Part shown: piece after piece, positions 1 to 37,197 of the stretch | Position numbering within the stretch: the first letter of the stretch is position 1 | Layout of the letters: each line of letters starts with the position of its first letter | Source: a virus | IMG/VR virus record: IMGVR_UViG_3300044640_002945 | Coordinates: 1 to 37,197 of that record | Strand: one strand, 5' to 3' | Length of the DNA stretch: 37,197 nt | The notes under the pieces: model-generated | Databases searched by the model: none | Seen by the model: only the letters and a program-made list of their open reading frames with translations | Told to the model about the DNA's origin: nothing | Program-made: the position numbers and the translations under genes

Positions 1-127
1 AAACGACCGTTATAATGTAGTCAATACACCTCCAGCAGGAACGCCTGGAACGCAATGGATTTATATTGATGATTTAGTGGCTTGTTTCATTGCAAGTCCT
101 TTAGCCGAATATTACGATATACGTGCG
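1..127. repeat. Terminal direct repeat, copy 1 (circle closure)
   Basis: These 127 bases are identical to the last 127 bases of the window. They lie inside one continuous reading frame, and joining the two ends restores a single 776-residue gene. This shows the molecule is circular or circularly permuted. The length equals a common maximum assembly k-mer, so the repeat is most simply an assembly overlap and not a biological terminal repeat. The true unit is 37,070 bp. Confidence 0.95.
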
Positions 128-2080
128 GTTTCTTTAAGAACCAGTGCAAACGGCGTTATCGAATTTGAAGAAAAAGAAATTGGATTAAACGGATCCAATG
201 GTTTGCTAATTATTACAGCGACAAAAAATGGCGCAAGTGTAACGATGCCGACCAACACATTTAGTCAAATGTTCGGAAGAAATGGTTTTAATAATTATAA
301 TCAAAATATCCATTTGCGGATTTTGGTAGAAAAAAGCCCGAATTTTTGGGTAGAAATTTATAAAAAGGTAAATAATATCGGTAATCGTATCAGCACCTAT
401 GAGCTCGAATATACGTTTGGCGGTTTGGCGTTTATCATGCGCGATTATTTGGCGATGCACCCAATGAACGATTCTAAGAAAGTATTGACGAATAATGAAT
501 TGTTTAAAAAATTTAAAATCGAATACTGGGTAGAAAACCAACAAAGCCGAACCAAAGGTTCGAGCAATTCGATTTATCCGAGTATTCAATATGCTATTTT
601 AGCCAATATTTACGACAAATATAATATCAAGCCTAGTTTAAAAATATATGAAAAACATAATATCGTACTTAACAATTATCATCAAAATCGGCATTTTATT
701 AGTCCTAATCAACCTGCTTATTTTTCGGTTTTAAATGTATTGGTGCAAAGTTTTGGATTAGCTTATTATTTTAGTGACGGCACAGTACAAAATTTTTATC
801 TTCCCGAAAATACAAACGTAAATAATATGGGCATTTGGCATATTCCTGCTTGGCTTCATTATACTGAAAGTTTTGGCGATGTAAAAGTAACGAAGATTGA
901 ACTATGGCAAGAAGCCGCCAACGTACAGGAAAGTGTTATGTTGTGCGAATATATTATTGATTATTCGTATCAAGCCAATCAACGTTGGTACGTGTATTTG
1001 AATGCCTTGGGCGGTTTGGATTCGTTGAGTGCGTATGAGATGGATAACCAATCGATGAGCATCGAAAAAAGTACGTTTGTATCTAAGTATCGAGAAATTT
1101 TAAATCATGTGCACCACAAAACTAAGTTTGTTGTAAATAGCAACTTTATTGATTCGCTTCATGTGGATAATTATAAGGACATGCTAACGAGCCGTTTTGT
1201 GTATGAAGTAGACCAAGACACGATTCGTTATAATGGTTATGGAGGCGTTAATCCGCTCAATGCGTGGAATGTTTATTGTAAACAGGTGGCAGTATATCGG
1301 GTTAACTACTGGCCTATCATTATTGAGAGCAAAGATATTTCGATTGTGCCTGCAGAAAATAATTTGAGTTTGGTTAAGTTTGATTATCGTTTTGATGAAG
1401 TTGATACCAGCGGATTTGGTGCGAATAAATCGACAAATGTAAATATAGACCCGAATTTGCCGAACCAAATGTATAGCGCAAAAAAAGTGTATAACAACTT
1501 TTTTATCAACAGCCCCGAGGTCATTAAATTTACGTTGCGTTTACGAAAATCCGAGCAATTAATAATTAGAGCCACAGGATCCAACCATTATTTAAGAATT
1601 AACGGCGTAGATCAAGATTTGGCATTTAACAATAATAGTTCGGCACACCTCCAGCAATATAGCAAGAACTTAATCCGCACGCGCGAAAACGATACGGTTG
1701 TGGTGGAGTTTGGCGGTTATTTAATCGACATTTTAGAGTTTATTATTGCCTATGACCCACAAAACAATTTACCGAGCGTTATGGCATTTTCTTTAGTAGA
1801 AAATACAACGATTCCTTTAACGCGCGTTGTGTTTGGATTTTTTGAAATGTTTGACGAAACCGCAAATGTTATAAGAGCGTTTCCAAATTCAAATAACGTT
1901 CATTTTATCGATGCCAGCGTGGCAATAGACCAAATGATGATGGAAATATTGAGAATTCGTGGATTGATACAATACAAAGTGATCAATCAAAATGCGGCAA
2001 GTATTACGTTATCGCCTTTTGGTCAAATCTTATTTAATGAAATTAATTCAAACTCGCACCCTTCAACGATTACTATATGA
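1..2080 (+). CDS. Large tail-tip/baseplate protein, 3' portion (gene spans the circle join)
   Basis: This is the main part of a 776-residue protein whose start codon is at 36820; the frame stays open across the join. A GTG at 77 could be mistaken for a start, but the reading frame is open upstream of it and an ATG overlapping the previous stop codon lies at the other end of the window. No enzymatic motif is visible. The protein is rich in Asn, Tyr and beta-type sequence, as expected for a baseplate or tail-tip subunit. Its last four bases overlap the start of the next large tail protein (ATGA), so the two are translationally coupled. Its place upstream of the hub, Dit-like and tape measure genes supports a tail-tip role; the exact function is inferred. 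Confidence 0.75.
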   Translation, partial: NDRYNVVNTPPAGTPGTQWIYIDDLVACFIASPLAEYYDIRAVSLRTSANGVIEFEEKEIGLNGSNGLLIITATKNGASVTMPTNTFSQMFGRNGFNNYNQNIHLRILVEKSPNFWVEIYKKVNNIGNRISTYELEYTFGGLAFIMRDYLAMHPMNDSKKVLTNNELFKKFKIEYWVENQQSRTKGSSNSIYPSIQYAILANIYDKYNIKPSLKIYEKHNIVLNNYHQNRHFISPNQPAYFSVLNVLVQSFGLAYYFSDGTVQNFYLPENTNVNNMGIWHIPAWLHYTESFGDVKVTKIELWQEAANVQESVMLCEYIIDYSYQANQRWYVYLNALGGLDSLSAYEMDNQSMSIEKSTFVSKYREILNHVHHKTKFVVNSNFIDSLHVDNYKDMLTSRFVYEVDQDTIRYNGYGGVNPLNAWNVYCKQVAVYRVNYWPIIIESKDISIVPAENNLSLVKFDYRFDEVDTSGFGANKSTNVNIDPNLPNQMYSAKKVYNNFFINSPEVIKFTLRLRKSEQLIIRATGSNHYLRINGVDQDLAFNNNSSAHLQQYSKNLIRTRENDTVVVEFGGYLIDILEFIIAYDPQNNLPSVMAFSLVENTTIPLTRVVFGFFEMFDETANVIRAFPNSNNVHFIDASVAIDQMMMEILRIRGLIQYKVINQNAASITLSPFGQILFNEINSNSHPSTITI

Positions 2081-3969
2081 TTTCGATTGTAACAGCCCAG
2101 GGCATTTATTTAGATTTGTTGGACAATACGACGATACGATTTGAAGAAAATTCAAAGAGTATCGACGGCAACGTGCTTGATTTTGATTGGTCAAGTTCTT
2201 TTGATATGCCATTTACTGCGGTTAATAATACTTTTTTTAGGGAATTAGAAAATGGAGACAACAAAGCCAAAATGGTGGCGTTGTATTCCGATGGTATTTT
2301 AATAGATCAATATTACATTGAGTTATTAGAAAAGTTTGAAAATAAAGCCAACGGAAAAGGCGTATATAAAGCACAATTGACTAGTCAATATGTCAATTTA
2401 AAATCGAATGTAGAAGAAAGCAAAATTCGAGATTTGTTTGAATATGAAGACGTGATTACGGTAGATGAATGGACACCAAACAATCAACGCTTTTATTTGG
2501 AAGAAAAAGGATTGATTCGCAAACTAATGGCACTCAAAGCTTCGGGTTTAACCGATAAGCCTTGGAAACTGCCTTCTTATTCGTTGGTAGATGATTTTAA
2601 CGAAATACCAAACACCTACTATGCCGAAACGCTGGATAAAAACTTTGGTTCGATTGTAGAGGTTAATAATTTTACGGATTTTGGACACGGACAAAGCGGA
2701 ATTCCTTTTATAGTGGGAAATCGTTATGTACGAAATAATTTAGTGTGGAAAATTGAAGACATTCGATATCAAAATCAAACTTACAATAACACGCATAATT
2801 TTTATTATCCGATTCGTGTATGGAGCCCTTGCATTCCTTGTTTTAGCTATGTTTATGTTTTGAATCAAGTTTTTGCTAAACTTGGCTATACGATAGATGT
2901 AGAATATATTAGTAGTTATTATAAAGATGTTTTTGAAAAATTATTAATTCTTAATAATTACAACATTTTAACGCCCGAAATCCATGTGGAATTAATTTTA
3001 AAATTAACGCAATATAGTCTAGGTTTGGATATATACAAAGAACATTATACGCGACCTATTGGCAATTGGTTTAACGGACACGGAGGGATTGAGGGATTAC
3101 GAATTATTGGATCGAAACATATTCCCGACATATCTGCTTTTGAATTGCTTCAAGATTTTGCGATTAAAATCGGTGCCGAGATTAAAATTTCGGGAAATCG
3201 GATTTTTGTAAAACAACAAAAATTAAAACAGGGTAAAAGCCCAATGACGATTCATAAAGAAATCCAAACGTCTTATAATATCAGTAAGTTTGGAAGCTTT
3301 ATTTATACCTATGAAGATGCTGAAAATCCCGATAATGTTCCGGACTATGTGATTAATAAAGACGGTAACGATAAAGAATCTATTATTGTACCGATTCATA
3401 TTCGATACAAAAACCCAACGGATACTAATTTTATGAATTATTGCATTGGCAAAGTGTCGAGCAATTATGGCGATGCGGTACAAACCATTCGCAAACTTAC
3501 TTTTGTATATAGCTATGGGTATAATGAATTTTTAGGATTAAGAGAATCTTTGTCTGGGGTACATGACAATGTCATCGGCACGAGTATTAATGAAATCATT
3601 AAATATTGTGGGTTCATTCAAAATTATTTGGCTAATCCAATTAAGAATCCATTTATTGGAGCCCCTAGCACCATATTTATGACCGAAAACCCAATGGTTT
3701 TAGATTATTTTGAAAACTTTAATCTTTGGTGGACAAAAAACAATCAAGGTATTGTCGATGTATTTTATGCAGGCGTTTCAAGTTTGTTAAATTCGAGCAA
3801 ACAGCACCGCATTGTGGCTTTGAACCGCCACGAAGAATTTAACGAATTTGATTTTTATAAATATTTTGAAATTGATGGTCGTAAGGTATTTCCTTTAGCA
3901 AGAAAATACACGTTGCCACTTAGTAATAATCCCGAAATCGAAATGGAATGCCACGAATCTAACATTTAA
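2077..3969 (+). CDS. Tail hub / Tal-like tail-tip protein
   Basis: 630 residues. The N-terminal 80 residues (LDFDWSSSFDMPFTAVNN, then a Leu/Tyr-rich strand region ending near IDQYYIELL) resemble the opening domain of tail-hub proteins in Bacteroidota phages, where a 'sfs-PF-P-t-N' pattern precedes an 'f.G...v' strand pair. The remainder is aromatic- and Asn-rich without a recognisable peptidase motif, so no cell-wall-degrading activity is claimed. It overlaps the preceding 776-residue protein by four bases and is followed by the 225-residue coiled-coil protein after four bases. The position between a large tail protein and the Dit-like/tape measure genes fits a hub. Other reading: a second baseplate structural protein of unknown fold. 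Confidence 0.6.
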   Translation: MISIVTAQGIYLDLLDNTTIRFEENSKSIDGNVLDFDWSSSFDMPFTAVNNTFFRELENGDNKAKMVALYSDGILIDQYYIELLEKFENKANGKGVYKAQLTSQYVNLKSNVEESKIRDLFEYEDVITVDEWTPNNQRFYLEEKGLIRKLMALKASGLTDKPWKLPSYSLVDDFNEIPNTYYAETLDKNFGSIVEVNNFTDFGHGQSGIPFIVGNRYVRNNLVWKIEDIRYQNQTYNNTHNFYYPIRVWSPCIPCFSYVYVLNQVFAKLGYTIDVEYISSYYKDVFEKLLILNNYNILTPEIHVELILKLTQYSLGLDIYKEHYTRPIGNWFNGHGGIEGLRIIGSKHIPDISAFELLQDFAIKIGAEIKISGNRIFVKQQKLKQGKSPMTIHKEIQTSYNISKFGSFIYTYEDAENPDNVPDYVINKDGNDKESIIVPIHIRYKNPTDTNFMNYCIGKVSSNYGDAVQTIRKLTFVYSYGYNEFLGLRESLSGVHDNVIGTSINEIIKYCGFIQNYLANPIKNPFIGAPSTIFMTENPMVLDYFENFNLWWTKNNQGIVDVFYAGVSSLLNSSKQHRIVALNRHEEFNEFDFYKYFEIDGRKVFPLARKYTLPLSNNPEIEMECHESNI

Positions 3970-3973
3970 TGCT

Positions 3974-4651
3974 ATGATAGAAAAAATAAATAATTGGTTA
4001 GAAAACAAAGACAGTGACTATATGGCTGGAGTTAATTTACTCTATGACCTTACGCTGAACGTATCGCAACGCGAAAGCTTGACGAACCGAAAAAGTATTG
4101 AAAAATTACGGCGTGCGCTCCAAGGATTATTGGAAGATCAAACCCGAATCCGAAGCGGATTAATGGTAGAAAAACCAAAAGACAATCAAGTAGAAATTAC
4201 AGCTAACGACCCGATTATTAAAGAAATGGAGGAGGATATGAAAATGCACTATAAAGAATTGGCGCACTATCATACACTATTGAAAGAAGCGCAAAATGAC
4301 GAACAGCGTTTTAAATATGCCAAACTTTGCGTAACTACAGATGCCAAGCAGTCGATGATTTACGAACAAATACTATACTATAAGAAGTATGGTAAAATGC
4401 CGAAACGCCAAGATGTGGATAAAAAAGTAAGGGAAAGCGTGGCCTCTTTAATTATTAAAAAAAGAAGCCTATTGCAATTGTGCCGACATTACACTAAATT
4501 AATCAACGAACATACCGCAAAGCTTGAAACAATTCGCGATATTGACGAAGTGCGAGCAATGAATGCCAAATTGGATAAATGGAGCCATTTGCACGAAGAG
4601 AAAGAAGATGAATTGGCAAGGATTATGAATGAATTACAAAAAAGAAAATAA
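3974..4651 (+). CDS. Alpha-helical coiled-coil protein of the tail module
   Basis: 225 residues, almost entirely helical and highly charged, with long Leu/Glu/Lys stretches (KEMEEDMKMHYKELAHYHTL region at about 78-100, and 165-225). No signal peptide, membrane segment or catalytic motif is seen. It sits between the hub-like protein and the Dit-like protein with gaps of only a few bases, so it is co-expressed with the tail. It could be a tail assembly factor or a minor structural protein. I do not recognise a named family. Confidence 0.55.
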   Translation: MIEKINNWLENKDSDYMAGVNLLYDLTLNVSQRESLTNRKSIEKLRRALQGLLEDQTRIRSGLMVEKPKDNQVEITANDPIIKEMEEDMKMHYKELAHYHTLLKEAQNDEQRFKYAKLCVTTDAKQSMIYEQILYYKKYGKMPKRQDVDKKVRESVASLIIKKRSLLQLCRHYTKLINEHTAKLETIRDIDEVRAMNAKLDKWSHLHEEKEDELARIMNELQKRK

Positions 4652-4656
4652 ATATT

Positions 4657-5811
4657 ATGCTTCACGAAAAATTAAACAACCCCAACTTAGATTTTAGGAT
4701 TACAGGTGGCAAAGGCAATCAAACCATTTGCGAAATGTATTTGATGCCTGTTGATCATAAATTCTTAAAAGAATATTTTATGCCAAATCGGTATTTACTC
4801 AATAGCAATTTGCCCGAATTGTATGAATTCAACGGCACTGATTTAGCGGATATGACAAATCAATCATCGGGAATGGACTTTAATTTTGTAACGCGTGGCG
4901 CAACAAAAACGCTTGGTTTTATATCCTATAAAAGCAAAGCGACAAAAAATGGCATGGAATACGATTATGAAATCGAAATTATTTCGGATAATCTTAATAA
5001 GCATAAATATTGGGAATTAATACGCGCCGCAAATCGTCCTATAATGGTTTTTGCTCGTATATCGAATGATTACGGAATACTTTTGGGCGATTATGATGGA
5101 GCTCCGATTTTGTCTTCGGATTTTCAAATGGGCGGTAGAAAAAAGCGAAACGAATTTAACATCGTATTAAATTGGACGGCTTCGCACCCTGCATTTGTTA
5201 CTAAAGTGCCTTTACCTGCTACACCATTGCCAAAAAATGAAATGGTGTTAGTACCAGGGCATAGTAGTATTAATAATATCATAGTTAAATTAAAACAGCA
5301 GTTTGCCGTTAATGAATTAACGAATCTTAAAATTGTAGGCAATACGCTTTATTTTGATAACGAAAATTATCAAATCGTTAATGAAGCCTTTAAGATTGCC
5401 GATGTTAGGTTTACTAAATTTGTTTCGGCTGCCAATCAAGTAGGCTTTGAAGCATTTTATAACCGCACCGATTTATTGCATTTAGAATTTACCCATTTAA
5501 CCCAATTGACAGGTCAAACGCCATTTGATGCGTGCAACAATATGACCCATTTTATCGCTCGAAATTTAACGGTACTTAGCGGAAGTTCTACATTTAACGA
5601 TTGCTATTCATTAATTTATTTAGGATTGGATAGTTTAGAAAGTGGTATTGTAGGCAGTTCATTCCCTGCCAATGATAATGTATTTGGATCGATTGTAGGC
5701 AATAATGTAACCGTGGCGACCAAACAATCTAATTTCCCTGCAAATGGTGTTATTGATGAAGACTGGGAATATTTAATTGATAATAATAATGTAACATTTA
5801 TTTATACTTAA
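4657..5811 (+). CDS. Dit-like tail protein with C-terminal BspA-type leucine-rich repeats
   Basis: 384 residues in two parts. Residues 1-190 form a beta-rich region with a late 'GGRKKRNEFNIVLNW' strand and a following 'SHPAFV', which resembles the ring domain of distal-tail proteins. Residues about 245-335 contain at least three 22-24-residue repeats of the type 'xAFxxCxxLxxLxLxxLxxLxG' (for example FNDCYSLIYLGLDSL), the pattern of BspA/LRR_5 repeats. The gene lies directly upstream of the tape measure gene, separated by ten bases. LRR_5 domains commonly bind surface molecules, so the repeats may contact the host envelope. The Dit call is by context and weak similarity; the LRR call is firmer. 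Confidence 0.55.
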   Translation: MLHEKLNNPNLDFRITGGKGNQTICEMYLMPVDHKFLKEYFMPNRYLLNSNLPELYEFNGTDLADMTNQSSGMDFNFVTRGATKTLGFISYKSKATKNGMEYDYEIEIISDNLNKHKYWELIRAANRPIMVFARISNDYGILLGDYDGAPILSSDFQMGGRKKRNEFNIVLNWTASHPAFVTKVPLPATPLPKNEMVLVPGHSSINNIIVKLKQQFAVNELTNLKIVGNTLYFDNENYQIVNEAFKIADVRFTKFVSAANQVGFEAFYNRTDLLHLEFTHLTQLTGQTPFDACNNMTHFIARNLTVLSGSSTFNDCYSLIYLGLDSLESGIVGSSFPANDNVFGSIVGNNVTVATKQSNFPANGVIDEDWEYLIDNNNVTFIYT

Positions 5812-5821
5812 AAACAAAAAT

Positions 5822-8800
5822 ATGGCTGAAAATCTTTCGAGAAGAATTAACATTTATGTAAATAGTGGCGAGGCTGAAAAAGCCTACGAACGTTTAGAAA
5901 AATCGAACCAACGCTTGACTTCAAGCGAACAAAAAGCGATTGACAAAACAAAACAATTGCAACAGCAGTTAAATAATATTGATAAAAATACCGACCCAAA
6001 GGCATATCGAAAATTGCAAAAGGATTTATCTGATGCTACCAAAGCATTAGATGCCAATCGTGATGCACAAAAAAAGAATGCGGAAGAAATGGTAAAGATA
6101 CAAAAAAAGTTATCGGGGGAAATGAGCCCAACGTATAACGATTTGAGTAAATCGGTAGGAAAATTAACCCGTGAGTTAAAGAATATGAGTGAAACCGACC
6201 CTGCGTTTAAATCTAAACTTGCTGAGCTTACGCAAGCCAAAAAAGAAATGCAAGGGTTTTCGGATAAAATATTTGGCGCGCGAACGGCTTATAAAGATTT
6301 TTTTGGCGATGTAAAATCAATTGCACTCGGTACAATGGTTGCAGGAGGTTTAACAGGAGCGGCAGGTGCAATAAGTGGATTTGTGACAGGAGCAATGGAT
6401 CAAGGCATTGAAAGAGAAAAAGCACGAAGAGAAGTACAATCGATTACAGGTGTAACCGACCAAGAATTATTAGATTTAGATGCACGCGCCAAAGCACTTT
6501 CCAAAATCACTTTAGAAAGTGGCAAAGCATTTAGCACCAGCACCAATGATATTTATGAAGCGTTTAAGTTGGTAGGTAGTGCCAAACCCGAATTATTAAA
6601 AAACATTCCGGCACTAGAGCAAACCACACGAGAAGTATTAATTTTGGCTAAAGCTTCGGGTTTGGATTTGGCTTCGAGCACTAGAGCCGTTACAAGTATT
6701 TTAAATCAATTTAATTTAGGTGCGGATAAATCGGGTAGAGTAATCAATGCACTTGCAAAAGGTGCGCAAGAGGGCGCAAAAGAAATTCCATGGCTTACTG
6801 ATGCTTTTGAAAAAGTGGGTCCGATTGCAGCCAATAGTAATATGACTATTGAACAAACGATTGCCGCTTTAGAAGTTTTGGGTTTATCTATGGACGAATC
6901 TAGCGTGGCTGGTAATGGACTAAAAAACGTAATCCTCGAACTACAAAAAGAGGGTTATGGAAAAATGGCAGACGGTACGTTTAACTTTGGAAAAGCCATG
7001 GAAGAAGTTAATCAAAAAATAACTTCGAACGTTGATGTTATCAATGTATTTGGAAAAGAAAGTGCGGTGGCGGCGTTGATTGCAAAGCAAAACACCAATG
7101 AATATAATCGATTGGTTACGGCACTAGACGGCACCAATGCGGCGTATGAGCAAGCAAGTACAATGACAATAACATTGGAAGAGCAAAAAAAAGAGTTTAC
7201 AAAAGCATTACAAAACACTACGCTTGCAATTTCTAAAGGTATTACGCCCGCATTAAGTTTTTTATTTTCAACTGGAGTAAAAGTATTGAACGGGTTTTCT
7301 AATTTGCCCGAATTGTTTAATCGTTTCAAAATTGCCATTGCCTTAGCAGGAATAGCCATTTTAGAATATAATAGAGCATTGCTTATTAATATTGGAATAA
7401 AGTCAAGAGCGGCAGTATCAACCTTTGCTTTAGTAGCGGCCGAAAAAATACAAAATGTAGTTTCGGCTACTCGAAATACTTTAACTTTAGTAGGTAATAA
7501 TTTGTATGGAATCATGACGGGGCGTATCAAAATGGCTACGGCAGCGCAAATGTTATTCAACGCTTCTATAAGTACGCTCATTATTCCAATTACGGCAATA
7601 GTAGGTTTGTTTTACGCACTCAAAAAAGGAGTTGAGATTTATAATGAAAGTACAGAATCCGCAGTAAAGCTAACCAATCTTAAAACACAATCGAATATTG
7701 AAATCGAAAAGGCGATGAAAAACTCCAGTGCGGTTTATGATGAAATAAACGGCAAAATTGGTAATTTCTTAATGATGTCGGCTAAAGAACAAAAAGCCTT
7801 AGAAGATAAAATAATTGCTCAAAAATCTTTATTACAAGCCCAATTCCAAAGTATTAAAGTACAAAAAGAATCGGCTATGGAATTGGCTGGCCAAAAAGAA
7901 AAGGAAAGTGTAGGGAATAAGATTGAGGATATTATGAGCCCCGACTGGGCACCTGCGGCTAAAAAAAGACAAGATATGCTCATTGGCAAACAAGTAGAGC
8001 AAGCCAAAAGAGCCGAACGTGAAGTTTGGAATGCAAAATTAAAAGCTACCGAGGAAGAAATCAAAAAGTATGATGATGCGTTGGCACAAATCGAACAATT
8101 GAGAAATACTAAAAACAACGTTGATTTGGGTGGTGGTGCAGGAGGAGGGGGCACGTCTTCGGGGAAAGATGCAAAGAAAGAAGATGCCAAACGTAAACAA
8201 GAAGATTTTCTCAAAGAAATACAGAAGCTTCAAGAAGAGCATACGTTGGCTTTAATGAATGAAGACCAAAAAGAACTTTATAATATTGACAAAAAATATA
8301 AAGACCTTAAAGCAAAACTCGATGAAGCTTATCCTGTAATGAATGATGCGTATAAGGCATATTTAGCAGAATTGGAAAGGCTTAAGATTGAAGAAAACAA
8401 TATGGCTTTGGGCGACCAAAACTATAAAGCGGAATTAGCTGCAAAGGCGGTTTTTATTGAAGATTCTAAAAACTTACTTAAAGAACAATATGCCAATGGC
8501 AGTATTGATCATGAAATGTACACGAATGGCATTGAAGCTTTAGATATTCAATTACTCGAAGAAAGAACGAATGTTGCTAAACGTTTTGCGGATATTGCGA
8601 AAAAAGCGTGTGAAGATGTTACTATTTTTGAAAAAGAAGAGCACGATAAACGTATTCAAAATGAGATTAAAGCACGTGAAGAATCCGTTCGATTAGCTAA
8701 AGAATTGGAAGAGCGCAAAGCGCAATTTGAATTAGATGTTCAAGCACGTAAAGCCACTAGGACTTTAACGCCAAAAGATGATATGAATGCCGAAATAGCG

Positions 8801-9856
8801 GCGTTGGATTATAAATACAACAAACAAGTAGAAGCGGCAAAAAACAATTCGGATTTAATAACACAAATTGAAGAGGAGCGCGAATTCTATATTGATGAAG
8901 TCAAAGAAAACTATAAGCAAAAAGATGAAGACCGCCGTAAAGATGCAAATCAAAAACTTTTGGGTTCGGTTTTGGAATATGCAGGTATGGCACAACAGCT
9001 TTTTAATGGTTTTATGAATTTCGAAAATGCGAAATTAGATAATCAATTAGTTCGCGATAAAAAAGCCAATGACCAAAAGAAACGGAACTATGGTCAGATG
9101 CTTAAAAATAAAGAGATAAGCCAAGAACAGCACGATGAAATGGTAATGAAAGCGGATGAAGAGTTGAGAGCCAAAGAAGCGATTATCAAAAAGAAACAAT
9201 GGGAAAATGATAAGAAAGCAAGATTGGTCAATGTGTTTATGGACACGGCGGCGGCGGTAGCAAAAACGTTAGCTTCTGTACCTTTCCCTGGGAATCTTAT
9301 TGCAGGAGGTGTAATCGGTGCATTGGGTGCGTTGCAGTTTGCGCAAATAGCAAGCCAAGAACCGCCAGAGTTTAGAGAGGGTGCGGATTTTGGCGACAAT
9401 AGTACATTATTAAAAGGTCCATCACACGAAAATGGAGGCATGGGCGTTTATGACCAAAGTGGAAAAAAAATAGCAGAATTTGAGGGAGATGAACTTTTGT
9501 TATCCAAACGATTTAAAGATGCAAATCCCGAACTTATCGATCCGTTATTAGAATCCGCAAGAGCTGGCAAACCGTTGTATCAATATTTACCAACGTATAA
9601 AATGCCAATGCCTAGAGTAAGCAGCCAAAGAGTAACCGAAAATGTATCGTATGCCAAAGGCGCAAACTTTGAAAAATCAAACGTTTTGTCCGAAACAGGT
9701 AAGGATAAAGAAATGAAAGTAAGTGTGGATTTTTCGGAATTGATTGATGTAAATAAGAAAATGCTTGATGAACTAGCAGAAGTAAAAAAGAATTCTAAAA
9801 TGGATTATGAAGAGTGGGCAAAAGAAACCGCACGTTTTAACAAATTAATTAGATAA
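5822..9856 (+). CDS. Tail tape measure protein
   Basis: 1344 residues, the longest gene of the window. The N-terminal 130 residues are coiled coil (NQRLTSSEQKAIDKTKQLQQ). Residues about 165-460 match the TP901-type tape measure core (glycine/alanine-rich segment, then LSKITLESGKAFSTSTNDIY and 'LEVLGLSMDESSVAGNGLKN'). Hydrophobic helices follow near 500-620, then a Gly-rich break (GGGAGGGGTSSG, about 775) and a very long charged coiled coil to about 1110. A second Ala/Gly/Val-rich hydrophobic stretch lies at about 1140-1180 (TAAAVAKTLASVPFPGNLIA). The protein sets tail length and occupies the tail lumen; 1344 residues at roughly 1.5 angstrom per residue predicts a tail of about 200 nm. Length, hydrophobic segments and context make this the most secure tail call. 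Confidence 0.93.
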   Translation: MAENLSRRINIYVNSGEAEKAYERLEKSNQRLTSSEQKAIDKTKQLQQQLNNIDKNTDPKAYRKLQKDLSDATKALDANRDAQKKNAEEMVKIQKKLSGEMSPTYNDLSKSVGKLTRELKNMSETDPAFKSKLAELTQAKKEMQGFSDKIFGARTAYKDFFGDVKSIALGTMVAGGLTGAAGAISGFVTGAMDQGIEREKARREVQSITGVTDQELLDLDARAKALSKITLESGKAFSTSTNDIYEAFKLVGSAKPELLKNIPALEQTTREVLILAKASGLDLASSTRAVTSILNQFNLGADKSGRVINALAKGAQEGAKEIPWLTDAFEKVGPIAANSNMTIEQTIAALEVLGLSMDESSVAGNGLKNVILELQKEGYGKMADGTFNFGKAMEEVNQKITSNVDVINVFGKESAVAALIAKQNTNEYNRLVTALDGTNAAYEQASTMTITLEEQKKEFTKALQNTTLAISKGITPALSFLFSTGVKVLNGFSNLPELFNRFKIAIALAGIAILEYNRALLINIGIKSRAAVSTFALVAAEKIQNVVSATRNTLTLVGNNLYGIMTGRIKMATAAQMLFNASISTLIIPITAIVGLFYALKKGVEIYNESTESAVKLTNLKTQSNIEIEKAMKNSSAVYDEINGKIGNFLMMSAKEQKALEDKIIAQKSLLQAQFQSIKVQKESAMELAGQKEKESVGNKIEDIMSPDWAPAAKKRQDMLIGKQVEQAKRAEREVWNAKLKATEEEIKKYDDALAQIEQLRNTKNNVDLGGGAGGGGTSSGKDAKKEDAKRKQEDFLKEIQKLQEEHTLALMNEDQKELYNIDKKYKDLKAKLDEAYPVMNDAYKAYLAELERLKIEENNMALGDQNYKAELAAKAVFIEDSKNLLKEQYANGSIDHEMYTNGIEALDIQLLEERTNVAKRFADIAKKACEDVTIFEKEEHDKRIQNEIKAREESVRLAKELEERKAQFELDVQARKATRTLTPKDDMNAEIAALDYKYNKQVEAAKNNSDLITQIEEEREFYIDEVKENYKQKDEDRRKDANQKLLGSVLEYAGMAQQLFNGFMNFENAKLDNQLVRDKKANDQKKRNYGQMLKNKEISQEQHDEMVMKADEELRAKEAIIKKKQWENDKKARLVNVFMDTAAAVAKTLASVPFPGNLIAGGVIGALGALQFAQIASQEPPEFREGADFGDNSTLLKGPSHENGGMGVYDQSGKKIAEFEGDELLLSKRFKDANPELIDPLLESARAGKPLYQYLPTYKMPMPRVSSQRVTENVSYAKGANFEKSNVLSETGKDKEMKVSVDFSELIDVNKKMLDELAEVKKNSKMDYEEWAKETARFNKLIR

Positions 9857-9860
9857 TATT

Positions 9861-10652
9861 ATGATTGAACTAAATATAAAGAATGAAATACGAATGATTC
9901 CCGAAAACTTTGACGAACTGAACGAAGCGCAGTTCGTCAAATATATTGAGATGATTCATACGATTACAGATATTAATGAATTTAAGATTAAATACCTTTT
10001 GTATTTACTAAAATTAGCCCCTGCATTTTTAAATAAACATCAATTTGCATTAGAGCAAATTATTGGAGAGGTGCTTGAAGTGATTGATTTTACCGAAATG
10101 TCGGAGTGCTCCAAGATACAAATACCTATTATCAAAACCAAAATAGGAAACTTTTATGCACCAGCCGACCGATTGGATTCATTTACCGCCGAAGAGTTGG
10201 ATAGTGCTAATGTACTTTATGATGTGGCTGTAGAAACGGAAAGCATCGAAGACTTAGCGAATTTCGTGGCGGTGTTGTATCGACCGACTTTGCCACATAT
10301 CCAAATAGGTACGCCCGAATGGAAAGGCGATTACCGTATGCCTTATAATTCAAATAACATAAAGCTTCACGCTAAAGCGTTGGAATCGGTGGATTATTTT
10401 ATATTAAAAGCGGTTATGCTCAATTTTCAGATGATTATGAATATGTATAAGAATGCACCACAATACGAATTGATATTTAAAAGTGGTGGAAGCGGAAGCA
10501 ACGAGCCTACCGACTGGCAACGAATATATCGAAGTATCGTTCCCGATATTAGTAATGTAGATCATTTATTGCAGTTACCTATTTACAAAGTGTTTGATGA
10601 ATTAGTATATTTGGAGGAGCAACGCGAATTTATCGAAAATCAAAAGAAATAA
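9861..10652 (+). CDS. Tail assembly chaperone-like protein
   Basis: 263 residues, soluble, with an N-terminal pattern 'IPENFDELNEAQFVKYIEMI' that is typical of Bacteroidota tail-chaperone-like proteins that begin with a 'w-elt-kQfl' motif. It follows the tape measure gene by four bases. In most siphoviruses chaperones lie upstream of the tape measure gene; here the order is mirrored, in line with the rest of the virion genes. I see no slippery heptamer or overlapping frame at its end, so no frameshifted gpG/gpGT pair is claimed. The assignment is an inference from motif and context. Confidence 0.45.
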   Translation: MIELNIKNEIRMIPENFDELNEAQFVKYIEMIHTITDINEFKIKYLLYLLKLAPAFLNKHQFALEQIIGEVLEVIDFTEMSECSKIQIPIIKTKIGNFYAPADRLDSFTAEELDSANVLYDVAVETESIEDLANFVAVLYRPTLPHIQIGTPEWKGDYRMPYNSNNIKLHAKALESVDYFILKAVMLNFQMIMNMYKNAPQYELIFKSGGSGSNEPTDWQRIYRSIVPDISNVDHLLQLPIYKVFDELVYLEEQREFIENQKK

Positions 10653-10654
10653 TT

Positions 10655-11293
10655 ATGACTAAGAAATCAACTATCAAATCCAACTTAAACATTTACCCAA
10701 GCAAAGGCAGACCTTCGGAAGAGGCTAAAGATGTAAAAGTACAGAACATCGCCGAAATTATTGGGTGGATTAACAGATATTACCAGGAGGGCGAGAACCT
10801 TAATGTATATACCGATGAGCAGAAAACGTGGCTGAAAGCCGTTGAGTCGGCACATCAGATGATGCAAGATATATCAATGAGCGGACTTGGCGATATTAAT
10901 GTAGTCGCCAATAAAATACAAAGCTTATATAATCTTAACCGGAATGAAGTAATGACCATACTTGATGTGGCAAGGAATGTATTTAGCCAAAAGTCCGAAA
11001 CAGGTAAGCATTATATGCGTATGATGTATGTAAAGAAGATAGAAAGCTTCCTTACAAAGTGTGAAAAGGATGGCGATATGAAAACCGCCTTAAAGTATAT
11101 GCAAGAACTCAAAGAAATTAGCGAACTAACCAAAGAGGAGGATAACGATAGTATCGAGTTCTTTAATAACCTAACTATAAACTTCGTACCGAACCCAGAA
11201 CTATTAAATAATTATGATGCCGAAGACGATGAGAAACTTTCGGAAGCCATACGCCACTTTGAGTTAGAAGCTAAAAAGAAACTGGGGCAGTAA
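10655..11293 (+). CDS. Possible small terminase subunit, or tail accessory protein
   Basis: 212 residues, helical and charged, with N-terminal 'KGRPSEEAKDVKVQNI', a central 'VANKIQSLYNLNRNEVMTIL' helical pair, and a C-terminal half with 'GDMKTALKYMQELKEISELT' followed by a short beta segment (LTINFVPNP). A helical DNA-binding region followed by a paired helix and a short strand is the usual architecture of small terminase subunits, and no other candidate for that subunit is visible near the large terminase. It is the last gene of the late unit, ending 57 bases before a terminator. The call is weak; a tail accessory role is equally possible. Confidence 0.35.
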   Translation: MTKKSTIKSNLNIYPSKGRPSEEAKDVKVQNIAEIIGWINRYYQEGENLNVYTDEQKTWLKAVESAHQMMQDISMSGLGDINVVANKIQSLYNLNRNEVMTILDVARNVFSQKSETGKHYMRMMYVKKIESFLTKCEKDGDMKTALKYMQELKEISELTKEEDNDSIEFFNNLTINFVPNPELLNNYDAEDDEKLSEAIRHFELEAKKKLGQ

Positions 11294-11349
11294 AAATAAT
11301 AGGATAGCCAATATACTAAGGGCTGTAAAGCCTTGCAAGAAAAATAAAC

Positions 11350-11375
11350 AAAGCCTCATTTTATGGGGCTTTTTG
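11350..11375 (+). terminator. Rho-independent terminator of the late tail operon
   Basis: A nine-pair stem (AAAGCCTCA with TGGGGCTTT, one T-G wobble) with a TTTTA loop is followed by a T tract. It ends the rightward late unit and faces the convergent integrase gene. A weaker hairpin (AGGGCT/AGCCTT around 11320-11335) lies just upstream. Confidence 0.85.
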
Positions 11376-11510
11376 CATTATATGCACGTATTTAATTAAA
11401 AATCAATGTTTTGTTTATAAAATCCGTTCATTTCGGTGTCATATATCCTTTTTTTGGATTTATTTTGCAAAAATTTAAAACAGGCGTCGTAGCGGTTTTT
11501 TGTGCGCATT

Positions 11511-11555
11511 GCGTTTCAATAAATATCCTTTGAATTGATATTTATTGAAATCCGC
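11511..11555. repeat. Long inverted repeat in the non-coding region
   Basis: TTTCAATAAATATC (11514-11527) and GATATTTATTGAAA (11537-11550) form a perfect 14-bp stem around a nine-base loop. An outer GCG/CGC pair (11511-11513, 11553-11555) extends it past a two-base bulge. Poly-T tracts follow only after several other bases, so it is not a classic terminator for the late unit. It could be a backup terminator, a replication-origin hairpin or a packaging signal. The 569-bp region 11294-11862 holds no convincing gene. Confidence 0.7.
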
Positions 11556-11626
11556 AAAACATTTTTTTTTATTTTTTTTTTTAAAAAGTTTTTTTTCTCT
11601 CAAAAAGCCTTTTTTATTTGCAAACA

Positions 11627-11818
11627 TTGCAAACAGAGTTTAATTATTTGATTTTCATTTATTTAAGTCTTATTTTTATGTTTGAAAGTGTGTTTTTTTG
11701 TTTGCAAGTGTTTGCAAATGAAATCATTTTCCTACAGTTGCAAACAAGAAATGGCAATGTATTTTATTTAAAATATTGATTATTAATGTTTTATGTATTG
11801 TTTGCAATGTTTGCAAAT
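11627..11818. repeat. TTGCAA iteron-like cluster (seven copies)
   Basis: Seven TTGCAA cores occur in 192 bases. They include tandem pairs at 11627-11644 (TTTGCAAAC, ATTGCAAAC), 11701-11720 (TTTGCAAGTG, TTTGCAAATG) and 11801-11818 (TTTGCAATG, TTTGCAAAT), plus a single copy at 11738. Spacing within pairs is 9-10 bp, about one helical turn. The surroundings are strongly AT-rich. Such phased repeats are typical of initiator- or regulator-binding sites. Location between the late terminator and the 3' end of the integrase gene is compatible with a replication origin. Confidence 0.7.
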
Positions 11819-11862
11819 TTTTTGCCACTTTTAGGTCAAAAAAGTTTTTTTTAAAAAAAATA

Positions 11863-13023
11863 TCAAAGTTTTTTGAGTTTGTCAATTTCCCTTTGTTTTT
11901 TATTTACTAAATATACTGAATTCGTTATTTTGTTGGATGTGTGGCTTGCATGAATACTGGCTAAGTTTTCAGATGAAAGGCTATTTCCATCAATATAATC
12001 TAAAAATTTGTGCTTTAATGAGTAAAAATCTTCTGAAATATTAAATTTCTTTTTTATTAAACGATACCAACGTTTTGTTATTTGGTCGGGATTAATTGAT
12101 TTCGCACCAGGTAGCAATCCTTTTGAAAATATAAAATCGTTTTCCGATGCCATTTGATATAAATCTTTCCAATATGGCAAGGCACTTAATGGAATTGCTT
12201 TAATAACTTGATTGAATATTTTACCTTTTTTAATAATTATCTTTATTTCTTGATTTTCGATATTAATATGTTTTTTTTGAAGCTGCAAAAGTTCGGTGGT
12301 TCTTGCTCCGGAATAAAAGAATATGATAACATATCGAAAAAAGCTGTAATTGGAGTTTTGGAGATGTTCGCAGATTTTTACAAAATCATCGTCGGACAAA
12401 ACGGCTCTAATGTTTTTTTGTATTTTTTTCTTTTTTATGTCTTTAATAATATTATATTCGAGAATATCATCATCAACTAATGCGGAATACAGCATCGACA
12501 AATAAGAAAGTGATTTATTGTAAACAATATCAGAAATATTTAGTTTTTCTAATATATCCTTGATATGTATTTTTTTTATTTCTTTAATTTTAAGCCATTT
12601 GTAATTGGTATCATTTTCAATAATTACCTGTACTCGATTAATTAAATACATCAATTGGTCTTTATGTTTTTTTTCGCCTCCAGCTTTAGAATGAGCATAT
12701 TTAAGGGCATCGATAAACATCATATTTTCATTAAGTGAAAATTGATTTGAAGCTTCAATTTTTTTGTTAATAGGATTATAACCCATTTTAAAATAATCAA
12801 TTAATATGTTAATCATGTTATCGCAGAATTCGATACGATCATTAATATTGTCAATTGTATTAATTCCAGACTTGTAAATCTTAACGTGCCTTTTGCCTGC
12901 ATTATCGTAGAAAGAATATTGAATATACCAATTTGAAGTAATTTTTTTTAGCTTTTTATAGTTAGTTGGGAAAACTTTAGGTATGGTGTATTGATAACCA
13001 TTTGGTGCAATAATTCGTGCCAT
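11863..13023 (-). CDS. int: Tyrosine-recombinase integrase
   Basis: 386 residues. A SAM-like core-binding domain (about 95-200) is followed by the catalytic domain. Visible catalytic residues are Arg241 in YSGARTTELL, Lys337-His338 in YSLKHKF, His361 in HASHTS and Tyr371 in NSVYLV. The second box reads Y-S-L-K-H where many family members have H-x-L-R-H; this variant is known among Bacteroidota recombinases. The ATG at 13023 precedes an AT-rich gene whose codon use is more A/T-biased than the virion genes. The gene lies 72 bp from the attP core and would insert and excise the phage at a tRNA-Arg gene. No obvious excisionase is adjacent; the 74-residue protein at 13778 is one candidate. Confidence 0.92.
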   Translation of the reverse strand: MARIIAPNGYQYTIPKVFPTNYKKLKKITSNWYIQYSFYDNAGKRHVKIYKSGINTIDNINDRIEFCDNMINILIDYFKMGYNPINKKIEASNQFSLNENMMFIDALKYAHSKAGGEKKHKDQLMYLINRVQVIIENDTNYKWLKIKEIKKIHIKDILEKLNISDIVYNKSLSYLSMLYSALVDDDILEYNIIKDIKKKKIQKNIRAVLSDDDFVKICEHLQNSNYSFFRYVIIFFYSGARTTELLQLQKKHINIENQEIKIIIKKGKIFNQVIKAIPLSALPYWKDLYQMASENDFIFSKGLLPGAKSINPDQITKRWYRLIKKKFNISEDFYSLKHKFLDYIDGNSLSSENLASIHASHTSNKITNSVYLVNKKQREIDKLKKL

Positions 13024-13027
13024 AATT

Positions 13028-13052
13028 GTTTACTTTTTGGTTAACTTTTTGC
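13028..13052. promoter_or_regulatory. Putative integrase arm-type sites, integrase side
   Basis: Two related 12-bp direct repeats stand side by side: GTTTACTTTTTG (13028) and GTTAACTTTTTG (13040). The same GTTWACTTT motif appears as a second 12-bp-spaced pair on the other side of the att core. Paired arm sites flanking a core are the usual design of tyrosine-integrase attP sites; binding here is inferred. Confidence 0.5.
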
Positions 13053-13059
13053 TTAAATA

Positions 13060-13088
13060 AAAAATGCGAAGCCTCGAAGCTTCGCATT
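13060..13088 (-). terminator. Phage-borne terminator for the restored tRNA
   Basis: Read on the minus strand, a perfect 10-bp stem (AATGCGAAGC with GCTTCGCATT, six-base loop) is followed by TTTTTTATTT. It begins 7 bp beyond the tRNA 3' end and lies before the integrase gene. After integration it would terminate the reconstituted tRNA-Arg transcript and shield the integrase gene from tRNA read-through. Confidence 0.75.
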
Positions 13089-13094
13089 ATCTAG

Positions 13095-13136
13095 TGACCT
13101 GGACAGGATTCGAACCTGTGACCTACTGCTTAGAAG
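13095..13136 (-). other. attP core: 3' part of a tRNA-Arg(UCU) gene
   Basis: The minus strand reads exactly as the 3' 42 nt of a tRNA: anticodon loop CTTCTAA (anticodon TCT), stem GCAGT, variable loop AGGTC, T stem ACAGG, T loop TTCGAAT, CCTGT, acceptor strand CCAGGTC and discriminator A. T-arm pairing is perfect. The base pairs needed for the 5' anticodon strand (ACTGC) are absent upstream, so this is not a whole tRNA. Tyrosine integrases often use identity from the anticodon loop to the tRNA 3' end, so this is the attachment core. The host attB should be a tRNA-Arg(UCU) gene with 5' acceptor GACCTGG. Confidence 0.9.
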
Positions 13137-13199
13137 AAATAAGCCTCACTGTTTTTTAATGCTAAAAGCCTTTGTTTTTAAGGGGTTTAATATTTTTAT

Positions 13200-13625
13200 T
13201 TATACGATATAATCATCTTTGTTAACTTTATTGTTAACTTTTGCAATTGATAACGTTTCATAATCTACGGGCGATTCCGCTACATTTATAGCTGGGTGCA
13301 TCATAAATTCTTTTTGATAAATACGTTCAATCATTACATACATTTTATCCATTTTAGTTTCTTCGGTCATTTTTTCAGCAGAAAAATTAACCTCTTTGCG
13401 AATCCCTGTAAATACATAATTCATATCAATATTAAATAAATTGACATAAATATCCAATCTATGCAAATCGGGACCAGTTTGTCCATTTAGTAAACGGTTT
13501 ACAGAGGTGCGTGTTACGCCCAGCATCTCTCCAATTTCATTTTGGTTTTTATGATTGTTTTTCATATAAATTTTGAGTTCATCTCTTAGTCTTTCCAACC
13601 ATTTAGAATCTTTTTCCTTTTTCAT
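13200..13625 (-). CDS. HTH-type lysogeny repressor (cI-like)
   Basis: 141 residues. Residues about 16-68 form an XRE-family helix-turn-helix (NQNEIGEMLGVTRTSVNRLL is the core, with an additional helix pair to about 75). The C-terminal half is charged and helical and lacks the Ser-Lys LexA/UmuD autoprotease motif, so RecA-triggered self-cleavage is not indicated. It is divergent from the early operon, with operator-like repeats in the shared intergenic region, and is on the same strand as the integrase. Its last codons overlap a pair of putative integrase arm sites. Likely keeps the early and perhaps other phage promoters off in the lysogen. Confidence 0.85.
   Translation of the reverse strand: MKKEKDSKWLERLRDELKIYMKNNHKNQNEIGEMLGVTRTSVNRLLNGQTGPDLHRLDIYVNLFNIDMNYVFTGIRKEVNFSAEKMTEETKMDKMYVMIERIYQKEFMMHPAINVAESPVDYETLSIAKVNNKVNKDDYIV
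13221..13244. promoter_or_regulatory. Putative integrase arm-type sites, repressor side
   Basis: GTTAACTTTATT (13221) and GTTAACTTTTGC (13233) form a 12-bp-spaced direct repeat inside the last codons of the repressor gene. The pair mirrors the motif and spacing of the pair at 13028-13052 on the other side of the att core. Because it also encodes the protein repeat KVNNKVNK, chance or coding repetition is the alternative. Confidence 0.4.
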
Positions 13626-13661
13626 ACGAAATAATTTAATTGTTAAGAATTGTTAAATAAT

Positions 13662-13762
13662 GCAACTAATCGTGTACATTTGAAACACGTTGCGTTATAT
13701 TTGCATCGTATTTGGAACAAAAGTGAACACAATGTGCGCTTTTTCTGATACAAAAGTAAACA
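13662..13762. promoter_or_regulatory. Divergent immunity control region (promoters and operators)
   Basis: The region contains a nested inverted repeat (GCAAC, CGTGT at 13662-13675; ACACG, GTTGC at 13685-13693), a rightward -7 box TATATTTG (13696-13703), and two direct repeats ACAAAAGTGAACA (13717) and ACAAAAGTAAACA (13750) 33 bp apart, about three helical turns. On the minus strand CAAAAGTA at 13751-13758 reads TACTTTTG, a -7 box for the repressor gene. The -33 elements are poor for both promoters. The layout fits repressor operators that overlap the repressor's own promoter and block rightward early transcription. Confidence 0.65.
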
Positions 13763-13777
13763 TTTTAAATTAAACAC

Positions 13778-14002
13778 ATGGTAATTAACTACGAAATCGC
13801 ACCCATTAAAATTCCAAAAGGCTTTATGACCGTATTGGTAAAAAGAACAAAATTGAGCCGAAGCACCATTAATCGAATCGCTAAGGCTGAAACCCACAGC
13901 ATTAGTAATCGACAAATTATTAAAGCCGAAATTGATTTTATAAATAAAGCTTTAGCCGAAAATCCAACTATTACAATTGAGCAATTAATAAACCTAAACT
14001 AA
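13778..14002 (+). CDS. Small HTH-like early protein (Cro/excisionase position)
   Basis: 74 residues, first gene rightward of the immunity region. The middle (VKRTKLSRSTINRIAKAETHSI) looks like a helix-turn-helix with 'LSRSTINRIAKAE' as the recognition segment. Position divergent from the repressor is that of a Cro-like antagonist or an excisionase/activator. The ATG follows 'taaacacatg' without a Shine-Dalgarno site, as is usual here. Function beyond DNA binding is inference. Confidence 0.6.
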   Translation: MVINYEIAPIKIPKGFMTVLVKRTKLSRSTINRIAKAETHSISNRQIIKAEIDFINKALAENPTITIEQLINLN

Positions 14003-14012
14003 AAATAAAATT

Positions 14013-14222
14013 ATGAAACATTTATCTACTGATTTACAAATCAAGATTCTTACAAATGAAATTTTAAGAACCGAAGAGCACATCGAAAAATGCAAAAAAT
14101 CGCCAATTCAATTTTTTAAAACCCAAGTGGACCAATTAAGAGAACAGGCGCACCGACTAAGACAAGAATTGACTAATCTACAAAATCAAGAAGAATGTCA
14201 GAATTTAGTGAGGTTGCTTTAA
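14013..14222 (+). CDS. Small coiled-coil early protein
   Basis: 69 residues, entirely helical and charged, with heptad-like Leu/Ile spacing (LRTEEHIEKCKKSPIQFF; DQLREQAHRLRQELTNL). No known family recognised. It starts ten bases after the previous gene and overlaps the next small gene by 28 bases in another frame, so it belongs to the early operon. Confidence 0.6.
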   Translation: MKHLSTDLQIKILTNEILRTEEHIEKCKKSPIQFFKTQVDQLREQAHRLRQELTNLQNQEECQNLVRLL

Positions 14223-14365
14223 TGCTCGAAAAAATTCAAAATGATATGAAAACGCTTGAGCATCTTTTGGCTATTCGTATGAATCAAGAAAAAATGAACA
14301 CGCATAAACATATCGAGGACTTAATCAATAAATCTAAAAAAAAGTTGCTCAATGGAAAGAAATGA
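14195..14365 (+). CDS. Small early protein of 56 residues
   Basis: An open frame begins MSEFSEVALMLEKIQNDMKT and ends LLNGKK. It is helical and charged, without recognisable domain. It overlaps the preceding gene's end and the following gene's start (14352), giving a chain of overlapping tiny genes, which supports translation by coupling. A start at 14222 (MLEKIQND) is the alternative and would abut the previous stop. No function assigned. Confidence 0.5.
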   Translation: MSEFSEVALMLEKIQNDMKTLEHLLAIRMNQEKMNTHKHIEDLINKSKKKLLNGKK

Positions 14366-14507
14366 AATTTTACAAGATATTAATGAATCCGAGTATATCA
14401 TTAAACAAACATTACGACTTGAAGGCAAGCACACCGCCAACACTCGTAAACTTGCTAAAAGAGTTCAATTGCTAAAGCAATCTTTAATAGAGCTTAATAA
14501 AGATTAA
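14352..14507 (+). CDS. Small early protein of 51 residues
   Basis: The frame starts MERNEILQDINESEYIIKQT and ends LIELNKD. It is helical and basic toward the C-terminus (TRKLAKRVQLLKQ). It overlaps the previous small gene by 14 bases and its stop is directly followed by a C-rich tract. No family recognised. Confidence 0.5.
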   Translation: MERNEILQDINESEYIIKQTLRLEGKHTANTRKLAKRVQLLKQSLIELNKD

Positions 14508-14528
14508 CCCTCCCCCAAACCCCCACCC
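14508..14528 (-). other. G-quadruplex-forming motif (C-rich on the coding strand)
   Basis: The plus strand reads CCC-T-CCCCC-AAA-CCCCC-A-CCC, so the minus strand has four G runs of 3-5 with loops of 1, 3 and 1 bases, a textbook G-quadruplex pattern. It lies in the only short gap of the early operon before the primase pair. In RNA form the tract is C-rich and G-free, resembling a Rho-loading site. It is conspicuous in such an AT-rich genome. Confidence 0.65.
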
Positions 14529-14554
14529 ATTTTTTAAACTAATAATAAAATAAT

Positions 14555-14845
14555 ATGTATTTAATATTTCTTAGAAACGCAACCCTACCAAAGTCGACAA
14601 TAGACAAAGCGATGGGTATCGCGATAAAAAAAGACAATCGAAAAGTGATAATGAAATTTGAGCTTCAACCATTTTTAGACCGTGTAAAAAAACTTGCAGA
14701 ACATTACAAGGAAGAAATGCCCGACGAAATGCCAGTATTCATAAAACATAAAACCATTGGCGATTCCGAAGATATTAATGTGACAGGATTACATTATGAT
14801 ATTACACTTTATAAATTGAATCCAGACCCTGCAACTTTAAGATAA
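14555..14845 (+). CDS. Conserved-looking early protein of 96 residues
   Basis: The protein ends one base before the primase-helicase gene, so the two are probably coupled. The first 30 residues (MYLIFLRNATLPKSTIDKAM) may be leader-like extension, since a second in-frame ATG precedes MKFELQPFLDRVKKLAEHYK; this shorter form is about 65 residues and would start near 14649. The C-terminal part (EDINVTGLHYDITLYKLNP) is beta-rich. No family recognised; association with replication is suggested only by position. Confidence 0.55.
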   Translation: MYLIFLRNATLPKSTIDKAMGIAIKKDNRKVIMKFELQPFLDRVKKLAEHYKEEMPDEMPVFIKHKTIGDSEDINVTGLHYDITLYKLNPDPATLR

Positions 14846-14846
14846 T

Positions 14847-17800
14847 ATGATCGCACAGCAAAGTATTCAGAAAATATATAATTTGCCATTGCTCGATATT
14901 ATCCAGCAGTTTGTAGATCTTAAAAAATCGGGCGCAAATTATGTCGGCAGAAGTCCATTTGTCGATGAAAAAACTCCAAGCTTTACCGTTTCCACTTCTA
15001 AGAATATTTGGAAATGTTTTAGCAGCCACAACGGAGGCAATAATGTGATTTCATTCATTATGGCCTTAAAAAAATGCACCTTTGTAGAAGCCGTTAAATT
15101 AGCAGCTCAACTATCTAACATTAATCTTGAATTTGATGAATCCGAAAAATCAATTAAATATCAAGAAAAAGTATCAAAACAAGAACCCCTTAAGTCCGCA
15201 CTTATTGCAATCAAAGATTGGTATATCGAGCAATTTAATTCGCTGGATATAAATAGTCCGGTACGTGCCGAAATCAATAAAAGACAATACACCAACGAAC
15301 AAATTGAAGCCTTGCAAATTGGTTACGCACCCAAAGGACAATCCTTTCAAGAATTTTTGCTTAAAAATAAATTAACCGAAGCCGCCAAACAAATCGGGAT
15401 CATTACTCAAGAAAATAAATTACTTTTTTACGACCGATTAATGTACCCAATTTTAGATAAATGGAATAACTGCATCGGATTTGCAGGAAGAGCCATTGGA
15501 GAGCAAAAGCCAAAATGGATTAATCCACCAAAATCAATTATGTATGACAAAGAATTTGATTTTTACGGAATCCATATCGCGCGCCAAGATTTAGCAATCA
15601 AACAAAAAGCTATTTTAGTAGAAGGTTATAACGACTGCATCGCATTACAATCCGCAGGTTATTCCAATACATTAGCAATTAACAGCACCAGCATTACCGA
15701 GGCGCATTTTACAACCTTAAACCGTTTGAATATCAAACACCTTGTTTTAGCATTTGACAATGACGATGCAGGCATCAAGTCCATTCTTAAATTCATTCCT
15801 ATTATTATAGAAAAAGGATTGAGCGTTTCGGTAGCACTTCCTAAAGTTGAAAAAGATTGGGACGAAGAATTTAGAATGTTAGACCGCATTAAAAAGCAAA
15901 AACAAATCATTGAAATTGACGGCTTCGAGTATTTATTAAACAAAAAACTCGCACCTGGTATCGGCACCGAAAAAGCCATTGAACAAATCAATAAAGATAT
16001 TAATAAACTCAATATCGAAATTGACAAATTGAATCAAAAAAAACACCTCCAGCAGAATATTGTCAGCCAAATTAACCAAGACGAAGAGCCTAAAGAATTC
16101 CAAAAAATCAATAATGCCATTAAAAAGATTGATGTAGAAATTAATGCTTTTTCACGCACCATTGATGAAAAAATGACTAATCTTCAATCGTTGCAAGCGG
16201 ACTTATCTGATTTTTCGCAGCAAAAAAATACTATCCAAAAAGAGCTTTATAAAATTGCTATATCTTGCCCAGAGCCCAACCGACAAAATCAATATTTAGC
16301 AAAATTACAAAGCACCACCAAAATCGACAAGAAAGTAATAGCAAACTGGCAAACAGACCTTTTTAAGAATCCTACTTCCTCGAATACGGATTTTAAAAAG
16401 TACAATTTGCCCGATGGCTGTACCGCTAAGATTGAAGAAGTTGCCGAAATAATTGACAAGTACGGATTCTTTATGTCCGACAATCAAATTTGGAAAGCAA
16501 TAAACGACACCGCTCCAATTTTTTTTAGCTCCATAGCCAATTTCGAAATTGAAATCCTAAACCATATGAACGACGACAAATTTCCGAAGAAATTAGTTAG
16601 AATGCGGAATGTTTTAGGAAATCAAAGGATTTTCGATACCGATAGTGCCAATTTTAATACGCTCGACAAATTCCGTAATATGAGCACCGCCCACGGTAAC
16701 TTTAAATTTAGAGGCAGAGCCGACGACCTCGATATGCTTACGAACTATTTGTTTGATCAAATGGGAAGCGGACGAAAAGTAGATTCGCTCGGGTGGCAAG
16801 TAGATGGATTTTGGGCGTGGAACAACGGCATCACAATTCCTATTATGGACAATTTCCCTAGCAACCACCCAAAACATATCAATATTGACGAAAACGGAAT
16901 GTTTATCTACAATTCCGAAACGTTTTATCTACCTAGTGCCAACTTAATTTATCGAAATAATCCGATAATGTACACCAGCCAAAAAAAGCTTATGATTCGT
17001 GGCGCAAACGATTTGTCGTTGTACTTATTCGTTCAGCAGATGATTAACGTACACCGAGGACACTCCATGTTTGCGTTTCTATTTGCCACAGCTTCGTTAT
17101 TTCAAGATGTGATTCAATCCGAAATCCGAAACTTTCCATTAATCTTATTCTACGGCGCACCCTCTTCGGGAAAAGACCAATTGAGCAAATGCGTTCGTTC
17201 CCTTTTTGGCGATACGCAAGCACCTATCAACTTAGCAAGTGGAATTTCCACCGCCAAAGCACACATTAGAGAATTAGCACAATTTCAAAACACCATTTCG
17301 GAGTTTTCCGAATATAAAAATGGCGATTCTAAAATCGATGAAATGCTAAAAGGGATTTGGGACAGAAACGGATATAAAAGAGGCACGATAGAAAGCCGTA
17401 ACTCCGTGGAAGAAATACCAGTATTGAGTTCGGTAATCCTTACAGGAAATGAATATCCAGTAAACGATGCCTTAATAACAAGATTGATTTGGTGCGAATT
17501 TTCAAAAAATGCCTTTTCACTAGAAGAAAAAAAGGAATATGAGATATTGGACGATATGATCAAAAAAGGCATTAGTCATTTTACCGTAGAACTTTTGCAG
17601 TTGCGCCAAGATTTTGTGAATAAATTCAAACACAAATTTCGGTTTTTTCAATCAGAGCTCAAAGAAAACAAAAAATTGGCACATATCACCATTGACCGAA
17701 TTATCCAAAATTTATCGGTTTTGGGTGCCACGTATCAAATATTACTCGAAGCGAATTACTCGCTACCTTTTAATATGAATGATTTAATGGAGCACATCAT

Positions 17801-18263
17801 CATCACAACCGAAAATCAAATGCGTAAACTCAATACTTCAAGCCCTGCCGCTAAATTTTGGGATTTATTTGTCTATGGAATGCGCCACGCTTCGCAATAT
17901 CAAATCAAGCTTGATCTTGATTATCGTATTGACGGAAACGAACTTAAATTTAACTGGACACAGGTCTATGGAATTATACAAAAAGAATGGTGGTCACGTT
18001 ACCAAGAATCTTGCCCAGCCAAAACCAATCTTAAAGAGCAATTAACCAAACAAGGATATTTTATTAACGATAAAAGAGCCGAAAGGTTTGGAGAAAAAAG
18101 CACTTCCGTAGTGATGTTTGATATAAACCAATTACCAAACAAAGCCGATTTGCTCAACGCCCACGAATGGCAAATGGCAAGAGACAAAGATAACTTTAGC
18201 AGTTTTACAAACACCAGCCCCAATTCCACCACCGAAATTTCAGACAATCCTTTTTTTGACTAA
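14847..18263 (+). CDS. Toprim primase fused to P-loop helicase-like ATPase
   Basis: 1138 residues. Residues 30-75 align with the DnaG zinc-binding domain (GRSPFVDEKTPSFTVS then KCFSSHNGGNNVISFIM), but of the usual C-x2-H...C-x2-C ligands only Cys57 is kept, so zinc binding is doubtful. Residues 194-218 (FYDRLMYPILDKWNNCIGFA) match the DnaG core, and a Toprim domain follows with Glu259 in VEGYND and DNDDAG at 304-309. Residues about 365-485 are a long coiled coil. The C-terminal half has a Walker A GAPSSGKD at 770-777 and a downstream 'SSVILTGNEYP' plus Arg-containing 'LITRLIW', as in primase-helicases of superfamily 3/DUF927 type. It should make primers and unwind DNA at the phage origin. It is the replication core of the early operon. 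Confidence 0.88.
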   Translation: MIAQQSIQKIYNLPLLDIIQQFVDLKKSGANYVGRSPFVDEKTPSFTVSTSKNIWKCFSSHNGGNNVISFIMALKKCTFVEAVKLAAQLSNINLEFDESEKSIKYQEKVSKQEPLKSALIAIKDWYIEQFNSLDINSPVRAEINKRQYTNEQIEALQIGYAPKGQSFQEFLLKNKLTEAAKQIGIITQENKLLFYDRLMYPILDKWNNCIGFAGRAIGEQKPKWINPPKSIMYDKEFDFYGIHIARQDLAIKQKAILVEGYNDCIALQSAGYSNTLAINSTSITEAHFTTLNRLNIKHLVLAFDNDDAGIKSILKFIPIIIEKGLSVSVALPKVEKDWDEEFRMLDRIKKQKQIIEIDGFEYLLNKKLAPGIGTEKAIEQINKDINKLNIEIDKLNQKKHLQQNIVSQINQDEEPKEFQKINNAIKKIDVEINAFSRTIDEKMTNLQSLQADLSDFSQQKNTIQKELYKIAISCPEPNRQNQYLAKLQSTTKIDKKVIANWQTDLFKNPTSSNTDFKKYNLPDGCTAKIEEVAEIIDKYGFFMSDNQIWKAINDTAPIFFSSIANFEIEILNHMNDDKFPKKLVRMRNVLGNQRIFDTDSANFNTLDKFRNMSTAHGNFKFRGRADDLDMLTNYLFDQMGSGRKVDSLGWQVDGFWAWNNGITIPIMDNFPSNHPKHINIDENGMFIYNSETFYLPSANLIYRNNPIMYTSQKKLMIRGANDLSLYLFVQQMINVHRGHSMFAFLFATASLFQDVIQSEIRNFPLILFYGAPSSGKDQLSKCVRSLFGDTQAPINLASGISTAKAHIRELAQFQNTISEFSEYKNGDSKIDEMLKGIWDRNGYKRGTIESRNSVEEIPVLSSVILTGNEYPVNDALITRLIWCEFSKNAFSLEEKKEYEILDDMIKKGISHFTVELLQLRQDFVNKFKHKFRFFQSELKENKKLAHITIDRIIQNLSVLGATYQILLEANYSLPFNMNDLMEHIIITTENQMRKLNTSSPAAKFWDLFVYGMRHASQYQIKLDLDYRIDGNELKFNWTQVYGIIQKEWWSRYQESCPAKTNLKEQLTKQGYFINDKRAERFGEKSTSVVMFDINQLPNKADLLNAHEWQMARDKDNFSSFTNTSPNSTTEISDNPFFD

Positions 18264-18277
18264 AAATATAAATAATT

Positions 18278-18499
18278 ATGGAAGGAAAATATGTATGGTT
18301 TCAACCGCCAGGGATTAAATATGATGTATGTGAAAGAGGAGTAATATTTCCAAAAGACCCTGAATACATTTGGTATTTAAACGAACCTTGCAAAATCCTT
18401 ATTTCACAGGTTAAAATAATTCCTGATGAAAATGTTGAATACAATTTCAAAAAAAGAATAGGCTACATTAAAAACAAATCACAAATCACAAATCACTAA
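18278..18499 (+). CDS. Small early protein of 73 residues
   Basis: Soluble, with two Cys and several aromatic residues (MEGKYVWFQPPGIKYDVCER). It starts 14 bases after the primase-helicase and precedes the DnaA-like gene. The C-terminal tail (KNKSQITNH) comes from a repeated AT-rich DNA stretch (acaaatcacaaatcac), and may be a recent read-through extension. No family recognised. Confidence 0.5.
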   Translation: MEGKYVWFQPPGIKYDVCERGVIFPKDPEYIWYLNEPCKILISQVKIIPDENVEYNFKKRIGYIKNKSQITNH

Positions 18500-18509
18500 T
18501 CACTTATAT

Positions 18510-18863
18510 ATGACAAAATCCCAACTAATGATCCAAGGGCAAATAATAAAAACGTTAGTTCCGAAAGATTCAAAAGATATTTTGATTGATAAAATAAAAC
18601 AAATCTATCTAAAGGAGTTCAAATATGATATTGAAAACGTAACACGCATCGAAAAACGCAGAAGCAAAGTATGCATATATCGGCATTCGATATGCCACCA
18701 TTTACGCTTTTTAGGTTTTGAGCAAAACAAAATTGCATCATTACTTAATGTATCAAGAGCCAGCGTAATTTATCACGAAAATAAATTCAAAGACTATCTC
18801 GGTGTTCAAGACCCCCAAGCCGTAGAAACACATTACATTTTTTTAAATTACATAAATTATTAA
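18510..18863 (+). CDS. Stand-alone DnaA domain-IV-like DNA-binding protein
   Basis: 117 residues. Residues 46-97 resemble the C-terminal origin-binding domain of DnaA: a basic 'RIEKRRSKVCIYRHSICHHL' helix, then 'FEQNKIASLLNVSRASVIYH', which sits where DnaA has 'slpeIGraFGgRDHTTVlHA'. There is no AAA+ domain, so it cannot act as a full initiator. Beside the primase-helicase, a role in origin recognition or helicase loading is plausible. Alternatives are a transcription regulator or another HTH protein; the fold call is firmer than the role. Confidence 0.6.
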   Translation: MTKSQLMIQGQIIKTLVPKDSKDILIDKIKQIYLKEFKYDIENVTRIEKRRSKVCIYRHSICHHLRFLGFEQNKIASLLNVSRASVIYHENKFKDYLGVQDPQAVETHYIFLNYINY

Positions 18864-18880
18864 AAACTAATATCTAAATT

Positions 18881-19111
18881 ATGAAAGTTATCTTAACCTT
18901 ATTATTGGCTACAATAGCATTTATTTATAGCCAAGAGCGCAAGCAAAACGAAGTATTAATGCAAATGCTTAACCAACGCAAAGGACAAATCAAACGGGCA
19001 TTTAAAGCAGGCTATTTTACCCGAGAACAAACGGCAGAAATTCCAATAGTCTATACGTGGCCACATGATAGCAATAAATTTGAAAAATTTGTAAACAACC
19101 ACTTAAAGTAA
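18881..19111 (+). CDS. Small protein with N-terminal hydrophobic leader
   Basis: 76 residues. MKVILTLLLATIAFIYSQ is a hydrophobic leader that could be a signal peptide (cleavage near YSQ) or a membrane anchor. The rest is basic and helical (KGQIKRAFKAGYFTREQTAE). It is one of three tiny membrane-targeted products in the distal early operon. No family recognised. Confidence 0.55.
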   Translation: MKVILTLLLATIAFIYSQERKQNEVLMQMLNQRKGQIKRAFKAGYFTREQTAEIPIVYTWPHDSNKFEKFVNNHLK

Positions 19112-19115
19112 AATT

Positions 19116-19328
19116 ATGACCGATATAAAAGAACTCATTTGCGAGCATACGGAGCTCGAACTTCTTGTAGAAGCCATTGAAAAACAAATTAAATTCTGCA
19201 AAAATATTGCTGAAAGACCCATTCAAGGTTATGGAAAAGCAAGCGAAACCATAAAAAAAGAAAAATGGCTAGACAAAGCAATCAAACTCGAAGCAATTCA
19301 AAATAAAATTTGTGAACAATATTATTAA
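19116..19328 (+). CDS. Small helical early protein of 70 residues
   Basis: A charged helical protein (LELLVEAIEKQIKFCKNIAE) starting four bases after the previous gene. No membrane segment or motif seen. Function unknown. Confidence 0.5.
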   Translation: MTDIKELICEHTELELLVEAIEKQIKFCKNIAERPIQGYGKASETIKKEKWLDKAIKLEAIQNKICEQYY

Positions 19329-19349
19329 ACAATTAAAATAAACAACATT

Positions 19350-19856
19350 ATGAAGGAAGTTAAAAATTTTATTAAATATTTAGAGAAAATTTTAGAACAG
19401 ATTGATCGTTCGCAATCAAATGATAATTATGTATCAATGTCAAGAATTATTTATACTTTAAAGACAGCCTACGAAGCAGATTTATATGAATTAATTAAGA
19501 ATTTGCCAAGTGATGCCGATATTCATAACCAAGCTTATAAATATTATGGCAATGCACCAGGCGAAAGGTCTATGAGTCTTTTTAAACATGGAGCAGCATT
19601 TTTTAAAAGTGCTGTCCTCGTACTTTTAGAGGGCAACGGCAATGAGAACTTTGAATGGAAACCATTTATATCTAGTGATCTAAGTACATTTCCACAAAAA
19701 ACAGGTAAGTATCTAGTTGCAAAAAAAGACGGACAAAATCACTGGGAAACTTGGAATGGAAGTGGCTGGGCTTATAACCATAATGCAATTGTATTTTGGG
19801 CAATAATCCCACAGCCCAATTTTGAAAACTATTATTTAAGAAACAATAAAAATTAA
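19350..19856 (+). CDS. DUF551-like domain protein
   Basis: 168 residues. The N-terminal half is helical. The C-terminal 65 residues have the signature of DUF551: a leading Trp (EWKPFISSD), 'KTGKYLVAKKDG', 'WNGSGWAYNHNAIVFWAIIP' and a following Pro. This domain is widespread in phage early regions and has no established biochemical role. It is in the distal early operon after the helical small genes. Confidence 0.65.
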   Translation: MKEVKNFIKYLEKILEQIDRSQSNDNYVSMSRIIYTLKTAYEADLYELIKNLPSDADIHNQAYKYYGNAPGERSMSLFKHGAAFFKSAVLVLLEGNGNENFEWKPFISSDLSTFPQKTGKYLVAKKDGQNHWETWNGSGWAYNHNAIVFWAIIPQPNFENYYLRNNKN

Positions 19857-19859
19857 AAT

Positions 19860-20021
19860 ATGAAAAAAATAAAATCATTTATCATTTCGCTTATAGTATT
19901 TATTGCAATAATCGCATTCTTTATTTTTTTAACAAATGAAATATTTATGATAGCAATATTTTTATTAGCTGTTTTTATTGGCGTATGGTATGTTGTCCAC
20001 ACTGAACTTAATAAAAAATGA
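19860..20021 (+). CDS. Tiny two-helix membrane protein (53 residues)
   Basis: The product is almost wholly hydrophobic: MKKIKSFIISLIVFIAIIAF followed by a second segment (MIAIFLLAVFIGVWYVV) and a short polar end. Two membrane helices with a short loop are predicted. The start lies four bases after the previous stop. Small membrane proteins at the end of early operons may act in superinfection exclusion or host takeover, but nothing in the sequence decides this. Confidence 0.6.
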   Translation: MKKIKSFIISLIVFIAIIAFFIFLTNEIFMIAIFLLAVFIGVWYVVHTELNKK

Positions 20022-20073
20022 TGACACTATGATGACACTTCAAATAATGTGGAAACTTCCTATGTGGACACTT
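20018..20073. repeat. Four imperfect 12-bp tandem repeats ATGwkGAmACTT
   Basis: The units are ATGATGACACT (20018), ATGATGACACTT (20029), ATGTGGAAACTT (20047) and ATGTGGACACTT (20062), with two ACACTTCAA extensions. They fall in the gap after the 53-residue membrane protein, which has no convincing gene other than a 16-residue open frame. Iteron-like spacing of 11-18 bp suggests a protein-binding site or a relic of slippage. Confidence 0.6.
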
Positions 20074-20137
20074 CAATAACATCCAAAAACTACCACAGAT
20101 GCAAATAAAATCATTACAATTATTAAAATTTAAAAAT

Positions 20138-20275
20138 ATGTCAAAAGATAATTTGAAAAACGTAAGCCCAACTGACGCAAAACTGCCTGTTATAAGCCGT
20201 TTTTTTGAATGGTTTATTCCAATAGGTTTTACGTTATTTTTAATATGGGCTTTATATTCAGTTTTTGGTTGGTAA
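20138..20275 (+). CDS. Tiny single-span membrane protein (45 residues)
   Basis: A polar N-terminus (MSKDNLKNVSPTDAKLPVIS) is followed by one membrane helix (FIPIGFTLFLIWALYSVFGW region). An in-frame ATG at 20099 would give a 58-residue form; the chosen start has the typical 'aaaaatATG' context. It is the last gene before the early terminator. Function unknown. Confidence 0.5.
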   Translation: MSKDNLKNVSPTDAKLPVISRFFEWFIPIGFTLFLIWALYSVFGW

Positions 20276-20349
20276 AATGACTTACAACTCGCAATTAACC
20301 CCACTTTAAAAACCAACCTTTCAGCCATTCCTACCTTTTTAAAATAGCC

Positions 20350-20385
20350 CCCTCTAAACATTTACGTATAGAGGGTCTTTTTTTT
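20350..20385 (+). terminator. Terminator of the early operon
   Basis: CCCTCTA (20350-20356) pairs with TAGAGGG (20369-20375), followed by TCTTTTTTTT. It separates the early operon from the head genes. The stretch 20276-20424 holds only this terminator and the next promoter. Confidence 0.88.
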
Positions 20386-20400
20386 GTTTTGGCGCAAATC

Positions 20401-20408
20401 TATTTTTG
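20401..20408 (+). promoter_or_regulatory. Promoter -7 box for head genes
   Basis: TATTTTTG matches the Bacteroidota TAnnTTTG box. It lies just after the terminator and 17 bases upstream of the protease ATG, so the leader would be very short. The upstream TTTG elements are 9-14 bp away, shorter than the usual 17-23, so an activator may be needed. Confidence 0.5.
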
Positions 20409-20424
20409 TCTATAAAAAATAGTG

Positions 20425-21474
20425 ATGCAAAGACCAAAAGCTTCCAATATCTCTTTTTCGGTACGCAATAGTGCTTCTAACGAAGCCGATATTTTGATTT
20501 ACGACCAAATCGGAGAGTATTTTGATTGGGCTACCTGGGAACCAGGAGGCGTTACCTATAATAATTTTGAAAAAGAATTGACCGAAGCACTTAATCAAGG
20601 CAAAAAAGTAAATATACGTATCAATTCAAGCGGTGGCGATGTACATAGTGGCATTGCTATCTATAATCTAATCCAACGCAATCAAGATAAAAACATTCAT
20701 GTATTTATTGATTCCATTGCCTATTCAATGGCGGCAGTAATCGTTCACGCCGTTAAAGCCCAAAACCGACACATGGCAGCAAATGCAATGATGATGATAC
20801 ATTCCGCTTCGGGAACAATTTACGGACAATTCAACGGCACGCAATTAAGAGAACTTGCCGACACGATGGATAAATACGACGATATTTTGGCTACTTCTAT
20901 AGCAAGCGAAAGCAACCAATCTAAAGAAGATATACTGGCTAAATATTTCGATGGCAAAGACCATTATTTTACAGCCGATGAAGCCAAAAAAGCAGGTTTT
21001 ATTTCGGATATTGTAGAAAAACCGAGCGAAGCTTCAACGCCAATTGAAAACACCATTGGAAATTTACTAAGAAACATGCAAACCCAAATTAACAATTTGG
21101 CAAATATTATTAAACCACAAAATCAAAAAACTATGATCAATCTTAATGATGTCATTGCTAAACTTCGTGCTGGAGCAATTACCAACGAGGAGGCGCAAGA
21201 ATTGGCTACTAGCGTAGAGAAATTCAACCAAGAAAAAACCACGCAAGAAGATGTACAAACCGCAGTTAGCGAAGCCGTACAGCCTTTGCAATCTGAAAAA
21301 GATGCCTTGCAAAACGAAAACGATACGCTTAAATCTCAAATCGAAGATTTAAACGCAAAGTTACAAAACGCTACCATTCAAAACAGCGGCGCACCCGTTG
21401 GAACGGTTAATCCCGAGCCAACAAACATAGATCCAAAAAAGGAATACACGTTCCGTGCAATCCCTTTTCAATAA
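20425..21474 (+). CDS. Head maturation protease (ClpP/S14 type) with C-terminal scaffold
   Basis: 349 residues from the ATG; a GTG one codon earlier is possible. Residues 60-200 form a ClpP-like serine protease: 'INSSGGDVHSGIAIYNL', Ser101 in AYSMAA, His126 in MMIHSASG, and an Asp at 176 or 179 in FDGKDHYFTADEA. The Ser-His spacing of 25 equals that of ClpP. Residues about 220-325 are coiled coil, a fused scaffold. The C-terminus KEYTFRAIPFQ may bind the shell. It processes the prohead and is followed after 32 bases by the major capsid gene. Confidence 0.92.
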   Translation: MQRPKASNISFSVRNSASNEADILIYDQIGEYFDWATWEPGGVTYNNFEKELTEALNQGKKVNIRINSSGGDVHSGIAIYNLIQRNQDKNIHVFIDSIAYSMAAVIVHAVKAQNRHMAANAMMMIHSASGTIYGQFNGTQLRELADTMDKYDDILATSIASESNQSKEDILAKYFDGKDHYFTADEAKKAGFISDIVEKPSEASTPIENTIGNLLRNMQTQINNLANIIKPQNQKTMINLNDVIAKLRAGAITNEEAQELATSVEKFNQEKTTQEDVQTAVSEAVQPLQSEKDALQNENDTLKSQIEDLNAKLQNATIQNSGAPVGTVNPEPTNIDPKKEYTFRAIPFQ

Positions 21475-21506
21475 AAATTTATTTCAAAACCTAAAAACCT
21501 ATAAAA

Positions 21507-22565
21507 ATGGCAACACCAATCTTACCTAACGAAGTACGACAGCCAACGATTCACGAAACCGTGAAAGACTTGCAAGGATACTTCCAATCCAATGAGAGCA
21601 ACATTATGATGACCTTACTATTAGGTATCTTTGCTCAAGACAATCCTGCTAATGTAAGCAACCAAGTAGAATTGATGACAGGCGTAAACCGTAATCAATT
21701 AATGCTTAACTTGCATTCAACGGAGACGATGCAACCAATGAATTCGAAAGAAATCAACTCAAAAGGAAGCGTTGTGCTTACAGGATCTACTTTAGAACCT
21801 GATATGTGGAAAGTAGACAATCTACTTAACTACGTAGAAATTTGGAACAAGTACACGCGTGCTTTGACCTTGCAACAAAACGGCTTAGTACCTAGCGGTA
21901 CAAATCCTTTAGAATTGCATGAAGTAATTATCCAGCAATTGCGCGAGCAAATGGCGCACGACATGCGTAAAGTAATATGGACAGGAAACAAAGCTTTAGC
22001 CAACACTTCGGCTGATGCCATTACAGATGGTTTCTTAAAGAAATTTAAAACCGCTGCAACGGCAAGCAAATTGACACCTAAAGCGATTACAGGTATCACT
22101 TCGGCAAACATTTTCAACAAAATTTTAACGCTTGTTAATTCTTTGGGAACAATGTGGAGACGCCAACCTGATACGATTGTATTAGTAGCTTCTGATGTTT
22201 GGGAAAAATTAACCGAAGCTTCTGCAGGTAATTCAGCTGCGTTAGCAATCGTGTTGAATCAAGGAAATAGAGATGCAATTTACAACCACGTAATGAGTAT
22301 TCCTTTGCCTCAATATCCAAATATCAAAATCTATGAAGAGCCTTATTTACCAGCAGGTGCTATGGTAGCTACTGTAAAAAGAAACTTGATCGTAGGTATG
22401 GACACAGTAAGTGCTAATCTTGATGCAATGGTTTACGGAGCCAACCCAAGAGAAATTCTAGTGTATGGACACGGAATGTTAGGCGTAGGCGTTCGACAAT
22501 TTGACGCACCAAGTGGAAGCGCATTGCAAACGGCATTCGTATGTAACGAAGAAACCATTATCTAA
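21507..22565 (+). CDS. Major capsid protein
   Basis: 352 residues, directly after the protease-scaffold gene, with an AT-rich leader ('ctataaaaATG'). The sequence alternates helical and beta segments as in the HK97 fold: long helix near 125-155 (NPLELHEVIIQQLREQMAHD), an Ala/Thr-rich middle, and a beta-rich C-terminus (YGHGMLGVGVRQFDAPSGS). A very stable terminator follows at once, which fits a transcript made in high amount. No decoration or transmembrane segment is visible. Confidence 0.88.
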   Translation: MATPILPNEVRQPTIHETVKDLQGYFQSNESNIMMTLLLGIFAQDNPANVSNQVELMTGVNRNQLMLNLHSTETMQPMNSKEINSKGSVVLTGSTLEPDMWKVDNLLNYVEIWNKYTRALTLQQNGLVPSGTNPLELHEVIIQQLREQMAHDMRKVIWTGNKALANTSADAITDGFLKKFKTAATASKLTPKAITGITSANIFNKILTLVNSLGTMWRRQPDTIVLVASDVWEKLTEASAGNSAALAIVLNQGNRDAIYNHVMSIPLPQYPNIKIYEEPYLPAGAMVATVKRNLIVGMDTVSANLDAMVYGANPREILVYGHGMLGVGVRQFDAPSGSALQTAFVCNEETII

Positions 22566-22578
22566 TTTTAAAACCCCA

Positions 22579-22611
22579 TAGTCTATCGGAGCAATCCGAT
22601 AGACTATTTTT
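22579..22611 (+). terminator. Strong terminator after the capsid gene
   Basis: TAGTCTATCGGA and TCCGATAGACTA form a perfect 12-bp stem capped by a GCAA (GNRA) tetraloop, followed by TTTTT. It will limit transcription into the following genes and set capsid protein in excess. Confidence 0.92.
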
Positions 22612-22634
22612 AAAAATCCATTAAAACGCATATT

Positions 22635-22895
22635 ATGCCAACAGAAGAAATAAAAAAAGAAGCAATAGCTAATGAAGAAGTAGTTCAAGAAGCTATCACG
22701 CCAAAAGAAAAAATCAAAAACATTTTTTCTTTAGATAAAAAAAACTACAAAATTGAGTTGCCAGCAACTTCAATTAAAGTAGATGGTGCTTGGATTCCAT
22801 ACACCGCTGAAGAGGTTATCGAAGATAAAAAACTTCAAAAAACGTTCGTCGATTTATTGGAAAATGGCGAAACAAAATTTATTGTTGAAATTTAA
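22635..22895 (+). CDS. Small head-region protein of 86 residues
   Basis: The N-terminal 30 residues are acidic, Glu/Ala-rich and probably disordered (EEIKKEAIANEEVVQEAITP). The rest contains a short beta-rich region ending GETKFIVEI. It lies between two terminators together with the tail-tube candidate. It may be a capsid decoration or stabilising protein; no family recognised. Confidence 0.5.
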   Translation: MPTEEIKKEAIANEEVVQEAITPKEKIKNIFSLDKKNYKIELPATSIKVDGAWIPYTAEEVIEDKKLQKTFVDLLENGETKFIVEI

Positions 22896-22907
22896 AATTA
22901 TAAAACC

Positions 22908-23462
22908 ATGAACATCAAATTCTTACCTAAAGCGAAGAAAGCAGGCGAACCAGGAATGGGTGCAGACCTTTACATCGCATTATTAGACGACTTTCTAGAT
23001 CTAAAATCACCAAGTGTTTTAGAAACTTTCGAAGGCGAAACCGCTACGATTATCGACACGCACACATTTAAACCATGGAGCGGTCCTGTAATCCCTGGAG
23101 GTGCTACCAAAGTAGTTGGATTCTTAAGAATTCCACTTACAGCTACAAAAAGCGGTAACTACAGCACCAAACAAGAGGGCGAGTTTCCAGCGCAAATGAC
23201 CGTTAGTGAATTTAGCGGAAGAGCCGTTGGATTAGATGCTGCTCAAATTGAGTGGTTGAAAAAAGTAAAAGGACAGCACGTAATCGTAATCGTAAAAGAG
23301 GCAGATTGTAAAGGTGGCAAAATGTATCAAATCGGATGCGATTGCAAACCTGTAGAATCGTTAAACTTTGAGTTTTCGAGCGAAAACAACGAGTTGAAAT
23401 TAAGCGGAAAAGCAGAGTGCGATTTAGCCGAATACAAAGGTACGCTAACATTACATTCATAG
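22908..23462 (+). CDS. Candidate major tail tube protein
   Basis: 184 residues, beta-rich, with a Gly/Pro-rich middle (FKPWSGPVIPGGATKVVGFL) and several Lys/Glu strands (VIVIVKEADCKGGKMYQIGC; FSSENNELKLSGKAECDL). Size, beta content and a position between capsid and neck genes fit a tail tube protein, and a strong terminator follows, as is common for abundant virion proteins. No decisive motif is visible, and a head decoration protein is the main alternative. Confidence 0.5.
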   Translation: MNIKFLPKAKKAGEPGMGADLYIALLDDFLDLKSPSVLETFEGETATIIDTHTFKPWSGPVIPGGATKVVGFLRIPLTATKSGNYSTKQEGEFPAQMTVSEFSGRAVGLDAAQIEWLKKVKGQHVIVIVKEADCKGGKMYQIGCDCKPVESLNFEFSSENNELKLSGKAECDLAEYKGTLTLHS

Positions 23463-23466
23463 TATA

Positions 23467-23490
23467 AAAGTGCCCTTCGGGGCATCTTTT
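23467..23490 (+). terminator. Terminator with UUCG tetraloop
   Basis: TGCCC and GGGCA close a TTCG loop; flanking AAAAG/CTTTT extend the stem past a one-base bulge and supply the T tract. It ends the tail-tube gene. Confidence 0.85.
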
Positions 23491-23524
23491 ATTTATTTTT
23501 TAATAATATAAAAAGTATAGCAAT

Positions 23525-23734
23525 ATGGCATTAACGCTCAATCTAAAAAAGTTCCCGAAAGAGGGTGCATTCGATTGTATTTTAGGTAAAAACCTAACGA
23601 TTAAAGACATCGAAGAAAAACAAAAAAAGTGGACGCAAGCCGATAACGATCGATTGATTGCTACAAACAATCATCATTTGCTTATCGAAGTTGAAGAAAC
23701 ACCAACCAAAAAAGCAGATTCAACAAAACCGTAA
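23525..23734 (+). CDS. Small soluble protein of 69 residues
   Basis: Begins MALTLNLKKFPKEGAFDCIL and has a Lys/Thr-rich C-terminus. It lies between two terminators as a single gene, so its level is set separately from its neighbours, perhaps by read-through. It could be a small tail or neck accessory protein. No family recognised. Confidence 0.5.
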   Translation: MALTLNLKKFPKEGAFDCILGKNLTIKDIEEKQKKWTQADNDRLIATNNHHLLIEVEETPTKKADSTKP

Positions 23735-23743
23735 AAAAACCAT

Positions 23744-23777
23744 AAAAATACTGCAAGCAAATTGCAGTATTTTTTTC
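23744..23777 (+). terminator. Terminator
   Basis: AAATACTGCAA pairs with TTGCAGTATTT over a GCAAA loop and is followed by a T run. It is the third terminator within 1.2 kb of the head region. Confidence 0.88.
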
Positions 23778-23804
23778 TATTAATCCCGAAAAATTAAAAG
23801 AAAA

Positions 23805-24119
23805 ATGATTGAAATAGTAGCAGATAAAGAATCTAAAGTAAATAAAAAAAACACCATTTCGATATATAATAAGTCATTAAGACAATGTTTTATCGACGAT
23901 TATCACAAAGCCTTAGATATTAGAGGCTACGACAATCTAAATGCTAAAGGGCGCAATCTTTTATCGTGGCCTGTACTGGAGTGTCATATAGACTGGGAGA
24001 GTTTAAATGAAGAGAAGGTAAAGAGGATGAAAACTTTTGAGAAGGATTTAGAGTATATAAAAAGTAAAGATAGTACTATCTATCAAAAAACTTTAAACCG
24101 TTTAAAATTAAATATATAA
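23805..24119 (+). CDS. Accessory protein of 104 residues
   Basis: Charged and soluble, with several Lys/Asn-rich stretches (DKESKVNKKNTISIYNKSLR) and one Trp pair (WPVLECHIDW). Its base use is more AT-rich than the flanking virion genes and it follows a terminator, so it may be part of a three-gene insert (23805-24541) that interrupts the head/neck genes. No family recognised. Confidence 0.45.
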   Translation: MIEIVADKESKVNKKNTISIYNKSLRQCFIDDYHKALDIRGYDNLNAKGRNLLSWPVLECHIDWESLNEEKVKRMKTFEKDLEYIKSKDSTIYQKTLNRLKLNI

Positions 24120-24127
24120 ATTTAAGT

Positions 24128-24343
24128 ATGAAGTATCAATTTAAGTTTACAAAAGAACACTATATAGAAGGTCTATTAGATGATAGGGTCATTGAAGTAA
24201 TAGAGTCAGAGTTAGATGAAGAGGTAAAAAATTCAGATAATGAACAAACACTATCTATTACTATCGACATAAGAAATATAAGAAGAGAGAAGATAAAAAT
24301 AGACAAAGAAGATGAGGTGGTTGTGGAAGTTATACAGAAATAA
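24128..24343 (+). CDS. Acidic accessory protein of 71 residues
   Basis: Highly acidic, with alternating charged/hydrophobic residues (DEVVVEVIQK at the end; ESELDEEVKNSDNEQTLSIT in the middle), suggesting a small alpha/beta protein. Its stop codon abuts the start of the lipoprotein gene. No family recognised. Confidence 0.45.
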   Translation: MKYQFKFTKEHYIEGLLDDRVIEVIESELDEEVKNSDNEQTLSITIDIRNIRREKIKIDKEDEVVVEVIQK

Positions 24344-24541
24344 ATGAAAAATATGAAAAAATTATTATTATTACTAATTCCCTTTTTATTTTCTTGTGAA
24401 GAAAAAAAATACACTCACATAGGTCAGGAAATAATAGATGGTAAAATATCAGCAGTTAAAGAAGGTTTCTTAGGAAGAAGAGGAAGTCTTCCTAAAATTT
24501 GGGTACAAACCCCAACAAGTACAAGAGAGGTAGATATTTAG
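24344..24541 (+). CDS. Small lipoprotein
   Basis: 65 residues. The N-terminus MKNMKKLLLLLIPFLFSC is a lipoprotein signal with a Cys at position 18 (lipobox LFSC) and an acidic start to the mature chain (EEKK). Bacteroidota lipoproteins with acidic residues after the Cys can be surface-exposed. The mature part is about 48 residues. A start at the second Met (24353) is possible. Phage lipoproteins of this size often block superinfection by capping receptors; here that is only an inference. Confidence 0.65.
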   Translation: MKNMKKLLLLLIPFLFSCEEKKYTHIGQEIIDGKISAVKEGFLGRRGSLPKIWVQTPTSTREVDI

Positions 24542-24551
24542 ATAAAAAGCA

Positions 24552-24893
24552 ATGAAACGAATCAACACCGAAATTAATAAAACCATCAACGAACACCGTT
24601 TGGAATTAACCAGCAAGTTAAGAGCCAATGCAGGTCGAAGTTCGCGTGAATACAAATTACGTTCAAACAATCGTGTGGATCGAAATTCGGGGGGCATTTT
24701 TGCCATTGGCGTTTCTTTTGAAAAACACGGCGTATTTGTAGAAAAAGGCGTGGGAAGAGGTCGTGGTATTAATAGCGGTAAAGCAAACCCGATGCCTTGG
24801 TTTAATCCTATTATGGAATCCTACATACCAATTATGGCAGACGAATTGGCGATAAACGCTGCCGATTTACTTCATAAAGCAATGATAAATTAA
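24552..24893 (+). CDS. Neck / head-tail joining protein (HK97 gp10-like)
   Basis: 113 residues. The pattern 'HGVFVEKGVGRGRG' (position about 60) followed by 'PMPWFNPIMESYIPIMADEL' and a C-terminal Ala-rich helix is like HK97 gp10-family neck proteins, which have a 'yA..vE.Gt' core and 'pfl.pA...' near the end. It is translated just ahead of a 106-residue protein and the portal. Family membership is a fair guess from pattern and context. Confidence 0.6.
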   Translation: MKRINTEINKTINEHRLELTSKLRANAGRSSREYKLRSNNRVDRNSGGIFAIGVSFEKHGVFVEKGVGRGRGINSGKANPMPWFNPIMESYIPIMADELAINAADLLHKAMIN

Positions 24894-24894
24894 T

Positions 24895-25215
24895 ATGGAT
24901 CGAATCAGCCTTAAAGAAGTCATTCAATTACTATTTAGCGGAGAGCCTTGCACGCTCGAAGTCGTTAAATATGATGCCAACCGCCGTAAAGGTGGAAGCG
25001 TTCGAGTTTATGAAAATGTACGCCTTAATTATTCGATTGAAAAAAGCGAAATCAAAACCAATGACAAAACCAATCACGATATTGATACGCAAATGTCAAA
25101 CGCGCCAGTGTATAGACCCAAACCATTTATTAACGTGGTTTTGCCCAACGGCGATTTGCGCAAAATTTATCGAGTATTAATAACTAAATGTAATAACAAA
25201 ACGGTACTTATATGA
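24895..25215 (+). CDS. Neck-region protein of 106 residues
   Basis: Two bases separate it from the previous neck gene and its stop overlaps the portal start (ATGA), so the three are translated together. The sequence is mixed alpha/beta (KYDANRRKGGSVRVYENVRL) with a conserved-looking 'PKPFINVVLPNGDLRKIYRV' end. Possibly a stopper or head-tail connector. No family recognised. Confidence 0.5.
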   Translation: MDRISLKEVIQLLFSGEPCTLEVVKYDANRRKGGSVRVYENVRLNYSIEKSEIKTNDKTNHDIDTQMSNAPVYRPKPFINVVLPNGDLRKIYRVLITKCNNKTVLI

Positions 25216-26540
25216 TATTTATACAAAACACCTTTCGAAATATTAGCAACTATTTAACTAAAAGTTCGATTTCGGTAACTACCGAACCGCTTAAAAAAGC
25301 GGATTTGAATAAAAAGAAATTTGTAGCACCTTGGGGCATTACAAACAATTTCCCGAAAGAGCTCGACGACAAAATAGCGCACTCCGAAGGACTGGAAACA
25401 GGTTTCCAAACCTTAACGGATTTCGCGTATGGACTACGAATTGCTACGTATCAGCAAACCGTAGATGAAAATGGGAATTTTGCCTACAAACGCGTTATTG
25501 TCCCAGCCTTTGAAGAATTTATGCAAGAATATAACTTCAAAGACTTATATCTAGGTCGGGCGATTTACAATTTCTTTAGATATGCTAATGTTTTTGTAGA
25601 ATTTACCGTATTTCAAGGCAAAATCATTCGATTATTTACCAAAGACGCGCCTTTTTGTAGGGTTTCTTCTATCGATCCAAAACTAGGCGTTTCAACGCAT
25701 ATGCTTGAATCGGCGCAATGGGCAGATTTAAAAGAAGCGAGTTTTGACAAACTCAAAGAGTATGAAAAAGCGCAATTACTGCATATGATTCCTTTGATTG
25801 ACCAAAGAAATCCAATCGTTTCTATTCAAGAATTAGCCAAAAAAAACAGTATCCTTGGATATCAAATTAAAGATTATTCACCAGGCGACCCATATTATGG
25901 TCAGTCGCCTTGGTATCCGATTTTATCTAACGGCTGGCTGGATATTCTTAGAGATACGCCCAACAAAATTAAAGCCTATTACAGCAATTTAATTACGTTG
26001 GCGTTTGAAATTGGTATTGATATTGACTTTGTAAAAGAAACAACACCCGACTGGGACAAACTAGGAGAGAAAGAAAAGCGAAAAGTTTTTGAAGACTTGC
26101 AGCAAAAAATTGACGATTATTTGTCGGGTGCAGATAAGTCTTATAAATCCATTTTCTACCAAAAAAGAATGAATGGTCAAGCCGAGCAAAAAATGTTAAC
26201 CATTAATTCACTTGAAAACAAAAATAGAGATTCCACAATCTTAAAAGATGCACAGCACCTCAACGCCGTTCTAAATTCGGCGTTACGAATTGACAACGCA
26301 CTTAATAATAGTCAGCATACAGGAAGCGCAGAAGCCGACAGCGGAAGCGAAAAAACAAAAGCAAACAATTTGCTTCAACTTCGTTTAGCTCCAATCCGTG
26401 ACCAAATCCTTTATCCGCTTTATTTATTAAAGAAAATAAACAATTGGGGCGATCATTCGATTCATTTTGTTATCGAATCCGATATTCAAACCACAACCGA
26501 CATCAATATTACAGGAAAGGAAACACAACCGATGGCATAA
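25212..26540 (+). CDS. Portal protein
   Basis: 442 residues, overlapping the previous gene by four bases and followed at once by the large terminase. It has the portal pattern: an N-terminal region with 'WGITNNFP', a helical middle, 'GQSPWYPILSNGWLDILRDT' just before a long helix (residues ~260-310), and a Gln/Ser-rich C-terminal region with 'SEKTKANNLLQLRLAPIRDQ', as seen in portals that close with a helical crown. It forms the dodecameric DNA entry ring. The gene order portal-terL is reversed compared with the usual terL-portal. Confidence 0.85.
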   Translation: MIFIQNTFRNISNYLTKSSISVTTEPLKKADLNKKKFVAPWGITNNFPKELDDKIAHSEGLETGFQTLTDFAYGLRIATYQQTVDENGNFAYKRVIVPAFEEFMQEYNFKDLYLGRAIYNFFRYANVFVEFTVFQGKIIRLFTKDAPFCRVSSIDPKLGVSTHMLESAQWADLKEASFDKLKEYEKAQLLHMIPLIDQRNPIVSIQELAKKNSILGYQIKDYSPGDPYYGQSPWYPILSNGWLDILRDTPNKIKAYYSNLITLAFEIGIDIDFVKETTPDWDKLGEKEKRKVFEDLQQKIDDYLSGADKSYKSIFYQKRMNGQAEQKMLTINSLENKNRDSTILKDAQHLNAVLNSALRIDNALNNSQHTGSAEADSGSEKTKANNLLQLRLAPIRDQILYPLYLLKKINNWGDHSIHFVIESDIQTTTDINITGKETQPMA

Positions 26541-26541
26541 T

Positions 26542-28155
26542 ATGAACCAATTTGAGAAAAAGATAGATAAATATGCGAACGTGCCCCAGCTTCTTTTTGG
26601 GGTGGTGCGTCCGCGTGTGGCGTATCTTAGATGGGCGAGGGGAACAGGTAAAACCGAATTTCCTATATGTTACCGAATGCACATGGCGGCTTCTTTAATG
26701 CCAAGAAGTAACAATTTTTTTGCCGTACCGAGCTACAATAAATTCCTCAAAGATTTACTGCCTGCAATCCGCAAAGGATTAAATAATTTTGGTTACCATG
26801 AATACGACCCGAGAACCAAAAAAAATAAAGGACATTGGACGATAGGACTTAAACCGCCAAAACATTGGGCAAAGCCTATCTATACACCCGATGTATGGGA
26901 CAACGTGATTTCATTTGCCAACGGCACGATTTATTCCTTATTTTCGCAAGATAGCAAAATGAAAAATCAAGGTAATTCCTTGATTTCGGGAATTGCTGAC
27001 GAAGCCAAATTGATTAATAAAGACCGATTAAACGAAGACTGCATTAAAGCGATGCGTGGCGGTGCTGAATTTTGGGGGCATTTGCCCGAATTTAACTCCT
27101 TGTTATACACCAGCGATGGATATTTAAATGAAAAATGCTTCAATTGGTTTATCGAAGATGAAAGCCAAGCCAACGCCGAAGAAATGGAAATGATGATTCG
27201 TTTGAGCCTAGCGGCGGCAAACGGCAAATTAGATAAAGCAGGCAAACAAGCCCTTGATTATGCACGCAAAAATGTAATGTATTACAACAAAGCAAGCGGT
27301 TTTGAAAATCGTTATGCACTGGGGCAATCGTATTTTAAACGCGCTTATGAGCAAAGCTCGCCGATGGAGTTTTTAGTGTCTAATCTTAATTATGATATGA
27401 ATCGGATCGAGGGTAGTTTTTACCGACACCTCGACGAAGTGCGCCACGGACGATTTGCGGCCATTGAATCCTATTGGCAAAATATGGAATATATGGCGCA
27501 CAAAATCGATCAAGCGACTTGCCTTGGCGATTCGGACATCAACTATTCGCTTCCGCTGGATTTATCGTTTGACTTTGGCGGTCAAAAAAATTGCGCCGTG
27601 GTGGGGCAATATGATAAACCGATGAACACGTATAATTTGCTTAAAGATTTTGTGGCAGGAAAATTCGAAGAAATAGTCGGGCAGTTTGACGCCTATTATC
27701 ACGAGCATAAACGAACGAATGGCACCGTTGACCTTTGGTATGATGTATCGGGCACGTATGAGCAAGCCAATAGTTATTATACGTATTGTGACGAAATAAA
27801 AATGCTTTTACAGCGTTTGGGCTGGAATGTGAATTTGCCTCAACCCAACACCAATTATTTAAACCACAATTTGAAGTTTTTGATTTGGGACAAAGTGCTT
27901 TATGAGGGTAAAGATAGAGACCCCCGTTTTCCTATTTTTAGATTCAACCGAACGAATGCAAAGAAAACGGCACTTTCAATGGGACTTGCTCCAGCAAAAG
28001 ACAATAACGGCAAAATCCAAAAAGACAAATCGAGCGAAAAACGCAAAAGTGTGGCATATGAAAAAGCCACACACTTGTCGGACGCTATTGATAATCCGAT
28101 TTGTTTTCGATTTAAGAATATATTAGAAAGACGAACCGAATTTATTAAAATCTAA
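26542..28155 (+). CDS. terL: Terminase large subunit
   Basis: 537 residues from the ATG right after the portal stop; an earlier in-frame start at 26467 would overlap the portal by 74 bases and lacks support. Walker A is WARGTGKT (31-38), Walker B is SLISGIADEA (146-155, Asp153-Glu154), and the nuclease domain has LSFDFGGQ with Asp344 and further acidic residues (DLWYDVSG). Packaging ATPase plus endonuclease that feeds DNA through the portal. The phage would package concatemers; the circular permutation of the assembly is compatible with headful packaging. No small subunit is next to it. Confidence 0.92.
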   Translation: MNQFEKKIDKYANVPQLLFGVVRPRVAYLRWARGTGKTEFPICYRMHMAASLMPRSNNFFAVPSYNKFLKDLLPAIRKGLNNFGYHEYDPRTKKNKGHWTIGLKPPKHWAKPIYTPDVWDNVISFANGTIYSLFSQDSKMKNQGNSLISGIADEAKLINKDRLNEDCIKAMRGGAEFWGHLPEFNSLLYTSDGYLNEKCFNWFIEDESQANAEEMEMMIRLSLAAANGKLDKAGKQALDYARKNVMYYNKASGFENRYALGQSYFKRAYEQSSPMEFLVSNLNYDMNRIEGSFYRHLDEVRHGRFAAIESYWQNMEYMAHKIDQATCLGDSDINYSLPLDLSFDFGGQKNCAVVGQYDKPMNTYNLLKDFVAGKFEEIVGQFDAYYHEHKRTNGTVDLWYDVSGTYEQANSYYTYCDEIKMLLQRLGWNVNLPQPNTNYLNHNLKFLIWDKVLYEGKDRDPRFPIFRFNRTNAKKTALSMGLAPAKDNNGKIQKDKSSEKRKSVAYEKATHLSDAIDNPICFRFKNILERRTEFIKI

Positions 28156-28169
28156 AAATATAGAAAACT

Positions 28170-29144
28170 ATGCTAATCGAAACCACGCAAGAACTTCAAT
28201 TGTATGTACCTACCAGTTCGGCATTTAAGGAAGCCACGCTGACGCCCGAGCTTAAAACCTCGACGATGGAACTCGAACAAAGAGTTCCAAAAGAATTTTT
28301 AACCCATATCGAATCCTTGAAAGGTGCGGATAATTTGGGTGAGTTAGAAGATATTCACTATCACTTTGCTTCCTTTATTGGCAATATTACGATGTATCGT
28401 ATGATGCCTAAATTGTATAATTCCATTACAAGTGCAGGCATACGCACACACGTAACCCAAGAAACCGAACGCGCTACAAAATGGAGCTACGAAGACCAAA
28501 GAAACGCGTATTTGCTTGATGCTACCGTTCATTTAGAAAATGGTTTGAGTAAATTCTACAATTTACCGATGGGTACGTTGATGTCATTTATGAGCCAAGA
28601 CGAAATAGTAAATCACAAAAAACGCTTATTCAAAAATATTGATGATTGGAAAAGTGCGTTGAGTACGCGATGTAGTGTTTTAGTAATTCAAGAATTGAAT
28701 AATTATGTAGCCGACTGCGAGGAGAGTTATATTTTAAATCGATTGGATCGTGGGTATTGGGAAACGACAAAACAAGACCCGACACAGGAGTTTCAAAAAA
28801 CATTGATCAACTACGGCAGAAGATTAATTGCTTCGGCGGCACTTTTGCGCGGTTTGGGATTATTAACACTTTCTTTGAGTGCCGATGGTTTACGAATGAC
28901 TAGTTTTTATTATAACGAAACGCTCCACGGCGCACCGCTTGCGATGGATTTTATTATGAATTTAAAACGAAGCTTAGAAACAAACGTTACGCATTATCAA
29001 GGGATTTTTGACAAATATCTTTTGCAAAACGCGAGTAATATCCCTGGAATGACCAGTTCGGATTTTTATATACAAAGTCAAGAAAATTCGAGCGTTTTGG
29101 GAGGCTATAACAACGAAAACGCAAAAAGCACCTTTTTTATATAA
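28170..29144 (+). CDS. Head-tail adaptor candidate (DUF6712-like)
   Basis: 324 residues, mostly helical, with 'FASFIGNITMYRMMPKLYNS' and 'KWSYEDQRNAYLLDATVHLE' (about residues 68-125), as in the DUF6712 proteins found in Bacteroidota phage head modules. It ends the head/packaging unit just before a strong terminator. The role, probably a connector or minor head protein, is inferred from position. Confidence 0.55.
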   Translation: MLIETTQELQLYVPTSSAFKEATLTPELKTSTMELEQRVPKEFLTHIESLKGADNLGELEDIHYHFASFIGNITMYRMMPKLYNSITSAGIRTHVTQETERATKWSYEDQRNAYLLDATVHLENGLSKFYNLPMGTLMSFMSQDEIVNHKKRLFKNIDDWKSALSTRCSVLVIQELNNYVADCEESYILNRLDRGYWETTKQDPTQEFQKTLINYGRRLIASAALLRGLGLLTLSLSADGLRMTSFYYNETLHGAPLAMDFIMNLKRSLETNVTHYQGIFDKYLLQNASNIPGMTSSDFYIQSQENSSVLGGYNNENAKSTFFI

Positions 29145-29172
29145 CCCATATTTTTCTTTATATTTTTTCGGG

Positions 29173-29208
29173 AACCGCATTTTGCTTCGGCAAGTGCGGT
29201 TTTTTTTA
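29173..29208 (+). terminator. Terminator of the head/packaging unit
   Basis: AACCGCA...TTGC-TTCG-GCAA...TGCGGTT forms a stem with small internal loop and a UUCG tetraloop, followed by eight T. It separates the head unit from the accessory island. Confidence 0.92.
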
Positions 29209-29216
29209 TACTTTTG
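29209..29216 (+). promoter_or_regulatory. Promoter for accessory gene 29242
   Basis: TACTTTTG matches TAnnTTTG immediately after the terminator and 26 bases before the start codon. A possible TTTG lies 24 bp upstream, inside the terminator stem. The terminator-promoter pair is the usual sign of an independently expressed moron. Confidence 0.6.
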
Positions 29217-29241
29217 TGTTTCACTTTTAAATTAAAACATT

Positions 29242-29766
29242 ATGGAAGATTCAATGAAAAAACTATTTTTTGGTATTATTTGCCTTTTAGGATTATTTAC
29301 AGTAGGTTTTGGGATTATGGAATTTCTAAACGAACCTAAAAAAGAAAAGCCAGTAGTTATAAATAAAGCTAAAATATTAAATGAAATACACAATAATCCG
29401 AAACCAACTAGACCAAGACCTATGTATAACGAAGAGCAATTTTTTGAGAATTTAGACCCTAGTCAAATTTCAAGCTTAGAACCAGAGCAAAAATTTAAAT
29501 ATCGAATGTATATTTTAAACGCTCCTTTAGAAAAATACAATAAACTTGATGAGATTCAACAGGAAATGGTTATTTATCAATTAGGGGGCATTTTATATAA
29601 AGAAAAATGGGAAAATGAGTTTACCGATGATCAAAAAAAACTTTTTGAAACACAAATCATGAGTTGTATTAAACCAACAGCTGATGATTATCAATTGTCA
29701 AAGACTATGAAATTGAATGAGGTAGCAGTATCTTGTTATATGGTATTAAAATCTAGAAGATTTTAA
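29242..29766 (+). CDS. Membrane-anchored accessory protein (174 residues)
   Basis: Residues 7-29 form a single hydrophobic segment (LFFGIICLLGLFTVGFGIM), so the protein is anchored or exported with the rest outside the cytoplasm. The mature part is polar, Pro/Lys-rich then helical, with two Cys near the C-terminus (Cys152 and Cys166) that could form a disulfide. A possible second start lies at MKKL (29254). It has its own promoter between the head genes and the next accessory operon. Lysogenic conversion or superinfection exclusion is a plausible inference; no family recognised. Confidence 0.5.
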   Translation: MEDSMKKLFFGIICLLGLFTVGFGIMEFLNEPKKEKPVVINKAKILNEIHNNPKPTRPRPMYNEEQFFENLDPSQISSLEPEQKFKYRMYILNAPLEKYNKLDEIQQEMVIYQLGGILYKEKWENEFTDDQKKLFETQIMSCIKPTADDYQLSKTMKLNEVAVSCYMVLKSRRF

Positions 29767-29796
29767 AATAAAATAATAACATTATTTATTTATCTT

Positions 29797-29804
29797 TACT
29801 TTTG
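29797..29804 (+). promoter_or_regulatory. Promoter for the two-gene membrane module
   Basis: TACTTTTG (a TAnnTTTG box) lies 25 bases upstream of the 78-residue gene, in an AT-only intergenic gap with no other gene. No good -33 element is visible. It implies expression separate from the late genes, including possibly in the lysogen. Confidence 0.55.
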
Positions 29805-29828
29805 CAGTAATTTATAACTTATATTATT

Positions 29829-30065
29829 ATGAGTATCGTAGGAATTTTTAAAGACAAATTGTATATAACATTAGGTTCTATTCAAAAATATATAAATTGT
29901 ATTAGCAATTTAATGATAAAGTCTGATGATGAAAATTTAAAAATTTTATTAAAAAATCCAAAAGATAAGGCTCAATTTCAGAAAGCAATAGATGAAATAT
30001 TAAGAGATAATAAAAAAGAAAAAGAAATCGACATCAATGGTAGCACCATTGTAATATCTATGTAA
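29829..30065 (+). CDS. Small cytosolic protein, first gene of the membrane module
   Basis: 78 residues, helical, no signal or membrane segment. It contains one Cys (KYINCISNLM), a charged C-terminal half (FQKAIDEILRDNKKEKEIDI) and a short beta tail (GSTIVISM). Its stop is 12 bases before the large membrane protein. The pairing of a small soluble protein with a membrane effector resembles many phage-defence and toxin-antitoxin pairs, but no known family is recognised. Confidence 0.5.
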   Translation: MSIVGIFKDKLYITLGSIQKYINCISNLMIKSDDENLKILLKNPKDKAQFQKAIDEILRDNKKEKEIDINGSTIVISM

Positions 30066-30077
30066 GATTTAATTAAT

Positions 30078-31283
30078 ATGAATATTAATATTGCTTTTAA
30101 TACTATTATTTATATTATGATATTTTTATTTCCTGGACTAATTTTTAGGAGAGCATTTTTTTCAGGAAAATTTTCTAATAATTTTAATTCAGGAAATGCG
30201 TTTGAAAGATTAATATGGAATATATTGTTTAGTATTATTTCAATTTATGTTTTTTATATTTTATTCAAGTATTTAGACGTTTCAAATCATAAAATTTTTA
30301 GCTACAAATTACAAAAAGACCAAATATTTGAAACGTTCAAGTATTTATACGAAAATAAATTCCCTGTGTTGTTTTTGTCTGAAGATTTTATTAAAATATC
30401 ATTAAGTTGGCTATTTTTTATATACTTTTTTTCAGGATTAATCGGATTTGTTATAAATAAAATTATTATAATTATTGGATTAGAAAAATCATTCTCTGTT
30501 TTGAAATTTCAGAACAATTGGGAATACTTAATAAATTCAAATGGTAAAAATAATTCAAGCCATAATTTCTTACATTTGTATTACACTAAAGTTGATGTAA
30601 AAACTAAAAATCAAGAATTATTTACTGGAAAATTGCATGAAATTATTTATGACAAAGATAATAAAATTGAAGCTATTACAATTGAAGATGCTTATAAATT
30701 TTACAAATGCTCTTTAATTGATGATAAAGAAAAAATTGAATATATTAAAAGTAGTATTAATAAAGATGATCCTTATATAATAGAGCATCAACAAACAAAT
30801 TCAGAATACATTTACAGAAAAAAAATAAAAGGGAATTTGTTTTCTATTTTTATAAATGATATTGAGAACATATCAATGAGTTATATTAAAATTGCTAATT
30901 TTTATCAAAATCTTCAAATAAATTTAAAAAAACTTTTTACAATTTCTTTTGTATTGATAATTGCATTTTGTTTTTCATATATTATATGGGATTTTAATGT
31001 TTTTTTATTTGATAGTTTTAAAAGAAGAGTGGTCTTTTGTATTACTACTCCTTTTGTTTATTCTATTTTTAGTATGTTCTTAGTTTTTGCTTCAAATGTT
31101 AAACTATTTAGAATTAATTTAAAAAAATATTTAAAAGATTTGTTTGATGTATTTTTTATACTATTGCTTTTTGCAACACCATATTTATATGCTTTTAGTA
31201 TTCTTTCTTTTAAATGTACTATTTTTGCAATTTTAATAGTTTTCATAATATGTGGATTTATATTTAATAGAGATAAAAATTAA
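30078..31283 (+). CDS. Multi-pass membrane protein with internal cytosolic domain (DUF6338-like)
   Basis: 401 residues. The N-terminal 130 residues contain about three membrane helices, with 'FLFPGLIFRRAFFSGKFSNN' as a marked motif. Residues about 155-255 form a soluble domain that includes 'VDVKTKNQELFTGKLHEIIY', a beta-rich pattern reminiscent of the SH3-like part of DUF6338 proteins. About four more helices follow at 285-400. The gene is AT-rich even for this genome and sits in an accessory island with its own promoter. A membrane effector fed by a soluble sensor domain is a common abortive-infection or exclusion design; that role is inferred. Family match is from memory of the motif and is not certain. 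Confidence 0.5.
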   Translation: MNINIAFNTIIYIMIFLFPGLIFRRAFFSGKFSNNFNSGNAFERLIWNILFSIISIYVFYILFKYLDVSNHKIFSYKLQKDQIFETFKYLYENKFPVLFLSEDFIKISLSWLFFIYFFSGLIGFVINKIIIIIGLEKSFSVLKFQNNWEYLINSNGKNNSSHNFLHLYYTKVDVKTKNQELFTGKLHEIIYDKDNKIEAITIEDAYKFYKCSLIDDKEKIEYIKSSINKDDPYIIEHQQTNSEYIYRKKIKGNLFSIFINDIENISMSYIKIANFYQNLQINLKKLFTISFVLIIAFCFSYIIWDFNVFLFDSFKRRVVFCITTPFVYSIFSMFLVFASNVKLFRINLKKYLKDLFDVFFILLLFATPYLYAFSILSFKCTIFAILIVFIICGFIFNRDKN

Positions 31284-31286
31284 CCT

Positions 31287-31406
31287 ATGGCAAAGAACAA
31301 ATTAACAATCCCCGAAATTCATAAAAGCGCACTTAGTGCAAAAAAAGCAATTGAAAGAATTCAATTATTTGCAAAATTAGTTCAAAAATCAAACGACAAA
31401 AAATAA
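31287..31406 (+). CDS. Tiny basic protein (39 residues)
   Basis: The frame begins MAKNKLTIPEIHKSALSAKK three bases after the membrane protein stop and ends with LVQKSNDKK. It is helical and strongly basic. Being so closely coupled to the membrane gene, it could be a third member of the module. Its base composition is less AT-extreme than the membrane gene. No family recognised. Confidence 0.45.
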   Translation: MAKNKLTIPEIHKSALSAKKAIERIQLFAKLVQKSNDKK

Positions 31407-31434
31407 TTATGTGCGCAATGTGATACAAATGTAT

Positions 31435-31442
31435 TATATTTG
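31435..31442 (+). promoter_or_regulatory. Promoter P1 before the small RNA
   Basis: TATATTTG is a perfect TAnnTTTG box. It lies at the end of ACAAATGTATTATATTTGT (31425-31443), an inverted repeat (ACAAAT/ATTTGT), and 18 of 19 bases match the corresponding stretch at P2. Upstream ATGTGCGC (31409) plus TGATACAAA (31421) mirrors the immunity operator region (13732, 13746), suggesting shared control. Confidence 0.6.
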
Positions 31443-31448
31443 TACTCT

Positions 31449-31535
31449 CTTTTACTGATTGTGCTCAAACACCCAGTAGTTAAATGTTTTATTTTTAGTT
31501 TACTAGAAAAGCCTTGATTTATTCAAGGCTTTTTT
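31449..31535 (+). ncRNA. Candidate small RNA (about 87 nt)
   Basis: A promoter box and a terminator lie about 65 bases apart with no open reading frame of note between them, while a second promoter follows to serve the downstream genes. The predicted transcript has a TACTG...CAGTA stem around a loop (31452-31477) and ends in an 11-bp terminator stem. The exact 5' end is estimated from the -7 box. It may act as an antisense or regulatory RNA or as an attenuated leader; its target cannot be read from the sequence. Confidence 0.5.
31507..31535 (+). terminator. Terminator of the small RNA
   Basis: AAAAGCCTTGA and TCAAGGCTTTT form a perfect 11-bp stem with a TTTAT loop, extended by further T. It closes the P1 transcript before P2. 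Confidence 0.9.
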
Positions 31536-31556
31536 AGTGCATTTTATTTTTTAGTG

Positions 31557-31587
31557 TTGCACGTTGTGCACAAAAGTATTATATTTG
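31557..31587 (+). promoter_or_regulatory. Promoter P2 for fibre, lysis and tail genes
   Basis: TTG (31557-31559) is 20 bp upstream of TATATTTG (31580-31587), the consensus Bacteroidota spacing and the best promoter of the window. The spacer holds an inverted repeat TGCAC-GTT-GTGCA (31558-31570), an operator-like site, then ACAAAAGTA. The start codon at 31608 is only 21 bases past the box. No other terminator is seen until 11350, so this could drive about 17 kb of late genes. Confidence 0.75.
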
Positions 31588-31607
31588 TGGCGCAAAATGT
31601 TACACTT

Positions 31608-31871
31608 ATGATTGCAACGCCACACGATATACTATCTCCAAGCGAATTTGCTTTTAAACCTGCGGTTTTTGAGGAGGATAAAACATATCAAGTTACTTGT
31701 TTGGACGCATCGGGATTTATTTTATTTATTAGTGATGAATTATTGTCTATTAAAAAACACAAAGACCGCGGACAAATTGTGGAGTTTCTGTATGACGAAG
31801 AGGAGTTTAGAGCGTTTTATGTAGCTTCTTTTGAGCCCGAAAATTTAAAATTTGTAATTGATGAGCGTTAA
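31608..31871 (+). CDS. First protein of the fibre module (87 residues)
   Basis: 87 residues from the ATG just after promoter P2 (an upstream TTG at 31554 would lie within the promoter and is rejected). Mixed alpha/beta, acidic, with 'TYQVTCLDASGFILFISDEL'. It overlaps the next gene by 11 bases. It may be a small baseplate or fibre-assembly protein. No family recognised. Confidence 0.5.
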   Translation: MIATPHDILSPSEFAFKPAVFEEDKTYQVTCLDASGFILFISDELLSIKKHKDRGQIVEFLYDEEEFRAFYVASFEPENLKFVIDER

Positions 31872-32199
31872 GAATATTCAAGTAGCCAAAACATATCCGA
31901 TTATACGCCAGGAGGGCGATACTTCGATGCTTGAATTTCACGTTCCTGCTGATATATTATTAACAGGCTTTGAAGCTCGTTTTGGTGTTTTTAAGAAAAA
32001 TGGCGACCCGCTTTTTGTGAAAAATGGATCTATAAGCGGGCAAATAATATATTTTGAGATTGATGCGGTAGACACCTTACATAAGGTAGGTACGCATTTA
32101 TGGGAATTGGAAATAAGAAAATACATTCCAAGAGATGAAGTATATACCATAGGCAAAGGCGATTTTGAAATTCATAAACAACTATTAAAAAACATATGA
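31861..32199 (+). CDS. BppU-like baseplate protein
   Basis: 112 residues from ATG (an in-frame TTG one codon earlier is unlikely). The beta-rich pattern 'ADILLTGFEARFGVFKKNGD...' with 'THLWELEIRK' and 'VYTIGKGDFEIHKQ' near the end is typical of the N-terminal domain of BppU-type baseplate proteins, which anchor receptor-binding modules. It overlaps its upstream neighbour and is coupled to the next gene by a four-base overlap. Probably the platform on which the following fibre proteins assemble. Confidence 0.6.
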   Translation: MSVKNIQVAKTYPIIRQEGDTSMLEFHVPADILLTGFEARFGVFKKNGDPLFVKNGSISGQIIYFEIDAVDTLHKVGTHLWELEIRKYIPRDEVYTIGKGDFEIHKQLLKNI

Positions 32200-32426
32200 G
32201 CGTTCAAACGATTGTTTTAGTAGGCGGTTATCATGTGTCAATTAATGACCCTTACGTATTACAAATCAAAACTTCGGGTCCTATAGGTCCCGAAGGGAAA
32301 AGCGCATATATGGTGGCGGTGCAAAATGGGTTTAAAGGAACCGTACAGGAGTGGTTGGATAGTTTGAAACCACAAATTAGCGATGTAGATTATTTAGCAC
32401 ATTACAACTTAGCAAAAATTACATAA
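32196..32426 (+). CDS. Collagen-like fibre linker protein
   Basis: 76 residues. A short beta stretch leads into 'GPIGPEGKSAYMVAVQNGFK' and 'GTVQEWLDSLK', the usual transition from a Gly-Pro repeat to a helical 'GksAYeiAv.nGf.GteaeWl.slkg' cap in phage fibres. Its C-terminus, 'DVDYLAHYNLAK', resembles the end of the 196-residue protein encoded next. The start overlaps the previous stop by four bases. Confidence 0.65.
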   Translation: MSVQTIVLVGGYHVSINDPYVLQIKTSGPIGPEGKSAYMVAVQNGFKGTVQEWLDSLKPQISDVDYLAHYNLAKIT

Positions 32427-32458
32427 ATTATTTAATAACAAAAAAAAACAAAACAATC

Positions 32459-33049
32459 ATGACATTAGAACAAAGACTCAACGCAGTATTCCAACAAATT
32501 GGAGATGACGTACAAGCATTATTGGCACAGGACGGGAACCTTGCTAATTTATCAACCACAGCCAAAGGTTCATTAGTAGCAGCTATCAATGAAGTTTTAA
32601 CGGTAGCCCAGCAAGCAGGACAAACCGCAACAGGCTTAATTGATGATACGGCTACAACCAGCACAACCAAGGTATGGTCAATTAGTAAACTGACCAGTGA
32701 ATTAGCTGCTTTAAAAAGCGACATTTTGGGTGGTGTGCCTGCAACGGCTTTTGATACCATCAAAGAAATTGCAGATTATATTAATTCCGATCAAACTTTA
32801 GGCACACAGCTTGTAGATGGGCTTTCAAAACGAGTTCGTTTTGATGCGGCGCAAACGCTGGATGCTACAGAGCAAGCGCAGGCTAGAGATAATATTGGTG
32901 CAGCAAGTACAACATTAGTCAATATGATTAATACGGATATGAATTTTTTCAATAGTCAAACAAACACAAGAATTGATAATTTAGAAGCTGCTTTAGGGAC
33001 TATTGATGTAAATTATTTATCTGTTTACAATACAGCTAAAACGACTTAA
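32459..33049 (+). CDS. Tail-fibre-like protein
   Basis: 196 residues. It begins MTLEQRLNAVFQQIGDDVQA, has Thr/Ala-rich repeats (GLIDDTATTSTTKVWSISKL), then 'FDAAQTLDATEQAQARDNIG', a motif common in phage tail fibres. It ends 'DVNYLSVYNTAK'. Both ends are shared with its neighbours: the start with the gene at 33052, the end with the gene at 32196. Likely part of the receptor-binding apparatus. Confidence 0.65.
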   Translation: MTLEQRLNAVFQQIGDDVQALLAQDGNLANLSTTAKGSLVAAINEVLTVAQQAGQTATGLIDDTATTSTTKVWSISKLTSELAALKSDILGGVPATAFDTIKEIADYINSDQTLGTQLVDGLSKRVRFDAAQTLDATEQAQARDNIGAASTTLVNMINTDMNFFNSQTNTRIDNLEAALGTIDVNYLSVYNTAKTT

Positions 33050-33051
33050 AA

Positions 33052-33342
33052 ATGACACTACAGCAACGTTTAACATCTGCCTTTCAAGGAATAGGTCAAG
33101 ATATTAAAAGCATTTTAACTCGTGTTACAAATTTGGAAAATGCCTCTAATAGTGGAGGCATTTCTGAATTTGTTGATTTAGGACAAAATGCAGCACCTGT
33201 ACCATTTTATATTCACAAAAAAACCGTCGACAGTAAGGATGTAAGATATTTTATTATGGGATATCCTGTATTAATACAATATAATGAATACTTTTTAGAA
33301 TATCAATCTAGCGACGGAATTAAAAAAACCACTTTAAAATAA
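33052..33342 (+). CDS. Short fibre paralogue (96 residues)
   Basis: The first 30 residues (MTLQQRLTSAFQGIGQDIKS) are a paralogue of the start of the previous fibre protein. The remainder is beta-rich (DVRYFIMGYPVLIQYNEYFL). The start is two bases after the previous stop. It may be a trimmed fibre tip or adaptor built on the same docking segment. Confidence 0.6.
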   Translation: MTLQQRLTSAFQGIGQDIKSILTRVTNLENASNSGGISEFVDLGQNAAPVPFYIHKKTVDSKDVRYFIMGYPVLIQYNEYFLEYQSSDGIKKTTLK

Positions 33343-33348
33343 AAAATT

Positions 33349-34068
33349 ATGTCACAAATTATAAGCTTAATTGATGCTACAGGACAGCAGTATAATATAG
33401 AGTTTCATCAAAATAGTAATAATGGCACTTTAATACCAGTGTCTATATTAAGAGATCAAGACGGACAAATAGTAAATGTTGCCTCGGTAGAAAAGCAAAA
33501 TGATATACTAGGTCAGCTTAACTCAATTCGGGAAACAGCTTCTAATTCCCTTTTGGAATTGGCTAAATTAAATCAAGAACCTTCAAGTTTAGATTTTCAT
33601 AGTGTATCTTTTGTCGTTATTCCTACAACATTAACGACGGGGCTAAATTATTTTGTATTAAGGAATCCATCTACAACTAAAAAAATTAAAATAAGAAGAA
33701 TTGTAGCGGATGCTTTTTTTGCAGGAACGGCGGCAGCAAGTAGAAGCACTTATGCTTTAAAAAAGTTTGCGGGAGTTACTGCAACAACAGGAAATACCAT
33801 TCCTGTAGCAAAAAGAGATAGTTTAAGTCCAAATACAATTGCAGATGTCAAAACATTACCTACAGGATTAGCTTTGACTGGAGCGATAGATCACAATAAT
33901 ATTTCACATATTTCGCATCCTAATCAATTAAGTACAACTATCTGTAAAGATTGGACTTTTGAGAATCCAATTGTATTAAACACAAATGATGCTATTGCGT
34001 TACAATCCGAAGGGGCAATTGTTGCAGGATCATCTGTTGTTTTAACCATTCAATTTTACGAAATATGA
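33349..34068 (+). CDS. Receptor-binding/fibre-tip candidate
   Basis: 239 residues, beta-rich and Asn/Thr/Ser-rich, with a helical segment near 50-80 (KQNDILGQLNSIRETASNSL) and a C-terminal 150 residues that look like a globular virion domain (NPSTTKKIKIRRIVADAFFA; IVAGSSVVLTIQFYEI). It follows the fibre paralogues and overlaps the next gene by four bases. Position at the end of the fibre run suggests the distal, host-contacting part; not proven. Confidence 0.55.
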   Translation: MSQIISLIDATGQQYNIEFHQNSNNGTLIPVSILRDQDGQIVNVASVEKQNDILGQLNSIRETASNSLLELAKLNQEPSSLDFHSVSFVVIPTTLTTGLNYFVLRNPSTTKKIKIRRIVADAFFAGTAAASRSTYALKKFAGVTATTGNTIPVAKRDSLSPNTIADVKTLPTGLALTGAIDHNNISHISHPNQLSTTICKDWTFENPIVLNTNDAIALQSEGAIVAGSSVVLTIQFYEI

Positions 34069-34337
34069 AAATTATAGATATTATTCCAGAAGAAATACTT
34101 TACTTAAAATATGGTAAAGTTACTATAAATCAAGTTTTGATTTGTATTGTATATGATGATTTGCATACAAAATTAACGGTAAGCGTCAAATTGACAAATG
34201 ATTTTGATCAGCAAATTTTTGAAGAAGGTTTTATAGATATTTCAAATGAGGATTATAGTAATCTTGGAATTAACGGAAACGTAAATGACGATATCGTAGA
34301 TTTTGTATTGAAGTATTTATCATTAAGTAAAAAATAA
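34065..34337 (+). CDS. Small acidic protein of the fibre module
   Basis: 90 residues, coupled by overlap to the fibre-tip candidate. Acidic and mixed alpha/beta (MKIIDIIPEEILYLKYGKVT; INGNVNDDIVDFVLKYLSLS). Its tight coupling suggests a partner of the fibre protein, such as an assembly chaperone or subunit. No family recognised. Confidence 0.5.
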   Translation: MKIIDIIPEEILYLKYGKVTINQVLICIVYDDLHTKLTVSVKLTNDFDQQIFEEGFIDISNEDYSNLGINGNVNDDIVDFVLKYLSLSKK

Positions 34338-34341
34338 GATC

Positions 34342-34842
34342 ATGATCAAATACCTATTCTCATTAATTGTTGGAGTTATTATTGGTTATGCGTTTAGCGA
34401 TTTGGGTTCGGATTACGAAAAGAACATCGTAGAGGAGCACCAAACGGCAGTAAAGCCCATAAATGACAAACTTGACACCTTGATACCAAAACAAATCATT
34501 GCTAAAGCCAATTTAACCGATAGCTATAACGCATTGGAGCAATGGAAAAAAAGAAGTATTGATACTATCGAAAAAGAAGTATTGGTAATCGATACTATTT
34601 CGATAATAGATAGTGCTTCATTTTATTATGAAGCGGCTTTAACAGATTGCATGGAAGTGGTAAAAGTGCAAGATAGTATGATTTATGCGTATCAAACCAA
34701 GGATAGCATTAGTCAAGCTTCGATATTGGCATTGGCTAAAGCGCCAAAGAAAAAACGTAAAACCTTTATAAAACACATAGGACACGGCTTAATAATTATT
34801 ATTGGGGGGATTTTTATTAAAAAACAAATTGAAAATTTATAA
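34342..34842 (+). CDS. Spanin candidate (membrane-spanning lysis protein)
   Basis: 166 residues. An N-terminal membrane helix (YLFSLIVGVIIGYAF) is followed by a long charged helical region (EEHQTAVKPINDKLDTLIPK to about 120), then a basic stretch (KAPKKKRKTF) and a second hydrophobic segment (GLIIIIGGIFI). Hydrophobic ends with a periplasmic helical middle fit a fused spanin, though no lipobox is seen and a two-component i-spanin is an alternative. It starts the lysis cassette; its last codons (IENL) and downstream DNA are repeated after the next gene. Confidence 0.5.
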   Translation: MIKYLFSLIVGVIIGYAFSDLGSDYEKNIVEEHQTAVKPINDKLDTLIPKQIIAKANLTDSYNALEQWKKRSIDTIEKEVLVIDTISIIDSASFYYEAALTDCMEVVKVQDSMIYAYQTKDSISQASILALAKAPKKKRKTFIKHIGHGLIIIIGGIFIKKQIENL

Positions 34843-34862
34843 CTAAAACCATATTATACAAA
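34828..34862 (+). repeat. Gene-boundary repeat, copy 1
   Basis: The 35 bases covering the last codons (IENL), stop and leader before the holin gene resemble the 36 bases after it (35127-35162); the first 22 bases differ at one position. The pattern ATTGAAAA(T/C)TTATAACTAAAAC is followed by ATTATACAA. It suggests duplication or recombination at the boundary of lysis genes. Confidence 0.7.
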
Positions 34863-35141
34863 ATGAAAACATCAGACTACATCGTATTGGCATTGGCGGG
34901 ATTATTGGTAACGATTTACCGCATATTAAACAACAAAATGGAACGAATTATTCCTAAAAACATTGCAAAAGAAACAATTTTATCCGTAATTATTTCAGTT
35001 ATAATTATTCCTGCGGCGATGGAATATTGGAATTTGAGCCTAAAGCTCGGCATCGGATTAACAGGAATTGTGAATCTATTTGTAAAAGTGATTTTGCAAA
35101 AATTGGAAAAGAAAGTAGAAGAAAAAATTGAAAACTTATAA
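34863..35141 (+). CDS. Holin
   Basis: 92 residues. Two to three membrane helices are predicted: MKTSDYIVLALAGLLVTIYR, ETILSVIISVIIIPAAMEYW region, and LGIGLTGIVNLFVKVILQ. The charged C-terminal tail (KLEKKVEEKIENL) is typical of holins. It lies between the spanin candidate and the lysozyme and would release the endolysin by permeabilising the membrane. Its last codons and downstream leader repeat those of its upstream neighbour. Confidence 0.75.
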   Translation: MKTSDYIVLALAGLLVTIYRILNNKMERIIPKNIAKETILSVIISVIIIPAAMEYWNLSLKLGIGLTGIVNLFVKVILQKLEKKVEEKIENL

Positions 35142-35162
35142 CTAAAACTAAATTATACAACT
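35127..35162 (+). repeat. Gene-boundary repeat, copy 2
   Basis: Second copy of the boundary element, covering the last codons of the holin and the leader of the next gene. See the copy at 34828-34862. Confidence 0.7.
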
Positions 35163-35438
35163 ATGTATGGCGTTATTTTAAACATTATTGCGTATTTATT
35201 AATGGCAGTTGGGGCTTATAAAGCCTTTAGCTGGAGCCATAAATACGGCACTCGAATTACAATGATTGTAAATTATTTTTTGATGTTCTGGAACATCTTT
35301 ATGGTGGTTTATCTATCCAGCAATTTTAAAGATATTTTGAGCCAACCGCTCAATGTAATGCTTAATTTTTATGAAAGCATTACCAATATTTTAATTGCAT
35401 TGTATTTATTATCATTTAATCTCAAAAAAGTAAAATAA
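35163..35438 (+). CDS. Second small membrane protein of the lysis cassette
   Basis: 91 residues with about three membrane helices (MYGVILNIIAYLLMAVGAYK; TMIVNYFLMFWNIFMVVYLS; NILIALYLLSFNL). The gene ends one base before the lysozyme start. A second holin or an antiholin regulating lysis timing is the natural reading from its position, but the sequence shows no specific motif. Confidence 0.6.
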   Translation: MYGVILNIIAYLLMAVGAYKAFSWSHKYGTRITMIVNYFLMFWNIFMVVYLSSNFKDILSQPLNVMLNFYESITNILIALYLLSFNLKKVK

Positions 35439-35439
35439 G

Positions 35440-35892
35440 ATGACTTTAAACAGCAACGGAATTGCATTAATGCATGAATATGAAGGTTTGCGCCTCGAAG
35501 CCTATTTGTGTCCTGCAAAAGTACCTACAATTGGCTACGGAAACACGTTTTATGAAAACGGCACAAAAGTGAAAATGGGCGACAAAATAACCAAAGCACG
35601 CGCCGAGGAACTTTTTATCAATATTACGAATCGTGTTTTTGCCGACCCAATACGCAAAATGTTTCCTAAAGGGAATTTAAGACCCAATCAATTTAGCGCA
35701 CTGGTTTGTTTTGCCTATAATGTGGGTGTGGGTAATTTGCAGAAATCAACCTTGCTCATAAAAGCATTAAGCAATCCAAACGACCCAACAATTCGTAATG
35801 AATTTATGAAATGGAATCGAGCAGGAGGAAAAGAATTGCCAGGATTAACACGAAGACGAAAAGCCGAAGCAGATTTATATTTTAAAGCATAG
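35440..35892 (+). CDS. Endolysin, T4-type lysozyme (GH24)
   Basis: 150 residues. It has the catalytic region 'EYEGLRLEAYLCPAKVPTIG' with Glu15, Cys24 and Thr30, the E-x8-(D/C)-x5-T pattern of phage lysozymes (Cys in place of Asp), then 'GYGNTFYENG', 'NQFSALVCFAYNVGVGNLQK' and 'LPGLTRRRKAEADLY' at the end. No signal peptide, so release depends on the holin. It cleaves peptidoglycan between MurNAc and GlcNAc. Full length for the family. Confidence 0.93.
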   Translation: MTLNSNGIALMHEYEGLRLEAYLCPAKVPTIGYGNTFYENGTKVKMGDKITKARAEELFINITNRVFADPIRKMFPKGNLRPNQFSALVCFAYNVGVGNLQKSTLLIKALSNPNDPTIRNEFMKWNRAGGKELPGLTRRRKAEADLYFKA

Positions 35893-36342
35893 ATGATTTT
35901 AATGAATTGCAACGTTGAAAATACCATTTTTTTACCCGAATATATTTATTCGTTTATTAATAAACGAATTGGGAATGTGATTGATTTATCCGACCCATTG
36001 TTTAGCGCAAATCACGAGTTGAGAGATTTGCGCAAACAAATTTTAGGTGCGGTTTCGGTAAAATTAAGCGACAAAAGACGAAATGAAATCAAGGGGAAAA
36101 ATGTCAAACCAACGACGATTATACTCAATTCAAGAATATTAAAGTTTCATAATAACTTGATCAATACGATTATTTTCAAATGGTTTAAACAGGAGTTTCT
36201 TTTTTGGATTTTGTATAGCAAAAAAGAAAAGATACGAGCTCGCATTTATGAATTTATGAATGTATATCAAATTAACGAAATACATTATATTAGTTTAAAA
36301 AAAATATACTACAAGCAAAAAGAGAAATATGTACTACAGTAA
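35893..36342 (+). CDS. Protein of 149 residues between lysis and tail genes
   Basis: Starts immediately after the lysozyme stop. Basic, with many Lys/Ile/Asn residues and a helical middle (DKRRNEIKGKNVKPTTIILN) and aromatic C-terminal part (QEFLFWILYSKKEKIRARIY). The last 14 bases overlap the next tail gene. A MetLeuMet start at residue 4 is a possible alternative. No family recognised; it may be a tail accessory protein. Confidence 0.5.
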   Translation: MILMNCNVENTIFLPEYIYSFINKRIGNVIDLSDPLFSANHELRDLRKQILGAVSVKLSDKRRNEIKGKNVKPTTIILNSRILKFHNNLINTIIFKWFKQEFLFWILYSKKEKIRARIYEFMNVYQINEIHYISLKKIYYKQKEKYVLQ

Positions 36343-36820
36343 GATTATTGAATATTTTGAGAACTTGGCAAAAAGCCACGAAGCGTTTTTGCATGATCAA
36401 GGCGGTAGAGAAACTTTTGTTGCTTCGGACATCGACGATTTTAAACGCTCCGAATTGTTTTTAAACAATGATTCTGCAATTATGATTGCCGACTATGAGC
36501 CGACAGGCATCGGCAGGGCGATAAGTTCATACATCATTAATGAAACAACCCCACACCAGCAAACGCTCCGTTTTAATCTTGCTATTTTTAAAGCTGCGGA
36601 AATAAACGAAACAGGGAACACCGCAAAAACGCTTGATGAATTATATGTTTTGGCATATGATATTATCAATATCATTTTAACGAATCGTTTTGAAAATTGC
36701 CACTATGTGGATTTGTTCAAGCATATGAACGAAGAGATTTTGATTTCGAGAACAGGAGCGATTGGCAATTCGCGACATATTGGATTGGTTTTATCTTTTA
36801 ACTTTAATTTTTACTTATAA
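36329..36820 (+). CDS. Tail terminator/completion candidate
   Basis: 163 residues, mixed alpha/beta. It overlaps its upstream neighbour by 14 bases and its stop (TAA) overlaps the start of the large tail protein (TAATG). The pattern of a helical start (SKIIEYFENLAKSHEAFLHD), central beta strands (TLRFNLAIFKAAEINET) and 'TGAIGNSRHIGLVLSFNFNF' is like tail-completion proteins, which have similar size, but this is context-led. Confidence 0.4.
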   Translation: MYYSKIIEYFENLAKSHEAFLHDQGGRETFVASDIDDFKRSELFLNNDSAIMIADYEPTGIGRAISSYIINETTPHQQTLRFNLAIFKAAEINETGNTAKTLDELYVLAYDIINIILTNRFENCHYVDLFKHMNEEILISRTGAIGNSRHIGLVLSFNFNFYL

Positions 36821-37197
36821 TGCTACAAATCAGCCAAAATTTAGAAACGTTTGTACCGAGCAATTATAGAGGCGACCTCAAACTAATTTATAACACGCAA
36901 TCGGCAAATCCGAACGGCATTGTACAGATGCGAAAAGCAAAAGTCCTTTGGAATTTTGATATTAATTTTTGGTTGACACAGCTTAGTACCGGCACGGTGG
37001 TTTTTAAATTTCAGAACCCGAGCAATACGCTTAATTTTGAATTTCATGTATCAACAACAGGCAATAACCGAAACGACCGTTATAATGTAGTCAATACACC
37101 TCCAGCAGGAACGCCTGGAACGCAATGGATTTATATTGATGATTTAGTGGCTTGTTTCATTGCAAGTCCTTTAGCCGAATATTACGATATACGTGCG
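36820..37197 (+). CDS. Large tail-tip/baseplate protein, 5' portion
   Basis: Start of the 776-residue tail protein that continues at base 128 of this window. It begins MLQISQNLETFVPSNYRGDL and is beta-rich. The ATG shares one base with the previous stop. The first 84 codons (36820-37071) are absent from the copy at the left end, so the true N-terminus is known only from here. Confidence 0.85.
   Translation, partial: MLQISQNLETFVPSNYRGDLKLIYNTQSANPNGIVQMRKAKVLWNFDINFWLTQLSTGTVVFKFQNPSNTLNFEFHVSTTGNNRNDRYNVVNTPPAGTPGTQWIYIDDLVACFIASPLAEYYDIRA
37071..37197. repeat. Terminal direct repeat, copy 2 (circle closure)
   Basis: Exact copy of the first 127 bases. It begins within the tail gene that starts at 36820 and continues in frame at the other end of the window. 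Confidence 0.95.

Follow-up and report, generated by a model that had tools for sequence, protein, structure and literature searches.

Does the small gene behind the primase–helicase of a phage encode the DNA-binding domain IV of the bacterial initiator DnaA (DnaA-IV), severed from its AAA+ motor, and if so, which DNA does this domain bind and to what end? The question is raised by a virus record 37,197 b long, the whole of which was analyzed and is hereafter called the window. Its initial annotation had proposed an orphan domain IV next to a primase–helicase, acting either as a marker of the phage origin or as a competitor of host DnaA.

Genomic Context

The phage is Duneviridae-like and of Flavobacterium type. 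Its primase–helicase is nearest to those of Flavobacterium Duneviridae phages, with 36–40% identity over 79–95% of the length (13 matches), and family scans also identified int, an XRE-type repressor, and a head protease. The neighbor named in the initial annotation is indeed present: the CHC2/Toprim ORF lies on the same strand and ends 247 b before the start of the 117-aa ORF, within a tight row of ORFs (table 1). Codon usage of the 117-aa ORF (−0.042) falls under the 5–95% range of in-frame pieces from long genes (0.064–0.34) and is therefore of no help in judging it. The heptamer repeat just before its start codon was considered as a specific operator and set aside, since 7 of the 61 genomes of the genus Flavobacterium searched have the same type of repeat, which is probably an ordinary one in Flavobacterium. 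Elsewhere in the window, a long stretch (29001–32000) has a G+C content of only 20–29%, lower than most of the record. An Rfam search of the window found nothing.

Table 1. Coordinates of the Genes and Repeats Discussed in the Text
Coordinates	Strand	Feature	Basis
11618..11816		Seven exact TTGCAAACA copies, order FF-RR-F-RR; candidate replication origin	Repeat search
14847..18263	+	Fused primase–helicase of 1138 aa with CHC2 zinc ribbon, DnaG core, and Toprim, followed by a region that matches PHROGs 22657 and 1139	Family scans
18278..18499	+	73-aa ORF between primase and DnaA-IV gene	Family scans: no family
18474..18503		Heptamer repeat ACAAATC, 4.3 copies, just 5' of the DnaA-IV gene ATG	Repeat search
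18510..18863	+	Protein of 117 aa with ATG start, very probably a divergent DnaA domain IV on its own; core ~ residues 24–117	Profile, models, alignment
18881..19111	+	76-aa ORF directly 3' of the DnaA-IV gene	Family scans: only weak PF23932/phrog_1000
20018..20072	-	Four AGTKTCMWCAT copies with partial likeness to the DnaA box; candidate target of the DnaA-IV protein or of the primase–helicase	Repeat search

Predicted Structure

Two AF2 models of the protein were compared with known structures. The model built without an alignment is poor (pLDDT 55). Nevertheless, DnaA is its only full-domain match, the helix-turn-helix (HTH) core alone also resembling DeoR, sigma-4, and LuxR domains. With Foldseek, the DnaA DNA-binding domain 3PVP reached a query TM-score of 0.53, far above the next (0.38) among the 50 matches listed. 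With VIA, the top three entries were DnaA (Z 10.9, 10.9, and 9.2 over 91–94 residues), followed by DeoR at 8.9 over 49 residues.

A second model, computed from an alignment of seven sequences, has a pLDDT of 82.7 and is not independent of the hypothesis, as it was built with DnaA-IV rows. Its top five VIA entries are all DnaA (Z 9.6–7.4), the next scoring 5.5 over 49 residues; in the top rows, 3PVP, 8BTG, and 1J1V, 91–94 residues align with an rmsd of 2.5–2.9 Å. As helical folds may reach such Z values through a common arrangement, the assignment relies on how far DnaA stands above the rows that follow and on the coverage of the full domain rather than on Z itself. Among PDB entries, Foldseek rows 1–4 are DnaA, but with poor E values (0.44–1.1). 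In BFVD, the best Foldseek E value (0.0065) is likewise rated poor; of the 50 phage matches listed, 16 carry the name DnaA or chromosomal replication initiator and one that of an HTH protein, with no other named family among those listed. The predicted model displays the DnaA domain IV fold, six helices over ~94 residues. Other HTH families, which match over fewer residues or with lower scores, come behind DnaA, in agreement with the original assignment.

Sequence Evidence for Kinship with DnaA

General searches were silent. The 117-aa ORF had no meaningful family score in Pfam, NCBIfam, or PHROGs and retrieved no PDB chain with phmmer, the only rows being at chance level (Rab15 effector, ribosomal S25). 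PF08299 did not match the ORF at E 5 (hmmscan), its gathering cut-off of 31.5 bits not being reached, and gave no candidate anywhere in the window. No AAA+ family was found in the ORF with Pfam, NCBIfam, and PHROGs; the AAA+ domain III that defines a full DnaA initiator is accordingly missing from this short protein, as the initial annotation had stated. Close relatives of the protein were found neither in 50,697 phage records nor in IMG/VR or GTDB contigs.

Because of this silence, we retrieved loci through the neighboring primase and searched their ORFs for DnaA-IV. A scan of IMG/VR with the single primase protein gave no matches, and the loci were fetched with a four-row primase alignment. 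The 80 GTDB loci kept look mostly like host DnaG genes rather than prophages, matching residues ~1–340 of the primase only. Among the 16,686 locus ORFs, the first two phmmer matches to the window ORF were lone DnaA-IV proteins (E 0.0076 and 0.026), aligned over residues 24–98. A further weak match, in locus L167, was dropped as it sits in a 1071-aa frame.

A profile of ten DnaA-IV domains (eight lone domains and two host DnaA rows, the window protein being left out) gave the window protein 24.0 bits, whereas none of 5,000 shuffles exceeded 13.0; this score leans on two divergent rows, L176 and L177. The protein ranked first among the 197 ORFs of the window (E 3.7e-7; runner-up 0.016) and was the first nontraining ORF among 16,687 (E 2.7e-5; runner-up 0.021). 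A profile restricted to the eight secure members gave 13.9 bits against 12.2 for the best of 3,000 shuffles; the protein again came first in the window (E 5.6e-4), with E 0.04 among the 16,687 ORFs. The two host DnaA rows alone did not recognize it, and hhalign of the bare window sequence against six lone domains returned a probability of 3.5%. Taken by itself, the sequence evidence for kinship appears moderate, and marginal with secure members only. Together, profile scores, shuffle tests, and predicted structures uphold the proposal of a lone DnaA domain IV, and we consider it highly probable that the window protein belongs to this domain by fold and kinship.

Residues Kept and Lost

The window protein shares with DnaA domain IV (PF08299, Bac_DnaA_C; 1J1V, 3PVP, and 8BTG) its predicted fold over the whole domain and the order of its helices, which are colinear in the alignment. 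Only two columns, R50 and R58, are invariant among seven lone DnaA-IV proteins including that of the window. R50 aligns with Escherichia coli DnaA R399, so that the basic-loop arginine is present; R58 aligns with R407 of helix 3.

Residues 399, 423, 432–435, 438, and 439 of DnaA contact bases, according to PMC5043019 and PMC7561715. In the alignment, the window protein has N73 at the place of E. coli P423, S82 or a gap at that of D433, R83 at that of H434, A84 at that of T435, and Y88 at that of H439. Unlike DnaA, it therefore lacks the box-reading motif of helix 5 (Asp433-His434-Thr435 and His439), in addition to domains I–III, and has one residue fewer in the turn between helices 4 and 5. 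Six other lone domains have four invariant columns, two of which, at the places of H434 and H439, are lost in the window protein.

The DnaA box is TTATCCACA. Box-like sites are at chance level in the window (54 vs. 56.3 expected), and a search for clustering showed no excess. As judged from the aligned residues, the protein seems to have kept the DNA grip of DnaA-IV and changed the DNA word that it reads. Since helix 5 has changed at the residues that read the box, its target is most likely a phage-specific site and not a DnaA box.

Lone DnaA-IV Genes in Other Phages

Lone DnaA-IV proteins are already known in phages, as in Cellulophaga phage phi46:3, and the window protein is a divergent variant of them. 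We searched PF08299 over whole records in 48 of the 80 viral loci fetched through a related primase. It exceeded the cut-off in 6 of these 48 virus records, as well as in both bacterial genomes, with weaker matches in two more. The pairing of a primase with a lone DnaA-IV gene recurs across eight loci. The two genes are 0–2.8 kb apart in seven of them (L064, L068, L077, L033, L086, L030, and L039), a nearness that in short contigs stems in part from the fetching of the loci by primase, and ~6 kb apart in L187. Conversely, among 17 loci fetched with one lone DnaA-IV family, a related primase was found within the stretch covered in three (L186, L187, and L199), which are records already found by the primase search. 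This recurrence rests on other lone DnaA-IV genes, not on relatives of the window protein itself. No DnaA-IV was detected, by eye or by profile, among the proteins encoded after the primase in phages of the Duneviridae and in a Porphyromonas prophage.

Like phi46:3 gp011, MW202748 dnaA, and the proteins of L064, L077, L033, and L086, the window protein is small, single-domain, and located in a replication module, a character that we infer for its own neighborhood. The phi46:3 gp011 "DnaA protein" (155 aa) is encoded among genes for SSB, methylases, and a DNA replication protein, and the MW202748 "dnaA" (163 aa) immediately precedes a replisome organizer gene. The lone domains of L064, L077, L033, and L086 pass the PF08299 cut-off and keep the helix-5 histidine, whereas the window protein does neither. 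Closer in character are the weak DnaA-IV proteins of L030 and L039, which are also divergent, below the PF08299 cut-off, and encoded beside fused primase–helicases (1093 and 1316 aa); however, their frames are longer (195 and 200 aa) and keep the helix-5 histidine.

In hosts, PF08299 was found in 116 of 121 Flavobacterium-genus genomes, nearly always as one full-length DnaA frame, with three shorter frames (130, 267, and 351 aa). Lone copies therefore look phage-linked in this genus. The "DnaA-like replication initiator" of phage Pascal is an annotation only (PMC4319499), and we found no study of the role of any lone DnaA-IV phage protein in the open-licence literature.

Repeat Arrays and Candidate Origins

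Two repeat arrays of the window are candidate targets (table 1). The TTGCAAACA array, 3 kb upstream of the primase gene, sits within a 569-b AT-rich noncoding gap between convergent genes (11294–11862), beside int. Its seven exact copies all lie within 200 b, against a mean of 1.1 and a maximum of 5 in shuffles; with one mismatch allowed, there is no excess (31 vs. 26 expected), and only the exact, clustered copies stand out.

Similar arrays accompany related primases. Among 51 loci examined, chosen from those fetched, 34 have a primase ORF of at least 1000 aa, and in 11 of these (L003, L008, L009, L019, L020, L024, L025, L035, L039, L069, and L087) at least four identical 9-mer copies begin 27–193 b behind the primase. 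Forward and reverse copies are arranged around AT-rich spacers, and each phage group has its own word, for example TTCTCAACA in laban-type phages. These arrays are likely origins coupled to the primase–helicase. The window has no such gap behind its primase; the order of its TTGCAAACA copies is near that of the arrays in L003, L008, and L020. As the profile detected no DnaA-IV in the stretches fetched for these three loci, this phage family can apparently mark an origin without a DnaA-IV protein. The TTGCAAACA array is hence more likely read by the primase–helicase, by analogy with phage P4 alpha, and the DnaA-IV protein would be an addition. P4 alpha is a primase–helicase that binds the repeats of its own origin (PMC4234260). 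The phages studied here resemble it in their fused Toprim primase and helicase-like part and in their putative origin repeats, present in relatives and, at a distance of 3 kb from the primase gene, in the window.

Over the whole window, the GC skew changes sign near 12.5 kb, being plus before and minus after, which is not the change expected for a two-way origin there. We also considered the TTGCAAACA copies as integrase arm sites and judged this less likely, as the tRNA-like match and the GTTAACTTT copies are ~1.3 kb away, across int. This match (13103–13139) spans 37 bases, resembles a tRNA T-arm, is 97% identical to stretches of Klebsiella and Erwinia phage records, and is flanked by the GTTAACTTT copies. 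It is probably the attP core before int.

The second array, described by the pattern AGTKTCMWCAT, which was drawn up after the copies had been seen, occupies a 77-b noncoding gap 1.2 kb behind the DnaA-IV gene. It precedes the last early ORF, upstream of the head genes.

Possible Role of the Lone Domain

The position of the gene straight behind the primase–helicase, in an early or replication row, makes a role in phage DNA replication most likely. Our best explanation, to which we give about an even chance, is that the protein binds DNA as an accessory or regulator of phage replication. The ORF product would be an HTH module detached from the AAA+ motor, its basic-loop arginine serving the minor groove. 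Its fold suggests site-specific binding to double-stranded DNA, at a site that the changed helix-5 residues would make a phage-specific one. It may serve replication either from a position at or close to the phage origin or through control of the replication genes. The primase–helicase probably itself recognizes the repeat-type origin as P4 alpha does, so that the DnaA-IV protein would come on top of it and not be the sole initiator. The origin-marking role first proposed appears no more than possible, as relatives with a like primase–helicase have a putative repeat-type origin and no DnaA-IV was detected in them.

A phage transcription regulator that uses a DnaA-IV-like HTH on early or late promoters, without a part in replication, is a less probable though serious alternative. 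DnaA domain IV is after all an HTH module, whose core alone recalls regulators in the model built without an alignment, and the AGTKTCMWCAT array lies in front of the last early ORF and the head genes, where such a protein might act. However, the full-length structural match is to DnaA domain IV and not to regulators, and the gene follows the primase–helicase by only 247 b. The competitor of host DnaA considered in the initial annotation, a decoy that would occupy DnaA boxes at the host oriC or dnaA promoter and halt host initiation, is improbable. A small, free-standing, motorless protein with the fold and basic-loop arginine of DnaA would suit this task, but most of the box-reading residues are replaced (the five positions given above, with the roles assigned to them in PMC5043019 and PMC7561715), two of the four columns invariant in the other lone domains are lost, and box-like sites in the window do not exceed chance. 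Equally improbable is an unrelated HTH protein, made of a tri-helical core and additional helices, whose AF2 model is drawn toward DnaA domain IV: the marginal score with secure members, the poor Foldseek E values, and the shorter turn between helices 4 and 5 would fit it, whereas the model without alignment already has DnaA as its only full-domain match, the profile with intermediates reaches 24 bits, and the helices are colinear with both invariant arginines in place.

A more specific and tentative reading, which we consider less likely than not, is that a DnaA domain IV freed from its motor acquired a different DNA word and now recognizes a phage-specific origin or operator. The candidate targets would be the TTGCAAACA array (11618–11816) or the AGTKTCMWCAT array (20018–20072). 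Phage P4 is not known to have a DnaA-IV protein. If this reading is true, the part of a bacterial initiator that reads DNA turned into an independent partner for a primase–helicase resembling P4 alpha. A fold and minor-groove clamp that are kept while the base-reading residues are swapped would show how the DNA reader of an initiator can be retargeted, and the window protein is a simple case in which to test this, since both candidate sites lie within its own 37-kb record.

Follow-up and report, generated by a model that had tools for sequence, protein, structure and literature searches.

The DNA analysed here is a stretch of 37,197 nt from the virus record IMGVR_UViG_3300044640_002945, which we refer to as the window. 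Its ends repeat 127 bp, leaving a genome of 37,070 bp with a GC content of 34%. The genome, circular or circularly permuted, is that of a temperate Bacteroidota siphophage of flavobacteria-like hosts. The gene order is as follows:

77-11293, tail genes, including that of the tape-measure protein
11863-13023, minus strand, integrase
13200-13625, minus strand, HTH_3 phage repressor (PF01381, 2.6e-9)
13778-14002, plus strand, first early gene, in a Cro-like position, 74 aa
14013-14222, plus strand, predicted target gene of the small RNA, 69 aa, coiled-coil-like, no family match
14847-18263, primase
from 20422, ClpP-like protease and capsid region
28170-29144, DUF6712
29145-31406, accessory (moron-like) block between head and tail operons, with its genes at 29242-31406
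31608-31871, plus strand, first gene of the operon behind promoter P2, 87 aa, no family match

The product of 13200-13625 also matches PHROG families of transcriptional regulators and repressors (best 2.4e-10), while the protein of 13778-14002 gave only a weak match below the cut-off (HTH_26, E = 0.13). Capsid and portal roles are assigned from gene order and relatives and are thus putative. Fibre, lysozyme/lysis and tail genes follow from 31608 onward. The accessory block has TAnnTTTG sites of its own at 29209 and 29797, is preceded by a terminator and encodes a 401-aa membrane-like protein for which our scans returned no relatives.

Two further regions were observed on either side of the integrase gene. 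A tRNA 3'-end fragment at 13102-13136 adjoins the gene and resembles tRNA-Arg with a TCT anticodon; of 395 Flavobacteriales genomes, 341 have matches to 33-50-nt pieces from its surroundings, and it is the probable attP core, with integration into that tRNA gene. The 569-nt noncoding region at 11294-11862 contains GTTTGCAA seven times or more, in the one orientation and the other (11618-11809), as well as a long hairpin near 11510-11550, and is possibly an origin, an integrase-arm site or a partition-like site.

The phage has no close relatives in the data searched. In a TerL alignment covering 80 viral and 17 genomic loci, all identities lay between 26 and 31%, the nearest relatives being flavobacterial or other Bacteroidota phages or prophages and a Microcystis phage (at most 31%). 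The primase is 37-40% identical to those of Flavobacterium phages. Six proteins of the window were compared with IMG/VR without turning up a close relative, a blastn search of phages with a 7.8-kb query had zero matches, and family- and order-level genome samples yielded trace matches or none. The nearest relative found stood at about 31% in TerL, too distant for an analysis of covariation in the RNA or its pairing.

Between the accessory block and the tail operon lies a stretch of about 200 nt with the following features:

31413-31422, minus strand, operator-like dyad at P1 (CACATTGCGC; CGCAATGTG on the plus strand, 31414-31422)
31425-31443, plus strand, P1 core, twin 19-mer ACAAATGTATTATATTTGT, with its -7 box TATATTTG at 31435-31442
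31447 to about 31536, plus strand, putative small RNA of about 90 nt (5' hairpin, linker, terminator), its start placed from the -7 box
31452-31479, plus strand, 5' hairpin UUACUG..GUG-CUCAAA-CAC..CAGUAG, in both the MFE and the centroid structure
31474-31502, plus strand, antisense region of the RNA, CAGTAGTTAAATGTTTTATTTTTAGTTTA, from the 3' hairpin arm to the foot of the terminator
31501-31539, plus strand, intrinsic terminator with 17 pairs, a 5-nt loop and TTTTTT
31557-31559, plus strand, -33 TTG of P2, with a 20-nt spacer to TATATTTG
31560-31568, plus strand, operator-like dyad at P2, CACGTTGTG, inside TGCAC-GTT-GTGCA (31558-31570)
31570-31588, plus strand, P2 core, twin 19-mer ACAAAAGTATTATATTTGT, with its -7 box TATATTTG at 31580-31587

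A preliminary description of the locus had reported that P1 and P2 share the 19-mer ACAAA(T/A)GTATTATATTTGT, and this was confirmed: the two copies are identical at 18 of 19 positions and spaced by 145 nt. The next-best neighbour of the 19-mer on the plus strand of the genome has five mismatches. The -7 box of flavobacterial sigma-A is TAnnTTTG, located at -12 to -5 (PMC9723704), and TATATTTG matches it exactly in both copies. Since TAnnTTTG is common in the window (33 occurrences on the plus strand and 34 on the minus strand), the box alone proves little, and it is the likeness of P1 and P2 that carries the weight. Among TAnnTTTG pairs 60-400 nt apart in 300 Markov genomes, the best reached at most 16/19, against 18/19 here; pairs of at least 16/19 were found neither in 1.48 Mb of related phage loci nor in three shuffled controls. 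Strong sequence evidence thus points to twin sigma-A promoters, with transcription predicted from the -7 boxes to start near 31447 (P1) and 31592 (P2). P2, which had been taken to start the fibre, lysis and tail genes, is supported in that role, with a leader of 16 nt from the predicted start at 31592 to the ATG at 31608. At P1 the -33 TTG, expected about 19-21 nt upstream, is absent, and the predicted start region is pyrimidine-rich (CTCTTT), which suggests that P1 may be a weaker or factor-dependent promoter.

The twin 19-mers are also near-palindromic, each presenting a TAnnTTTG box to the minus strand (for P1 at 31433-31426); minus-strand transcription from P2 would run antisense through the small RNA.

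A dyad of the form CRCNNNGYG lies upstream of the -7 box in both promoters, its distance from the box being almost equal in the two: -33 to -25 in P1, where it reads CGC-AAT-GTG, and -32 to -24 in P2. Two further copies of this dyad lie in the control region from which the repressor gene and the first early gene diverge:

13686-13694, plus strand, immunity-region dyad 1, CACGTTGCG, adjoining the early -7 box TATATTTG at 13696-13703
13728-13736, plus strand, immunity-region dyad 2, CACAATGTG, at +10 to +18 of the predicted repressor start
13758-13751, minus strand, repressor promoter box, TACTTTTG

Exact matches to CACRTTGYGY number four in the 37 kb, two in the immunity region and one each at P1 and P2, where a Markov model expects 0.45 genome-wide. 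A first operator test, which used every 10-mer that the regions have in common, was drowned in AT-rich seeds and gave no information, and it was replaced by an enumeration of dyads whose arms comprise three bases each (A, C, G, T, R or Y), with gaps of 0-8. In this enumeration, whose three-base-arm model was picked after the sites had been inspected, N is 18 for the present dyad, and not one of 1474 randomly drawn sets of three regions had a dyad of N up to 25 in common. With P1 and P2 held fixed, the immunity region was the best partner window in the genome.

P1, P2 and the control region of the repressor and early genes therefore carry the same candidate operator, and these matches favour the earlier suggestion of a regulator common to both promoters. 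P1 and P2 probably answer to the immunity repressor or a Cro-like partner; the HTH_3 repressor (13200-13625) would be the obvious binder of the dyad. No repressor homologues close enough for a comparative test of the dyad were found. Alternatively, the repressor or Cro-like protein might activate P1, which is without a -33 TTG. An independent hint comes from the Cellulophaga phage Ingeline_1, a distant relative, in which a perfect 20-bp palindrome, TATACATAAATTTATGTATA, precedes two late genes (L130:4447-4466 and 32697-32716) and the nearest other match (16/20, 14781-14800) lies at the start of an HTH regulator gene. This palindrome has the look of a repressor operator, here placed before late genes, and the pattern suggests that control of late promoters through repressor-type sites may be a general feature.

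A fifth dyad, CGCATTGCG, lies at 11505 in the noncoding region 11294-11862. Ahead of the protease/capsid operon (20385-20421) there is a promoter-like TATTTTTG (20401) without the dyad, so the head and tail operons may differ in control.

P1 had been described as driving only about 90 nt that end in a perfect terminator. The discrete short unit and its 17-pair terminator stand; the arms proved to be 94% complementary in a repeat search, so that the terminator is near-perfect but falls short of strictly perfect. It is the strongest of six terminator-like sites within 29000-37197 and the only one after the upstream genes at 29829-31406. A 97-nt RNA spanning 31449-31545 folds at -30.4 kcal/mol (z = -6.6), with the terminator supplying most of the energy. 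The linker between hairpin and terminator, 20-odd nt of AU-rich/U-rich sequence, is the only unstructured part of the RNA and is predicted to be single-stranded. The locus thus has the make-up of a short RNA gene with its own predicted promoter and intrinsic terminator. Rfam covariance models gave no hits at the gathering score, the weak matches lying far below it. A tiny GTG ORF of about 18 codons within the RNA was considered and dropped, as it had zero support.

The single-stranded part of this RNA is complementary to the start of an early gene:

13995-14031, plus strand, target site, comprising the stop codon of 13778-14002 (14000-14002), the leader and the first codons of the 14013 gene

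Nowhere does the genome hold a perfect complement of the RNA longer than the 16 nt at 13995-14010, just before the ATG of 14013. Over its antisense region the RNA reads CAGTAG-T-TAAATGTTT-TATTTTTAGTTTA, and the reverse complement of the target site reads CAGTAG-A-TAAATGTTT-CATAATTT-TATTTTTAGTTTA. The two would pair at 28 of 29 positions, with one mismatch and one gap that loops out 8 nt of the target; for any placement of the gap this loop contains the ATG (14013-14015). The pairing takes up the whole exposed linker of the RNA. Co-folding gave -46.8 kcal/mol, against -24.5 and -5.3 kcal/mol for the two apart, a gain of about 17 kcal/mol.

By gapped pairing score, the 14013 start site reached 40 and the next start site 27. 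A score of 40 at start sites was obtained in 7 of 20,000 dinucleotide shuffles (3.5e-4) and by none of 12,178 real 56-mers of the same genome. Genome-wide and on both strands, it was reached by 0 of 1000 shuffles and by 4 of 700 real 56-mers, one of which overlaps the target site itself. In contrast to this ranking by alignment score, ranking by duplex energy was not significant, with 33% of shuffles as low. Scores of at least 40 also occurred when all intergenic pieces of four other phages were compared; those seen came from upstream regions repeated in direct orientation or from a single palindrome present more than once, not from antisense matches. From the controls with real sequence, we place the chance rate nearer 0.3% (a few per thousand) than 0.03%. 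AU-rich pairing is prone to chance, and the linker shares its AU-rich composition with the leaders of this phage. The match could also be a neutral inverted duplication. Even so weighed, there is extended predicted complementarity to an early mRNA at its translation start.

Upstream regions repeated between gene pairs, 43-46 nt long and of high identity, were seen in two relatives, phage 1H (L129:31148-31190) and Leef_1 (L127:10506), where they are probably duplicated regulatory leaders.

The dyad link to the immunity region and the antisense match go beyond the preliminary description, which had proposed that the RNA acts on late mRNAs or titrates a regulator. The pairing scores lend the former no support, late start sites scoring at most 27; for titration we found no positive evidence, and a decoy role of the operator DNA at P1 is possible. 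Instead, the stretch from P1 to the terminator may be the gene of a regulatory RNA of about 90 nt that is linked to the repressor and acts as an antisense brake on the early gene 14013, a reading to which we give roughly an even chance.

It could also be that the terminator merely ends the 29829-31406 unit, that P1 merely duplicates P2, by chance or as a spare, and that the RNA is a functionless by-product, with the P1 operator at most a DNA decoy. The region between 31283 and 31500 has no other terminator to serve that unit, and P1 is without its -33 element, as such a reading would have it. Set against it are the similarity of the twins, the equal placing of their shared dyad and the complementarity of the RNA to the early start site, and we regard it as unlikely.

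The pR'-tR' region of lambda (6S RNA) consists of a promoter, a short RNA and a terminator just before the late genes, and the layout here, with promoter, short RNA, strong terminator and late operon on one strand, resembles it. P1 would then be the true late promoter of an attenuated leader, and an antiterminator would permit run-through into the tail/lysis genes. In contrast to lambda, a second promoter (P2, 31557-31588) lies between the terminator and the late genes and looks the stronger of the two (TTG-20-TATATTTG, short leader), so that read-through is not needed. Suboptimal folds show no antiterminator that breaks the terminator core, and no gene for a Q-like antiterminator was recognised among the proteins scanned, a subset of the ORFs. 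Together these points make an attenuated leader improbable.

That the RNA acts on host mRNAs, the 14013 match being fortuitous or secondary, would suit an AU-rich linker able to pair widely and has precedents in phage-encoded RNAs with host targets (24B_1 on sdhB, DicF on ftsZ; PMC12197685), yet the single long near-perfect match lies within the phage, and we hold this to be very improbable.

An antisense brake on gene 14013 would work as follows. In the lysogen, the immunity repressor (13200-13625) probably occupies the dyads. Good sequence evidence puts the same dyad at the twin promoters and at those of the early genes and the repressor, and joint repression of P1, P2 and the early promoter is probable. 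Upon induction all three would be freed together; P2 would then start the fibre/lysis/tail genes, while P1 would make the small RNA, whose 5' hairpin and terminator would hold the U-rich linker exposed. Moderate evidence suggests that the linker anneals to the 14013 leader and to the codons that open the gene, and a duplex on both sides of the ATG would block ribosome loading and lower translation. The hybrid might also expose the 14013 mRNA to RNase III. Turning on the late genes would thereby also yield an RNA that curbs the early gene just behind the cro-like gene, a brake built into the switch itself. The sequence elements and their statistics are what the analysis shows; from them we infer that the RNA is transcribed, that the repressor binds, that RNA and target pair in vivo, which way the effect goes and what gene 14013 does.

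Short phage RNAs that pair with phage mRNA and lower its expression include the sar RNA of P22 (68/69 nt) and the OOP RNA of lambda (77 nt) (PMC12197685). Judged by sequence alone, the RNA described here would share with them its own promoter and terminator and a partner mRNA in the immunity/early circuit. While sar and OOP are transcribed from the strand opposite their targets, the present RNA (31447-31536) is encoded about 17.5 kb from its putative target (13995-14031) and in the same direction of transcription, i.e., in trans, and its predicted pairing is imperfect, with an 8-nt loop at the ATG. As it is not encoded opposite its target, we do not file it with OOP and sar. Mycobacteriophage L5 has stoperators, repressor operators outside the immunity region; similarly, operator-like sites of the immunity region recur here at distant promoters, though these are predicted operators and comprise just P1 and P2, plus the site at 11505. 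Independent small RNAs of Flavobacterium psychrophilum such as Rfp18 also combine a TAnnTTTG box, a structured short RNA and predicted mRNA pairing (PMC9723704). Those are host genes, and a check of sequence relation by way of Rfam gave no hit for the present RNA.

Regulatory RNAs of temperate phages are, to our knowledge, known mostly from enterobacterial phages and are mostly cis-antisense, and in the literature searched we found no RNA-based arm of a lysis-lysogeny switch in Bacteroidota phages. Our wider proposal is that the early operon of a Bacteroidota phage is under feedback from a trans-encoded antisense RNA, which the immunity repressor controls through an operator common to late and early promoters and which would form such an arm; we advance it tentatively, at somewhat less than an even chance. 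Because mRNAs of Bacteroidota hosts largely lack Shine-Dalgarno sequences, blocking the A-rich leader beside an ATG would be a natural way for an RNA to act. One 200-nt stretch thus yields a testable circuit in a little-studied phage group: an RNA encoded in the late region would target an early start site, while a second promoter, apparently under like control, would start the tail/lysis genes. If true, an RNA brake would couple late to early gene expression, with late genes directly repressor-controlled and early genes under RNA feedback in Bacteroidota phages.
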